This document shows, piece after piece, positions 1 to 48,507 of a DNA stretch of 48,507 nt. Positions within the stretch are counted from its first letter, which is position 1. Each line of letters starts with the position of its first letter. Position numbers and translations under genes: made by a program. This stretch comes from a virus: IMG/VR virus record IMGVR_UViG_3300046507_000159, positions 1 to 48,507 of that record. One strand, 5' to 3'. The notes beneath the pieces were generated by a model. The model saw only the letters and a list, made by a program, of their open reading frames with translations, was not told the DNA's origin and searched no databases.

Positions 1-127
1 TCCGCGCCCGTCCGTCCTCGCGCGTGCCTATCGGCCTCCGTGCGGGGACTCTCAATAATAAGGCGTCCCTCCAGCGGCGCAGCGCAGGGAAAGACGAGTA
101 CGGCCAACCCCTGGAAACGTGGGCCGA
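1..127. repeat. terminal direct repeat, left copy (assembly overlap of a circular map)
   Basis: Bases 1-127 are identical to 48381-48507. A 127-base exact end overlap is what a de Bruijn assembler run at k=127 leaves on a circular contig, so this is most simply a closure artefact and not a biological terminal repeat. Removing one copy gives a 48,380-bp circle and restores the split gene at the join. A true 127-bp terminal redundancy cannot be excluded from sequence alone. Confidence 0.9.
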
Positions 128-362
128 GTACGCCTCCGTGTGGTGTAACGCCAAGCTCGTAAGCGGCCTGGAGCACGCGGAAAGCGGTACCCAAGTAGGT
201 ATCGGGCGCGGCTCTATCCGTATCCGGTACAGGGCGGACGTAACCACGCAGGACCGTGCGGTTGTGCAGGGGATTATCTACAACATTGCGGCAGTCCTCC
301 CGGACGTTGCTAGCCGCGAATACACGGACCTCGTTGTAACGGTCGGTGCAAACCTCGGGTAA
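1..362 (+). CDS. head-closure / head-tail joining protein (3' part; gene crosses the join)
   Basis: This is the 3' part of a 122-residue protein whose ATG lies at 48374, beyond the artificial end. The first in-window start, GTG at 24, is internal. The sequence resembles the phage head-tail joining family (SPP1 gp16 / HK97 gp7 type): a small beta-rich protein with 'DEYGQPLETWAEYASVWCNAK' near the N-terminus (shown in part by D-E-Y-G-Q, W and W) and a C-terminal strand pattern. Such proteins plug the connector below the portal. It follows a gp6-like connector with a 4-nt ATGA overlap and is 2 nt upstream of the tail terminator gene. The family call rests on length, pattern and position. Confidence 0.8.
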   Translation, partial: RARPSSRVPIGLRAGTLNNKASLQRRSAGKDEYGQPLETWAEYASVWCNAKLVSGLEHAESGTQVGIGRGSIRIRYRADVTTQDRAVVQGIIYNIAAVLPDVASREYTDLVVTVGANLG

Positions 363-364
363 CT

Positions 365-727
365 ATGGCAACCGTTGAATCTATCGTGTACGGGGCGCTG
401 TCCTCGCTCGCGGGCGGGGACGTGTTCCCGGACGTAGCACCGAGCGGCCAAGCCCAAACGGGCCGCCCTTGGATCGCTTATCAAGCGGTAGGCGGGCAAT
501 CGCTCGCTACCGTGGACTCCGTAACCCCTGCCCTCCGTAACGCACGGGTGCAAGTCTCCGTATACGCGCACACACGCAAGGAGGCGGCGGAGCTAATGGA
601 GCAGTGTTTCCAGGCCCTAGCCAACCCCACAGTACGCGCCGTACCCATCGGCGCACCCGTTAGCACGTTCGAAGCGGACACGCTCCTTTATGGCTCGTCC
701 CTCGATTTTTCAGTTACCTATAATTAA
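365..727 (+). CDS. tail terminator / tail completion protein (DUF3168-like)
   Basis: A 120-residue protein beginning ATG two bases after the head-closure stop. Its length, alpha/beta pattern and position between head closure and tail tube match the DUF3168 tail-completion family. These form a ring that caps the head-proximal end of the tail and joins it to the head. The Arg-Val-Gln-Val-Ser-Val-Tyr strand (residues about 59-65) followed by a helix rich in Glu and Ala is typical of the fold. There is no strong ribosome binding site, so it is probably translated by coupling. Moderate certainty on the family, high certainty that it is a structural gene. Confidence 0.78.
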   Translation: MATVESIVYGALSSLAGGDVFPDVAPSGQAQTGRPWIAYQAVGGQSLATVDSVTPALRNARVQVSVYAHTRKEAAELMEQCFQALANPTVRAVPIGAPVSTFEADTLLYGSSLDFSVTYN

Positions 728-736
728 GGACTACAC

Positions 737-1171
737 ATGAGCGCTACGCCCTCTACGGCTATCTCGGCACAAGGTACCAGCATTCAAATTGACACGGGCA
801 CTAGCGGTACGCCCAACCTCGTAGCGATTACGAACGTTTCGGATATCTCGGGCTTTGACGGCAAAGCTACAGAGATTGACACGACGAGCCTTACCTCTGC
901 CGCCAAGGAGCGCGTCCTCGGTTTGCAGGATTGGGGCCAAGTTACGCTCTCGGCGTTTATCAACCTCAAAGAGGCGTCGCACGCGGCCCTCCTCGCGGCT
1001 AAGAAAGACGGCAAGGTACGCAACTTTACGGTAACCCTGTCGGACGGCTCTAAGCTCGCTTTCGCGGCGTTCGTTACCACGTTCCCGATTGCGGCCAAGG
1101 TGGACGCGGCCCTTACCGGCTCTATCGTCCTTACCGTTACTGGCGATATTACCGTTACCGTCGCGTCGTAA
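737..1171 (+). CDS. major tail tube protein
   Basis: A 144-residue protein with an AAGGA ribosome binding site 8 nt before the ATG. It has the profile of siphovirus tail tube subunits: a Thr/Ser/Ala-rich N-terminus, the signature 'GFDGKATEIDTTSLTS' at about residues 39-54 and alternating beta strands. Subunits stack as hexamer rings around the tape measure. It sits between the tail terminator and the frameshifted tail chaperones, the standard order in lambda/HK97-type modules. The stop codon overlaps the start of the next small gene (TAATG). Confidence 0.85.
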   Translation: MSATPSTAISAQGTSIQIDTGTSGTPNLVAITNVSDISGFDGKATEIDTTSLTSAAKERVLGLQDWGQVTLSAFINLKEASHAALLAAKKDGKVRNFTVTLSDGSKLAFAAFVTTFPIAAKVDAALTGSIVLTVTGDITVTVAS

Positions 1172-1326
1172 TGGACCAAGAGGCACATATTGAGCGCATG
1201 GTGCGCCTTGCAATGGAGGACCTCCAACGCAACGGCGTTCCTGTGATTAACCAATTGCTCCGGGAGGCGCGCGAGGCCGCGCCCAAGGTATGCAGTTTTG
1301 ACGAAGGGTGCGAGTCCTGCCAATGA
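1171..1326 (+). CDS. small hypothetical protein, 51 aa, between tail tube and chaperone
   Basis: ATG at 1171 overlaps the tail-tube stop (TAATG) and the frame stays open for 51 codons, ending in a TGA that overlaps the chaperone start (AATGA). The product is helical and charged with three cysteines near its end (C-S-F-D-E-G-C-E-S-C). Tight coupling on both sides supports translation. No family is recognised. It could be a small tail assembly factor. Confidence 0.55.
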   Translation: MDQEAHIERMVRLAMEDLQRNGVPVINQLLREAREAAPKVCSFDEGCESCQ

Positions 1327-1658
1327 ATAAAGAACAGTTTTTCGCGGCGGTTGCTGCGGAGGTCAAAGAGGTAGAAGTTAAGGCCCTCGGCGCGGTGCTC
1401 CGGTTCAAGGTCCTCACGGGAGAGGCTCGGGATAAGTTCCATGAGCTTATGGGCGCGGGCGATAAATCTGCCTCGCACTTTGAGGCGTCTATCGTGGCCG
1501 CTACTGTAGTTAATGAGGACGGCTCGCCTATGTTCTCGTCTGAGGACGTGGCTACGCTCAAGGCGTCTAGCGCTACGGCGGTTGCAGAGGTTGCCAAGGT
1601 AGCAATGGACGTAAACCGTATCGGCGTCTCTGCCGAGGAGCAAGCGGCAAAAAACTGA
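1323..1658 (+). CDS. tail assembly chaperone, short product (lambda gpG-like)
   Basis: A 111-residue helical protein starting at ATG 1323, with the upstream in-frame GTG at 1308 judged less likely. It lies directly after the tail tube and before the tape measure, where lambda G and its analogues lie. These chaperones bind the tape measure during tail assembly and are absent from virions. The last codons GCA AAA AAC TGA hold a -1 slippery heptamer, so a fraction of ribosomes continues into the next frame to make the longer GT-type fusion. The assignment is from position, size and the frameshift signal, not residue identity. Confidence 0.82.
   Translation: MNKEQFFAAVAAEVKEVEVKALGAVLRFKVLTGEARDKFHELMGAGDKSASHFEASIVAATVVNEDGSPMFSSEDVATLKASSATAVAEVAKVAMDVNRIGVSAEEQAAKN
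1649..1655 (+). promoter_or_regulatory. programmed -1 ribosomal frameshift site A AAA AAC
   Basis: The heptamer A AAA AAC is in the correct zero-frame phasing (X XXY YYZ) and is followed immediately by the TGA stop. A -1 slip gives CTG AGG GCG and so on, which joins the open frame running to 2026. Lambda uses G GGA AAG at the same point in its tail chaperone genes. A stop directly after the slippery site should add a pause. Confidence 0.85.
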
Positions 1659-2026
1659 GGGCGAGTCCGGAGCGCTTAATGTGGTTCCGGCTCGCTAAAG
1701 AACTTGGTATGTCCGTGCGGCGGTGTCAACAGGAGATTAGCTCGGCGGAGTTCGGGGAGTGGATAGCGTTCTACTCAATCGAACCGTTCGGGGACCGCTA
1801 CGCGGACCTCCGCGCGGGCGTTGTGGCGTCTACCGTGGCTAACGTCAACCGGGGCAAGGACACGCCCCCGTTTAGCCCGCTTTCCCTAATCCCGTGGGCG
1901 CAAGAGCCTAAGGACGACACGCCCCCGCCTGCGGAGGCCGTGGCGGCTATGTTCGGGGTCAACCTCACGGAGGCCAAGGCGTCCGGACAGAAAACATTCG
2001 TGATTAAGCGGAGGGCAAGTGGCTAA
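1655..2026 (+). CDS. tail assembly chaperone frameshift extension (gpT domain of the GT fusion)
   Basis: This frame is reached by the -1 shift at 1649-1655 and adds 123 residues to the short chaperone, giving a fusion of about 234 residues (1323-2026). No good start with a ribosome binding site exists inside it. The ATG at 1679 lies within the fusion frame and is not needed. The domain has W-F-R-L-A-K-E-L-G followed by an E-F-x-E-W-I-A-F-Y pattern, typical of phage T-domain chaperones (DUF4035-like). It should contact the tail tube subunit while the G part coats the tape measure. Confidence 0.8.
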   Translation: MRASPERLMWFRLAKELGMSVRRCQQEISSAEFGEWIAFYSIEPFGDRYADLRAGVVASTVANVNRGKDTPPFSPLSLIPWAQEPKDDTPPPAEAVAAMFGVNLTEAKASGQKTFVIKRRASG

Positions 2027-2435
2027 AAACACAATCACAGTTGAGAACCCCTCCGCCCTTACGGACGTTCTCGCTAACGCGGAGGTTGCTACCTCTGAGT
2101 CCGCTTTGCGGCAAGCGGCTATCGCAGGCGCGCGGGTGTTCTACCGCGAGATTAAGGTTAGGGCTATGCCCCACTACCGTACGGGTGTTCTTGAGAACTC
2201 TATCCGTACGGTTTTTGTTCCTGAGGACTCCGTTACGGGCGAGGTTGCTACCTACGCGGTAACTATTAATCAAGACGCATGGTATGCGCGCCTGTTGGAG
2301 TTCGGTACTTCAAAGATGGCAGCAAAGCCATTTATCCGCCCTGCTTACGAGGCCAAGAGGCAGGAGGCGGGCCAAGTCGTAATAAACACAATTCAACAGG
2401 CGGTGAACAATGGCGGACAATCGCACAACAGTTAA
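2019..2435 (+). CDS. HK97 gp10-like head-tail/tail component
   Basis: A 138-residue protein with GTG start at 2019 after a GCGGAGG ribosome binding site, overlapping the chaperone end by 8 nt. The pattern 'HYRTGVLENSIR' (about residues 51-62), then 'WYARLLEFGTSKMAAKPF' (about 87-104), is the hallmark of the HK97 gp10 family (tail completion / minor tail, pfam04883 type). In HK97 and relatives this gene lies upstream of the tail tube. Here it is between the chaperones and the tape measure, a displaced position. Confidence 0.82.
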   Translation: MAKNTITVENPSALTDVLANAEVATSESALRQAAIAGARVFYREIKVRAMPHYRTGVLENSIRTVFVPEDSVTGEVATYAVTINQDAWYARLLEFGTSKMAAKPFIRPAYEAKRQEAGQVVINTIQQAVNNGGQSHNS

Positions 2436-5199
2436 GGTTACTGCGGACGCTTCCGGCTATACCGCCGAGTTGGACCGCGCCCGTAGGTCCGCGCAGCAAT
2501 TCCAGCAAACGCAGGACCAAACGGCGGACAGAATCCGCACCGCGCAGAGCGCAATTGCAGAGGCAGCTACGAATGGCTCCAACGCGTCCGCGCGAGCAAT
2601 TAACTCGTTCGTTAGCCAACTCCAACGCACGGCGGCTACGGCAGGACAAACGCAGGCCCAAATCCTCCAACTCCGGGCCGCGCAACTAGGCGTTACGGAC
2701 TCGGTATCCGGATACATTAACGCTATCCAGCAAGCTAGCGAGCACACGCACCAATTCAACCTCAACACCACAGCCTCTCGCCGAGAGCTTATGGTGCTCG
2801 CGCACGAGGCCTCGCAAGGTTCGTGGTCTCGGTTCGGTGGGTCCCTTATGGTGCTCGGGGAGCAGATGGACGTTATGCGTCTGATTATGTCCCCGCTCGG
2901 TTTGGCTTTCACGGCTACAGCGGGTGCGGCCTACCTGTTCTTTGAGAAAATCCACGAAGGCGCAAAGCAGGCCGAGGCGTTCAATAAGGCTATCGCGGCT
3001 ACGGGCGGGTACCTCGGGTTGTCTACCGAGCAACTTATGGCAATGTCCAACGGCCTCGCTACCACGTATGCAGGCCTTAGCAACGCCCGGGAGGCTCTCG
3101 CACAGGTAGCGGCCACGGGCGCATTTACTGCGGACAACCTCCAACTCGCCACACAAGCGGCCCTCGCTATGTCCTCGGATATTGGCGTAGGCACGGACAA
3201 GGCGGCGGAGTCCCTCGCAAAGATTCAAGACGGCGTACTCAAGTGGGTTGAGGAGTACCAAAAAGCGCATCACACGTTTAACGCGGCGCAGATTGAGGAA
3301 ATAGAGAACTTCGTTAAGCTCGGGGACACCGCAGGCGCTACCGGCGTCATTATGCGGGGTCTAGTAGGCGCGCACGCGGAGATTCAAGAGGACGCGGATA
3401 AGCACATGGGCGCGGTGCAACGTTGGTGGACCGATTGGGCCAACATTATTGCACGCGTCAAGAACGCTATTGCGGGTATCGGCGTCCCGGACGGTATCAC
3501 TAAGCAGGTTGGGGACCAACTCGCGGTAGTTGAGGCCACGCAGCGCAGTATCAACGATCAGCGGCGCATGGGCAACCTTGCGGCGGCTACGGCGGCGGAG
3601 CGGCAACTCGCAGTAGAAAAGCAAAAGCTAGACGTACTCCGCAATCAGCAAGCGGAGGAGTTCAAGGCCCAAAAGGCTAAGGAGGCCTCGGCCAAGAGCG
3701 GGGACCAACAAGTAAACCTCGGCTCGTACCTACGCTCCGATAAATACGCGAGTTCCGGCCAGAAGCACACGAACGAGCTTACGCAAGAGAATGAGGCGTT
3801 CGCCAAGGCTACAAAGGACCTCGATAAGAATAGCAAGGGGTACCAAGACGCCCTCAAACGGCACTACGACAACGTAGCAAAGATTGACGAGGACTACGCC
3901 AAGGCTAACCGCAAGCACGGGGCTAATCCTAACAACGCTATCAATAGCGCGCTCGCGGACGAGAAAAACCGCATGTCCGCTATCGAATCGGCGCGGCGGG
4001 ACGCGCTCTCGCAGGCTAAGGCGGACTTTGACACGGGCCAACTCCAGTACCAGGATTACTACGCCAAGGTACGGGACATTAACCTCAAGGCGTACGACGA
4101 GGAAATTTCTATCCAGCAAAAGCGGGTAGACCTCGCCTCGCAAAAGAAAGAACTTGCGGCCCGCCAAACCGCCCTCGGAGAGTTGCAGAAACTACAGGCC
4201 GCCCGCCTCAAGGCGGAGAACGACTACACCCGCGCCATTGCCGAGCAACAGCGCAAGCGGCAAGAGCAAGTCTCTAAGTACCGCACGCAGCAAGAGGCAG
4301 TCCTCACCCGCAACGCGGCAACGTATCAGGGCGAGGACGATACGCGGTTTATGACCTCGGACCAAGCGGCGCAGTACAACGCCGAGTTACGCCTACGCGA
4401 GAACTTCTACCAGGAGGTTGCCAAGCTCCGCGAGGAGTACGACTCTGGTAAGTCCGATCAGGCCATGTTTGACGAAAAGGCGCAGATTGCGGTAGACGCA
4501 TATAACGCGCAACTGTCGCAACTACGGGACCACTTGCAGCGAGAGCAGGCTATCCGCGAGGACTTCAACGCGCAAATGGGCCTCCAACTCGTCCAACTCT
4601 CGGGCAACGGAAAGACCACGGCGCAGACTATGGCCGAGGGGTTCTCTACCGTTTGGTCTACGGCTAACTCCGCCCTGGAGAGCTTCGTTACCACGGGTAA
4701 GTTTAGTTTCTCGTCCTTTACCTCGTCAGTTATGGCGGACCTCGCAAAGATTGCCCTCCGCATGGCGGAAATGTCTATCTTTAAGAGCGTCGCTACCTCG
4801 TTCGGTTACAGCGGATCATTTCCGGGGTTCGCGGACGGCGGCCATATCGTAGGCGCAGGCTCGGGAACTAGTGACTCTATCCCGGCCATGCTCTCTAACG
4901 GGGAGTTCGTGGTTAATGCGGCCTCAACCAAAAAGTATCGTTCGCTCCTGGAGTCGATTAACTCGGGGCAGGCGCAACACTTTGCCACTGGCGGGGCCGT
5001 GGGTTCGTCCTCGGGCGGCGGGGCTAGCTCAGGCGGCACTACGCTTAACTTGTCCCTCGCGGGGAACGGCGGCGGCCTTACACAAGAGGACCTCGTGGCC
5101 CTCGCCCCGGCTATCCAATCCCTGATTGATAAGCGCATGGCGCAGAACATGAGGGGACAGGGCGGGTATGCGTACCAGCAACGCTACGGCCAAATCTAA
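2410..5199 (+). CDS. tail tape measure protein (lambda gpH-like)
   Basis: 929 residues, the second longest protein in the genome. The N-terminal 130 residues are Gln/Ala-rich coiled coil. A hydrophobic stretch follows at about residues 160-178. Long charged helices fill about 370-720, and the C-terminal domain (about 740-870) carries F-A-D-G-G-H-I-V-G and S-D-S-I-P-A-M-L-S-N-G-E-F, the signature of lambda-type tape measure C-termini. It sets tail length and is ejected with the DNA. At the roughly 0.15 nm per residue seen in other phages it would specify a tail of about 140 nm (inference). ATG lies inside the previous gene's end (26-nt overlap). Confidence 0.93.
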   Translation: MADNRTTVKVTADASGYTAELDRARRSAQQFQQTQDQTADRIRTAQSAIAEAATNGSNASARAINSFVSQLQRTAATAGQTQAQILQLRAAQLGVTDSVSGYINAIQQASEHTHQFNLNTTASRRELMVLAHEASQGSWSRFGGSLMVLGEQMDVMRLIMSPLGLAFTATAGAAYLFFEKIHEGAKQAEAFNKAIAATGGYLGLSTEQLMAMSNGLATTYAGLSNAREALAQVAATGAFTADNLQLATQAALAMSSDIGVGTDKAAESLAKIQDGVLKWVEEYQKAHHTFNAAQIEEIENFVKLGDTAGATGVIMRGLVGAHAEIQEDADKHMGAVQRWWTDWANIIARVKNAIAGIGVPDGITKQVGDQLAVVEATQRSINDQRRMGNLAAATAAERQLAVEKQKLDVLRNQQAEEFKAQKAKEASAKSGDQQVNLGSYLRSDKYASSGQKHTNELTQENEAFAKATKDLDKNSKGYQDALKRHYDNVAKIDEDYAKANRKHGANPNNAINSALADEKNRMSAIESARRDALSQAKADFDTGQLQYQDYYAKVRDINLKAYDEEISIQQKRVDLASQKKELAARQTALGELQKLQAARLKAENDYTRAIAEQQRKRQEQVSKYRTQQEAVLTRNAATYQGEDDTRFMTSDQAAQYNAELRLRENFYQEVAKLREEYDSGKSDQAMFDEKAQIAVDAYNAQLSQLRDHLQREQAIREDFNAQMGLQLVQLSGNGKTTAQTMAEGFSTVWSTANSALESFVTTGKFSFSSFTSSVMADLAKIALRMAEMSIFKSVATSFGYSGSFPGFADGGHIVGAGSGTSDSIPAMLSNGEFVVNAASTKKYRSLLESINSGQAQHFATGGAVGSSSGGGASSGGTTLNLSLAGNGGGLTQEDLVALAPAIQSLIDKRMAQNMRGQGGYAYQQRYGQI

Positions 5200-5210
5200 C
5201 AGGAGCACAT

Positions 5211-5546
5211 ATGGCAACCCAAACATTTACATGGGTCCCGCTCGTAGACCCTACGGGCACAACCAAGTTTATTACGCGGGTTGCTCAGTTTGGGGACGGC
5301 TATTCGCAATCGGTACCGGACGGTATCAATAACAAGGCGGATAGTTGGCCCCTCACCTTTACGGGTAACTCCTCGCTTATCTCGCCTATCAAGGCATTCC
5401 TAGACACGTCGCAAGGGAGCACGTCCTTTTACTGGACACCGCCTCTCCGCTCGCAAGGACTGTTTAGGTGTTCTGAGTACGCCGTACAGCCGCACGGCGG
5501 CGGCCTCTACACCCTTACGGCTACTTTCTCGGAGGTCTTTAGTTAA
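5211..5546 (+). CDS. minor tail protein M (lambda gpM-like)
   Basis: A 111-residue protein with AGGAG 8 nt before ATG. The F-G-D-G-Y-S-Q run at about residues 27-33 and the F-Y-W-T-P-P motif at about 73-78 match the phage minor tail protein M family, part of the distal tail tip complex. It follows the tape measure as in lambda. In lambda the next gene is L. Here a fibre gene follows, its ATG overlapping the stop (TTAATG). Confidence 0.9.
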   Translation: MATQTFTWVPLVDPTGTTKFITRVAQFGDGYSQSVPDGINNKADSWPLTFTGNSSLISPIKAFLDTSQGSTSFYWTPPLRSQGLFRCSEYAVQPHGGGLYTLTATFSEVFS

Positions 5547-6877
5547 TGTCAGCACTACAAACCGTAGCTTTTGGCGCGGCCTCGGACGGTAGCCAAGGGG
5601 ACGCAGTACGCACGGCCTTTACAAAGCAGAATAGCAACGTAGCGGTATTGCAGACACAGGCTACCCTTGTGTCTCAACCTACGCTTACGGCTACGCGCTC
5701 CCTTACCAAGGCGGACATGGGGACGCGGGTAGCGTTTAATTTCACGTCTGCTAAAAGCATCCCCCTACCGTCCGCCGCTACGTGCACGGCGGATAGTGTA
5801 ATCCTGCTACGCAACCTCGGCGCGTTCGTAGTAACGCTCACGCCCGCTAGCAGCACGTCCGACACCTTAGCACTAACCAAGCTAAACCCCGGAGAGACCG
5901 CCCTCCTAGACGTAGACGGTGTATCCGCCTGGACTGTAGTAATGCGCGGTAGAACTAACGCCGATAACGAGGTAGTAAACGGTAACTGTGCGGTCGGCGG
6001 TAATGAGACCGTTGGCGGCACTTTAGGGGTAACCGGAGCAACCACCTTGTCCGCCCTCACGGTCTCCGGGGTGTCGTCCTTTGGTTCCTCGGGGCAGGCG
6101 TCTATCTCTGCGGCGGGCGCTTACTCAGGCACTACCGGGACGTATTCGGGTAACGTTAGTGCGGGGTCCCTCACCGCCCCTAGTCTAACGAGCAGCGGCG
6201 CACTTGCCCTTGCTTCGTCCGCTAACATAGTTACGCTGGCCTCTAACGGTGTGGAGCGGGTGCGTGTTGATACGAACGGGGCGTGCCACATTGCCGAAAC
6301 TACGGCGTGGTCCTCCGGGAACATGTCCGTTAGAAACTCCTCTGCAAACATTTGGGCGGCCAGTGCTTACGCATCTACGCAGAGCGGCGGGTGTTTCCTG
6401 GCTCGCGTCGATGCTACGGCTACCCCGTTCGCGGCGTTCTTTTTCGGTACTAGCAACGTAGGCACTATCAGCACGGGGAACGGTACTAGCACGTCTTACA
6501 ACACTACGTCAGATTACCGCCTCAAAACAAACTACGTCAGACTCCCGGACGCGGCAACCACCCTAAGCCGTATTTCGTTCTATCAAGGTGAGTTCAAGGC
6601 CGCCCCCGGCGTGCTCGCGCATTACGTGATTGCACACGAGTTGCAAGAGGTTGTCCCCTCGGCGGTTACCGGACAAAAGGACGCGGTAGGCGATTGGTTC
6701 CCCGTGTACCGGGACGGCTACGACCCGGAGAACATCCAACCCGAGGATATTACGGGTATGGAGCAGGAGATTATCCCGCAGTCTGTGGATTACTCCAAGC
6801 TAGTGCCTCTCCTCGGCGCGGCACTGCAAGACGCCCTCGCCCGTATTGCCGTCCTAGAAAGTAAGGTGTCCGCATGA
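5546..6877 (+). CDS. tail fibre/spike with C-terminal S74 intramolecular chaperone
   Basis: 443 residues. The middle (about 150-260) is a Gly/Thr/Ser-rich repeat stalk of the 'GTLGVTGATTLSALTVSG' type seen in trimeric phage fibres. The C-terminal ~110 residues contain T-S-D-Y-R-L-K followed later by a conserved His and a terminal coiled coil (residues 420-443). This is the peptidase S74 / endosialidase-type chaperone that guides trimerisation and then cuts itself off at the Ser of S-D-Y-R-L-K. It is probably a host-recognition appendage at the tail tip. It is inserted between M and L and its GC-rich repeats are typical of modular exchange. Confidence 0.88.
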   Translation: MSALQTVAFGAASDGSQGDAVRTAFTKQNSNVAVLQTQATLVSQPTLTATRSLTKADMGTRVAFNFTSAKSIPLPSAATCTADSVILLRNLGAFVVTLTPASSTSDTLALTKLNPGETALLDVDGVSAWTVVMRGRTNADNEVVNGNCAVGGNETVGGTLGVTGATTLSALTVSGVSSFGSSGQASISAAGAYSGTTGTYSGNVSAGSLTAPSLTSSGALALASSANIVTLASNGVERVRVDTNGACHIAETTAWSSGNMSVRNSSANIWAASAYASTQSGGCFLARVDATATPFAAFFFGTSNVGTISTGNGTSTSYNTTSDYRLKTNYVRLPDAATTLSRISFYQGEFKAAPGVLAHYVIAHELQEVVPSAVTGQKDAVGDWFPVYRDGYDPENIQPEDITGMEQEIIPQSVDYSKLVPLLGAALQDALARIAVLESKVSA

Positions 6878-7545
6878 TTACGGCGGACGTCCAGCTACTA
6901 GAACCGGGCAATCTAGTAGAACTCTTTGCGGTTGACTGTACGGAAATGGGCGGGGACCTCTTGCGGTTCCACGCTCACCTACAGTCCGGGCCTATTGTGT
7001 GGCAAGGCAACACGTACAGCGCGTGGCCTATAACGGCCTCGGGCTTTGAGCGCACAGGGGCAGCTACGCAACCCTCCCCGACTATCACGGTAGGCAACGT
7101 AGACGGGAGTATTTCGGCCCTGTGCATCGCGCTCGCGGACCTCGTGGGGGCCAAGGTTAAGCGGCACCGCACGTTAGTTAAGTACCTGGACGGGCAACCA
7201 GGGGCGGACCCCACGGCAGAAATGCCGGTAGAGCTTTGGGTTATCGAGCAAAAGACAGGGGAGACTAACCTCCAGGTTGAATTTACGCTCTCATCCGTGC
7301 TGGACTTCTCGGGCCGCCAACTCCCTGCGCGGCAGGTTGTAGCTACGCTGTGCCAGTGGGATTACAAAGGTACGGAATGCGGGTGGTCCGGGAGCACGTA
7401 CTTTGACAAGGATAACAACCCTGTTGCGGACCCTAACCTAGACCGTTGCGGTAAGCGGCTCTCTAGCTGTAAATGCCGGTTCGGGGCAACCTCTCCCCTC
7501 GCGTTTGGCGGGTTCCCCTCGGCGGGCCAGTCGGGGACGCAATGA
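6874..7545 (+). CDS. minor tail protein L (lambda gpL-like, iron-sulfur)
   Basis: 223 residues. The N-terminal part has the gpL beta fold and the C-terminal 70 residues hold a cysteine set: L-C-Q-W, T-E-C-G-W, D-R-C-G-K and S-S-C-K-C. Lambda gpL carries a 4Fe-4S cluster bound by four similar cysteines, so a cluster is expected here (inference). It forms part of the tail tip between distal tail and hub. ATGA overlap with the preceding fibre gene and AATGA overlap with the next one indicate one translational unit. Confidence 0.9.
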   Translation: MITADVQLLEPGNLVELFAVDCTEMGGDLLRFHAHLQSGPIVWQGNTYSAWPITASGFERTGAATQPSPTITVGNVDGSISALCIALADLVGAKVKRHRTLVKYLDGQPGADPTAEMPVELWVIEQKTGETNLQVEFTLSSVLDFSGRQLPARQVVATLCQWDYKGTECGWSGSTYFDKDNNPVADPNLDRCGKRLSSCKCRFGATSPLAFGGFPSAGQSGTQ

Positions 7546-7871
7546 CGCTAACGGATAACCTCCGGGCCGCAATCACAGAGCACGCCCGCCGTATGTATCC
7601 CCGGGAGTGCTGCGGATTCGTCATACGTGGGCGCTACTTCCCGGTACCTAATGTTTCGGCTACGCCGTGCGAGGCGTTCTCTATTTCCCCGTCTGATTGG
7701 TCCGCTATGGAGGACCTCGGGGACATTGAGGCCGTAGTCCACTCTCACCCGGACGGGCGTCCTTTTCCGAGCGCGGCGGACTTTGACGCACAAGCGGCTA
7801 CCGGCCTCCCTTGGGTAATCGTGGCCGTATCCCGGGATTACCTAGAGGGGTTCTATGTGTTCGGAGATTGA
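7542..7871 (+). CDS. tail tip JAMM metalloprotease-like protein (N-terminal half of lambda gpK)
   Basis: 109 residues from ATG 7542, which overlaps the L stop. The reading frame opens earlier but this start is coupled and matches family length. The JAMM/MPN+ zinc signature is complete: H-S-H-P-D-G-R-P-F-P-S-A-A-D (HxH, seven residues, SxxD) with an upstream Glu in 'DIEAVV'. In lambda this domain is fused to NlpC/P60 in gpK. Here the two halves are separate overlapping genes. The role is in tail tip maturation and DNA delivery. Confidence 0.9.
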   Translation: MTLTDNLRAAITEHARRMYPRECCGFVIRGRYFPVPNVSATPCEAFSISPSDWSAMEDLGDIEAVVHSHPDGRPFPSAADFDAQAATGLPWVIVAVSRDYLEGFYVFGD

Positions 7872-8259
7872 CGCGCCCTTAATCGGGTGCGAGTTCGTCC
7901 ACGGCTCGCAGGACTGTTACGGCCTCGTGCGCCGTTGGTACTGGCAGGTCCGGGGTGTGGCCCTGCGGGACTTCCCGCGCTCCGCTGATTGGTGGAATGA
8001 CGGCCACTCGGATTTATACACACAGGGGTACGCCCTCGCGGGATTCGCGGCCCTCCCGCTCGATACCGCCCCCGAACCCGGGGACGTTCTGCTTATGCGA
8101 ATCGCTAGCCGCAACGGGGTTCCTAACCATGCGGCGGTGTACTTGGGCGGGGACACGATCCTCCACCACAAGTACGGCGGCCTCTCCATGCGGGAGGGAC
8201 TCCCCCGATACCGCGAGCGCGTTACCCACATTTTGAGATTTTCAGGCATCGACAACTAG
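7855..8259 (+). CDS. tail tip NlpC/P60 peptidase (C-terminal half of lambda gpK)
   Basis: 134 residues, overlapping the JAMM gene by 17 nt in another frame. Catalytic elements of NlpC/P60 peptidases are visible: Q-D-C-Y-G-L-V-R with the nucleophile Cys at about residue 21, N-H-A-A-V-Y-L-G with the His, and a second polar His in I-L-H-H. The expected activity is cutting peptidoglycan stem peptides during infection. Followed by 84 nt of non-coding DNA before I. Confidence 0.9.
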   Translation: MCSEIDAPLIGCEFVHGSQDCYGLVRRWYWQVRGVALRDFPRSADWWNDGHSDLYTQGYALAGFAALPLDTAPEPGDVLLMRIASRNGVPNHAAVYLGGDTILHHKYGGLSMREGLPRYRERVTHILRFSGIDN

Positions 8260-8343
8260 CCGGTTTTGGCGTGGTTTTCGCTTCTAACTATTTGATTCTA
8301 CACGCTATTGTCTGGTCGACGACCTAGCGTTTTCGGGGAGACT

Positions 8344-8922
8344 ATGACGGAGAAAGTTAGAACTATCCGGTTGTACGGCAAGCTCGGGGCCAAGTTCGGG
8401 CGGGTGCATCGGTTCGTAATCAACTCGCCCCGGGACGCCCTGCGCGCACTTATCCGCATGGTCCCCGGCTTTGAGCGGGAGCTTATGACGAGCGCGGACC
8501 GTGGCGTTAGTTACGCCGTGTTCGTCGGAAAGCGGAACGTAGACGAGAAAGAGCTAGCCTACCCGAGCGGGGACGATGACGTACGTATTGCGCCGCTCGT
8601 CGGCGGGCGTAAGTCTGGACTGTTCGCGGCTATCGCGGGCGTGGTCCTGTTCGCTGCGGGCGCTATCTCCTCGGTCTACGGCAACCCGTACGCGGGGCAA
8701 ATGATGTTTATGGGCGCGTCCCTCGCGTTCGGCGGTATCTCCCAAATGATTAGCGCGCACGCAGCGGCTAGCAATGGGTCCTCGGGCGCTACTAAGACGA
8801 GCTACTACTTTAACGGTGCGGATAATGTCACCTCGCAGGGCGGCCCCGTCCCGCTCCTCTACGGGCGTATGCGCGTAGGGAGCACGGTCCTTAGCAACGG
8901 GACCCAATCAATAGACACTTAA
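8344..8922 (+). CDS. tail assembly protein I (lambda gpI-like)
   Basis: 192 residues, start chosen at ATG 8344 behind GGGGAG. An in-frame non-ATG start 36 nt earlier has no ribosome binding site. The N-terminal ~85 residues look like the ubiquitin-like domain of gpI ('TIRLYGKLGAKFG'), followed by a Gly/Ala-rich hydrophobic segment (about 100-145) and a C-terminal tail with 'LLYGRMRVGS'. It is needed to build the J-based tip in lambda and lies directly before J. Confidence 0.9.
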   Translation: MTEKVRTIRLYGKLGAKFGRVHRFVINSPRDALRALIRMVPGFERELMTSADRGVSYAVFVGKRNVDEKELAYPSGDDDVRIAPLVGGRKSGLFAAIAGVVLFAAGAISSVYGNPYAGQMMFMGASLAFGGISQMISAHAAASNGSSGATKTSYYFNGADNVTSQGGPVPLLYGRMRVGSTVLSNGTQSIDT

Positions 8923-8937
8923 CGTAAAGGGTGGAGT

Positions 8938-11900
8938 ATGCCGACACAGGCCGATGATAGCCTTAGTAGTACTGCCTATGCGCAAATTCTGGACCTTATC
9001 TCGGAGGGTCCTATTTATGGTCCCGCGAGTGGTTCCCTCGGCCAGTCTGTGTACCTCAACGATACCCCGCTCAATAACACGGACGGGACGGCTAACTTTA
9101 CGGTTAGGCAGTTGGATTACCGCCCGGGTGCGGTAGACCAAACGTACATTACGGGCTTTGATAGCACGGCAAACGAGGTAGGCGTAGGCGTTGAGCTTAA
9201 GGCGTCCGTCCCGTGGGTTCATACGGTAACTAACCTCACTCTCTCCGCCTTGCGTGTTACGTTGAGCGTTAGCTCGCTCTCCAAGACGGACGCGAACTCG
9301 GGGGACGTTAGCGGCTATCAGGTTGCCTACCAAGTGCAACTCTCGATAGACGGCGGGGCCTTTAATACTGTCGTTGATACGTCATTCAACGGCAAAGCGT
9401 CCTCTGTGTACCAACGCTCGCACCGTATTGAGCTTACGGGCGCGGCCTCGCAGTACGCCGTTAAGGTAATCCGCCTGACTGCGGACACCTCGGACGTGTA
9501 TATCCAGGACACGACGAACGTAGTTAGCTACACGGAGTTGACGGACGCCAAGCTCCGCTATCCTATGAGCGCGCTGTGCGGGCTACAGATTGACGCCTCG
9601 GAGTTCTCCTCGGTCCCTACCCGCTCGTACGATATGAAAGGGTTGCTCATTAAGTACCCGAGCAACTACAACCCGACTACCCGCACGTATGCGGGAACGT
9701 GGGACGGGACATTTACTACGGGCTGGACGGATAACCCCGCGTGGGTTTTCTATGACCTCGTGTTGAATACCCGGTACGGTATGGGCCGTTGGGTAGACGC
9801 GAGCATGATTGACCGGTATTCGCTTTACCAAATCGCTCAGTACTGCGATGTTTCAGTATCGAACGGCAAGGACGGTACGGAGCCTCGCTTTACCTGTAAC
9901 TGCTACATTGCGTCCCGCGCGGACGCGTTCAAAGTGTTGCAGGACTTGGCTAGCGTGTTCCGGGGTATGGCGTATTGGACTGCGGGACAGGTTGCGGCTA
10001 CGTGCGATATGCCTATGGACCCGGCCTACGTGTACACGGCGGCTAATGTCATCGGCGGCCAATTTAAGTACGTAGGTTCGTCCCTCAAGACGCGCTATAC
10101 GTGTGCGTTGGTTACGTGGAATGACCCGGATAACGCGTACGCACAGGCGGTGGAGTACGTGGAGGACTCGGACGGTGTAGCCCGGTATGGCCTGAACAAG
10201 GCGGAGGTTACCGCGTTCGCTTGTACCTCCCGGGCGCAGGCGCAGCGCGTAGGCCAGTGGACGCTCCTTACATCACGGTACGAGACCAATACGGTTACGT
10301 TCTCCGTAGGCCTGGACGGCACGCTGTGCCAACCAGGGCAAATTATCGCAGTGGCGGACCCTGCGCGCGCAGGTAGGCGTACGGGCGGTCGTATCAAGGC
10401 CGTAACGAGCGGGAGCAAGGTGACCCTTGACTCCGTGCCTACTGTTGCTGTGGGCGATACGCTTACCCTCGTCATGCCTAACGGCGTGGCTAGCTCGTCT
10501 ACGGTGTCGGCGGTTTCCGGCGCACTTATCACGGTCTCCCCTGCTTTCTCGACGGCACCGCAAGCGGGTTCCGTGTGGATGCTTGAGAGCGCTACTCTTA
10601 AGTCCCAACTGTTCCGCGTGGCCTCCGTTGCGGAGAAAGACGGTATCTCGTTTGAGGTTACCGCTACGCAACACGAACCGGGCAAGTACGCGGCCATTGA
10701 TAACGGCGCAGCTATCGACGTGCGCCCAATCACGGGCAACACCCTTACGGTCCAGTCCGCGCCCGCTAGCGTAACGGTCTCGCAGTATGTGGTAGTAGAC
10801 CAAGGCACGGCCAAAACCAATATGACTATCTCTTGGTCCGCTGCGCCTAACGCGGTCAAGTACACGGTACAGTGGCGCAAGGATAACGGGGACTGGATCA
10901 CGGCGGGCGTTACGGGCGGCCTCTCGATGGACATTACCGGGATTTACTCCGGGTCCTACACGGCGCGCGTTAAGGCTACGAACGGGCTAGACATTAGCTC
11001 GGTCTACACTTACTCGTCCCTCACTGCCCTTACGGGCAAGACGGGCGCACCGCCTACGGTTGCCTCGCTTACCGCGTCTACTGACAAGGTGTTTGCGGTA
11101 GACGTTACGTGGTCATTCCCGAGCACGGCAGGAGACACGGATTACGCTGAGCTTTATTACAGCCACACGGCGAGCTTCTCCTCCGCTACGCTGCAAGGCC
11201 GCTACAGCTACCCCACCACAAAGGCTACCCTCCTGGGCCTCGCTGCGGGCTACGATCTGTATTTCTGGATTCGGCTTGTAGACACCACGGGGAACGTAGG
11301 CGCGTGGTTCCCGGCCAGTACAGGCGCGGGCGCACACGGACAGTCCTCGGCAGACGCGGCGGCAATCCTCGCTTACCTCACTGGACAGATTACCCAAACC
11401 CAACTCGGCCAAGACGTTCTCGGCCCGGTTCAGGCGGTTGCGGGTTTGCAGACGAGCGTATCGGCTAACGCTGCGGCTATCACGAAAGAGATTACAGACC
11501 GCACTACCGCCATTGCTAACGAAGCGGCGGCACGGGGCGCGGCAGTTACGGCGGAGACTACGGCCCGACAGGCGGCGGATACCTCCCTCGGACAACGTAT
11601 CGACACGGTTACGGCCTCGGTTAATTCGAACGCCTCCGCGATTCAGGCGGAGCAAACGGCAAGGGCTAACGGGGACTCGGCTAACGCCACGGCTATTACC
11701 GCCCTTACGTCTACTGTCGGCACGAAAACTACAACTTTCCGGCAGTCGATCACGCCGATTGCACAAGCGGTCGGGGATACGTGGGTAGATACCGGCAGTA
11801 CTAACCTTATCCGGTGGTCTCAGGACCTTTCGCAAAGCGTCTGGTCCAAGCAAGCCTCCGGAACGGGCGTAGCCCCGGTAGTTACTGGTAACTACGCAGC

Positions 11901-13299
11901 GGCCCCAGACGGCACGGCTACGGCCAGTCGCGTGGTGTTCAATAGGGGTACGGGCACCGCGAGCACCGACTATAGCCGCATATCGGAGAACGTCACTACC
12001 GTGACGGGCCAACCTTACACCATCAGCGTGTGGGCGCGGTCCTCGGACGGTACTTCTACATATAAGCTGCAAATGAGCCTTAACGGCGCAAATGCAACGG
12101 TTATTACGGTAGGGCCCACCTGGACTAGGTACTCTGTTGTCCTCGCGGCGGCATCTGACACTAGCCGCATTTTCCGCTTCGACACTCAGGGTAGCGCGAG
12201 CACCACTAGCCAAACGGCGGACATTCTCCTGTGGGGCGCGCAGCACGAACAGCAAGCGGGAATGGGCCGCTACATTCCCACCACGTCCGCAAGCGCAAGC
12301 ACGGTTGGTAATAACGCCCTCCTCGTGTGGGACGGCTCCGTGTGGCAACTCTCGCAGGACGCGGCTATCCCGGCTAACACAGCGGCTATCGCGTCCGAGG
12401 CGTCCACGCGCGCCACGGCGGACTCTGCGTTGTCTACCCGTATTGATACGCTCACCTCCACGGTAAGCGGCAACACGGCGGCTATCACTGCGGAGCAGAC
12501 GACGCGCGCCAGTGCGGATAGCGCTCTGAGTGACCGTCTAACTACGGTGGAGGCCACGTACGTTACTCCGCCTATGGCGGGAGACCCGAGCGGTTACGCG
12601 GGTTCTCCCACGGTCTACGCGGGTGTGTATTCCGAGCAATCCGCGCGAGCGGAGGCGGACCTCGCGTTGTCCATTAAGACGGACACGGTACAGGCGCAGA
12701 TAAGCACGTCCTCCGCCAATCTTACCGCTATGGTAAATACGGAGACTACCGCACGGGTTACGGGGGACGCGGCTAACGCCTCGGCTATCACTACCGTACA
12801 AGCCAACCTAAACGACACCAACGCGGCGGTCCAGACCAACGCAACGGCGTACGCGAACCTTAACGGCCAGTTGTCCGCCTCGTACACGATTAAAACTCAA
12901 ATTACTACGGGCGGTCGTACCTACATTGCGGGCATTGGCGTGGGTATTGATAACACTAGCGGTACGGTTGAGTCTCAGGTTTTGGTAGCGGCGCAAAAGT
13001 TCGCAATCCTAGATAACACGGGCTCGGCGGTTAGTTCCCCGTTCATTGTCTCGGGCGGGCAGGTGTTTATGTCCTCCGCGTTCATTCAAGATGCGTCTAT
13101 CACTAACGCGAAAATCTCGGGCGTCATTCAGTCCAACTCAGTGGGGGCTAACGGACAACCGCGTTGGGTTCTCGATAAGAACGGAGTATTTACTATGAAC
13201 GGTGCTAACTCGGGTTCCGGCTATCTGACTATCACGGATTCTCTCGTGTCCGTCTATGACGGTAACGGAGTACTCCGCGTGCGTTTGGGTCTCTGGTAA
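8938..13299 (+). CDS. tail tip / host specificity protein J (lambda gpJ-like)
   Basis: 1453 residues, the largest gene. Order: N-terminal hub domains (about 1-600), two fibronectin-III-like domains (about 605-790), a long Ala/Thr heptad coiled coil (about 800-930), a beta-sandwich resembling carbohydrate-binding modules (about 950-1115, 'TNLIRWSQDLSQSVW' start and 'GAQHEQQAGMGRYIPT' end), more coiled coil (about 1120-1270), and a C-terminal DUF1983-type tip with 'FIQDASITNAKISGVIQS'. J folds as a trimer at the tail end and contacts the receptor. The carbohydrate-module insert within the coiled coil is probably the glycan-binding element (inference). Confidence 0.93.
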   Translation: MPTQADDSLSSTAYAQILDLISEGPIYGPASGSLGQSVYLNDTPLNNTDGTANFTVRQLDYRPGAVDQTYITGFDSTANEVGVGVELKASVPWVHTVTNLTLSALRVTLSVSSLSKTDANSGDVSGYQVAYQVQLSIDGGAFNTVVDTSFNGKASSVYQRSHRIELTGAASQYAVKVIRLTADTSDVYIQDTTNVVSYTELTDAKLRYPMSALCGLQIDASEFSSVPTRSYDMKGLLIKYPSNYNPTTRTYAGTWDGTFTTGWTDNPAWVFYDLVLNTRYGMGRWVDASMIDRYSLYQIAQYCDVSVSNGKDGTEPRFTCNCYIASRADAFKVLQDLASVFRGMAYWTAGQVAATCDMPMDPAYVYTAANVIGGQFKYVGSSLKTRYTCALVTWNDPDNAYAQAVEYVEDSDGVARYGLNKAEVTAFACTSRAQAQRVGQWTLLTSRYETNTVTFSVGLDGTLCQPGQIIAVADPARAGRRTGGRIKAVTSGSKVTLDSVPTVAVGDTLTLVMPNGVASSSTVSAVSGALITVSPAFSTAPQAGSVWMLESATLKSQLFRVASVAEKDGISFEVTATQHEPGKYAAIDNGAAIDVRPITGNTLTVQSAPASVTVSQYVVVDQGTAKTNMTISWSAAPNAVKYTVQWRKDNGDWITAGVTGGLSMDITGIYSGSYTARVKATNGLDISSVYTYSSLTALTGKTGAPPTVASLTASTDKVFAVDVTWSFPSTAGDTDYAELYYSHTASFSSATLQGRYSYPTTKATLLGLAAGYDLYFWIRLVDTTGNVGAWFPASTGAGAHGQSSADAAAILAYLTGQITQTQLGQDVLGPVQAVAGLQTSVSANAAAITKEITDRTTAIANEAAARGAAVTAETTARQAADTSLGQRIDTVTASVNSNASAIQAEQTARANGDSANATAITALTSTVGTKTTTFRQSITPIAQAVGDTWVDTGSTNLIRWSQDLSQSVWSKQASGTGVAPVVTGNYAAAPDGTATASRVVFNRGTGTASTDYSRISENVTTVTGQPYTISVWARSSDGTSTYKLQMSLNGANATVITVGPTWTRYSVVLAAASDTSRIFRFDTQGSASTTSQTADILLWGAQHEQQAGMGRYIPTTSASASTVGNNALLVWDGSVWQLSQDAAIPANTAAIASEASTRATADSALSTRIDTLTSTVSGNTAAITAEQTTRASADSALSDRLTTVEATYVTPPMAGDPSGYAGSPTVYAGVYSEQSARAEADLALSIKTDTVQAQISTSSANLTAMVNTETTARVTGDAANASAITTVQANLNDTNAAVQTNATAYANLNGQLSASYTIKTQITTGGRTYIAGIGVGIDNTSGTVESQVLVAAQKFAILDNTGSAVSSPFIVSGGQVFMSSAFIQDASITNAKISGVIQSNSVGANGQPRWVLDKNGVFTMNGANSGSGYLTITDSLVSVYDGNGVLRVRLGLW

Positions 13300-13604
13300 T
13301 GGCGGCGGGCTTGCAACTATGGGACGCCTCGGGGAATCTTATCCTTGACGCGTCCCACCGCATCATGCGGATTATCGATGTTGTGTACATCAACGGCGGG
13401 AATAGTAGCCGCTTTGACGCCCGTATGGTTAGCGGCGGCTTCGTATCGTTTCAACCGGACGCGTACATAGGTTGGCTTTCCGGGGGTCTAATCCACCCCC
13501 AATTCTCTTTCAGCGGCGGTACGCTTAGTTGGACGTACGCGGCCAAGCATAGCACCCAATACGATCAGTACGTTAATGGGTACGTCTTTTACGGGGCCTA
13601 TTGA
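13299..13604 (+). CDS. small tail-tip associated protein, 101 aa
   Basis: The ATG overlaps the J stop (TAATG) and the stop overlaps the next start (TGATG), so it is translationally coupled in the tail module. The N-terminal 'GLQLWDASGNLILDASHRI' is recognisably related to a segment in the middle of the next protein ('GLQVFNESGVLVADARQRV'). Aromatic and Gly-rich, likely beta-structured. It is probably a tip decoration or adhesion accessory. No named family. Confidence 0.72.
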   Translation: MAAGLQLWDASGNLILDASHRIMRIIDVVYINGGNSSRFDARMVSGGFVSFQPDAYIGWLSGGLIHPQFSFSGGTLSWTYAAKHSTQYDQYVNGYVFYGAY

Positions 13605-14332
13605 TGACGGCGGGATTTCAAGCGTTCAATGACGGCGGCGTTTATCAAATTGACGGAACCACTATTAATTTAGTGCGGCGTCAGTTAATCAGCGTCACTA
13701 CAAGCGCGGGCGCACTCGATATGGGTAAGAACAACGCGGGGACAATGAACACCAACACGGCTAGCGTAGCTACGGTGTCATTCTCTGCGGTTACTCCTCT
13801 GCTCGTTATCTATAGCCCCAACCGCCCCGCCGCGATTATGAAATGCCTCAACACGGGTACCAACTCGTGGCAGGCGCAGATATGGACGTACGCGGGTAAT
13901 GACACCGTGGAGTTACACGTATTCGATAGGGCGGACGCTGCGGCCCCTGCGGGTGCTGGCTTTGGCCTCCAGGTTTTCAACGAGAGCGGTGTTCTAGTGG
14001 CGGATGCTCGGCAGCGCGTGGCGCGGGTACTGGACGTACAGGCGGGGAACATTATTGGTGTTGGCGCGGATTGGGGACAATTCACAAGTAACGATAGCCA
14101 AGTACAGAGCTACTCTTACGGGGTGTCAAAGATTGGCGTAGGCGCAATGCTCACGCCCTTTACCTGCGCGCCCAACATTTACTACCGCACCCAAGGCTAC
14201 CAGACCAACGGCGGCACTATCTCCCGGCAGTGGAAAGTAACCACCCTCGGCGGCGTTACTCCCGGTAACGAAAACTGTTTCGGGTCTCAATTCGATTGGC
14301 GGTTTATGGCCGTTGATCTTAGCTACATGTAA
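13604..14332 (+). CDS. tail-tip associated protein, 242 aa
   Basis: Start chosen at ATG 13604, overlapping the preceding stop; an alternative TTG lies one codon earlier. The first ~110 residues are a beta-rich Thr/Asn domain. The second half begins with a segment homologous to the N-terminus of the preceding 101-residue protein and ends in an aromatic beta domain. The likely role is host contact or tip decoration. No enzymatic motif seen. Last gene before the lysis cassette. Confidence 0.75.
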   Translation: MTAGFQAFNDGGVYQIDGTTINLVRRQLISVTTSAGALDMGKNNAGTMNTNTASVATVSFSAVTPLLVIYSPNRPAAIMKCLNTGTNSWQAQIWTYAGNDTVELHVFDRADAAAPAGAGFGLQVFNESGVLVADARQRVARVLDVQAGNIIGVGADWGQFTSNDSQVQSYSYGVSKIGVGAMLTPFTCAPNIYYRTQGYQTNGGTISRQWKVTTLGGVTPGNENCFGSQFDWRFMAVDLSYM

Positions 14333-14349
14333 TCCAAGTTAAACCTGAT

Positions 14350-14364
14350 AGGCCCTCGCGGCCT
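14350..14364. terminator. short hairpin between tail and lysis genes
   Basis: AGGCC-CTCGC-GGCCT forms a 5-bp GC stem in the 47-nt gap between tail and holin genes. No T-tract follows, so it may reduce readthrough or protect a 3' end but is not a convincing intrinsic terminator. Confidence 0.3.
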
Positions 14365-14379
14365 GTCCTCGGAGATTCT

Positions 14380-14646
14380 ATGAGTATTTTCTCGCAAGCT
14401 GCGGACAACGCGGCGTCCGGGGGCAAGGTTGTTACGAGCATTGCGGGCACGGCTTACGGCCTATCCTCGCTACCTCTTAGCACTTATGTCTCCTTTCTCA
14501 CGCTCGTACTCACCCTTTTCTACCTGTACAACGCCCTGCCCCGGCTCTGGCGTACTACCTTGGCCCTCAAGCGGGGCCTCGTAGACAAGGATTGGTCCCT
14601 GTGGCAATCCCTCGGCAACCAACCGACTCCGACCAAGGAGGACTAA
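14380..14646 (+). CDS. holin
   Basis: 88 residues with GGAG before the ATG. A hydrophobic segment at about residues 35-53 ('YVSFLTLVLTLFYLYNAL') is preceded by a weaker one (about 19-33), followed by a basic, charged C-terminus. Size, topology and position directly before Rz/Rz1-type genes fit a holin that permeabilises the inner membrane at lysis. The lysozyme is not here but at 19.4 kb. If that enzyme is SAR-type, this protein could act as a pinholin-like trigger (inference). Confidence 0.8.
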   Translation: MSIFSQAADNAASGGKVVTSIAGTAYGLSSLPLSTYVSFLTLVLTLFYLYNALPRLWRTTLALKRGLVDKDWSLWQSLGNQPTPTKED

Positions 14647-15005
14647 TGTTTAAGACGGTTCTTGAGCGTGTCCTCGTGGTGGTGCTCGGGGTCCTCATGG
14701 TCGCAGGCGCGGCCCTAGGGATTTATGCGGCGGCCCAGCACAGCAAGATGCAGGCGTTGCAGATTGAACAGTTGCAGAAAGACGTAACGCAGGAGCGGGC
14801 GGCCACAACGGCGGCCCTCCAGGCGGCTAGCGCACTTGGGGCGGCCCTGGATGCTAAGGCGGCGGCACAAACCACCGCTACGCAGAACCACGCGGCCTTA
14901 ACTACGCGCCTAGCCTCTGCGGTTGCTGCGGCCCCTGCCGTGGCGTCTACGGTCGTACCTGAGAGTTACTGGCTTGCAATCTACGGGGGAGACAATGCGA
15001 AATAG
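14646..15005 (+). CDS. i-spanin (Rz-like)
   Basis: 119 residues beginning ATG 14646 just after the holin stop. One N-terminal membrane helix (about residues 9-30) is followed by a long Ala/Gln/Thr-rich coiled coil (about 33-100), the standard inner-membrane spanin layout. The 3' end overlaps the lipoprotein gene by 11 nt, as in many Rz/Rz1 pairs. It spans the periplasm with the o-spanin to fuse inner and outer membranes in the last step of lysis. Confidence 0.87.
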   Translation: MFKTVLERVLVVVLGVLMVAGAALGIYAAAQHSKMQALQIEQLQKDVTQERAATTAALQAASALGAALDAKAAAQTTATQNHAALTTRLASAVAAAPAVASTVVPESYWLAIYGGDNAK

Positions 15006-15270
15006 TCTCCTCCTGCTCGTGCTCCTCTCGGCTACCGCGTGTATGTCGGGGTGTGCGGCCCCGGAGGTCCGTACCGTGGTCCAGGTGCAGACACCTCCAG
15101 ACTCGCTCCTCCAGGATTGCCAGCACGCGCCCCGCCCTGCGGATAACACGGTGTACGGTCTCCTCCTTGGGATTCGGGACGAGCGCGGCGTAGTGGAGTC
15201 GTGTGATTGGGCGGACAAGGCGGCCCTCCGCGCGTGGAAAGCTGGCGTTACGGCGGCCTCGGGGAAATGA
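14995..15270 (+). CDS. o-spanin lipoprotein (Rz1-like)
   Basis: 91 residues, start at ATG 14995 behind GGGGGAG; upstream in-frame starts would break the signal peptide. The signal sequence is L-L-L-L-V-L-L-S-A-T-A-C, with a second possible lipobox at M-S-G-C. Lipidation should anchor it in the outer membrane. The mature part is Pro- and Asp-containing and short. The partly overlapping arrangement with Rz supports the call. It ends with an ATGA overlap to the next gene. Confidence 0.87.
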   Translation: MRNSLLLLVLLSATACMSGCAAPEVRTVVQVQTPPDSLLQDCQHAPRPADNTVYGLLLGIRDERGVVESCDWADKAALRAWKAGVTAASGK

Positions 15271-15581
15271 GGTACACCTACCCCGTAGCCCCGTATGGTC
15301 TGAGGATTACTTACGTGGATAACCTCAAGGAGTTCCACGCCCTCGCCCCCGGCTACGATGGTCGGGGAGCGGCGGGAGCAACAGCCCCGGGAAAGGCGGC
15401 GGACTTCGTGTTAGGTGTGTTTGATAAAAGTTGGCTTACGCTCGTGCACGAGTGCGTACACGTGGCCTCGCTCCTGTTAGCCAAGGCGGGGATTGACCCG
15501 CAGAGTAACAACGCGGAACCGTTGGCCTATTTGGTAGACCATTTGGCGGCAGTTGGGGCCAAGCGGCTAGGCCTCCGGTAA
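15267..15581 (+). CDS. small zincin-like protein (HECVH motif) in the lysis cassette
   Basis: 104 residues, coupled to the o-spanin gene by ATGA. It has a zinc-metallopeptidase-like helix 'LTLVHECVHVASLLL' (HExxH at about residues 60-64) and a downstream Glu in 'NNAEPLAYLVDHL' that could be the third ligand. No signal peptide. Similar short HExxH proteins occur next to phage lysis genes, but I know of no demonstrated role. Possible functions are cell-wall or spanin processing. Could also be an inactive relative. Confidence 0.65.
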   Translation: MRYTYPVAPYGLRITYVDNLKEFHALAPGYDGRGAAGATAPGKAADFVLGVFDKSWLTLVHECVHVASLLLAKAGIDPQSNNAEPLAYLVDHLAAVGAKRLGLR

Positions 15582-15770
15582 TGTCACACAGGCCGTTCCC
15601 ACACATGCCATTTTATAAACCGTAAGTCGTTGATTCGCATAGGTTTTAACACACGACCATGTTAAGTCCTTCCCACGGCTAAATCCTTATAGTACACTGG
15701 ACCCAAGCCCCATAAGGCTATCCGGGCCAAAATGGGTTGTGTGATTGCTACACAGGGTACAGGACAGAAC
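15582..15770. other. non-coding gap before the integrase; candidate attP/promoter region
   Basis: 189 bases, clearly AT-richer than the flanking genes, with no credible ORF. It holds 'TATAGT' at 15689-15694, resembling a -10 box but without a good -35, and a 5-bp inverted repeat TGTGT-N7-ACACA at 15738-15754 close to the integrase start. An attachment site would be expected next to an integrase gene. This gap is the best nearby candidate but I recognise no tRNA 3' end in it. Confidence 0.35.
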
Positions 15771-17147
15771 ATGAGCGAGCACCTAATCAGGCGGGGAGCG
15801 CGTTACTATTATAGGAGGCGGGTTCCTACCGCCCTCGTGAGTCTCTTAGGCAAGAAAGAGATACAAGAGGCCCTCGGCACGGCGGACCCCAAGGAGGCAG
15901 CACGCAAGGCCCGAGTAGCGGCGGCGCAGACTGACGCTCTATTTGCGCGGTTGCGCGCGGGGGCCTCCTCGGACCCGGAGGAGCGTAAGGCGTGGGCGGA
16001 TCGTGCGGGGTGGGATGACATGCTGCCCCATGAGTGGGAGGACGAGAACGAGTCTACCGCCCTCTCGGAGGAAATGGAGGAGCGCGAGGCCCAACTCAAA
16101 GAGTATTTTGAGGAGACCCTTGAGCGGGTATTCCGGCGTATGCGTGAGGAGCGGCGGGACGACGCCCGCGCCCGCGCGGCGGGTATGCCTGCCCCGAGCG
16201 ACGCGGAGGCCCGGGGATTCCCCGAGGTGTTGCAAGAGTGGCAAAAGCGGCGCAAGCCAACCCCCGCCACGGTTGAAAGTATGAACCGTACCCTCTCCCG
16301 CTTTTGGGACGTTAACGGGCGGCTATCCGTGCGCGGCGTAGCTAAGTCTCACGTCCTCGCGTTCCAAAAGCACTACTTGGACGCGGGTAGCTCCCCGGCC
16401 ACGGTGCGGCAGCAAATTGGCCTCCTCAAGGCGCTACTCTCGGTTGCGGTCAATATGGAACTAATACGCTCCAACCCTGCGGCGGGCGTAACCACGGAGC
16501 TAGAGAAACACGCCAAGGTAGCCCGCCTCCCATTTACAACCAAAGACGTACAGCGGATCGTAGACAAGCTCCCGAGTTCCGGGGCGCGGTACTGGATACC
16601 CCTTATTAGCCTGTACTCGGGTATGCGCTTGGAGGAGATAGGCCAGCTAGCGCCCCCGGACGTAGGGACGGAGACTTACATAGACGCCCACGGCGCGGAG
16701 CACGCCGTACCGGTAATCTACGTGACTGACGAGGGAGAGGGACAGGGACTAAAGAACGCGGCCAGTAGGCGGCGGGTCCCCTTACACCCGGAGCTTGTGC
16801 GGCTCGGGTTCGTGGAGTACGCCACGGCGCAACAAGGCGCGCGCATTTTCTCGGAGTTGGGAAAGACAAAGACGGGCCGAGAGACTCACGGCTTTTCGCG
16901 GTGGTTCGGTGGGTTCCTGCGGACACAGTGCGAGATTACGGACAAGCGCAAGGCGTTCCACAGTTTCCGCCACCTGTTTAAGGACGTAATGCGGGAGCAC
17001 GGCGTACCCGAGGACGTTAGCGACGCATTGAGCGGCCACACGAACGGGAGCGTTGCCCGGAACTACGGCGGTAACTACTACCCTCTCCGCCCGCTCGTGG
17101 AGGCTATGGGTCGCTACAAGGTGCACGGCCTTAAATTACCTGCGTGA
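15771..17147 (+). CDS. int: tyrosine integrase
   Basis: 458 residues from ATG 15771. The frame opens at 15732, but the family starts at 'MSEHLIRRGARYYYRRRVP' (DUF6538-type N-terminus). The SAM-like core-binding domain covers about 175-270 and the catalytic domain about 270-440. All catalytic residues are present: Arg286 (GMRLEE), a Lys in the beta hairpin (LKNAASRRRVP), His397 and Arg400 (HSFRH), His423 (SGHTNG), Tyr432 (ARNYG). It should integrate and excise the phage at a host site. Its end overlaps the convergent lipoprotein gene by 12 bp. This implies a temperate or recently temperate phage. Confidence 0.92.
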   Translation: MSEHLIRRGARYYYRRRVPTALVSLLGKKEIQEALGTADPKEAARKARVAAAQTDALFARLRAGASSDPEERKAWADRAGWDDMLPHEWEDENESTALSEEMEEREAQLKEYFEETLERVFRRMREERRDDARARAAGMPAPSDAEARGFPEVLQEWQKRRKPTPATVESMNRTLSRFWDVNGRLSVRGVAKSHVLAFQKHYLDAGSSPATVRQQIGLLKALLSVAVNMELIRSNPAAGVTTELEKHAKVARLPFTTKDVQRIVDKLPSSGARYWIPLISLYSGMRLEEIGQLAPPDVGTETYIDAHGAEHAVPVIYVTDEGEGQGLKNAASRRRVPLHPELVRLGFVEYATAQQGARIFSELGKTKTGRETHGFSRWFGGFLRTQCEITDKRKAFHSFRHLFKDVMREHGVPEDVSDALSGHTNGSVARNYGGNYYPLRPLVEAMGRYKVHGLKLPA

Positions 17148-17528
17148 GGTTGCTACGTGGGCGTCTACAGCGTCCTCGTAGTACTGCTCCGCGTCTTGCT
17201 GTATGGCCTCCGAGCACGCACGGGAGGCGTCCGTCTTGCAGCGTTCCGCCGTGTCGTTGAGTTGCGCCCTGGAGTCCTGCCGTTTCTGCACGGCGTAATA
17301 TGCTCCGCGCCCGTTTGATACGTATCGCTCTCTACTGCGTGCTGCGTCGTTGAGACAGGGTTGAAATAAGACCGAGTTTTGTAGCGGCCCGCAAAGGCGT
17401 ACAGAGGTCTGGTAATGGGCGTCCGCGCGCTGTTGTAGGTTAGCCTCCGCCTCGGGCGGGAGCGTGCTTTGCGCGGAGCAAGAAAGAGAGAGGCCCGCGA
17501 GAACGCAGGCCGAGAGGGGTTTAAACAT
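17136..17528 (-). CDS. secreted lipoprotein, 130 aa
   Basis: Start chosen at ATG 17528 behind a strong AGGAGG. An upstream in-frame ATG (17552) would precede the ribosome binding site and the hairpin. The signal peptide is followed by 'AGLSLSCSAQS', a plausible lipobox. The mature part is helical with six cysteines spaced across 'LCGPLQNSVLFQPCLND', 'AERCKTDASRACSE', suggesting a disulfide-stabilised periplasmic or surface protein. It lies last in the leftward unit and convergent with the integrase, a typical place for lysogenic conversion cargo. No family recognised. Confidence 0.72.
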   Translation of the reverse strand: MFKPLSACVLAGLSLSCSAQSTLPPEAEANLQQRADAHYQTSVRLCGPLQNSVLFQPCLNDAARSRERYVSNGRGAYYAVQKRQDSRAQLNDTAERCKTDASRACSEAIQQDAEQYYEDAVDAHVATSRR

Positions 17529-17530
17529 TT

Positions 17531-17549
17531 GGCCTCCTAGGTGGAGGCC
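17531..17549 (-). promoter_or_regulatory. hairpin that buries the ribosome binding site of the 130-aa lipoprotein
   Basis: On the minus strand GGCCTCC-ACCTA-GGAGGCC forms a perfect 7-bp, GC-rich stem ending 2 nt before the ATG at 17528. The GGAGG Shine-Dalgarno core is the right arm. In a folded transcript it would be inaccessible, which suggests translational control such as coupling, a thermometer-like opening, or silencing of readthrough RNA. Confidence 0.6.
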
Positions 17550-17564
17550 CATGCTATCACGCGA

Positions 17565-18377
17565 CTAGTTACCGGCTTTCAGGGCCGCCGCAATCGGCGT
17601 GGCAATCGCGGTGGTCCATTGGTTCGTAAGCCACGCGTCCGGGGTGCGGCAGTCCGCGCCGAGGTGTCCCGCCGTGTACGTGTTCGTTACAACGTGCGTG
17701 TTCGGGTCCGTGACATACGCCATACCGTCAATCCCACCTACGGGGAACCCGCCCGCCTGTCCCGCCGCGTTGCCGATAGCCTCAATGAGGCCGTCCGCCG
17801 CCGTCCGTGCTCCCGACCCACCGTCCGCGATATTCGGAACGTCGCAGGTTGGGATAGGTTGAATCACAAACACGAGCTTACCCGAGACGTGCGCCCGCTG
17901 GATAAACACGTAGAGGTCTTGCCGAAACTGCGCGAGGGCCGCCACTTGGTTAGGGTCGTCCTTGGGCGTAACCATGTCGTCAAGTACGAAATTGACCACG
18001 AGGAACCCGTTGGGGTCCGTCTTAAATTGGTCGTCCGTAGGCGGGAGGCCGTTATTCTCACCCATGATAAGGGCGTGTAGCGTGGTCCCGTCCATTACCT
18101 GCGGGGTTACCGTGGCGGTTACGCCCTGCGCGGCTAGAGCGTCCTGCAAGGTCTGTACGGTCTCGGCGGCAGCGTCCGAGGCGGACTCGGGAGCGCTCGC
18201 GGCGGTGTCCGTGGCGGCCTTGGCCGAGGACTTAACTACGGTAGACCCGAGCGGATTACCGTAGAAAGACAAGGTAGGCTTTTTAATGACGGTGCTCGGG
18301 GCCGGGGAATCGCTCCCACCACCACCGCAGGCGGACAGGAGGGCAGCAAGGACGATACAGGCTGTACGTTTAAGCAT
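17565..18377 (-). CDS. secreted lipoprotein, 270 aa (Gly-rich lipobox)
   Basis: The N-terminus 'MLKRTACIVLAALLSACGGG' is a classic lipoprotein signal with cleavage before the Cys and a Gly4 linker, a style very common in Burkholderiales. Residues 45-90 are an Ala/Ser linker. The rest is an alpha/beta domain with 'LHALIMGENNGLPP', 'FLVVNFVLDDM', 'KLVFVIQPIP' and 'AGHLGADCRTPDAWL'. These could be remnants of an SGNH-type hydrolase, but the diagnostic GDS and final D-x-x-H are not clear, so I do not assign an enzyme. Likely exposed on the cell envelope. Candidate lysogenic conversion or exclusion factor. Confidence 0.75.
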   Translation of the reverse strand: MLKRTACIVLAALLSACGGGGSDSPAPSTVIKKPTLSFYGNPLGSTVVKSSAKAATDTAASAPESASDAAAETVQTLQDALAAQGVTATVTPQVMDGTTLHALIMGENNGLPPTDDQFKTDPNGFLVVNFVLDDMVTPKDDPNQVAALAQFRQDLYVFIQRAHVSGKLVFVIQPIPTCDVPNIADGGSGARTAADGLIEAIGNAAGQAGGFPVGGIDGMAYVTDPNTHVVTNTYTAGHLGADCRTPDAWLTNQWTTAIATPIAAALKAGN

Positions 18378-18402
18378 GGTTTCTCTCAGGTTACAAAGTA
18401 TT

Positions 18403-18422
18403 GCTGCCGAGTTAACGGCAGC
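18403..18422 (-). terminator. hairpin upstream of the 270-aa lipoprotein gene
   Basis: On the minus strand GCTGCCG-TTAACT-CGGCAGC is a perfect 7-bp stem followed by AATACTTTGT, only weakly T-rich. It separates the four small early-type genes from the lipoproteins and could be an attenuator or partial terminator. Confidence 0.4.
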
Positions 18423-18436
18423 GGGATTGTACTACT

Positions 18437-18649
18437 TTAGGGTGCATCGATTGCGGCAATACCTAGTTGCAACTGCTTGACAAATTCCTGTGCCTCCTCC
18501 TTGCGGATAAACAGGGTGTTGTACGCCCCGTTGGCAAACTGGAATTCTGCGTGTATCTCCTTGCGTTCAAGGGACACAGTTACGCGGGGCGTTACCGGCT
18601 CAGGCTTAATCGAATGCCGGATAAGGGCCTTACGGTATAGCAATAACAT
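18437..18649 (-). CDS. small early protein, 70 aa
   Basis: ATG 18649 follows GGTGAGGAGT. The open frame extends upstream to 18802 but only this start has a ribosome binding site. A beta-rich domain ('RVTVSLERKEIHAEFQF') is followed by a helix ('KEEAQEFVKQLQLGI'). No family recognised. Fourth gene of the leftward unit from the promoter at 19.3 kb. Confidence 0.65.
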   Translation of the reverse strand: MLLLYRKALIRHSIKPEPVTPRVTVSLERKEIHAEFQFANGAYNTLFIRKEEAQEFVKQLQLGIAAIDAP

Positions 18650-18702
18650 TCGGTACTCCTCACCTTTAGTTAGAGTTATCCGCTTGTGCTGCGGGGTATG
18701 CC

Positions 18703-18861
18703 TTAGGGCAACATACCCGCTACGCGGTAGGCGCAACGCTCCGCGCGGTTGAGAGAGCGGAACCGTGTAACCAACCCCTCCGGGCCGTGGACCTCGTGCC
18801 AACCTCCTACGAGTTCAACGCGGACGGTGTGGTATTCGCTTTCTACGGTACAGACAATCAT
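18703..18861 (-). CDS. small early protein, 52 aa
   Basis: ATG 18861 with TAGGAGA upstream. The longer frame to 18978 lacks a ribosome binding site. Content: an N-terminal beta sheet 'MIVCTVESEYHTVRVELVGG' and a basic helix 'RFRSLNRAERCAYRV'. Function unknown. The size and early promoter suggest a host-interacting peptide. Confidence 0.6.
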   Translation of the reverse strand: MIVCTVESEYHTVRVELVGGWHEVHGPEGLVTRFRSLNRAERCAYRVAGMLP

Positions 18862-18871
18862 TTGTGGTCTC

Positions 18872-19060
18872 CTACGCGGCCCTAGCCGCTGCGGGTTTGC
18901 GGGCAATCTGAATATTCCCCGGGAGGTGTACCACCACAGGGCCGCCCAAGGTGTCCGCAAGGTCTTGGGCCACTGCATCCAATAGATTCCGGATTAGCTC
19001 CGGGGTCGGTACGCGGGCCTTGCTGTAGGCCTCCGCCGCCGTAACTACTTGCTTGCGCAT
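18872..19060 (-). CDS. small early protein, 62 aa
   Basis: ATG 19060 overlaps the stop of the preceding gene (TAATG-type coupling) and has CAGGAG upstream. Mostly helical with a C-terminal beta segment 'GPVVVHLPGNIQIARK' resembling a short nucleic-acid or protein-docking strand. No family recognised. Confidence 0.62.
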   Translation of the reverse strand: MRKQVVTAAEAYSKARVPTPELIRNLLDAVAQDLADTLGGPVVVHLPGNIQIARKPAAARAA

Positions 19061-19275
19061 TAGGACTCCTGATCGCGTCCGAGGGCTTGCTTGGCGAGGC
19101 GCTCGATACGGTTGAGGTAAAGCTCCGCGTCATAGTCGGGACGAAACACCGCGTCCGGGTGCGTCAGTTCGAGGATTTGCTCAAGGGCCGCCGTCTTTTC
19201 TTGGAGGCGGGTTTCCTTTCGGATGCGTTCCGCGATTGCCTTAGCCAACTCCTCGCCCTTAAGTCTCGTTGTCAT
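19060..19275 (-). CDS. first gene of the 19.3-kb leftward unit, 71 aa
   Basis: ATG 19275 with GGGAG upstream, about 30 nt after the predicted transcription start. The protein is almost entirely helical and highly charged ('LKGEELAKAIAERIRKETRL', 'YLNRIERLAKQALG'), suited to coiled-coil protein contacts. No DNA-binding motif seen. Unknown function. The first position behind a strong host-type promoter points to an early role. Confidence 0.68.
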   Translation of the reverse strand: MTTRLKGEELAKAIAERIRKETRLQEKTAALEQILELTHPDAVFRPDYDAELYLNRIERLAKQALGRDQES

Positions 19276-19305
19276 TTCGTTACTCCCGGTTAGTTCGTTG
19301 CGTTG

Positions 19306-19340
19306 GATTGAACTTTACGCGGGTACACTTTTGCTGTCAA
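19306..19340 (-). promoter_or_regulatory. sigma70 promoter P2-left (TTGACA-N17-TAAAGT)
   Basis: Reading leftward: TTGACA (19340-19335), 17-nt spacer, TAAAGT (19317-19312), start expected near 19306. The -35 is consensus and the -10 differs at two positions. An AT-rich GAAAATATTTGG tract lies upstream like an UP element. It is near-identical to the promoter at 39.48 kb, including the first transcribed bases, and shares CGGGTACAC in the spacer (plus-strand reading 19320-19328). It drives 19275 down to 17136. Confidence 0.85.
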
Positions 19341-19373
19341 CTATCAAAACCAAATATTTTCACGAGGTAACGT

Positions 19374-19865
19374 ATGGTACTTAACAAACGCCTCATTGCG
19401 ACTATCGCGGGCGCGTCCGCCGTGGCTATCGCTACCTTTACGGCAGGCTTTGAGGGACTCGCTAACAAGGTGTACCGGGACCCCGTAGGCCACATGGCCG
19501 TATGCGTGGGCCACGATAGCTACGCCCCGGACGGCTCCCCGCTCAAGCTGGGGGACGCGTACACGGACGACCAATGTAGTTCTATGTTGGGTTGGGATTT
19601 GCGGACGGCGGGAGACGCAGTAGACAAACTTGTGCGTGTGCCGTTGAATGAGGGAGAGCGACTCGCCTACACCGATTTTGTATTTAATGTGGGTGCGGGC
19701 GCATTCGCTAAATCTACGGCCCTCCGCAAGTTGAACTCGGGAGACCGCGCGGGAGCGTGTGCGGAATTGCTCCGTTGGAACAAGGGGACGGTAGAGGGAA
19801 AACTCGTGGTCCTTAAGGGTTTGGACACACGGCGTAAGGCGGAGTACGCGGAGTGCGTGCGTTAG
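19374..19865 (+). CDS. SAR-type endolysin (GH24 lysozyme)
   Basis: 163 residues, ACGAGG before ATG 19374. The N-terminal 'LIATIAGASAVAIATFTAGF' is weakly hydrophobic and Ala/Gly/Thr-rich, as in signal-arrest-release endolysins. The lysozyme domain has E27 in F-E-G-L, D36 in Y-R-D-P-V-G, then C-V-G-H. The expected catalytic Thr six residues after the Asp is Ala42 here. The C-terminal helices ('YTDFVFNVGAGAFAKSTALR') fit the RrrD/P21 family. The gene stands alone on the plus strand inside a leftward region, separated from the holin and spanins by about 4 kb. Confidence 0.88.
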   Translation: MVLNKRLIATIAGASAVAIATFTAGFEGLANKVYRDPVGHMAVCVGHDSYAPDGSPLKLGDAYTDDQCSSMLGWDLRTAGDAVDKLVRVPLNEGERLAYTDFVFNVGAGAFAKSTALRKLNSGDRAGACAELLRWNKGTVEGKLVVLKGLDTRRKAEYAECVR

Positions 19866-20113
19866 TCCAGTGTTGCGCCTATGTCGCGCATCCTAGCGTG
19901 TACCCGCTCTAACTCCTCGGGCGTAAGTGCAAGGCGGGCCGCTGCATAAAACAATCGGTCCTCTCCCATAACCCGGGGAGACTCGCCGCCCGTGTACTTG
20001 CGCCACTGTTGGCCGCCTGCGAGGGCGAATAGGTCGGACATTTCCTCGCTCGTCTTGCCGAGGGCGTCCTTGAGTTTGCGGAGGTCCGCCGCACTCGGAG
20101 GGGAGTAGGTCAT
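19862..20113 (-). CDS. XRE-like small regulator family protein, 83 aa
   Basis: The sequence 'MTYSPPSAADLRKLKDALG', then 'LAGGQQWRKYTGGESPRVM' and 'LALTPEELERVHARM', is a short helix-turn-helix-like protein of a family that, as I recall it, is often annotated XRE-type in Burkholderia and related phages. I chose ATG 20113 by family length. An in-frame ATG at 20146, coupled to the upstream stop (TAATG), would add 11 residues and place an intrinsic terminator inside the gene. The 3' end overlaps the convergent endolysin by 4 bp. The role may be transcriptional or purely structural. Confidence 0.65.
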   Translation of the reverse strand: MTYSPPSAADLRKLKDALGKTSEEMSDLFALAGGQQWRKYTGGESPRVMGEDRLFYAAARLALTPEELERVHARMRDIGATLD

Positions 20114-20137
20114 AAGATAAAGCCCGCTTTCGCGGGC
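20114..20137 (-). terminator. intrinsic terminator of the long leftward unit
   Basis: On the minus strand GCCCGC-GAAA-GCGGGC is a perfect 6-bp GC stem with a stable GNRA-type loop, followed by TTTATCTT. It lies right after the stop of the 52-aa membrane protein gene and abuts the ATG of the XRE-like gene, so that gene would be expressed only by readthrough or a separate start. Confidence 0.8.
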
Positions 20138-20145
20138 CTTGGTCA

Positions 20146-20304
20146 TTAGGTGAGGAAATACTTGGAGAATGCGAGCGCTGCACCTATCAATCCGCTAGCC
20201 CATACAAACGGCATCCAGCGCATTTCAAGGTTTAACTTCTGCGTCTCGGCCATTAGTTTTGCAATCTCGGCCTCAGTCTTAACGATATCCAAGGGCTTCT
20301 CCAT
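20146..20304 (-). CDS. small membrane protein, 52 aa
   Basis: ATG 20304 with GGAGAGGAAAG upstream. An amphipathic, charged N-terminal helix (residues 1-30) is followed by one membrane helix 'MPFVWASGLIGAALAFSKYF' at the C-terminus. It is the last gene before the terminator, after the RNA polymerase gene. It could be a second holin or antiholin-like protein or a membrane-targeting early factor. No firm family. Confidence 0.65.
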   Translation of the reverse strand: MEKPLDIVKTEAEIAKLMAETQKLNLEMRWMPFVWASGLIGAALAFSKYFLT

Positions 20305-20371
20305 CTTACTTTCCTCTCCGTTTCCGGGGTTGCCGGGTTGCGCGAAGTGCGCCGCCCATGAACAGAATACT

Positions 20372-20405
20372 AGCCCCTTTTGGATCACTCCGCAAGGGGC
20401 TTTTG
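20372..20405 (+). terminator. intrinsic terminator facing rightward, between RNA polymerase and the membrane gene
   Basis: AGCCCCTT, 14-nt loop, AAGGGGCT, then TTTGTAT on the plus strand. It would stop rightward transcription coming from the endolysin. On the minus strand the stem is followed by AGTATTC, so leftward termination is weak, but the hairpin may still protect or attenuate the 3' end of the RNA polymerase message. Confidence 0.65.
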
Positions 20406-20407
20406 TA

Positions 20408-22690
20408 TCAAAACCACGCGTACCCTGACTCCCGTACGGCGTTAAGGTCTAACGTACCGTACTCGGGCAACGGCAGGAGCTTCTCGCGTTGCTCGGGCGC
20501 TAGTGCTGCGGTTACTTGCTGCGTCCAGGCCCCGAGGAGGTCCTCTTGCATGAGTTCTACAAACTGCTCGCGGGTGCTCTCGAAAACGTCCTGACACTGC
20601 GCGAACGGTGCGCCGAATGAATCATGGACCATCCAGAAGTTACGGACGCCTCGGCGGTACAGGTCATTGACAACCCGGACCATGTGGCTAGCGTCTACCC
20701 CGTGTACGAAGTTCGGAGAGACCCCGGCCCGTTGGCCCTTTTTGCTCAATGTGTCCCTATTAACGTAAAATAGGCGGTCCCGCAGAACGTCATGCGTGCG
20801 CGTCCGCAACCGTATGGACTCCTCGTTGTATCGGGATTGCTCTACCTTGAGGCCCACGGGCGTACTCCACACGAGCGGGAGGTTAGCCTCCGTAAGCACG
20901 TCCGCCACGCCCTGCAAGTACGCCATAGCCCCGAGCATACCAGGCGCAACGTCCCCGAAACACTCATTGATACGGGCGGCCAACCATATACACTCCGCAT
21001 CACTCGCGCCCGTCTTGGCCTGGACCTGCTCCCCGAAAGTGTACGTACCTGCGGAATACACCTTAGTCATGCTCGGGGACTTGAGTAGGTCTCGGTCAAT
21101 AGCGTGTGAGGACCAAAAGCGGAGGTGCTCCATAGTCTCCGCGCTAGCCCCGGCCACGAGGCCGCATAGACGGCGCGTGAGGGCCTCGGCCATGCGCCCG
21201 TAGTAGTCGTCCCCGCGTTCGGTCGGAGTGAGATTAACCATAGCACCCGCCGAGGCGTCCCGAGTCATACCGGAGAGCATTTGCACGCCAGAACAAGAAC
21301 CGTCCAGAGCACCCGCGAGGCGGCTACGGAACGCGTAGCCCTCTTGCGCTAGTCCGTCCCACTCTAGGCAGGCCGCCAAGAACTGATACGGCTTGTCCGC
21401 CTCTTGCCATGCCCGATTAGCTAGCGGGTCCCGAGCAACCGACAGGATAAGGTCCTCGTTCTCCCACGTCCACGCCTCGCGCTCCTCCGCCGTGCGGTTG
21501 ACCTTGCGCCCGTTCTCTTTGAACTTATCCGCACCGTAGAGGTTGCAGAGGTGGATAGCGAGCCACTTTGCACCGTCCCGGCCCAACGGCGTACCGTCCG
21601 CGAACTCCAAGAGACCCTTACACAGGTCCGAACCCTGCGGGCTAATGATCGTCGTTGCCGGATACATACGGCCCCGCCAGCACAGATTCCACGGAAACCA
21701 ATAGGCGTCCTCGTCCTTTAGTTCCTCAAACGCGTCTAGCGTCATGGCCGCCCGGATAAGCTCGCTGCGGTAGTTCGGGTTATCGTGCCGTTCCTCCAGT
21801 CTGTACCCGTTCCACTCCACGCCCTCCCGCTCTACTGCGTTCGCTACCTCCAGGACTCGCGCATTGGTGCGCCACGCGGTCCCCTGCAAGGCGTTGAGGG
21901 CGTCCGTAATCTCTCGGGACCCAACGGCCCTACGCACGCCCCGCACGGCCTGTACGCCCGCATAGAGGTACCCACCGTTGCACGCCTCGGGAGTCCACGG
22001 TACGGGCGGTACGAGCATGGGCTTACCCTCTAAGAACTCGCACAATGACGAGTCTACGAGGACCTCCTTGTAGAACTTATCAGTAGCCACGAGGTTATTA
22101 GTCTCGCGGGTTACGCTACCGAAACGGCGTTCTCCCGTTACCTCCTGGACCCACCCTGTAGCGTGGCAGAAGTAATCAATGAGGACGAGCGCGGCTTGTT
22201 CGTACCCGAGGCGTTTATGTGGGGCTATTCCCCCGGTAGCGCTCCTGAGGGCGGACCCAATGCGTTTAGCGGCAGTCTGTACCGGGCAACCGTCCAGTCG
22301 CATCATTTTCCCGAACGCGGCGGACATACCGGACCACGTAGCGGCCACGAGGTCTGAGACCTCCAGCGTATTGGCGGGGTTGCTCCCCTTGCCGTCAAAC
22401 TGGACGGGCGCGGGCAATCCCTTGAGCTTGCGGGCCGTGGAGAGGGCCTTGGTAAAGTCTGCAATCCCGTTCTCGATTGAGTCCCGGCGCATGTGCGCCT
22501 CAGTGAGTTTGAGGGAGCTAGCGGCCTCGCGGCAGAGTTGACGAATAACGAGCACGCGCATAGCGTCCCCGCCCTCCGCTACCAAGCGGTCAACATGGCC
22601 CCGGGCGTAGGGGCGCTCGGTAGGGACGTTGGAGAGTTCTACAGCGTGCTTTGCGGCTCGTTGTGCTTGGAATGCGGAGAGTGCGGACAT
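20408..22690 (-). CDS. single-subunit DNA-dependent RNA polymerase (T7/Xp10 type)
   Basis: 760 residues, shorter than T7 gp1 (883), mainly through a reduced N-terminal region. Catalytic signatures align with T7: D-G-S-C-S-G-V-Q with Asp463 (T7 D537), R533-x3-K537 and Tyr545 in 'RDLLKSPSMTKVYS' (T7 R627/K631/Y639), and 'MVHDSFG' with His689-Asp690 (T7 H811/D812). The C-terminal 'SGYAWF' parallels the T7 'SDFAFA' foot, which reaches the active site. It should recognise phage-specific promoters, probably for the rightward late genes. Shine-Dalgarno AGGAGT sits 11 nt upstream. Near the distal end of the early unit. Confidence 0.95.
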   Translation of the reverse strand: MSALSAFQAQRAAKHAVELSNVPTERPYARGHVDRLVAEGGDAMRVLVIRQLCREAASSLKLTEAHMRRDSIENGIADFTKALSTARKLKGLPAPVQFDGKGSNPANTLEVSDLVAATWSGMSAAFGKMMRLDGCPVQTAAKRIGSALRSATGGIAPHKRLGYEQAALVLIDYFCHATGWVQEVTGERRFGSVTRETNNLVATDKFYKEVLVDSSLCEFLEGKPMLVPPVPWTPEACNGGYLYAGVQAVRGVRRAVGSREITDALNALQGTAWRTNARVLEVANAVEREGVEWNGYRLEERHDNPNYRSELIRAAMTLDAFEELKDEDAYWFPWNLCWRGRMYPATTIISPQGSDLCKGLLEFADGTPLGRDGAKWLAIHLCNLYGADKFKENGRKVNRTAEEREAWTWENEDLILSVARDPLANRAWQEADKPYQFLAACLEWDGLAQEGYAFRSRLAGALDGSCSGVQMLSGMTRDASAGAMVNLTPTERGDDYYGRMAEALTRRLCGLVAGASAETMEHLRFWSSHAIDRDLLKSPSMTKVYSAGTYTFGEQVQAKTGASDAECIWLAARINECFGDVAPGMLGAMAYLQGVADVLTEANLPLVWSTPVGLKVEQSRYNEESIRLRTRTHDVLRDRLFYVNRDTLSKKGQRAGVSPNFVHGVDASHMVRVVNDLYRRGVRNFWMVHDSFGAPFAQCQDVFESTREQFVELMQEDLLGAWTQQVTAALAPEQREKLLPLPEYGTLDLNAVRESGYAWF

Positions 22691-22708
22691 ATGGCTAGGT
22701 ACTCCTAA

Positions 22709-22876
22709 TCAAGTAAATTCGTAGTAGTCGGCTGTAAGTTCTCGCTCTAGTTTCTCGCCCTCGGATTCCCCGAGATACTCATAAGCGGAGGCCATGCGGT
22801 TACCTGCCTCCTCCGTGTTACCTGTTTCGAGCGCTGCGGCTACGGCGTTGTAGAACTTGTCGTAATTGGTTTTCAT
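22709..22876 (-). CDS. small hypothetical protein, 55 aa
   Basis: ATG 22876 begins two bases after the MazZ-type gene's stop, and the frame stays open for 55 codons ('MKTNYDKFYNAVAAALETGN' at the start), ending just before the RNA polymerase ribosome binding site. It fills an otherwise empty gap and is acidic and helical. Coupled translation is likely. Function unknown. Confidence 0.6.
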   Translation of the reverse strand: MKTNYDKFYNAVAAALETGNTEEAGNRMASAYEYLGESEGEKLERELTADYYEFT

Positions 22877-22878
22877 GT

Positions 22879-23316
22879 TTAGTCTTTAATGTCGTGTTGT
22901 TTGCGGATAAGCTCGGAGATAAACAGGGCGTTGGTCACTACGTGGTCAATATGCAATTCCCCGCTCTCCTCGTCCCGCGAGGCGTGCCCGTGCTTACCCA
23001 TTTCGTTCCAGTGGCGTTCAAAGGCGGAGCTATAGCGGTCCAAGCCCTCCTCTACTTCTCGCCAGGAATGCGCCGCGTATTTGCGTGCGCCGAACGTGAG
23101 GACACGGGCCACGCCCTCCAGCGCTCGGGCCATGCCGAAACGGAGCAACGAGAAACGGGGCTTACCGCCGTCAAACTTGAGACCGCCCGGGTTTGTGGTG
23201 TTCGCTACCTGCGGCGTAGTGACATACGGTAGGGTTACTGCGGGCGGCTCGTAATCCACGCACCCCACCAAATGGAACGGGGAACCAACCGGGCAATTAC
23301 ACGTCTTTGCGTCCAT
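22879..23316 (-). CDS. dATP/dGTP diphosphohydrolase-like protein (DUF5664, MazZ-type)
   Basis: 145 residues from ATG 23316 (GGAG 5 nt upstream), overlapping the MazG gene by 20 nt. Core: 'GLKFDGGKPRFSLLRFG', 'VLTFGARKYAAHSWREVEEG', then 'FERHWNEMGKHGHASRDEES' and 'ELHIDHVVTNALFISEL'. This is the DUF5664 family, which contains the MazZ enzyme of cyanophage S-2L that dephosphorylates purine dNTPs for 2-aminoadenine DNA. A Cys cluster (C-N-C near residue 6) precedes the domain. It probably adjusts purine dNTP pools. Whether the product feeds base modification here is open, since no PurZ is seen. Confidence 0.8.
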   Translation of the reverse strand: MDAKTCNCPVGSPFHLVGCVDYEPPAVTLPYVTTPQVANTTNPGGLKFDGGKPRFSLLRFGMARALEGVARVLTFGARKYAAHSWREVEEGLDRYSSAFERHWNEMGKHGHASRDEESGELHIDHVVTNALFISELIRKQHDIKD

Positions 23317-23530
23317 ACTTTCTCCGCATCTTTTTGAGCTTGGCACGGAAGCGCTTTAGGTAGCGCTCCGCGTCTAGAACTTCGTTCTCCGCCAGTACAG
23401 CGAGGAGGGCCGCTACGTCTGCGGCCTCGTCGGTTACGTTCTTTTCGCCCTTATCGCCACGGGCTAATTTCAGGCAGGCATGAGCAAGCTCTACCGCCTC
23501 CTCGGCGGTGTGGTCTAAAAGGGCGGTCAT
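23297..23530 (-). CDS. MazG-like nucleotide pyrophosphohydrolase, 77 aa
   Basis: 'TAEEAVELAHACLKLARGD' and 'VTDEAADVAALLAVLAEN' carry the EExxE and ExxD metal-binding pattern of all-alpha NTP pyrophosphohydrolases. It is a single short MazG domain. The 3' end overlaps the MazZ-type gene, so the two enzymes are made together. The expected role is removing unwanted (d)NTPs or lowering alarmone precursors during replication. Confidence 0.8.
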   Translation of the reverse strand: MTALLDHTAEEAVELAHACLKLARGDKGEKNVTDEAADVAALLAVLAENEVLDAERYLKRFRAKLKKMRRKYGRKDV

Positions 23531-23548
23531 GTTTAGCTGTAGTCCTAA

Positions 23549-24340
23549 TTAAGAGACAAGGAGGTTTGCGCGGTGCGCCTTGGTGTTGGTCATAAGGCGG
23601 CCACGAGACCACGCCCCGCACCCTTGGCAGTGGTACCGGGTGTACTGGCCTACTTGTGTATGTCGGAGGCCCTTACGGATAACGTGCGTGCTCCCGCAGT
23701 TAGGGCATTTGTGCGCGCCCTCGGTCTCGTCGTCCCCGTAGTTCGCTACGTTCGGGTGTCCCTGCATCCACGGGCGGAGGATCAAGTAAAGCTCCTCCAG
23801 CGAGAGAACGTCCGCGATATTGTATTCGCGCATTTCGGCCCACGCCTCTTGATTCCCCGCGAGGCACTCGCGCCACAACGAGAACCCGGCAAACTTCCCG
23901 TGATTCTGTTTCTTGTGCGTCTTGCAGAGTTTGGCCGTGAGAAACTCCAACTTAGCCGAGGTCATAGCGAAGTGCTTACGGGCCTCCAAGAGCGTATCCA
24001 CAACCTTAAACGGGGACGGCGGAGGCATACCGAGCAAGAGGAAACGTGCTTGGATTTTGCGTACGTCAAATTTCTTGCCGTTATGCGCTACCACAATGTC
24101 CGCCTTGTCCAACAGTTTCCACAACTTGCGGACAATACGTGTATCGTCCTCTTTGTCCCGCTGCTTACTGTTGTCCTCGTAGATAATCTTAGGATCATCC
24201 AACCACTTAGCGCAGAACGAGAGAATAGCCCACTCCTCTTTGATCTGATTAAGCCCAAGGTTTTGTTGCCACATGGACCACACGTAACCGAGCAAAGGAC
24301 TCGTCTCAATATCTAGGCAAAGAATGCGGGGAGTGCTCAT
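23549..24340 (-). CDS. DEDD-family 3'-5' exonuclease with C-terminal zinc ribbon
   Basis: 263 residues. The exonuclease motifs 'LDIETSP' (D-x-E), 'VVAHNGKKFD' and 'YNIADVLSLEELY' (Y-x3-D) match YprB/RNase H-like DEDDy nucleases. The last ~55 residues form a zinc ribbon: C-P-N-C-G-S-T and H-C-Q-G-C-G-A-W. It likely takes part in replication or recombination end processing. Xp10-type phages have a similar gene near endonuclease VII. ATG at 24340 overlaps the endonuclease VII stop. Confidence 0.82.
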   Translation of the reverse strand: MSTPRILCLDIETSPLLGYVWSMWQQNLGLNQIKEEWAILSFCAKWLDDPKIIYEDNSKQRDKEDDTRIVRKLWKLLDKADIVVAHNGKKFDVRKIQARFLLLGMPPPSPFKVVDTLLEARKHFAMTSAKLEFLTAKLCKTHKKQNHGKFAGFSLWRECLAGNQEAWAEMREYNIADVLSLEELYLILRPWMQGHPNVANYGDDETEGAHKCPNCGSTHVIRKGLRHTQVGQYTRYHCQGCGAWSRGRLMTNTKAHRANLLVS

Positions 24341-24747
24341 TTAGTTTCCTGTGTCGCGGCTTTCTTGGCCGCTCGGGTTGCTCGGGCTTTGGCGTTACGC
24401 TTAATGCGTGCGGCCTCTTTCTTTTCCTCGGGGGACTTATGCGTGTGGTGCAGTAGGAACGAGGGGTTATTGTTGAAATACTCGATATAAGCGGCGCAGC
24501 GGCGGAGGACTTCCGGGATAGGGAGACCCGTACCCATAGCCTTAGCCGCGTTCTCGATTTTCCCGAGGCGGGAGTTACACCAAGCTCCGAGGATTGCGCG
24601 GTGCATCCCCGTAACGTGGCAATGGTCGGCGGCGGCTTTATCGGGCGGGATATAAAACCCGGTAATCGGGTCCTTGCCGCCCTGCTCGGCTAACTTAGCG
24701 GCCCGGTACTCGGGCAACTTACTAGCCGGTAATTTGCTTAAGCTCAT
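24337..24747 (-). CDS. endonuclease VII-like Holliday junction nuclease
   Basis: 136 residues. 'DHCHVTGMHRAILGAWCNSR' at about 41-60 followed by 'LGKIENAAKA' is the core of the T4 endonuclease VII family (His-Me finger). The N-terminal zinc cysteines of T4 are missing and the C-terminus is a Lys/Arg/Ala-rich tail (about 100-136) that may bind DNA. The role is resolving branched replication and packaging intermediates. Overlaps the 5'-3' exonuclease gene by 26 nt. Confidence 0.86.
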   Translation of the reverse strand: MSLSKLPASKLPEYRAAKLAEQGGKDPITGFYIPPDKAAADHCHVTGMHRAILGAWCNSRLGKIENAAKAMGTGLPIPEVLRRCAAYIEYFNNNPSFLLHHTHKSPEEKKEAARIKRNAKARATRAAKKAATQETK

Positions 24748-25657
24748 TTAGCCTCGTGGTTACGCGCTCCTCCAGACGGTAGATAGCATCGTCTATCGGG
24801 TGATGTTTAGGGAATGCCTCGGCAATGTTTCGGAGGCTTGCTTGTGCGTCCGTCCGCAACCACAGGAGGCCCGCTTGCTCAATGAGGGCGTCCGCCCACA
24901 GTGCGCCGTAGTGGTCCTCATACGCGGCCTGTACGCGGTCGTACGCGTCCTCAATGCAGGTAGTCCCGGCTAGGTACTTCTCGGCTCGCGCGGGTCCGCA
25001 GGCTTGCCCGAACAATCGCGGGAGGCCTGGTATGTTGTCCGCCGTATCGCCCTGGAGGAGTTGCAGATAGAACCATTTCGCGCCGTACTGGAGGCCGTCT
25101 ACGCCGATAACGTCATAAGCCCCGGGCGGGACCTCGGTTAAGGTGTAGTCCATCCAATTGATATGCAAACCCGGGAGCATTCGCATATCCTTATCCCGAG
25201 TTGATATCACGGCGTTACCTTGGTGCGCGCAGTACGCTATCCCGTCGTCCGCCTCTCGCGTTACCCATACTTTCGGCTTGAACTTAGGCCCCTCGTAGGT
25301 CTCTAGGACCTCGCGGAGATACGCCCAATTCTTAGGTTTGCGTGAGGCGTTACGTTGGCCTTGGTACGCCTTAACCGTGGCGATAATGAAACGGTGCGCC
25401 TTGGTACACCCCGAGGCGGAAAGGTGGACTACTACGGACTCCGCCCCACAACGCAAGCGGGTTAGCTCGATACGATCGAAGGCGTTTTGGCGGGCGCGGC
25501 CTGCCTCGGTATCGTCATTGCCTGCCGAGAAGTACGCCATATAGTCCCCGTCCAAATGCAGGACGCGACCCGGGACGGTTGCCGGAAACAACAAGGCCCC
25601 AAACTGCGGGGCCTCTTGTGCTGCTTGCGCGATAACTGCGGCTAGTGCGGGGTTCAC
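24722..25657 (-). CDS. 5'-3' exonuclease / flap nuclease
   Basis: 311 residues, GTG start in a GTGA overlap with the preceding gene. Acidic metal-binding motifs of the FEN/PIN-like family are in order: 'LHLDGDYMAY', 'KAYQGQRNASRKP', 'TREADDGIAY', 'ISTRDKDMRML' and 'LLQGDTADNIPGLP' (helix-hairpin-helix entry). Equivalent to T7 gp6 or the N-terminal nuclease of DNA polymerase I. It removes RNA primers and may degrade host DNA. The DNA polymerase here lacks this domain, so the two are complementary. Confidence 0.88.
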   Translation of the reverse strand: MNPALAAVIAQAAQEAPQFGALLFPATVPGRVLHLDGDYMAYFSAGNDDTEAGRARQNAFDRIELTRLRCGAESVVVHLSASGCTKAHRFIIATVKAYQGQRNASRKPKNWAYLREVLETYEGPKFKPKVWVTREADDGIAYCAHQGNAVISTRDKDMRMLPGLHINWMDYTLTEVPPGAYDVIGVDGLQYGAKWFYLQLLQGDTADNIPGLPRLFGQACGPARAEKYLAGTTCIEDAYDRVQAAYEDHYGALWADALIEQAGLLWLRTDAQASLRNIAEAFPKHHPIDDAIYRLEERVTTRLNELKQITG

Positions 25658-25929
25658 GGTCCGCCCGCTGCAACGTGGTCAAACGCTACGTGTAGGTCCT
25701 CCGCGCCGATACGCCTACGTTCGTACACAGCGGCACTCACCACCTCAAACGTAGAGGGGACCCGGGTATGTCCGCAAATCATGCGGGCCATATCCTCGGC
25801 GTACCATTTCATAGAGTGGTTATGCACCACGTAGACCACTCGCCTACCCGTAGCCGCCACGAGAAGCGCGCGGGTTAGCTCCCGAGTCGTCCGCCCCGTC
25901 CTGCGGGCAGGGTTCATGTAGTCCCGCAT
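25654..25929 (-). CDS. small P-loop-like protein, 91 aa
   Basis: ATG 25929 (or 25917) follows the ssDNA-binding gene. 'NPARRTGRTTRELTRALLVA' looks like a Walker A loop and its helix, followed by 'GRRVVYVVHN', a beta strand typical of P-loop NTPases. There is no Walker B or further core, so it is a minimal or truncated domain as seen in other small phage proteins. Possible nucleotide or nucleic-acid binding. The frame extends upstream over the neighbour without a ribosome binding site. Confidence 0.62.
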   Translation of the reverse strand: MRDYMNPARRTGRTTRELTRALLVAATGRRVVYVVHNHSMKWYAEDMARMICGHTRVPSTFEVVSAAVYERRRIGAEDLHVAFDHVAAGGP

Positions 25930-25933
25930 GGCA

Positions 25934-26770
25934 TTAACCCAAGTTTGCGAGCGGGTCCTCTCCTGCCGAGCCTGCGGGCGGGTCCGAACGTTCCGGGGTC
26001 TCTGCGTCCGGGACGCCCAACTCCTCCGCCGTCGCGCCCACACGGTCCGCAATCTCCGCAAAGTTCGCAGCGGCCTTAATGCGCCCCTGGAGAACGTTCT
26101 TGCTCTTTGCCGGGGTCGTTACCTCGCCCTTATCGTTCTTGCGCGCCTCGTACTCACCCGGGATATAAATAGCGTCCCACATGGCCTTATCCGCGAGGTC
26201 CCAAATGAACGCCTTAAGTTCCGTGATAGGCGGATCAACATTAACCGTCTTGGTCTCGCCCGTTTCCTCGTCCTGGTACGTCACAGGGCGGATGATGTAG
26301 CCGTTAGGTCCCTTGAGGTTCGCAAAGGTGGTTTTACCGTCCTTACCGCCCAACTTATGGAACACCTCGGAACGGAACGCCTTGCCGAGCATTTGGACCA
26401 TGTGCGTAGCACCGCCGCCGTGCGCTGCGTTCATAGCCGCAAAGAGCTTATAGAAGTTAGCTTTCTCGTTAAGGCTCTTGGTTTCCTTAACCGTAATGCG
26501 GTGCGGAATTTTCGTACCGTCCTCGGTAACGCGCGGCGGGTGGTTCGGGCCGCTCAACTCAAACACGAGGTCTACCTTATCGCGGAGGACCTCCTTGTTT
26601 TGCATGTTGAGTTCTTTGTGCTTGCCGGTCTCGAAATAACCAACGAGGCGCAGACGGGTAACGCCTGCGTTGGGCGGTGCAAAGTCTCCGCCGCCCTTCG
26701 TTTGGGTCATATCCGGGCCGGTCTTAGCTGCTTGTGCGATCAACGATGCGAGGTTAAGTGCTTGCGTCAT
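25934..26770 (-). CDS. probable single-stranded DNA-binding protein, 278 aa
   Basis: Located between DNA polymerase and exonuclease as in Xp10-type genomes. The body (about 30-240) is charged and beta-rich ('AGVTRLRLVGYFETGKHKEL', 'KVDLVFELSG', 'GYIIRPVTYQDEETGET'). The C-terminal 40 residues are disordered and acidic, ending G-E-D-P-L-A-N-L-G, reminiscent of the acidic tails of T7 gp2.5 and bacterial SSB that recruit partners. I infer ssDNA binding from size, neighbours and tail, not from a definite motif. The same D-P-L-A-N-L tail ends another early protein (35798-36214). Confidence 0.65.
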   Translation of the reverse strand: MTQALNLASLIAQAAKTGPDMTQTKGGGDFAPPNAGVTRLRLVGYFETGKHKELNMQNKEVLRDKVDLVFELSGPNHPPRVTEDGTKIPHRITVKETKSLNEKANFYKLFAAMNAAHGGGATHMVQMLGKAFRSEVFHKLGGKDGKTTFANLKGPNGYIIRPVTYQDEETGETKTVNVDPPITELKAFIWDLADKAMWDAIYIPGEYEARKNDKGEVTTPAKSKNVLQGRIKAAANFAEIADRVGATAEELGVPDAETPERSDPPAGSAGEDPLANLG

Positions 26771-26785
26771 GTGCTGTAGTCCTAA

Positions 26786-29242
26786 TTAATGGATGGTTTG
26801 TTGCGAAAGGAAAGACGGCGTGTAGCCGTTCATATACAGGGTGCGTAACTCGGTTCGGAACTTATCGGCGCATGCCTCAAACTCTCCAGTGAAATTGTTT
26901 TCTTGCATCATTGAATCTCCGTGCACGGTAACGCTCGGCACGGGAACGGGAACGGTCCAACCGAAATACCACTCCATGAAATCGGACGCGGCCAACATGC
27001 AGGCATGCAGGAGCGCGCTAGACTCAAAGAGCACGGACTTATGGGCGTCCTTATAGAGCGCGTCGTGGACTTGATTAACCAGCAACGCGAGACCGCCAAA
27101 GTTCTTACGCTTATAGAACGCGCGGATTGCGAGCCACATAGCGGCCTTGGCCCACTCCCCGCCCGTACCCTGGACCTCGTAGTTAGCAATTTCCGTAGGG
27201 CTAAAGCTCTGCGGCATGGAACCACGTTGGATAGCCCACTTAGGGGCGGGAGACTCGCGGTACGAGTACACCTTGTTATCCGGCGTAACGCTCCAACCTT
27301 TCCCGAGTTGGCACATGAGGCCCGGTACGTCCGGGTGCGGTTGAATGTTCTGCGTAGGGCGGCGGGAAAGCTCGATACGCTTAGTCTTAGCTGCGTTGTA
27401 CGCTGCAAGCTCGGGGTACCGTTCGTTTTCCGCCTTAATCAACGCCTCTACGTCCTCCTGCGCCATGCCGGTAGATTCCGCAATCTTTGCGGCCCCCGCG
27501 CCGTACGCACGCTGGAAAGAGAACTCCTTAGCGCCCTGCCGTTTCTTGGGCCAACCCTCACGCGGCGCAATACCTTTGTCCTTATCACCCTTACACCACA
27601 GGAGGGCCTCCTCGTACGTAACGCCCTCTTTCTGCGACACCCGGACAACGTGCATGTCTAGGCCCGCTTGCAAGTCCGCGATAAGTTGCTTACAGCCGGA
27701 TAGGATTGCTTGGACGTATACCTCAAGCGAGGTAAAGTCCGATTGCACAATCTGCCCGTCCGCGCCGAACCGCGAGATAAACACGAGCTTTACTTGACTA
27801 CCGGACTTGAGCTTACCGTCCTCGTCCAACTCGCCCTTAGGGACGTTCTGGAGGTTCGGGTTATTTGACGAGAACCGCGCCGTAACCGTGGACGTGTGGT
27901 TAATTGAGTGGTGGATAATCGAATCGATGCCCACAAGGGTAAGCATCCCCTTGTACTCACCCGTCTTTTCGTCAAGCGTTATGTAGTAAGTCCCGAGGTC
28001 CTTTGTGAGTTTCGCTACCTCTGCGAGCGTCTTAAGAAAAGGGATATTTCGGTTACCCAATGCCTCGATAACCTCACCCGCCACGGAGTACAACCCCTCG
28101 GTACTACTCGCCCACTCGGGCTTAGGGTCCGTGTGGCCCGGGAACTCGTAGAAGAAATCCCGCATTGCGGACTTAGGCCCGCGCGAGAGGTCCGGGACCT
28201 TAACCTTTTTGGTCTTGAGTTCTCCCGCGTTCTTGCCCGAACCATACCGGAGCGGCTCGGGTTGGTGATCCATGCGCCGCCAGTCCTCCAGCGGCATTGT
28301 TTTATGCTCTACCTTGCCGTCCGCGTTGGTCGTTTTCTCGTGCTTGAGATACACAACCTCCGCGTCTTTCTGGTAGTAGACGGGGTTTCCATCCTCGTCC
28401 GTAGTCGTTACGCGCTGCTCGTACTTAACCTTACCGCCGAAAATCAGCGGGGAGAGGTGGTACCGGTTGGACCAATTGAAGTCAAACGGGAGCGCATCGG
28501 GGAGGTAACCGCGTAGCTCGGTCGTAATCTGCTCTAGGCGTACTTGCAACTCGCCCGCGAGCTTGAGGCCAAGCTCCTTATTAACGAACATGCCGTTACG
28601 TTCCATTTCCACCGAACACAGGAGCGAACCCATGTTAAGCAGAATGGATTTTGTCTGCCCCGTCTTGCGGGCCTTGGCTAGTTGGCCCTGGAAAATAAGT
28701 CGGGTGTTACCAATATCCCCATGTGCACGGGACGCCTTAGGCACGTCCTCCCGTTCCATAGTGCCTATCAGGTAATCCATAAGCAGTTGCTTATCGATAT
28801 CCGGCGTGTCTACCCCGGCCTCCCACAACGCCTTAACCTCGTCAATCTTTACGTTACCGCCGTAGGACACAACCATTTCGTCCATAGCCAACATTTGCGA
28901 GCTTGGCTCCATACCGCGCAAGAGGTACTCGGCTAACTGTACGTCCCACACGTTCCCGCCGTTAGCTACAAACTCCTGCCACGCCTCAAGGTTCTGCGGC
29001 TCGCGGAGCGCGTGTAGCAAGTCGAATTTAATATTCTGACCAACGAGGAGCGTAGTTCCTTTGAGGAGCTTGGTGAACCAATCGAACGGTTTAGCACCCC
29101 GTCCAAAGTACTCACCTACCGGGGCCTCCGTGGAGCGCGCCCACCCCGAGGCAACCACGAAGTTATCCGGCCAGAAAGGAGACCCTTTCCGCTTCATATA
29201 GGCTTTGGTCGTGGTCTCCACGTCCCATGTAACGTACGTCAT
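26786..29242 (-). CDS. family A DNA polymerase with 3'-5' exonuclease
   Basis: 818 residues. The exonuclease domain (about 1-200) has 'TWDVETT' and 'GQNIKFDLLHAL'. The polymerase domain (about 390-800) has motif A 'IVQSDFTSLEVYV' with Asp502, motif B 'RQGAKEFSFQRAYG', and motif C 'VNQVHDALYKDA' with Asp727. Motif C reads HDA where most family A enzymes have HDE. An insertion at about 275-385 is rich in Lys/Glu and may be the thumb or partner-binding loop. It is the replicative enzyme, T7 gp5-like. The GTA-to-ATG region overlaps the nucleotidyltransferase stop by one base. Confidence 0.95.
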   Translation of the reverse strand: MTYVTWDVETTTKAYMKRKGSPFWPDNFVVASGWARSTEAPVGEYFGRGAKPFDWFTKLLKGTTLLVGQNIKFDLLHALREPQNLEAWQEFVANGGNVWDVQLAEYLLRGMEPSSQMLAMDEMVVSYGGNVKIDEVKALWEAGVDTPDIDKQLLMDYLIGTMEREDVPKASRAHGDIGNTRLIFQGQLAKARKTGQTKSILLNMGSLLCSVEMERNGMFVNKELGLKLAGELQVRLEQITTELRGYLPDALPFDFNWSNRYHLSPLIFGGKVKYEQRVTTTDEDGNPVYYQKDAEVVYLKHEKTTNADGKVEHKTMPLEDWRRMDHQPEPLRYGSGKNAGELKTKKVKVPDLSRGPKSAMRDFFYEFPGHTDPKPEWASSTEGLYSVAGEVIEALGNRNIPFLKTLAEVAKLTKDLGTYYITLDEKTGEYKGMLTLVGIDSIIHHSINHTSTVTARFSSNNPNLQNVPKGELDEDGKLKSGSQVKLVFISRFGADGQIVQSDFTSLEVYVQAILSGCKQLIADLQAGLDMHVVRVSQKEGVTYEEALLWCKGDKDKGIAPREGWPKKRQGAKEFSFQRAYGAGAAKIAESTGMAQEDVEALIKAENERYPELAAYNAAKTKRIELSRRPTQNIQPHPDVPGLMCQLGKGWSVTPDNKVYSYRESPAPKWAIQRGSMPQSFSPTEIANYEVQGTGGEWAKAAMWLAIRAFYKRKNFGGLALLVNQVHDALYKDAHKSVLFESSALLHACMLAASDFMEWYFGWTVPVPVPSVTVHGDSMMQENNFTGEFEACADKFRTELRTLYMNGYTPSFLSQQTIH

Positions 29243-29820
29243 TACAAACTCCCGAATTCAAACGAGAACGTTGGATATTTGTCCCGTAGGCGTTTCTCGC
29301 GCTCTGCGCTAATGTTCCCCCGCGTGCGGACGCAACTATCCAGGGCCGTACGTTTGAATTCCGCCGTGCCGTAGACCTCCTCCCCGTCCGTCCAGCACCG
29401 GCTAATGCTGTCCGGGAACTCGTTAATACGGCCCCACACGTCAAACACGTACAAGAGGTTGATTGACTTATCCAAGGTCTCGTACGCGAGCAACATAGAC
29501 CCGCTGTGCGGTGCATACAGGGCGAGCATTTCCGGGTCAATGCACGGGCGCAGTGTTTGGCCGATAGCCTCCGTGAGGTCGTGGGCGTCCTGGCCGTTCT
29601 GCGAGATAAAGTCCAAGTCCTTTACCGGGCGGCCAAAGTACGTGTCACGCACGGCCCCGCCTGTGAGATAGACGCCCGGGCAGACTGCGCGCACGCGACG
29701 CATTAGGCCGCCGTACGTTTCGAGAACTAGGTTGCGGCCCGGGTCGTCCGTGGCTAGCGCGTATTCCGGGTCCGAGAGTGGGTCTAGGTGTTTGAGCACG
29801 AGATTGGATAGGTTAAACAT
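29242..29820 (-). CDS. nucleotidyltransferase (pol beta / poly(A) polymerase head domain)
   Basis: 192 residues. 'GVYLTGGAVRDTYFGRPVKD' followed by L-D-F-I-S is the GG-x9-DxD signature of nucleotidyltransferases of the tRNA CCA / poly(A) polymerase class. Only the head domain is present; the tRNA-binding body is missing. The target could be tRNA, mRNA 3' ends, a host protein or a small molecule. Preceded by TTAGGAGTAC with 11-nt spacing. Placed between DNA polymerase and the DatZ-like gene. Confidence 0.8.
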   Translation of the reverse strand: MFNLSNLVLKHLDPLSDPEYALATDDPGRNLVLETYGGLMRRVRAVCPGVYLTGGAVRDTYFGRPVKDLDFISQNGQDAHDLTEAIGQTLRPCIDPEMLALYAPHSGSMLLAYETLDKSINLLYVFDVWGRINEFPDSISRCWTDGEEVYGTAEFKRTALDSCVRTRGNISAEREKRLRDKYPTFSFEFGSL

Positions 29821-29838
29821 GTGTGGCAGTACTCCTAA

Positions 29839-30387
29839 TCAGTAAGTGAGTTCCTTGTACCGGCCAAGGAACATAAGGCGCGCAATGTCGGGATTAACTC
29901 CTCGCACACGCTCAGTAACAGTCTTGATACCCCGGAAGTCCGACCACGCTACGCGGTCCACTCCGTCAACCTCGGGGCGCGGCTTAGGCATCAAGTCCCG
30001 CCGCTCCGTAACCAACATGCGGAGGTCTGCCTCTTTAATCGCGGGGTCCAGTGGGTACGCCACGCCGAACCTATCGCAGATAGCGCGCTCTACCCTCTCC
30101 TCAATCCGCTTGTAATCCGGGAGGAGTCGCTTAAGCGGGCTAGACACGTCCCCAAGGTACGCCTCGGAGGCGTCATGCAGGAGGGCGGCTAATGCGAGGT
30201 GGTCCGGGACGAGAAACGAGACGTACACGCTATGCTGTGCAACGCTGTAGAACTCGGTCGTATGCCCGGTAAAACGACAGATACGGCTAAGGGACGTTGC
30301 TATGTCCTCAATGTCGATTGAGTCCGGGGATGCCTCGGTAAAATCAAAGTACCGGCCTGTGCTCGTGAGAATTTGTGGAGGGATCAT
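29839..30387 (-). CDS. HD-domain deoxynucleotide phosphohydrolase (DatZ/YfbR-like)
   Basis: 182 residues with GGAGGAG upstream. 'DIATSLSRICRFTGHTTEFY' then 'SVAQHSVYVSFLV' and 'LLHDASEAYLGD' (His71-Asp72) and 'EADLRML' (Asp121) form the HD metal site. The family includes E. coli YfbR (dNMP 5'-nucleotidase) and DatZ of phage S-2L, which strips dATP so that 2-aminoadenine is used instead. Substrate here is unproven. Together with the MazZ-type gene at 23 kb it forms two-thirds of the known Z-DNA pool-shaping set. Confidence 0.82.
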   Translation of the reverse strand: MIPPQILTSTGRYFDFTEASPDSIDIEDIATSLSRICRFTGHTTEFYSVAQHSVYVSFLVPDHLALAALLHDASEAYLGDVSSPLKRLLPDYKRIEERVERAICDRFGVAYPLDPAIKEADLRMLVTERRDLMPKPRPEVDGVDRVAWSDFRGIKTVTERVRGVNPDIARLMFLGRYKELTY

Positions 30388-30518
30388 TGCTTGCTCCTCC
30401 AGTTGGAGTACGCGGCATACGGGCTAACATAGCTATACCCGAGCGGAAGTGCGGAGTTTAGGTACGGTTTGAAGTGACACCACCACACGCCCACTTGCAT
30501 ATAAATGTGCGGTTTCAT
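30384..30518 (-). CDS. small hypothetical protein, 44 aa
   Basis: The ATG overlaps the ligase stop (AATGA) and its own stop overlaps the HD gene start (CAATGA). It carries several Tyr and Trp residues ('MKPHIYMQVGVWWCHFKPYL'). Perfect coupling on both sides and coverage of an otherwise empty gap support it. Function unknown. Confidence 0.55.
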   Translation of the reverse strand: MKPHIYMQVGVWWCHFKPYLNSALPLGYSYVSPYAAYSNWRSKQ

Positions 30519-31435
30519 TTGCTCATATCCTCCGGGGCGCGGAACGATTTATAAACAGGATGCCGTGGGGCGTCTACCGTGCCGTGGTCGAAAAACTTAA
30601 AGGTAACGTAACGCCCCAAAAGCGAGGCTTGCATCTCCCAAAACTCGCTACGTTGCTGCGCGGTAAATCCAGTGCCAATATTGAACCGCACTCCTCCCCG
30701 TTCAACCACAAGTGCGCCAAGGGAACCCTTACCGACCAAACCCGCTTGCGCCGTACTACGCTCTGTTCTGCCTGTCGCGTTGCGTGTCGCCTCATTTTCA
30801 TTTCGCATCTCCTCCTCAAACCCAACTACCACCGCCTCGGCGTCTACGAACCGCTTAACCTTGACGAGTCCGCCCTCGCGCTCGGTGGACCGTCCGTATT
30901 TGTATTCGGCGTCCCCGCTACGGATCATTAAGCCCTCGTAGCCCTCGGCCAGGAACTGCGCCTCTAGCGTATTGAGGTCGTCCATATGCATACAGGAATG
31001 CTGTGGGACCATCCGAATATCAATCTCGGGGTAGCGCGCGTAGAACGGGGAGACACGGCCTTCAACTATTACCGTGCGCTCGTCGTAGATAAACTCCGAA
31101 ACGCTAGGGTCTACGTAATCGAACACATGGAAAGTGAAGTCTGGTTCACCTTTCTTCGCCATAACCGCCATGCTGTTTTGCATACAGTTAGCGTCCGTGG
31201 GTGAACCTACCGTAAGCTCCCCGTCCAAACCCTCCAGCAAGCCCGAGAACGCACTTGCAAACTCTTGGACAAGCGGGTTAGGAATAGGCTTGAGGCTCCG
31301 CGAGTACGCTACGCCGTCAAACACGACGCAGCGGATACCGTCAATCTTCGGGCTGGCCCACACAGGGAACTTGATAAGCTCGGGCTTAGTGAGCGTTGCG
31401 GCTAGGTTCGGCTTAAAGCCCTCGGGGATAGTCAT
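30515..31435 (-). CDS. ATP-dependent DNA ligase (T7-like)
   Basis: 306 residues, a minimal ligase. Nucleotidyltransferase motifs are visible: I 'SPKIDGIR' (Lys30 adenylated), III 'GLDGELTVG', IIIa 'FHVFDYV', IV 'GYEGLMIR', V 'GGLVKVKRF'. A C-terminal OB domain follows, with an Asn/Thr/Arg-rich insert at about 215-235. It seals nicks on the lagging strand and possibly cohesive ends after entry. Coupled upstream to a 51-residue ORF. Confidence 0.94.
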   Translation of the reverse strand: MTIPEGFKPNLAATLTKPELIKFPVWASPKIDGIRCVVFDGVAYSRSLKPIPNPLVQEFASAFSGLLEGLDGELTVGSPTDANCMQNSMAVMAKKGEPDFTFHVFDYVDPSVSEFIYDERTVIVEGRVSPFYARYPEIDIRMVPQHSCMHMDDLNTLEAQFLAEGYEGLMIRSGDAEYKYGRSTEREGGLVKVKRFVDAEAVVVGFEEEMRNENEATRNATGRTERSTAQAGLVGKGSLGALVVERGGVRFNIGTGFTAQQRSEFWEMQASLLGRYVTFKFFDHGTVDAPRHPVYKSFRAPEDMSK

Positions 31436-31587
31436 TGCTGCACCTCAATGGACACGTCCCGAATATCCCCCCAAACGTCCAAGGACTCCCGCAAGCTATC
31501 CTCGAATACTTCCGCATCCGCGTCGGACCACTTCTCGCACGCGTCGTCTACGTCAACCACAAAAGTAACTTTGATTTTCTCGCTCAC
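31432..31587 (-). CDS. small hypothetical protein, 51 aa
   Basis: GTG start at 31587 in a GTGA overlap with the preceding 31-residue ORF, with CTGGAGGA upstream. It ends CAATGA over the ligase start. Acidic, with pattern 'EKIKVTFVVDVDDACEKWSD', an alpha/beta mini-domain. Coupling on both sides argues for real translation. No family recognised. Confidence 0.58.
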   Translation of the reverse strand: MSEKIKVTFVVDVDDACEKWSDADAEVFEDSLRESLDVWGDIRDVSIEVQQ

Positions 31588-31679
31588 AGTACGTCCTCCA
31601 GGTAATCAAGACACGCCTCGTAGAAGTCGGCGTAAGCGTTAAAGAGATTGCGGAACAGGACTAAGGTGTGCTCGCTCAT
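31584..31679 (-). CDS. very small hypothetical protein, 31 aa
   Basis: ATG 31679 overlaps the stop of the 87-residue gene (GCATGA). The frame encodes an acidic, aromatic helix ('FRNLFNAYADFYEACLDYLE') and ends over the next GTG start. It may serve mainly to couple translation. Confidence 0.45.
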   Translation of the reverse strand: MSEHTLVLFRNLFNAYADFYEACLDYLEDVL

Positions 31680-31939
31680 GCAACCTCCGCCTCAATGGCG
31701 GCGCACGTTGCCGCGTCTAGGTACAGCACGTCACCCGCATTAACTACTTGCTGCAACACGCGCGGGGATTCCATAAGCTCGTCCACCGCCACAACGGGAC
31801 CAACCGAGCACACGTCCAGGCCCCACGCGCCCCGGTCATTCAGGACGCGCACCAACGTCCCTTTAAGGAAGTAATGGATAGGACGAACCCCGCCCGCGTA
31901 CGTGGTTTTATCGCTCGTAACAATCGCGTACTGTTTCAT
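31676..31939 (-). CDS. hypothetical protein, 87 aa
   Basis: ATG 31939 preceded by TTAGGAGTAC with 11-nt spacing. Beta-rich, with 'YFLKGTLVRVLNDRGAWGLD', suggesting a small SH3-like barrel, and an Ala/Glu C-terminal helix. Lies between helicase and ligase. Function unknown. Confidence 0.65.
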   Translation of the reverse strand: MKQYAIVTSDKTTYAGGVRPIHYFLKGTLVRVLNDRGAWGLDVCSVGPVVAVDELMESPRVLQQVVNAGDVLYLDAATCAAIEAEVA

Positions 31940-31953
31940 GTTCCGCTGTACTC

Positions 31954-33249
31954 CTAAGCGTTTTCAGTTGGCATTAGCAAGCGGGACCGCTCACCATCGA
32001 ATAGAACTTCTGCGTTCGGACTCTTGGGTTGCCCTGCCCTTGCGAGCTTGTTCTTAGTCAACCCAATCCACCGCACGCCGTCATACATAGACTCATTCTT
32101 GGACCCGAGCGTAATAATCGCGTCCGCTGCGCCCTGCTTACCCGTCTTAGAATCCTTGAGCATAGAGAGCGTAGGAAACGGCAAACCGTCCCCGTCTGCG
32201 CTAATCTGCGAGGTAGCGATAACAGGCGTGTCGTACTTAACGCCCATGAGGCGGCCCCACTGATAGGCGGCCTCTAGGATTTGGTCCGTGCGCTGTCCGC
32301 CGTTAAGCGTTTGGCCCCCGAACTTGACGTTATCCAACATATCGAACACAACAAGGCCCGGAGGACAGCGGCGCATAATGTCCTCTAGCTCGTAGGACCA
32401 AAAATCGTGCACGTCCATAACGCGGATACGGTCCAGGCCGCCCATTTTGATGGCGTACTCCTCTTTCAAGGTACCGCCCGAGGACTTACGGATAAGCTCG
32501 GCAACCGTTGCGTTTAGCGCGGCCTGATACATACGCTGGACGATACGGCGGCCCGGTCCCTCGTTGTTAAACCACAGCACGCACCGCCCGTGCTCGGGGC
32601 CGTAATACTCGTTGAACTGCGCGGCCATGTGCGTAACGATTTGAGCTACGCCCGTGGTCTTTCCTTTGTCGGGGCGGCCTGCGTAGATAACGAAGTCCCC
32701 CGGGCGGAGGCCTCGCATGGTGAGGTCCAGACATTGGATAGGCCAATGCAATCCCCTATCGTCCTTGTCGTCCGCGAGAATGTCCTCAATGTCCGCGTCT
32801 ACCCAAGGGAGCCTACCTTTCTTAGCCGTGGCCGCCTCGTACCGGCTCATTTCGTCGCGCAGGGACACGTAGAGATCAATCTCCGCGCCCTCGTTGTACT
32901 GCGTGATTAAGTCCGTAATACGGTGCGCGCTCTCCGCTGCGAGCAACCGCTCCATAATCCCGGCCTCTAACGCTGCATCGCAGTCTTTATCCAAGACCTC
33001 CGCGAGCATTACCCGGTAAAGGGCTCGTTGCTCCTCGGTTAAAGTCGGGTGCGCAAAGGTTGTGAAATACAGGTTGAACGGCTCGAACTCGATACGCTCA
33101 ACGTCCGGGAACTCCTTAAAGAACTTACCGAAGTCGTCCAGGATGAAAACGGACTTAGGCTCAAGGGCCGCTTTGGGGACCGCCTTAGCGAGGCGCTCGT
33201 ATCGCTCGCGGTACCGCAGGAGTTGGAGTAACGTAACTTCTAAGCTCAT
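31954..33249 (-). CDS. replicative DNA helicase (DnaB/RecA-fold)
   Basis: 431 residues from ATG 33249 with GGAAAG upstream; the in-frame ATG at 33261 lies inside the HNH gene end. The N-terminal helical domain (about 1-170) precedes a RecA-type motor: Walker A 'IYAGRPDKGKTTG' (about 200-212), Walker B 'GLVVFDMLDN', then 'VIATSQIS' and 'IGLTKNKLARAG', the pattern of DnaB-like helicases. Unlike T7 gp4, primase and helicase are separate genes. It unwinds the fork with the primase encoded 1 kb upstream. Confidence 0.9.
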   Translation of the reverse strand: MSLEVTLLQLLRYRERYERLAKAVPKAALEPKSVFILDDFGKFFKEFPDVERIEFEPFNLYFTTFAHPTLTEEQRALYRVMLAEVLDKDCDAALEAGIMERLLAAESAHRITDLITQYNEGAEIDLYVSLRDEMSRYEAATAKKGRLPWVDADIEDILADDKDDRGLHWPIQCLDLTMRGLRPGDFVIYAGRPDKGKTTGVAQIVTHMAAQFNEYYGPEHGRCVLWFNNEGPGRRIVQRMYQAALNATVAELIRKSSGGTLKEEYAIKMGGLDRIRVMDVHDFWSYELEDIMRRCPPGLVVFDMLDNVKFGGQTLNGGQRTDQILEAAYQWGRLMGVKYDTPVIATSQISADGDGLPFPTLSMLKDSKTGKQGAADAIITLGSKNESMYDGVRWIGLTKNKLARAGQPKSPNAEVLFDGERSRLLMPTENA

Positions 33250-33731
33250 ATGTCTTTCCATACCTTGCGGTTACAGATCATGGACACGGCGGATATCGTT
33301 ACGCCGTAGCGCTCCGCCAACTCGCGCAGTTTTGCGCCGCTCTGTCGTAGCTCGCGCATTTCAATAACCTGCGGCTCTAGCACCTTTGCGTAGCCGTTAC
33401 GCTCGCCCCTTGCGCACCGTCTACGGGCTACGCGGTCGGCGGTGTTGTCTTGCGTCGTACCAAGCTCAAGGTGCAGGGGATTTACACACGCGGGGTTGTC
33501 GCACTTATGGCGGACCATGAGGTTATTGGGTATAGGGCCGTATGCAAGCTCGTAGGACAGGCGGTGCGCAAGGAACGCGATACCTTTAACTTTGAATTGG
33601 CCATACCCTGCGGAGGACTTGCCTAGCGGTGTCTCGATGCATCCGGACCTTTTGGGCGGGGCCGTGTCTGTACATGGGTGATCGAACGCGACATTAACCC
33701 GGCCGCATTTTCGGCAATCGTACATACTCAT
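33246..33731 (-). CDS. HNH endonuclease with C-terminal helix-turn-helix (homing type)
   Basis: 161 residues. The N-terminal zinc-like 'CRKCGRVNVAFDHPC' precedes the His-Me finger core 'VRHKCDNPACVNPLHLELGT', followed by 'NTADRVARRRCARGERNGYA'. The C-terminal 35 residues ('AERYGVTISAVSMICNRKVW') are a helix-turn-helix of the type that targets homing endonucleases. It sits between primase-side genes and helicase, overlapping both by 4 nt. Probably a free-standing homing endonuclease. Confidence 0.87.
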   Translation of the reverse strand: MSMYDCRKCGRVNVAFDHPCTDTAPPKRSGCIETPLGKSSAGYGQFKVKGIAFLAHRLSYELAYGPIPNNLMVRHKCDNPACVNPLHLELGTTQDNTADRVARRRCARGERNGYAKVLEPQVIEMRELRQSGAKLRELAERYGVTISAVSMICNRKVWKDI

Positions 33732-33934
33732 TTCGGGACCCTCATATAGAGCGGCGTACCGTTGATTGCGCCCGCCTCGCGGTACTCGTATTGCATCTCG
33801 GTCAGTGCGGCTAGCAACTCGCTAACGGTAACGGGCGGGTGTACGCCGTCGCCTAACCACCGTTCCGGGGACCTATCGCCCCGCCGTCCTTGCATCGCCT
33901 TGAGGCGGCCTATGAGGTCCTTGCACGCACTCAT
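33728..33934 (-). CDS. hypothetical protein, 68 aa
   Basis: Overlaps its neighbours by 4 nt on each side. Helical with basic N-terminus ('KDLIGRLKAMQGRRGDRSPE') and 'VTVSELLAALTEMQYEY'. No family recognised. Confidence 0.6.
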   Translation of the reverse strand: MSACKDLIGRLKAMQGRRGDRSPERWLGDGVHPPVTVSELLAALTEMQYEYREAGAINGTPLYMRVPK

Positions 33935-34266
33935 TGCGCGGCCTTAAATGTGAAGTCCTCAACTCGCCCGTCCGCATAGTGCAATTTCGCACGCTGCCGG
34001 AACCAACCGGCCTCCTCCACGTAGATTGACTTGCCGTATATCGTTGGAACGTCGTACCCGTCCGAGTCGTCAACCCAAAAGGACCAACGGTCCCCGCAGC
34101 ACTCGCAGGAGTCGGAGTTATCGCAGAACGTCTCCGCCTTGGCGATAGCCTTCTCTGCGTTCTCGGCCTCGATAAACACCTCCTCACATACGTTCTCGTC
34201 CTCTACGAATGATCCGCCGCTATTGTTTTGACCAAAGCGGAACCACTTTAAGTTTTGAGTAGACAT
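33931..34266 (-). CDS. hypothetical protein with Cys cluster, 111 aa
   Basis: Acidic protein with 'CDNSDSCECCGDRWSFWVDD' in the centre, a possible metal-binding loop, within an alpha/beta fold ('ENVCEEVFIEAENAEKAIAK'). Overlaps the primase 3' end by 19 nt and the next gene by 4 nt. Similar Cys-rich small proteins occur near primases in other phages. Role unknown. Confidence 0.65.
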   Translation of the reverse strand: MSTQNLKWFRFGQNNSGGSFVEDENVCEEVFIEAENAEKAIAKAETFCDNSDSCECCGDRWSFWVDDSDGYDVPTIYGKSIYVEEAGWFRQRAKLHYADGRVEDFTFKAAQ

Positions 34267-35051
34267 TGGATAGCCTCCCGGCTTAGTAATTTGGGGTCCT
34301 TTTCGGACACGATGTTGGTAACCTCCCGGCCGTACGCCCGGAGCGTCTTGTTAATCTTTGTTGCGTTGTTCTGTCCCGCTGCATCCGGGTCTAACCATGT
34401 GTAGACGGGCTTACGCGTCTTGATAATCTCGGCGGCGGTCCAATCGTTTAGCTTGGTTCCGAGCAGAGACCACGCAGCGAACCCCGCGCGGGATACGCGA
34501 TACGCGCTAAGGAGGTCCTCGGTTAGAACCAGCGCGGGACCGTCCCCGTACTTGGCTATAAGACGGCGTTTGTCTACTGCGGGGTTGGTGTACTTGCGCG
34601 GGTTGCCCTTATCGAGCGTGCGCGCCTGCCAGTAAATGACCTTCCCTAGCTCGTCCCGAACGGGGAGCACCACCCGGCAAAGGTGAGGATTCCAATAGAT
34701 TCCGAGGGTCTCTATTTCAGCGTTCGATATTCCCGCCTTGTAAAGCCACACGCGGGCCGTAAGCGGCCACGTACGCGGGTCTCTCTCGGCGGGTAGGGGT
34801 AAGCTAGGGGAGGCGGCTACGGCGTCCTCGGCGGCCCGTATACGTGCGATACGGGCGAGTTTCTCCGTGAGTGTCTCGGCGGGTTTAGGGTGGTAGGACT
34901 TATAGCCGCAACGATGGCAGTAAGCCGTATATCCGTCCCGCTTATGATTCAACTGGAGACAATCGCCCGGTCCACAGTCATGCGGGACCTTTCGAGTAAC
35001 TCCCTCCGGTAGCCGCTCGGCGTGCTGTACCCAATCTTTCGAATCCAACAC
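34248..35051 (-). CDS. DNA primase (zinc ribbon + Toprim)
   Basis: 267 residues, GTG start with GGAGG upstream. The N-terminal zinc ribbon has Cys pairs in 'HDCGPGDC' and 'YCHRCGYK'. The Toprim domain has the catalytic Glu in 'ALVLTEDLLSAY' and D-x-D in 'TWLDPDAAGQNN', then 'SEKDPKLL'. Equivalent to the primase half of T7 gp4 but encoded alone. The gene precedes helicase by 1 kb with small genes and an HNH element in between. Confidence 0.9.
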   Translation of the reverse strand: MLDSKDWVQHAERLPEGVTRKVPHDCGPGDCLQLNHKRDGYTAYCHRCGYKSYHPKPAETLTEKLARIARIRAAEDAVAASPSLPLPAERDPRTWPLTARVWLYKAGISNAEIETLGIYWNPHLCRVVLPVRDELGKVIYWQARTLDKGNPRKYTNPAVDKRRLIAKYGDGPALVLTEDLLSAYRVSRAGFAAWSLLGTKLNDWTAAEIIKTRKPVYTWLDPDAAGQNNATKINKTLRAYGREVTNIVSEKDPKLLSREAIQCLLKT

Positions 35052-35063
35052 GCGAGCCTCCGA

Positions 35064-35231
35064 TTAGTGCACTTTAGTTTCCGACAAACAGACCACGTTG
35101 TAGAACGGGTAAAAGCGGCGCGTACCGTCCCGCGTAAACCACACGCCCACGTCAGTGAAAGACGTATCCCAATCGTGACCGTACGTGTACATACCGCCGT
35201 TGGTCAGCGTGATATGCCAACTCCTGCGCAT
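35064..35231 (-). CDS. small hypothetical protein, 55 aa
   Basis: ATG 35231 with CTGGAGGTCTGAGC upstream. Open for 55 codons ('MRRSWHITLTNGGMYTYGHD' at the start), stopping before the primase ribosome binding site. Beta-rich with many aromatics. Fills a 180-nt gap in the unit. Confidence 0.6.
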   Translation of the reverse strand: MRRSWHITLTNGGMYTYGHDWDTSFTDVGVWFTRDGTRRFYPFYNVVCLSETKVH

Positions 35232-35233
35232 GC

Positions 35234-35494
35234 TCAGACCTCCAGGCTAACGCCGTGCTTTGCTGCCTCTTCCGCCGCCTTACGTGCTACGTCCCCTGCA
35301 TTGATTGACGCGGCGTACGCGCGGTCCTGCATACGGTCTACGGCACGGTGTGCGGCCTGCGCCTCCTCGTCCGCCTTATTGACGAGCGCGGTAAGGGCGT
35401 TGATATGCAGGGACAACAGATACGCCCGGACATTCGCGCCGAACTGTGCGAGGCCGTTAATGATTGCGAGTGCGGTACGCGTGATTTTGTGCAT
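35234..35494 (-). CDS. hypothetical helical protein, 86 aa
   Basis: Ala-rich, with a hydrophobic N-terminal third ('LAIINGLAQFGANVRAYLLS') that could be a weak membrane or amphipathic helix, then a coiled coil with 'ALVNKADEEAQAAHRAVDRM'. AGGAG is upstream. No family recognised. Confidence 0.6.
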   Translation of the reverse strand: MHKITRTALAIINGLAQFGANVRAYLLSLHINALTALVNKADEEAQAAHRAVDRMQDRAYAASINAGDVARKAAEEAAKHGVSLEV

Positions 35495-35509
35495 GAGTAG
35501 CTCCTAGAG

Positions 35510-35788
35510 TTAGGCGGTAATGTCGCGGAAATAGAAAGCCGTGTCGGCGGGCATATCGGACGGGCGGTAAGCGTTGTTTATGTCGGATTGCTGATTAACT
35601 CCAGACGCGGCGAACGCTTCGCGTACCTCGTCGATAAGCCCCCGGCGTGACCGCGCCGGGTGACCGCCAACCTGCGAGATAACGTACATTACTACCTGTG
35701 CCTCCTCAAGGGTGAGCGTGAGAATTACCGCCGCCTCTTGCTCCACCACTTCCCGCACCTTGCGTTCTTGCTTGATTGCCTTAGCCAT
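35510..35788 (-). CDS. hypothetical protein, 92 aa
   Basis: An N-terminal basic/acidic helix, then 'LEEAQVVMYVISQVGGHP', a helical bundle also seen in small phage proteins of unknown role, and a C-terminal 'MPADTAFYFRDITA'. ATG 35788 follows AAGGGTG. No function assigned. Confidence 0.6.
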   Translation of the reverse strand: MAKAIKQERKVREVVEQEAAVILTLTLEEAQVVMYVISQVGGHPARSRRGLIDEVREAFAASGVNQQSDINNAYRPSDMPADTAFYFRDITA

Positions 35789-35797
35789 GTGTCACCC

Positions 35798-36214
35798 TTA
35801 AATGAGATTTGCGAGCGGGTCCGCCGCTGCGCTCTGCGGTGCGGTCTCTGCGCCGTACACCGCTGCAAAGCTCGCGGGTTGCGTCGTGTTGCGCTCCGCC
35901 TCGGCCTCCTGCACGTCCTTGAACTCCGCGATAACGTCCTGCGGTTTGATGCGGACAACCTGCACGTCCACGCCCTCGCCTTTCATAACGAGGATTACGC
36001 GGCCTTTGTCCGTGTCCACCACGTCCACCACCACGCCCGCAAACTTTCCGCGAGTCTCGCCCCGGCCAAACTCGTAAAACACAGGGCTACCCTTGACGAG
36101 GTTAGAGAGCGTCTCCTGTGCTGCGAGCGCTTGCTCTAGTTGCTTAATCTTTGCGTCCGCCTTTTCACGGATCGCGAGTTGGGCGGTCAGTTGTTCTTTG
36201 ATGGTCTTACTCAT
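35798..36214 (-). CDS. hypothetical early protein with SSB-like C-terminal tail, 138 aa
   Basis: Start chosen at ATG 36214, preceded by TTAGGAGTAC at 11 nt. A coiled coil at about residues 1-40 is followed by a beta barrel-like domain ('GKFAGVVVDVVDTDKGRVIL', 'KGEGVDVQVVRIKPQDVIAE'). A flexible Ala/Thr region ends A-D-P-L-A-N-L-I, matching the last residues of the putative ssDNA-binding protein. This suggests docking to the same partner or a second ssDNA/RNA-binding role. Not otherwise recognised. Confidence 0.65.
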   Translation of the reverse strand: MSKTIKEQLTAQLAIREKADAKIKQLEQALAAQETLSNLVKGSPVFYEFGRGETRGKFAGVVVDVVDTDKGRVILVMKGEGVDVQVVRIKPQDVIAEFKDVQEAEAERNTTQPASFAAVYGAETAPQSAAADPLANLI

Positions 36215-36308
36215 GTTCGGAGGTACTCCTAAGTTTACGGGCAAGTTGGATAGACAAAAGGACAGGGGTTACGAGGAACAGAAATGCGCTACCTAGCGCT
36301 ATCGACAC
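36207..36308 (-). CDS. possible 33-aa membrane peptide
   Basis: A GTG frame (36308) overlapping the lipoprotein 3' end by 10 nt encodes one hydrophobic helix ('LGSAFLFLVTPVLLSIQLAR') and ends over the next start codon. No clear ribosome binding site, so expression would depend on coupling. It covers an otherwise empty gap. Confidence 0.4.
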   Translation of the reverse strand: MSIALGSAFLFLVTPVLLSIQLARKLRSTSEHE

Positions 36309-36520
36309 GAGATAGCTACCGGAGAATTGTTGTACGGACCGTGAGTTGCCACGTAGCACACGGACCCGTCATCGGTAAAGCGTCGCACGGTTACACCGGA
36401 GGGAGTCGTGCCTACGTACTCCCCGAGCGGCGGCTCGTCCGCTGCGGCCCTCTGCGTGCAACCTTGGATAACTCCGCCCACCGCCGCGAGCATTGCGAAT
36501 ACGAGGAGAGCCTTTCTCAT
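36299..36520 (-). CDS. early lipoprotein, 73 aa
   Basis: The signal peptide 'MRKALLVFAMLAAVGGVIQG' is followed by Cys21 (V-I-Q-G-C lipobox). The mature part is short with one further cysteine pair and 'YVGTTPSGVTVRRF'. Encoded in the early unit and not in the lysis cassette, so superinfection exclusion is a reasonable guess. No family recognised. ATGA overlap with the preceding gene. Confidence 0.68.
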   Translation of the reverse strand: MRKALLVFAMLAAVGGVIQGCTQRAAADEPPLGEYVGTTPSGVTVRRFTDDGSVCYVATHGPYNNSPVAISCR

Positions 36521-36909
36521 GCGGCCACCACCGTACGCGTCTCTTTGACCAAGTACGCGGCGGAGACAACCTGCGGGAGAAATTCGTAGCGGACGCCCAC
36601 CACGCCCACGGACTCCACGTACGCACGGGCCTCGGTCTCGTTATCGAACCGAATAACTCCGCCTTGCTTGCCGTCCTGGTAGACGGGGCGTACGTGGACC
36701 TCGGTTTGTTCCTCAACACGTACGTAGCTCTGTGAGGCGCGGAGGTGGTGCGGGTAGCGCTTGAGGTACTCCTCAAACGCGACGTACTGTTTTCCGTCAA
36801 CAACCGCAACCCTTGCAACTGTAACCACCTCTCTCAGTAGAGGGCCTTTCCACGTCCCCACGTCGCTAACATTGCGCACCTTTTGACCCAAAACAAATTG
36901 CTTGCTCAT
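36517..36909 (-). CDS. hypothetical protein, 130 aa
   Basis: Starts 'MSKQFVLGQKVRNVSD', with beta segments resembling an SH3-like domain ('GQKVRNVSDVGTWKGPLL') followed by alpha/beta ('RFDNETEARAYVESVGVVG'). Layout resembles the 255-residue protein encoded upstream. Function unknown. Confidence 0.63.
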   Translation of the reverse strand: MSKQFVLGQKVRNVSDVGTWKGPLLREVVTVARVAVVDGKQYVAFEEYLKRYPHHLRASQSYVRVEEQTEVHVRPVYQDGKQGGVIRFDNETEARAYVESVGVVGVRYEFLPQVVSAAYLVKETRTVVAA

Positions 36910-36923
36910 GTTCGTATCCAGTA

Positions 36924-37010
36924 TTAATAGAGTTTCGGGAGCGGCTTGAGGCCGAGGGCGTACGCTGCGAATTCTGCGGGCGTCATGCCCTTAATCTGCA
37001 CGTTTTCCAT
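36924..37010 (-). CDS. very small hypothetical protein, 28 aa
   Basis: ATG 37010 with AGAGGCAGG upstream. Short frame 'MENVQIKGMTPAEFAAYALG' plus eight residues. The ribosome binding site and the fit to the gap are the only support. Confidence 0.42.
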   Translation of the reverse strand: MENVQIKGMTPAEFAAYALGLKPLPKLY

Positions 37011-37019
37011 GCCTGCCTC

Positions 37020-37787
37020 TTAACAGGTTTCAAGCGTTGTCGTACGGGTAACGCGGCGGCGTGCTACCACCTGCGTAATCGTGTATTCCTTGCCGTTGTC
37101 CCCGAGGGCGCTAAGGAATGCCTCGGCGGCCTCAAGCGTGGGGTACTCGGTCGTCATGCCTGCAATGAGGAACGGGCCTGCGGCGGGTTGTTCGGCTTGC
37201 ACAGGCTCCAAGGCCGCGAACTCGTAATTCCACTCGCCCCCGTCTACCACAACGGCGCACCCGTACGTGCCTACCGACACCACGCGGCCAACTTTGCCGA
37301 TGTTCGGCGTCATGTACTCGTCGGACCACCAAATGTGCTCCTCGGACTTGCGCGCGATAAGCACGAAATCTCCCTCGTTGAACTTAGCGCGTGCCGGGAC
37401 AATCTCGTATTCGTGAGCGTACAGGCAGTGGTCGTCCTGCGCGTCATCCAGCACGATTACCGAGCCTGTGTCCTCGTAGACTTCCTTGACCGTGTACACC
37501 GCGCCCTTACGGAGGTCACACTCGTCCACCAATGCGCGGACCTTGGAACCCACGCCGAGCACGAGCACGCGCTCCGGCGCAAGCTCATAACGATCCTCGC
37601 CCCACCCGTACACCTCATAGCCCGAGTCCATACGCACTCGCGGAACATAACCGCTGCTCGTAACGGTCCCCGTCTTGCCAACCTCCGCGAAGTCGCCCGG
37701 GAACGAAGTCACCGCCTCGGTGCTACCGTCTCCGTCCATGCCGTGGAACACAACGCGCGCGCCGTCGATAAATTTAAATTCGTTCAT
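37020..37787 (-). CDS. hypothetical protein with repeated SH3/KOW-like segments, 255 aa
   Basis: ATG 37787 with TTAGGAGTAC at 11 nt. Three similar beta units can be seen: 'FAEVGKTGTVTSSGYVPRVR', 'GSKVRALVDECDLRKGAVYT' and 'PNIGKVGRVVSVGTYGCAVV', each followed by acidic turns. Such KOW-like repeats occur in proteins that bind RNA, ribosomes or RNA polymerase. Early position makes a host-transcription role possible (inference). The C-terminal 50 residues are a separate alpha/beta unit. Confidence 0.68.
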   Translation of the reverse strand: MNEFKFIDGARVVFHGMDGDGSTEAVTSFPGDFAEVGKTGTVTSSGYVPRVRMDSGYEVYGWGEDRYELAPERVLVLGVGSKVRALVDECDLRKGAVYTVKEVYEDTGSVIVLDDAQDDHCLYAHEYEIVPARAKFNEGDFVLIARKSEEHIWWSDEYMTPNIGKVGRVVSVGTYGCAVVVDGGEWNYEFAALEPVQAEQPAAGPFLIAGMTTEYPTLEAAEAFLSALGDNGKEYTITQVVARRRVTRTTTLETC

Positions 37788-37822
37788 CTGTATGTGTACT
37801 CCTAAGTATTTGCGGGTGAGAT

Positions 37823-38026
37823 TTAGCGGGAACGAGCTTGCGGGAACAGACGCGGATTCAGCGGGCCGCCCGGGTTGCGCTGGCTGAGGTTAAAGAACTC
37901 CTTAGCCTCGCGGCGGTGCGTGTGGACTACTTGCTTGGCCTCCGGGTGGGCGTTCAGGAATTGGCCTACCGTGTGCTTGCGGTCGATGTCGAATTTGCGT
38001 TCTTGGGTGTTGGTCGTGGTTTGCAT
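37823..38026 (-). CDS. hypothetical protein, 67 aa
   Basis: Basic, His-rich: 'DRKHTVGQFLNAHPEAKQVV' then 'HTHRREAKEFFNLSQRNPGG'. Length and charge fit a nucleic-acid-binding or inhibitor peptide. No family recognised. Confidence 0.58.
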   Translation of the reverse strand: MQTTTNTQERKFDIDRKHTVGQFLNAHPEAKQVVHTHRREAKEFFNLSQRNPGGPLNPRLFPQARSR

Positions 38027-38035
38027 GGTGTGGTC

Positions 38036-38350
38036 TCAGTGAAAGGTGGTTACTTCATGGAATGCAATGCGGCGGAGAATGCGCGATTTACTACGCTCGA
38101 AAACAGATTGATACGTGCCGTGGCGGTACTCGCCCGATACCTCAACCTCACTAATGCGGAATCCCTGATCGTGGGCCTCGGCGTGGAATTCTGGTGAGGC
38201 GAACCACTCCAACAATTGCTCAATGCTTGCAAAGCCAAAGTAGAAATCCCTGCGCTCGCTGCGCCATTCCAACGGTTCCCACCAAGCCCGCAATTCGGGG
38301 TCTCTGCACGGCCCGGGCGTGTCGTCAGTTTCGAGTCTGTAGATAATCAT
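38036..38350 (-). CDS. hypothetical protein, 104 aa
   Basis: Alpha/beta with 'GFASIEQLLEWFASPEFHAE' and 'QGFRISEVEVSGEYRHGTYQ'. This W-F-x-S-x-E-x pattern is common in small phage proteins of unknown function. ATG 38350. Confidence 0.62.
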   Translation of the reverse strand: MIIYRLETDDTPGPCRDPELRAWWEPLEWRSERRDFYFGFASIEQLLEWFASPEFHAEAHDQGFRISEVEVSGEYRHGTYQSVFERSKSRILRRIAFHEVTTFH

Positions 38351-38401
38351 GGTTTACTAGTCCGCTTGGTGTCGGTACTGTTATGTATTCCTGATTGATT
38401 G

Positions 38402-38635
38402 TCAGTGCAGGATTGCAAGGGTGGAGCCTTTCGGGAGCACTCGCTCAACCTCTCGGGCCGCGTACTCGGTCTCGCCCGCGCAGTGGATAACGTGGGCTAC
38501 GATGCATTGGCCGCCGTCTGTAATGGTCGGGTGCAAACGCGGGACCTCAAACCCGTAGTGATTGAGGATTACTTGGACGGCACGGAAAGCGTTACGGCTA
38601 GCGTCCGGGGTGTTGATTACGAGCGTATGGGACAT
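38402..38635 (-). CDS. hypothetical protein, 77 aa
   Basis: Alpha/beta protein, 'MSHTLVINTPDASRNAFRAV' at the start and 'YAAREVERVLPKGSTLAI' at the end. No motif recognised. The ATG lies 12 nt after the stop of the 53-aa gene. Confidence 0.58.
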   Translation of the reverse strand: MSHTLVINTPDASRNAFRAVQVILNHYGFEVPRLHPTITDGGQCIVAHVIHCAGETEYAAREVERVLPKGSTLAILH

Positions 38636-38647
38636 GGCGTTACAGTG

Positions 38648-38809
38648 TTACCAGTGCTTTAGGGAGGTTGCTACCGTTGCGCCTACGAGTGCGCCCGTGT
38701 TGCCGTAATGCTTAACCGGAGGCGGTGCGCCTCGGTACACCGTAATGCGATGGCCGTTAATCACCTTGACCGTCCCGCGAGCTTGCGGGGTTTTGTGCTT
38801 GGGTTTCAT
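38648..38809 (-). CDS. small basic protein, 53 aa
   Basis: ATG 38809 lies two bases after the stop of the first early gene. Open for 53 codons: 'MKPKHKTPQARGTVKVINGH' then 'RITVYRGAPPP' and a Gly/Ala end. Very basic, suited to nucleic-acid or RNA polymerase binding. Second gene of the early unit. Confidence 0.62.
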   Translation of the reverse strand: MKPKHKTPQARGTVKVINGHRITVYRGAPPPVKHYGNTGALVGATVATSLKHW

Positions 38810-38811
38810 TG

Positions 38812-39105
38812 CTAGTAGTACTCCCGCAATAGTTGCTCACGAGTGAGCGGTTGGGTTTGTGGTGCCGTAGAAATGACGTACCCGCCCGTGTTGACCTTGA
38901 GCGGTTTGTTAGACGTGAGGCCCCGGCGTGAGGCGTCCCGGGAAATGTCGCGTACTGCGTTGCCGTACGAGCGCTTGCGTTCCTCTCGTTCGGCCTTTTG
39001 GCGTGCGTGTGCCTGCCGCTCTACGCGGCTAGCTGCGGCGGTTGCCGATTGCTTGGCTTTGGAGAAATACAGGGCGCGCTTTTGGGCCTGAGTGAGTGCT
39101 TGCAT
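38812..39105 (-). CDS. first gene of the main early unit, 97 aa
   Basis: ATG 39105 behind TTAGGAGT. Highly basic coiled coil ('RVERQAHARQKAEREERKRS'), followed by a flexible C-terminus ending 'LTREQLLREYY'. The first gene after a strong host promoter in Xp10-like and T7-like phages often modifies or inhibits host RNA polymerase. No similarity to Xp10 p7 is evident by eye. Function unknown. Confidence 0.68.
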   Translation of the reverse strand: MQALTQAQKRALYFSKAKQSATAAASRVERQAHARQKAEREERKRSYGNAVRDISRDASRRGLTSNKPLKVNTGGYVISTAPQTQPLTREQLLREYY

Positions 39106-39470
39106 TAGTAGAACTCCTAACGAGGTTGCGCAAAATAACTCCCGTGAATTAGCTTGCGTAACCCGTGTGGGTACGGCCCGGGGCTACCCGGGCGGCTAGG
39201 GTTCGGTTCTTTGAATTGGTACGTTCGGGCGGGAGAGCGGAGGATTCTAGACCTACACTACTTACCTACTGCGATACTTACCAATACACTAGTCCGTTCA
39301 GGGCGAGGACCCCGTACTTGTCTAGTGTTGCTACCTTGCTTCCCATCGGCTCACCTACCCTTTGGGTATCTCAGTAGCGTTTGTACTGCGAGTCGGTACT
39401 AGGCCCCGGCTACGGCTCTTACTGCTACTACCTTGCTTCTCTTTGCTCCGCTGCGTGTTTCGCTGCGTTG
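39106..39470 (-). ncRNA. long untranslated leader of the early transcript (about 365 nt)
   Basis: No credible ORF on either strand between the predicted start (about 39470) and the first early ATG. It contains an exact 12-bp direct repeat (plus-strand reading CTACCTTGCTTC at 39331-39342 and 39428-39439), several near-copies of GGTA/AGTAG, and GC-rich stems such as the CCCGGG cluster near 39178-39192. It may be a structured RNA affecting elongation, stability or translation. Confidence 0.5.
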
Positions 39471-39505
39471 GTATGAACTTTAGACGGGTACACTGTTAGT
39501 GTCAA
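39470..39505 (-). promoter_or_regulatory. sigma70 promoter P1-left (TTGACA-N17-TAAAGT) of the main early unit
   Basis: Reading leftward: TTGACA (39505-39500), 17-nt spacer, TAAAGT (39482-39477), start near 39470. Upstream GAAAATCTTTTGC resembles an UP element. It shares the -35, the -10, CGGGTACAC in the spacer (plus-strand 39485-39493) and the first transcribed bases with the 19.3-kb promoter. It should fire at infection without phage proteins. Confidence 0.86.
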
Positions 39506-39525
39506 CACATTCCGCAAAAGATTTT

Positions 39526-39545
39526 CTTAGAGCGTGCACTCTAAG
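39526..39545. promoter_or_regulatory. perfect palindrome, candidate operator O1
   Basis: CTTAGAG-CGTGCA-CTCTAAG: 7-bp arms around a 6-bp centre, about 65 bp upstream of the early transcription start. The palindrome at 41047-41066 has the same 6-bp centre and the same arm length. No T-tract follows, so it is more likely a protein-binding site than a terminator. Confidence 0.6.
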
Positions 39546-40039
39546 CTACGGAGCGCTGTTCGTCGGTAGTTGCTACTCGTTACAACTTGCAACAACTCAA
39601 CGAGTGCTGATTCTGCGTGTTTACCATTCGTCCGACAAGGGCCGAGCCGCCGCAAGTATTGACGGACACGAAATGTACCGTTTCCCCGCTCTCGCCCTGC
39701 TGGTAAGGCTCAGAGCGTCGATAAGTAGGCTTTTGGGTACATGTTTCGTGTAATCATATGAACGTAATGTATTGCTCACTTAAGGCGTCGTTAAGAAACA
39801 TTCCACCCTCAAACCGGCTCAATTACGAGTTTTCCTGTCCTCTCGCCTACCTATCGTCGGAATAATTTTGCTATTTGTTGCGTTTGCGCGTTGCAACTGT
39901 TTCGTTGTTACCGAGCCGCAATCGGCTTACTTTTAGCGAACGGTAAGACATGCCTCTTTTGTCTCAAATCTTGTTGCATCTCGGCACTAGCGCTAGAGCG
40001 GGAACTTTTGCCCTGCTACAGTTAGCCCCGCCGCAAGGA
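39546..40039. other. non-coding control region between early promoter and recombinase-like gene
   Basis: About 490 nt without a credible gene; an 84-codon GTG frame at 39499-39753 has no ribosome binding site and a composition unlike the genes. It is rich in short direct and inverted words (TTGCAAC/GTTGCAAC, CTAGCGCTAG at 39988-39997) and locally AT-rich. It could hold an origin, operators or RNA leaders. No conserved element identified with confidence. Confidence 0.45.
39914..39934 (+). terminator. possible rightward terminator
   Basis: AGCCG-CAAT-CGGCT stem followed by TACTTTT on the plus strand. Short stem and interrupted T-tract. It could insulate the recombinase-like gene from upstream transcription. 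Confidence 0.4.
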
Positions 40040-40069
40040 TTGACATAGAGCTAACCCTACGGGTACCCT
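40040..40069 (+). promoter_or_regulatory. candidate promoter for the recombinase-like gene
   Basis: TTGACA (40040-40045), 18-nt spacer, TACCCT (40064-40069). The -35 is consensus and the -10 weak. It overlaps CGGGTACCC (40060-40068), related to the spacer word of the two leftward early promoters. An alternative -10, TATAAA at about 40085-40090, would give a nearly leaderless message. Either way no Shine-Dalgarno precedes the ATG at 40103. Confidence 0.5.
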
Positions 40070-40102
40070 ATCGATGTACGCCATATAAACTACATTACTG
40101 AC

Positions 40103-40993
40103 ATGCCTAACGTTATTACCAAGTACGCCAAGGACGGACGAGTTAGCTACCAAGCAGTTGTCCGTGTGGACAAGGCCCGCCCCATTAAGAGGACCTTTCC
40201 TACCCTGGAGGAGGCCGAGGCGTGGCGTGTCACAAAGGACCAAGAATTAAGAGCGCTGCGCGATACGCCCGCTCACGAGTTTTCGCTTGCGGAGGTCATA
40301 GAGGACTACACAACGCTCCACCCCTCCACTGTCCCTCCGGAGCTTGTACAACACTTGTCTAGTGCTATGTCGCTCCCGTTGGCCGCTGTGGGTGAGACCT
40401 ACGTACGAGAATTAGGCGAGGAGGACCTTGATACAGTGCAGGAGATAATCGAGCACGCCCGTAGGTATATGGGTGTGATGGTCCCGGAAAATATCGTGGT
40501 TGCTCTCCGTGCCAAAAGAAAAGGCCTCCCTTATCGGCCCCTCACTGCTTGGGAGGAGTCATGCTTGTTAGCAGGTTCAAAAGGCCTCGCTAATGATTGT
40601 CTACAGGACGTGTTAATCCTCGCTTTAGACACAGCATTAGTCCAACAGGAAATACTGGACCTCCAACATAATCAAGTATGTTTAGAGGAGAGTGTTATCC
40701 GCATGAGTCCCGCACGCATTATTCCTTTGACCACCCGCGCAAAGACGGTATTAACTAGACGCCTCGCAGATAATCACGGCCTCGTATTTTCTAATCTCCC
40801 TAAGAACACCGTCCAAACTGCCTTCATTCGCCTAAAAAATAAGCTCGGCTATAACGGGCCGGATTTTAACGACATTCGAAAGATTGCAATAACGCGCCTT
40901 GCAGAGAAAATGTCCATACACGAACTCAAGGACCTCCTCGGATACCAACGATATACCGCGCTTGAGTGGCTCATTGCCCTCCAGAAAGATTGA
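40103..40993 (+). CDS. tyrosine recombinase-like protein lacking catalytic residues; candidate regulator
   Basis: 296 residues with integrase layout: arm-type domain (1-55, 'YQAVVRVDKARPIKRTFPTL'), core-binding region (60-135) and catalytic-fold domain (150-296). Aligned by eye to active enzymes, the first Arg is Val180 (TALVQQE for TGxRxxE), the hairpin Lys is absent, the first His is Asn256 (FNDIRK), the second His is Tyr281 (LLGYQ), and the Tyr nucleophile position is Trp289/Leu290. Only Arg259 remains. It cannot cut DNA by the known mechanism but may still bind it. The gene is oriented away from the early promoter, lacks a Shine-Dalgarno, and sits where a repressor would be expected. The real integrase is at 15.8-17.1 kb. 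Confidence 0.82.
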   Translation: MPNVITKYAKDGRVSYQAVVRVDKARPIKRTFPTLEEAEAWRVTKDQELRALRDTPAHEFSLAEVIEDYTTLHPSTVPPELVQHLSSAMSLPLAAVGETYVRELGEEDLDTVQEIIEHARRYMGVMVPENIVVALRAKRKGLPYRPLTAWEESCLLAGSKGLANDCLQDVLILALDTALVQQEILDLQHNQVCLEESVIRMSPARIIPLTTRAKTVLTRRLADNHGLVFSNLPKNTVQTAFIRLKNKLGYNGPDFNDIRKIAITRLAEKMSIHELKDLLGYQRYTALEWLIALQKD

Positions 40994-41046
40994 TACGAGT
41001 ACACCCACGAGCAGGCCCGGAGCTAACCTGTGCAAGGGTTTCAGGT

Positions 41047-41066
41047 TTGTAAGTGCACGCTTACAA
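41047..41066. promoter_or_regulatory. perfect palindrome, candidate operator O2
   Basis: TTGTAAG-TGCACG-CTTACAA: 7-bp arms around a 6-bp centre which, on the minus strand, reads CGTGCA as in the palindrome at 39526-39545. It lies 54 bp after the recombinase-like gene's stop. It is not followed by a T-tract. Confidence 0.58.
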
Positions 41067-41135
41067 GTTGGTCAGCAGACTAGAAGAGAAGCAACCTCGA
41101 TAAACGCCCCGGTTGGTGCAAGGCCGATCGTTTGA

Positions 41136-41160
41136 CTTCCTGAGGGATTATAGGGAGCAA
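41136..41160 (+). promoter_or_regulatory. possible phage RNA polymerase promoter (TATAGGGAG)
   Basis: 'GGGATTATAGGGAGCAACC' shares TATAGGGAG with the initiation region of T7-class promoters and lies upstream of the HNH and terminase genes, where a late promoter is needed. The upstream recognition half does not match T7, as expected for a divergent polymerase. I found no clear second copy, so this is tentative. Confidence 0.25.
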
Positions 41161-41195
41161 CCTATATTAAACCTAGTAATTATATGGAGTTCCCA

Positions 41196-41489
41196 ATGGT
41201 TACTAAGGTATTCCATACCCGCTTACGGGGTAATGCTGGAGTACAGCAACGTAAGAGAATTAGGATTAGGGATAAGTACATTTGTCAGCATTGCAATATA
41301 GCTGTCCGTGTAGGAGAAGTAGACCATATTATCCCATTAGAGTTAGGTGGTACGAATAATGATAATAATCTACACCTGCTCTGCTCTCCTTGCCATATAA
41401 AGAAAACAGCTAAGGATAGAGGATATAAAGTAACCACAGGTTCTAACCTAGATGGTACTCCTACTAATCCAGAACATCATTGGAACTAA
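41196..41489 (+). CDS. HNH endonuclease next to the terminase genes
   Basis: 97 residues from ATG 41196, which has GGAG 6 nt upstream; an in-frame ATG at 41184 overlaps that site. The zinc Cys pair C-Q-H-C precedes 'VDHIIPLELGGTNNDNNLHL' and L-C-S-P-C-H, a complete HNH domain. HNH proteins beside HK97-type terminases stimulate cohesive-end cleavage during packaging, a likely role here. Codon use is visibly AT-rich (many TTA, ATA, AGA) compared with the rest of the genome, suggesting recent acquisition. Confidence 0.88.
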   Translation: MVTKVFHTRLRGNAGVQQRKRIRIRDKYICQHCNIAVRVGEVDHIIPLELGGTNNDNNLHLLCSPCHIKKTAKDRGYKVTTGSNLDGTPTNPEHHWN

Positions 41490-41494
41490 GACAT

Positions 41495-41635
41495 ATGAAA
41501 GTATGGGCCTGTTGGACTAGTGTTGATTGGGAGCTACTAGAGGTAGGCTCTAATCACTTGGTAGACGGTTGCTTTAAGAGTATGGACGAGGTTAAGGCTT
41601 ACTGTACGCAGTATGGCTACGAGTTGGCTCTCTGA
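41495..41635 (+). CDS. small hypothetical protein, 46 aa
   Basis: ATG 41495 opens 5 nt after the HNH stop and stays open for 46 codons ('MKVWACWTSVDWELLEVGSN' at the start). Shares the AT-rich codon use of the HNH gene, so the two were probably acquired together. Aromatic and acidic, alpha/beta. No family recognised. Confidence 0.55.
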   Translation: MKVWACWTSVDWELLEVGSNHLVDGCFKSMDEVKAYCTQYGYELAL

Positions 41636-41641
41636 GTAATA

Positions 41642-41695
41642 CAGTGTGTTCTCAGTGTAGAAATACAGTGAGTTATCCAGTGGTCATACTCAGTG
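41642..41695 (+). repeat. array of five CAGTG repeats, about one per helical turn
   Basis: CAGTG starts at 41642, 41653, 41666, 41678 and 41691 (steps of 11, 13, 12, 13 nt), so the copies lie near the same face of the DNA. A sixth copy is at about 41780. This resembles iterons or the cosB-type sites bound by small terminase subunits. Confidence 0.65.
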
Positions 41696-42141
41696 GTAAT
41701 CCATAGCAGGCTACGCCTAGCATAAGGCTAGCCCGCATTACCATATCAATATCGGCCTGTAAAGATATTTCGCTGGAATCAGTGAAAAATAGTGATAAAC
41801 GTTGGTATATCACAACATCGGCCCGTTGTAATCTGTACCCATAGATGCAGGCTAATAAGGCGGGGGTAGTCGTAAATTTAGGCTATTTTAGCCGGGACAC
41901 CGACTGGTCAGAGTTCCGTTATCGCTAAGTCCAAATAAAAGCGGCCTAAATCCCTCGTTTTGATAGTTTTGCCTTAACAAGGCCGAATCCCGTTAGATAC
42001 GGGCTATGAACTATTTACACCGTCACCAAAGCTAATCCGTGCGGGTGTTTGGGTGGTATCCCGGCCCGTTATGGAGTAGCTCCGGCCTACCCCGAGCAAG
42101 TAGACGTAACGCCCTCGGCGAACGTGGCCCGCTTTATTCCC

Positions 42142-42170
42142 ACGCGTACGTAACGCGCGTATATACGCGT
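42142..42170. repeat. inverted repeat ACGCGTA / TACGCGT before the terminase gene
   Basis: Perfect 7-bp arms at 42142-42148 and 42164-42170 separated by 15 nt that are themselves CG/AT alternating. It ends 22 nt before the small terminase ATG. It could be a protein site or an RNA hairpin affecting translation of the terminase. Confidence 0.45.
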
Positions 42171-42191
42171 AGCCCAATTATAGGAGTCCTC

Positions 42192-42674
42192 ATGGCCCGC
42201 AAAAGAGCAGATAGCACTACGCAGGCCGTAACGGCTACTCAGGCGGCTATTTCAGGCCCAATTCAACCCCCGGCCCATATTAAGCTCAGAGAGGGAGACC
42301 TCCCGTTTTGGGAGGCTATTATCCTTGCCCGGGCCGCTGATACGTGGAATACGGCAGACTTGACCCATGCGGCTAACTTGGCCCGTTGCCAAGCCGATAT
42401 TGTCCGGTTGCAGGGGGACATTGAGAAAGAGGGAGATACGATTGTCTCCGCCCGGGGCCTCCCCGTGGTCAATCCCAAGCATACCCTCGTTGAGACACTC
42501 TCCCGCCGTGCGGTGTCGCTCTCCCGGGCACTCCATACGCACGCAGAGGCCACACAGGGCCGCTCGCGGGACGCGGGGAATAAGCAGGCCCTGGAGAAAG
42601 GCCAGCGGGCCGCTGTAGAGGCTATGCGTGAGTCCGAGGAGCATTCCCTTATCCCGGGCCTGACGTTGCAATGA
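42192..42674 (+). CDS. terminase small subunit (P27-like)
   Basis: 160 residues from ATG 42192 (TAGGAG 6 nt upstream). Basic N-terminus 'MARKRADSTTQAVTATQAAI', then 'DLPFWEAIILARAADTWNTA' and 'ARCQADIVRLQGDIEKEGD', the helical profile of P27-type small terminases, with a late 'SRRAVSLSRALHTHAEA'. It recognises the packaging site and recruits the large subunit. Overlaps that gene by 4 nt (ATGA). Confidence 0.88.
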   Translation: MARKRADSTTQAVTATQAAISGPIQPPAHIKLREGDLPFWEAIILARAADTWNTADLTHAANLARCQADIVRLQGDIEKEGDTIVSARGLPVVNPKHTLVETLSRRAVSLSRALHTHAEATQGRSRDAGNKQALEKGQRAAVEAMRESEEHSLIPGLTLQ

Positions 42675-44257
42675 GGGTACGGGAGCCTACTAGCCCCGGC
42701 CCACGAAAGCAGACAATCCCCCGGACACGCGGAGAGCGCGCAATTGAGTTCTGCGAGCGATACCTCCGCGTCCCTGAGGGGGCCTTGGTCGGGCAACCTA
42801 TCCGCTTTGAGGAGTTCCAGCGGGAATTTATCCTCTCGATTTACGACAACCCGCACGGCACACGGCGGGCCTACCTCTCGATTGCCCGTAAGAACGGCAA
42901 GAGCGCGGTTATCGCGTGTATTTTGCTTGTCCATCTAATCGGGCCTGAGGCCAAGCTCAACTCACAGATTGTCTCCGGCGCTATGTCCCGGGACCAGGCG
43001 GCCCTAGTGTTTAACTTGGCCGCAAAGATGGTGCAGCTATCCCCGGACATTTCCCCGCTCATTAAGATTAACCCCTCGGGTAAAAAGCTCGTGGGCCTCC
43101 CGCTCAACGTTGAGTACAAGGCGTTGGCCGCAGAGGGCAAGACTACACACGGCCTCTCCCCTGTTCTCGCTATCTTGGACGAGATAGGCCAGATACGCGG
43201 CCCGCAGGATGATTTTATCGACGCGGTAACCACCGCGCAGGGCGCGCACGCCGAGCCGCTCCTTATCGCTATCTCCACGCAGGCCGCCACGGACGCGGAT
43301 TTGCTCTCGATATGGCTAGACGATGCGCTCAAGGGTGAGGACCCGCACACGGTAGTACGGCTCTACGCGGCCCCGCCTGACGCGGACGTAATGGACCGTG
43401 AGGGGTGGAAAGCAGCTAACCCGGCCCTCGGAGTGTTCCGTAGCTTGCAGGACGTGGAGGACCAAGCGTTACGCGCGCAGCGTATGCCCTCCTCAGAAAA
43501 CACGTTCCGTAACCTGATTCTCAATCAGCGCGTATCTACGGTCTCCCCGTTCGTGTCCCGCAACGTGTGGGAGTCTTGCCGAGGCGTCCCCGAGCTAATC
43601 CCCGGTTCGCAAGTATTCGGCGGCCTGGACCTCTCGGCCCGTACCGACCTTACCGCGTTCGCTCTCATAGGCAAGCATGAGGGGCGGTGGAATTCCCGCG
43701 TATGGTTCTGGACGCCCGAGGAGGGCCTACGAGACCGCGCCAAGCGGGACCGCTCCCCGTATGACCTATGGGCCGAGCAAGGTTTCCTACGTACTACCCC
43801 GGGCCGCACAGTGGATTACGAGTACGTAGCCCGGGACATTCTGGAGATATGCGAGGAGTACGCCGTACACAGCATTGCGTACGACCGTTGGCGAATTGAC
43901 CTCCTCAAAAAGGAGTTTAAGGACCTCGGCATAGACGCGGATACGTCCCACAAGGACGGCGGCCGCCTCCCTCTCGTGCCACACGGCCAGGGCTACAAGG
44001 ACATTTCCCCGGCCTTGGACCTTTTGGAGTCCGAATTGGTAAATGGGCGGGTTACTCACGATGGTTCCCCGCCTTTGACCATGTGCGCGTCCAACGCGAT
44101 TGTCCAGAAAGACCCGAGCGGCAACAGAAAACTAGACAAGGCTAAGGCCACGGGCCGCATAGACGGCCTCGTAGCTCTAACTATGGCCTTTGGTGCAACG
44201 GTGCTAGCAGCTAGCGACATTGAACCGGAGCGTACTTTCCAACTTTTTGCATTCTGA
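42671..44257 (+). CDS. terL: terminase large subunit
   Basis: 528 residues. ATPase domain: Walker A-like 'IARKNGKSA' (71-79), Walker B with acidic pair Asp170-Glu171 ('LAILDEIG'), then 'IAISTQAATD' coupling motif. Nuclease domain: Asp in 'FGGLDLSARTDLTAF' and a late Asp in 'GRIDGLVALTMA'. This is the HK97/P27 class that generally makes cohesive ends. Translation is coupled to the small subunit. Packages the genome into proheads. Confidence 0.95.
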   Translation: MRVREPTSPGPRKQTIPRTRGERAIEFCERYLRVPEGALVGQPIRFEEFQREFILSIYDNPHGTRRAYLSIARKNGKSAVIACILLVHLIGPEAKLNSQIVSGAMSRDQAALVFNLAAKMVQLSPDISPLIKINPSGKKLVGLPLNVEYKALAAEGKTTHGLSPVLAILDEIGQIRGPQDDFIDAVTTAQGAHAEPLLIAISTQAATDADLLSIWLDDALKGEDPHTVVRLYAAPPDADVMDREGWKAANPALGVFRSLQDVEDQALRAQRMPSSENTFRNLILNQRVSTVSPFVSRNVWESCRGVPELIPGSQVFGGLDLSARTDLTAFALIGKHEGRWNSRVWFWTPEEGLRDRAKRDRSPYDLWAEQGFLRTTPGRTVDYEYVARDILEICEEYAVHSIAYDRWRIDLLKKEFKDLGIDADTSHKDGGRLPLVPHGQGYKDISPALDLLESELVNGRVTHDGSPPLTMCASNAIVQKDPSGNRKLDKAKATGRIDGLVALTMAFGATVLAASDIEPERTFQLFAF

Positions 44258-44260
44258 CCT

Positions 44261-44854
44261 ATGAGCACTAAGGCATTTTCCGCCGTGGTCATTAAGGGCA
44301 TGGACGAGGAGGCGCGGGAGATTACCGGCATTGCCAGTACTCCCACGCTGGACCGAGTTAAGGACAGCGTTAAGCCCAAGGGCCTCACGTTCGCTCCCGA
44401 GGTCCCGCTCCTGCTCAATCACGACCACTCGCAACCCGTGGGTACCGTTAAATTCGGCACGCCCACGGATAAGGGCCTCCCCTTTACGGCAAAGATTCCC
44501 AAGGTAGACGAACCCGGGACCGTCCAAGCTCGTACTGACGAAGCGTGGCATAGCGTTAAATCCGGCCTCATTAAGGGCGTATCCATTGGATTCCGCCCCG
44601 AGGACTACGAGCCTAACGCAGCGGGCGGCCTCACCTTTACCAAGGCTAGCGTCCACGAATTATCCCTCGTTGCTATCCCGTGTAATCCCGAGGCAGTGAT
44701 TACCGCTTTCAAGAGTTTGCAGCACGCCGAGGACACCGCGCAAGCGGGGGCCGAGGTACCGGGCGAAAACCCCGGAACGGCGCAAGGGGAGAACCCGGCG
44801 CAATCACCCGAGGCGGCGCAACCCCGCGTCTCGCTTCTCCCCTTTCTCGTCTAA
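44261..44854 (+). CDS. prohead maturation protease (HK97 gp4 / U35 type)
   Basis: 197 residues. The His in 'LLLNHDHSQPVG' (about residues 50-61) and Ser in 'KGVSIGFRPED' (about 110-120) with 'VHELSLVAIPCNPEA' mark the herpes-like serine protease fold of HK97 gp4. A Pro/Ala/Glu tail (about 160-197) is probably removed. It cuts the capsid delta domain. It is immediately upstream of the capsid gene, but portal is not upstream of it as is usual. Confidence 0.92.
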   Translation: MSTKAFSAVVIKGMDEEAREITGIASTPTLDRVKDSVKPKGLTFAPEVPLLLNHDHSQPVGTVKFGTPTDKGLPFTAKIPKVDEPGTVQARTDEAWHSVKSGLIKGVSIGFRPEDYEPNAAGGLTFTKASVHELSLVAIPCNPEAVITAFKSLQHAEDTAQAGAEVPGENPGTAQGENPAQSPEAAQPRVSLLPFLV

Positions 44855-44874
44855 ATCAATAAGGACACCGTAGT

Positions 44875-46212
44875 ATGAACATTTCGGAACAAATCAAGGC
44901 CCTGTTGGCTAAGCTCGCTGAAAAGACCGCAGAAAAGAACGCGTTTGTTGTCGCCAAGGGCGTAGACGCTACCCCGGAGGACGTGGAAAAGGCTAAGGGC
45001 TTCATGGCCGAGATTAAGGCAATGGAGGACCGCCTGGAGATTCTCAAGGACGCGGAAAAGTCGATTCTCGCGCAGGCTAAGGCGGTCCCGGCAACGGCGG
45101 ACGGCGTTACGGTGATTGACCCGACGACTATCACCACCAAGAGCAACGCCCCCAAGGGCTCCTCGGTCGCTCGCGTGGCCCTCACGCTGATGGCGGCTCG
45201 CGGTAACCTCATGTTGGCCGAGCAAATGGCCGCAAAGCACTACAAGGACGATGCCGTTGTTAATGGCGTGGTTAAGGCCGCAGTGTCGGCGGGTACTACG
45301 TCCGTGGCAGCATGGGCCGGTAACCTGATTTACCCGGAAGTGTACGCGGCGGACTTTATCGAACTCCTGTACCCGCAAACGGTCCTCGGCCGCCTGGAGG
45401 GTATGCGAAAGATTCCGTTTAACGTCCGTATTAACGGTATGAACGGCGGTACGCAAGTGGGTTGGGTTGGTGAGGCTAAGAACGTTCCGGTTACGTCCGC
45501 TTCGTTCTTCAATGTCAACCTCGGTTGGAACAAGGTCTATGCTATCTCGGCGTTCTCGGACGAGATTATCAAGTTCTCGAACCCGGCAGTTGAAGCGCTC
45601 GTGCTTTCGAACCTCGTTGAGGCTACGGCACAGGGCCTGGACGCTACGTTCCTGGGTTCGGGTGCGGCTACGGCAGTTAGCCCCGCAGGCCTGTTCTACG
45701 GCGTTACTCCGGTTGCCTCGGGCGCAACGCTTGGCACTACGGACGGCTCGCAATCGGCCCTGGACCTTATCGCGGACCTGCAAGCGGCAATCGCTCCCAT
45801 GATCGCGGCTAACCTCCCGGTTGGCGGTATCCGTCTGCTTATGTCGCCTGCCCGTGCTCTGCACTTGGGTTCGCTGCGTAACGCGCTCGGCGCTAAGTGG
45901 TTCCCGGGTCTGGACTTGAACGGCGGCACGCTGGAGGGTTTCCCGGTTATCACGTCGAATAACGTTGCGGGCAACGTGATTGACATTCTGTTGCCGAACG
46001 AGGTGTATCTCTCGGAGGACGCAGGCCCGGAAATTGACTTCTCGCGCGAGGCGTCGCTCATCATGGACACGGACCCGGATAACGCAAGCTCCAAGGCGGT
46101 CTCGATGTTCCAAACGAACCAAGTTGCGGTCAAGATTGGCCAGTTTATCAATTGGGCACCGCGCCGCGCCGGTATCGCCGCGAAAATCTCGGGCGCTGAT
46201 AAGTACAAGTAA
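44875..46212 (+). CDS. major capsid protein (HK97 fold)
   Basis: 445 residues. The first ~100 are a helical, charged delta (scaffold) domain ('MNISEQIKALLAKLAEKTAE'), followed by the HK97 body with 'AAVSAGTTSVAAWAGNLIYP', 'EVYAADFIELLYPQTVLG', 'VNLGWNKVYAISAFSDEI' and C-terminal 'FINWAPRRAGIAAKISG'. The delta domain should be cut off by the protease encoded upstream. Ends ahead of a strong hairpin. Codon use is the most biased (GC-rich) in the genome, fitting high expression. Confidence 0.93.
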   Translation: MNISEQIKALLAKLAEKTAEKNAFVVAKGVDATPEDVEKAKGFMAEIKAMEDRLEILKDAEKSILAQAKAVPATADGVTVIDPTTITTKSNAPKGSSVARVALTLMAARGNLMLAEQMAAKHYKDDAVVNGVVKAAVSAGTTSVAAWAGNLIYPEVYAADFIELLYPQTVLGRLEGMRKIPFNVRINGMNGGTQVGWVGEAKNVPVTSASFFNVNLGWNKVYAISAFSDEIIKFSNPAVEALVLSNLVEATAQGLDATFLGSGAATAVSPAGLFYGVTPVASGATLGTTDGSQSALDLIADLQAAIAPMIAANLPVGGIRLLMSPARALHLGSLRNALGAKWFPGLDLNGGTLEGFPVITSNNVAGNVIDILLPNEVYLSEDAGPEIDFSREASLIMDTDPDNASSKAVSMFQTNQVAVKIGQFINWAPRRAGIAAKISGADKYK

Positions 46213-46241
46213 TCCACTTAGAAGTACTAACCCGTGTGCCT

Positions 46242-46257
46242 ACCCTCTCAAGAGGGT
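46242..46257 (+). terminator. hairpin after the major capsid gene
   Basis: ACCCTC-TCAA-GAGGGT forms a 6-bp stem directly after the capsid gene, followed by the palindrome GGGTACCC and no T-tract. More likely an mRNA 3' stabiliser or processing site than a full terminator, since late genes continue downstream. Confidence 0.45.
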
Positions 46258-46280
46258 GGGTACCCTTCAAAGGATTTTAT

Positions 46281-46475
46281 ATGTTGGTCAAGGTTAAAGC
46301 CCTTCGGAGGGTAGTGTTGGACCGCGTGATTAACGCGGGGGACGTAGTAGATATGCACGTAGCGCTTGCCCGTTTGCTGTACCTCGCTGGAGACGTTAAG
46401 ACGCACACGGAAGAACCCGAACAGGTAGAGCAAGCCGCCCCGGTGCGCCGTGGCCGCCCCCGAAAGGAGGCCTAA
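46281..46475 (+). CDS. small protein between capsid and portal, 64 aa
   Basis: ATG 46281 with AAAGGA upstream. Residues 1-40 form a beta-type fold ('MLVKVKALRRVVLDRVINAG') and the end is acidic then basic (R-R-G-R-P-R-K). Small proteins of this kind accompany HK97-type heads and may be decoration or head completion factors. The stop overlaps the portal start (TAATG). No firm family. Confidence 0.65.
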   Translation: MLVKVKALRRVVLDRVINAGDVVDMHVALARLLYLAGDVKTHTEEPEQVEQAAPVRRGRPRKEA

Positions 46476-47809
46476 TGGCTAATTTCATTACTAAGGCTAT
46501 CTCGGGTTTGCGTAGGCGGTTCTCGGTACCCGTGGGTATGTCCGCCGTGGGTGCTCCGGGGTCCGCAGGGTTCATCCGAGAGCCTTACATAGGCGCGTGG
46601 CAACAGAACCAATCCCTCAACACGCGGGACGGCATGTTGGCAAGCTCCGCCGTGTTCTCGTGCGTGGACCTTATATCGTCGGACGTGGGTAAGCTCCGCA
46701 TTAAGTACGTCAAGCTCGCGGAGGGCGTATGGCAGGAATCCACGGCTCCGCGATACACAAAGCTCCTCCGCAACCCGAACCATTACCAGACCCGCGCCCA
46801 ATTTATCAAGGCGTGGGTAGCTAGCAAACTCACGCACGGCAACGCCTATATCCTGCTCACGCGCAACAGTGCGGGCGTGGTTATCTCGATGGACGTGCTT
46901 AACCCTAAGTACGTTGTCCCGCTCGTGGCCCCGGACGGCTCTGTGTTCTACCAGTGCACTATGTCTCCGCTGATGGTCTCCCCGTTAGAGGCTACGGTGT
47001 TCCCGGCCCGGGACGTTATCCATGATCGCGGCGTTACCTCGTGGCACCCGCTTGTAGGCCTCTCGCCTATCCAGGCGTGCGCGGCCTCGGCGGTGCTGGC
47101 AAATGCGATTACGTCTAACTCGGCGGCGTTCTTTTCTAACGCTGCCCGCCCCTCGGTGTTTCTGTCCGCCCCCGGCGCAATCTCCAACGAGACCGCCGCA
47201 CGCCTTAAGGCATCCGTAGAGGCTAACTACAGCGGTGCGAACGCGGGCAAGGTCCTAGTAGGTGGGGACGCGTTAGCCGTTACCGAGTTGACTATGACCG
47301 GGGCGGACGCGCAAACCATTGAACAACTCAAGTGGACGGCGGAGGATGTGGCGCGGTGTTTTCACGTCCCAGGACACAAAATCGGCCTGGACGGCGGCGC
47401 ACGCACGGCTAGCTCCTCGGCAATCTACGAGGCAATGTATTACTCGGACTGTCTCCAGGCGTACCTAGAGGACATTGAGCAACTCTTGGACTCGGGCTTG
47501 AGTCTCCCGGACGGTGCGGGCCTGCGGTTCGATACTCGCGGCCTCATGCGTATGGACGAGGCGGCGCAGCACGCGGCCAACGCGCAAGGTGTTGGCTCGG
47601 GGGTGGTGAAAATCAACGAGGCTCGCGCAACGCTCGGCCTCGGCCCTGTTGAGGGCGGGGATACGCCGTATCTCCAGCAACAGAACTACTCACTCTCGGC
47701 CCTCGCCAAGCGGGACGCTGCGGGACCTCCTCCGCCTGCCGGTGGCGGTGCGGCCACGGCACCCGCAGAGGAGAACGAGGACGATACAGAGACCGAGGAG
47801 GCCGCATGA
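46475..47809 (+). CDS. portal protein (HK97 gp3 type)
   Basis: 444 residues with a strong AAAGGAGG. Typical landmarks: 'VFSCVDLISSDVGKLRIKY' near residue 60, 'KLTHGNAYILLTRN', 'VIHDRGVTSWHPLVGLSPIQ', 'EDVARCFHVPGHKIGLDGG' and 'VVKINEARATLGLGPVEGGD', followed by an acidic disordered C-terminus. It forms the dodecameric DNA gate. The gene follows the capsid gene, where most HK97-type phages have it before the protease. Confidence 0.93.
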   Translation: MANFITKAISGLRRRFSVPVGMSAVGAPGSAGFIREPYIGAWQQNQSLNTRDGMLASSAVFSCVDLISSDVGKLRIKYVKLAEGVWQESTAPRYTKLLRNPNHYQTRAQFIKAWVASKLTHGNAYILLTRNSAGVVISMDVLNPKYVVPLVAPDGSVFYQCTMSPLMVSPLEATVFPARDVIHDRGVTSWHPLVGLSPIQACAASAVLANAITSNSAAFFSNAARPSVFLSAPGAISNETAARLKASVEANYSGANAGKVLVGGDALAVTELTMTGADAQTIEQLKWTAEDVARCFHVPGHKIGLDGGARTASSSAIYEAMYYSDCLQAYLEDIEQLLDSGLSLPDGAGLRFDTRGLMRMDEAAQHAANAQGVGSGVVKINEARATLGLGPVEGGDTPYLQQQNYSLSALAKRDAAGPPPPAGGGAATAPAEENEDDTETEEAA

Positions 47810-48087
47810 GCGCGATAGACCCGTGGGATTCGCAATATCACTACCGACCAATCTGGTGCGTCTATGGGCCGGACAGTTTTCCAACGGTGTTCTGCTGCCA
47901 ACTTACGCACAGTTGCGGCTCTCTTAACGTTTGGGGATACAGCGTTTATCGTAGGTCGCCGGGGTTTCGCACTGTGGGCCGCGAACTTGCCGGGTGGGTT
48001 GCAGAGAAGGGCGCGGTGTTCTTCGCGGAACAGTCCGGCGCGTTAGCGCACATTGCAAAGCTAACTACGCCAAAGGTGAAACGATGA
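47806..48087 (+). CDS. hypothetical protein, 93 aa, after portal
   Basis: ATGA overlaps at both ends couple it to portal and the connector gene. It has cysteines at 'WCVYGPDSFPTVFCCQLTHSC' positions (four in total) and 'RTVGRELAGWVAEKGAVFF'. Possibly a head or connector accessory. No family recognised. Confidence 0.65.
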   Translation: MSAIDPWDSQYHYRPIWCVYGPDSFPTVFCCQLTHSCGSLNVWGYSVYRRSPGFRTVGRELAGWVAEKGAVFFAEQSGALAHIAKLTTPKVKR

Positions 48088-48377
48088 ATAACTTAGTTTC
48101 CCTGGACCAAGCCAAGGCGCAACTCCGCATTACGGATACCGACTCGGACGACGAGCTTACGTCCGTCATGATCCCGGGCGCGTCCGCTGTTGTGGCCTCG
48201 TACCTCAAATGGCCTACCGAGTGGCCGTACACGGCGGATACGCTCCCGGCACACATGGTTACGGCGGTGCTCCTCGTGCTCTCCTCGTTCTACGAGGACC
48301 GCGAGGGCGCTAACGACCCTATCGGCCCCGCCGTGGCGTCTATCCTCGCCCGTGACAGAGACCCGGCCCTCGTATGA
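48084..48377 (+). CDS. head-tail connector (gp6-like)
   Basis: 97 residues from ATG 48084 behind AAAGGTGA. 'LVSLDQAKAQLRITDTDSDD' then 'MIPGASAVVASYLKW' and 'VLLVLSSFYEDREG' is the typical pattern of HK97 gp6-type connectors: DQAKxxLR at the start and a second helix near SFYEDRE. It forms the ring under the portal. ATGA overlap with the head-closure gene. Confidence 0.9.
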   Translation: MNNLVSLDQAKAQLRITDTDSDDELTSVMIPGASAVVASYLKWPTEWPYTADTLPAHMVTAVLLVLSSFYEDREGANDPIGPAVASILARDRDPALV

Positions 48378-48507
48378 GTATCCGCGCCCGTCCGTCCTCG
48401 CGCGTGCCTATCGGCCTCCGTGCGGGGACTCTCAATAATAAGGCGTCCCTCCAGCGGCGCAGCGCAGGGAAAGACGAGTACGGCCAACCCCTGGAAACGT
48501 GGGCCGA
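48374..48507 (+). CDS. head-closure protein, 5' part (gene continues at base 1 of the circular map)
   Basis: The true start ATG (48374) overlaps the connector stop. The first residues are M-S-I-R-A-R-P-S-S-R-V, joining in frame to the part at the left end. Bases 48381-48507 duplicate 1-127, so the intact gene spans 48374-48380 plus 1-362 on the closed map and encodes 122 residues. Confidence 0.85.
   Translation, partial: MSIRARPSSRVPIGLRAGTLNNKASLQRRSAGKDEYGQPLETWA
48381..48507. repeat. terminal direct repeat, right copy
   Basis: Exact copy of bases 1-127. See the left copy for interpretation. Confidence 0.9.

What the first reader, a model, noticed from the sequence alone, without database searches (positions are those of the whole stretch)
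40103..40993. A catalytically dead tyrosine recombinase in the repressor position
Seen: an integrase-like protein in which the first catalytic Arg is Val180, the hairpin Lys is absent, His is Asn256, the second His is Tyr281, and the Tyr nucleophile is Trp289/Leu290. Only Arg259 is kept. The same genome has a separate intact integrase. Known: tyrosine recombinases need these residues to cut and join DNA. Inference: the fold has been repurposed as a sequence-specific DNA-binding regulator, perhaps the immunity repressor or an early/late switch. It faces away from the early promoter, lacks a Shine-Dalgarno (as lambda cI does from PRM), and no classic CI-like repressor is visible elsewhere in the genome.
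Basis: partly seen in the sequence, partly recalled or inferred. Interest (0 to 1): 0.85.

Follow-up and report, generated by a model that had tools for sequence, protein, structure and literature searches.

The report
Dead recombinase serving as phage repressor
This phage gene descends from a DNA-cutting integrase but has lost its cutting residues, and it sits exactly where close relatives carry an ordinary LexA/CI-type repressor, so it very probably keeps the phage dormant by blocking its early promoter.

Summary
ORF 40103-40993 is a tyrosine-recombinase-fold protein whose active site is gone (R to V180, hairpin Lys deleted, H to N256, H to Y281, Tyr to L290; R259 kept). The close relatives found share the lost residues, and the genes are under purifying selection. 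The genome is a complete circular assembly with a separate, catalytically complete integrase. The regulator reading is strongly supported by comparison. (1) Of 27 related phages, 16 carry a dead recombinase and no S24 peptidase; the other 11 carry an S24 (LexA/CI-type) repressor and no dead recombinase. In the three S24 genomes inspected it lies in the same slot and orientation. (2) The lifestyle cassette swaps between integrase and ParA/Rep, while the dead recombinase stays. (3) A heptamer RTGTACC sits at a fixed place in the -35/-10 spacer of the early leftward promoter and a second promoter, only in phages with this protein subtype. (4) The N-terminal DNA-binding domain is its most conserved part, the reverse of the intact integrases. 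Best reading: immunity repressor, shutting the early operon that ends in the phage RNA polymerase. Not unprecedented: MrpR of SPbeta is a dead tyrosine recombinase repressor, but not detectably related by sequence. DNA binding and immunity are untested.

The parts
40103..40993 (+). Dead tyrosine-recombinase-fold protein, the proposed immunity repressor: N-terminal arm-type DNA-binding domain (aa 1-54), shortened core-binding-like domain (about 58-141), degenerate catalytic domain (147-296)
40040..40069 (+). Promoter of the dead recombinase gene: TTGACA (40040-40045), 18 bp, TACCCT (40064-40069), overlapping the palindrome GGGTACCC (40061-40068). TTGAC[AG] is conserved upstream of the gene in the genomes compared; autoregulation is possible but weakly supported
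39477..39505 (-). Early leftward promoter: TTGACA (39505-39500), 17 bp, TAAAGT (39482-39477)
39487..39493 (-). Candidate operator GTGTACC in the spacer of the early promoter
19312..19340 (-). Second leftward promoter with the same architecture (TTGACA, GTGTACC at +12, TAAAGT), next to the endolysin, reading into a cassette of small ORFs
19322..19328 (-). Candidate operator GTGTACC in the second promoter
19060..19275 (-). First small ORF (71 aa) behind the second operator promoter, function unknown
20408..39105 (-). Leftward early block (primase, helicase, ligase, DNA polymerase, nucleases) with single-subunit RNA polymerase as its last gene; the proposed target of repression
20408..22690 (-). 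Single-subunit (T7-type) RNA polymerase, last gene of the early block
15732..17147 (+). Separate integrase with the full R-K-H-R-H-Y set; replaced by ParA plus small protein plus HTH_36 protein in G001, G005 and G007
41184..41489 (+). HNH endonuclease, downstream flank of the repressor slot in every genome mapped

Best explanation
The protein is the immunity (lysogeny) repressor of this phage. An integrase-type tyrosine recombinase lost its catalytic residues and kept its DNA-binding domains. It most likely binds an RTGTACC operator lying between the -35 and -10 boxes of the host-type early leftward promoter (39505-39477) and of a second leftward promoter (19340-19312), and blocks RNA polymerase there. 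With the early operon off, the phage RNA polymerase at its end is not made, and late genes that depend on it should stay silent. Shown by computation: fold, loss of catalysis, conservation, purifying selection, conserved locus, exchange with S24 repressors at that locus, and the operator-like element with its fixed position. Inferred: that this protein binds the element, that binding represses, that it confers immunity, and that late genes depend on the phage polymerase.
For: (a) Displacement: 21 further phages with related RNA polymerases (48-59% aa) were examined; the six read in full are colinear with the window. Over 27 genomes, 16 have a dead recombinase and no Peptidase_S24, and 11 have S24 and no dead recombinase. 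In G013, G021 and G030 the S24 repressor sits between the first early gene and the HNH gene, in the same orientation. (b) Core gene whichever lifestyle cassette is present: integrase in the window, G002, G004, G006, G010; ParA cassette in G001, G005, G007. (c) Operator: of 112 TTGACA in seven genomes, 14 have [AGT]TG[TC]AC[CT] at exactly +12 and no other offset has more than 2; matrices trained without the target clade still find the sites; a 30-bp composite pattern hit only contigs carrying this protein in 2.9 million viral contigs; absent from three S24 genomes (0 of 174) and three genomes with diverged dead recombinases (0 of 119). (d) Constraint: N-terminal domain 79% identical, catalytic 60%, core-binding 42%, against 36-40% N-terminal and about 63% catalytic for the intact integrase of the window compared with G002 and G004. 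(e) Purifying selection, pN/pS 0.07-0.43. (f) Experimental precedent for the mode of action: MrpR.
Against: No binding, repression or immunity data exist for this protein. The dead-recombinase and S24 genomes form clades, so the mutual exclusion reflects few independent replacements. The operator is tied to the lineage, not strictly to this protein. Autoregulation is weak: an operator-like site in the gene's own promoter is significant in few genomes. In ParA-type genomes the operator promoter reads toward parA, which a lysogen needs; parA may have its own promoter. No inducing signal is apparent: unlike S24 repressors it has no self-cleavage domain.
Confidence: 0.8

Rival explanations
1. A regulator, but not the immunity repressor: an activator or an early/late switch acting at these promoters.
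For: DNA-binding domains are conserved and the element lies in promoters. Some operator promoters read toward parA.
Against: The early promoter has a perfect -35, a 17-bp spacer and a 4/6 -10, so it should need no activator; an element between the boxes fits blocking. The slot is held by S24 repressors in sister phages.
Confidence: 0.1
2. The element is bound by some other lineage protein; the dead recombinase has another role, such as DNA architecture or replication control.
For: The operator pattern co-occurs with the whole lineage, so association alone cannot name the binder.
Against: No HTH or other DNA-binding family was found among the unassigned ORFs scanned, and S24 is absent. The element vanishes in sister genomes that have S24 or a diverged dead recombinase while most other genes remain.
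Confidence: 0.08
3. An accessory or antagonist of the intact integrase (decoy, directionality factor, arm-site competitor).
For: It has a lambda-Int-like arm-binding domain and an intact integrase is present in this genome.
Against: It is equally conserved in G001, G005 and G007, where no homologue of the integrase was detected and ParA holds its place. It has no detectable sequence similarity to the resident integrase.
Confidence: 0.03
4. A decaying pseudogene or an ordinary integrase with misread residues.
For: Catalytic residues are missing.
Against: Open frames in all relatives, pN/pS 0.07-0.43, the same losses in the close relatives and related losses in sister clades.
Confidence: 0.01

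Closest known systems
MrpR (YopR), master repressor of Bacillus phage SPbeta (PDB 8A0A; PMC10516654, PMC8612738)
   Same: Tyrosine-recombinase fold without recombinase function that acts as prophage master repressor at a repeated element in phage promoters. Parallel losses: Arg I to V137, His to N254; second Arg kept (R258). A separate integrase does the integration.
   Different: MrpR as described has only core-binding and catalytic domains, no N-terminal arm-type domain, and keeps K169 and Y304, both lost here. No sequence relationship was detected (hhalign E 0.24), and structurally it ranks behind lambda Int and P2/HP1 Int. Its regulatory setting (arbitrium, MazEF) has no counterpart seen here. 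Independent recruitment is the simplest reading.
Phage integrases with an arm-binding domain (Paku, Turba, lambda, P2, HP1)
   Same: Same domain order and fold; profile match to Paku Int E 1.8e-15; Foldseek ranks lambda Int best.
   Different: Catalytic residues lost, hairpin deleted, core-binding domain shortened, constraint shifted to the N-terminal domain.
LexA/CI-type S24 phage repressors
   Same: Same genomic slot and orientation in the sister phages inspected, and presumably the same role.
   Different: Unrelated fold; no S24 self-cleavage domain, so induction must work differently.
Integrase/parABS exchange in cluster A mycobacteriophages (abstracts PMC12714336, PMC7157519)
   Same: Related temperate phages carry either an integrase or a partition cassette and keep a repressor.
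   Different: Different phages; the proposed repressor here is a dead tyrosine recombinase.

Membership tests
Tyrosine recombinase fold superfamily | Arm/core-binding/catalytic domain fold | tested here: met
   PHROG_1 4e-14; AlphaFold2 pLDDT 85 and Foldseek to lambda Int, P2 and HP1 Int
Active tyrosine recombinase | Catalytic R-K-H-R-H/W-Y | tested here: not met
   Only the second Arg is kept; conserved loss in the family
MrpR-type (dead recombinase repressors): homologous family | Detectable sequence homology to MrpR | tested here: not met
   hhalign E 0.24; only the fold is shared (rank 37)
MrpR-type: functional kind | Recombinase fold, catalysis lost, separate integrase present | tested here: met
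MrpR-type: functional kind | Binds a repeated operator in phage promoters | tested here: inconclusive
   Repeated RTGTACC element found at fixed promoter position; binding not testable here
MrpR-type: functional kind | Required for lysogeny / confers immunity | not testable with these tools
   Only indirect: slot shared with S24 repressors and mutual exclusion
CI/LexA-type repressor | HTH plus S24 peptidase domain | tested here: not met
   No S24 in the window genome; no HTH or S24 hit on the protein

The most novel reading that the evidence does not exclude
A second, independent invention of a recombinase-derived phage repressor: an arm-binding integrase lost catalysis step by step (Arg I and His II lost everywhere; Lys, His III and Tyr lost only in some branches) and holds the slot that LexA/CI-type repressors hold in sister phages, with the former attachment-site-reading N-terminal domain now reading an operator inside promoters, and with operator changes between subclades giving new immunity specificities.
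Probability: 0.5. Interest if true: 0.82.

Novelty: new variant of a known kind. Interest (0 to 1): 0.7.

Why it matters
MrpR is the one characterised dead-recombinase phage repressor found in the literature searched, and its authors guessed that such recruitment is more widespread. This lineage offers an apparently independent case with a candidate operator, a series of partly decayed homologues, and natural controls in which the same slot holds a LexA/CI-type repressor. It also warns annotators that a second integrase in a temperate phage may be its repressor, and that such phages would be called repressor-less by standard pipelines.

Tried and rejected
Nucleotide search of the locus in 50,697 phage records: no match. 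Reference-genome scans found no prophage copy; two pattern hits were returned, and the one inspected (L060) is a chance match in an unrelated chemotaxis-type gene cluster. The first version of the operator pattern had one N too many and hit nothing, corrected. PDB search by sequence gave only chance hits. Searching for phage RNA polymerase promoters by repeated words found nothing convincing. An alignment of the leader RNA that included a wrongly chosen segment was dropped for the matched segments. The script stopped with an error before G006, so its own-promoter test covers six genomes. Rejected readings: integrase helper (ParA-type genomes lack the integrase), pseudogene (purifying selection), lambda-like leaderless start (a leader exists).

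Full report
Observation. The ORF at 40103-40993 (+) encodes 296 aa with a significant match to PHROG_1 integrase. Alignment with intact integrases from Burkholderia phage Paku and Pseudomonas phage Turba places every catalytic position: Arg I is V180, the beta-hairpin carrying the Lys is deleted, His II is N256, Arg II R259 is kept, His III is Y281 and the nucleophile is L290. AlphaFold2 on the nine-member family alignment gives pLDDT 85. Foldseek finds lambda Int first and P2/HP1 Int catalytic domains at about 3 A; the global TM-score is only about 0.4, presumably because domains are placed differently. The predicted first 54 residues are three strands and a helix, the layout of the lambda Int arm-binding domain (fold comparison from general knowledge).

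The losses are a family trait. Scans of IMG/VR found relatives at 52-81% identity and one more through a peptide pattern; all lack the same residues. Substitution ratios pN/pS of 0.07-0.43 show purifying selection. Constraint is inverted relative to the intact integrases: N-terminal 79%, core-binding-like 42%, catalytic 60% in the dead proteins, against 36-40% N-terminal and 63% catalytic for the window integrase compared with those of G002 and G004.

Genome context. The window is a complete circular assembly (127-bp end overlap). The genes from 39105 down to 20408 that match families or are conserved read leftward and end in a T7-type RNA polymerase; structural genes read rightward. The dead recombinase reads rightward from the gap between the blocks, followed by an HNH gene and terminase. 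Six relatives of 46-48 kb share this order. The integrase at 15732-17147, catalytically complete, is present in G002, G004, G006 and G010 but replaced by a ParA-like ATPase, a small protein and an HTH_36 protein in G001, G005 and G007. The dead recombinase is present in all, so it is not an integrase helper.

Displacement test. Searching with an alignment of the RNA polymerase found further phages of the group. Distant dead-recombinase homologues appear in eight of them, at the same locus in the three read in full (G019, G022, G026). All have lost Arg I (to E, M or S), and all with that region sequenced have lost His II (to N or G), while some keep the Lys and/or Tyr. The other branch has no such protein. 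In G013, G021 and G030 the slot between the first early gene and the HNH gene holds, in the same orientation, a protein with a Peptidase_S24 domain. The tally over 27 genomes is 16 dead recombinase without S24 and 11 S24 without dead recombinase (the weak recombinase hits in G013, G016, G017 and G021 are to integrase frames at the contig starts). These are clades, so the number of independent exchanges is small, but a core locus that holds either a LexA/CI-type repressor or this protein is the strongest evidence for its role. In a small tree the dead proteins are separated from the two intact ones with 99/99 support; with only two intact rows this is a hint of one origin, not proof.

Operator. 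The early leftward promoter in the window is TTGACA-CTAACA-GTGTACC-CGTC-TAAAGT (39505-39477). The same layout is found at the early promoter of every genome in the close group and at a second leftward promoter next to the endolysin, with a weaker site in G004. Of 112 TTGACA in seven genomes, 14 have the heptamer at +12, two at +11, and no other offset has more than two. Matrices trained without the target clade recover the sites well above shuffled sequence for most targets. L051, unknown when the matrix sites were collected, has a site of score 28.8 at its early promoter. A 30-bp composite pattern searched in 2.9 million viral contigs hits five stretches, all in contigs carrying this protein. 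In three S24-slot genomes the heptamer occurs at +11 to +13 in none of 174 TTGAC[AG], and in three genomes with diverged dead recombinases in none of 119, although the latter keep a TTGACA-N17-TACATT/TACAGT early promoter with a different spacer. This is what different immunity specificities would look like, but binding has not been shown. The gene's own promoter has a conserved -35 and, in G005 and G006, the same element in the spacer; elsewhere a site is weak or absent, so autoregulation is open.

Mechanism. The early promoter is close to consensus and should need no activator. A protein bound between -35 and -10 would block it, silencing replication genes and the phage polymerase. Repression, immunity and the dependence of late genes on that polymerase are inferred.

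Known systems. Literature searching found MrpR of SPbeta: a crystal structure with recombinase fold, no recombination activity, binding to the repeated element SPBRE in phage promoters, required for lysogeny. The kind is therefore known. This case differs in carrying an arm-type domain, in having lost Lys and Tyr too, in having no detectable sequence relation to MrpR while matching Paku Int strongly, and in sharing its locus with S24 repressors. It is a new variant of a known kind.

Noticed in passing
window 39273-39339, minus strand: Conserved RNA hairpin in the leader between the early promoter and the first early gene: 6 of 15 predicted pairs show compensatory changes among only four sequences; no Rfam match. 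Possibly an antitermination or regulatory element.
   Followed up: partly
window 15732-17147 and the corresponding slots of G001, G005, G007: Lifestyle cassette exchange: integrase in some genomes, ParA-like ATPase plus small protein plus HTH_36 (possible Rep) protein in others, suggesting integrated versus plasmid prophages in one syntenic group.
   Followed up: partly
window 20408-22690: A T7-type RNA polymerase at the end of the early block of a phage with HK97-type terminase and lambda-type tail; a mosaic of T7-like and lambdoid modules.
   Followed up: partly
G019, G022, G026 (L166-L171, L175-L177): Sister dead recombinases keep different subsets of Lys, His and Tyr, and their early promoters carry different spacer sequences: a possible series of immunity specificities.
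   Followed up: partly
window 17136-19275, minus strand: Second operator-controlled cassette: small ORFs followed by a lipoprotein-like protein (PHROG_8011) and a secreted-looking protein of unknown function.
   Followed up: no
window 39659-39680 (+) and 39735-39742 (-): Further TGTACC-containing elements in the divergent region, the first partly conserved in G001, G007 and L002.
   Followed up: no
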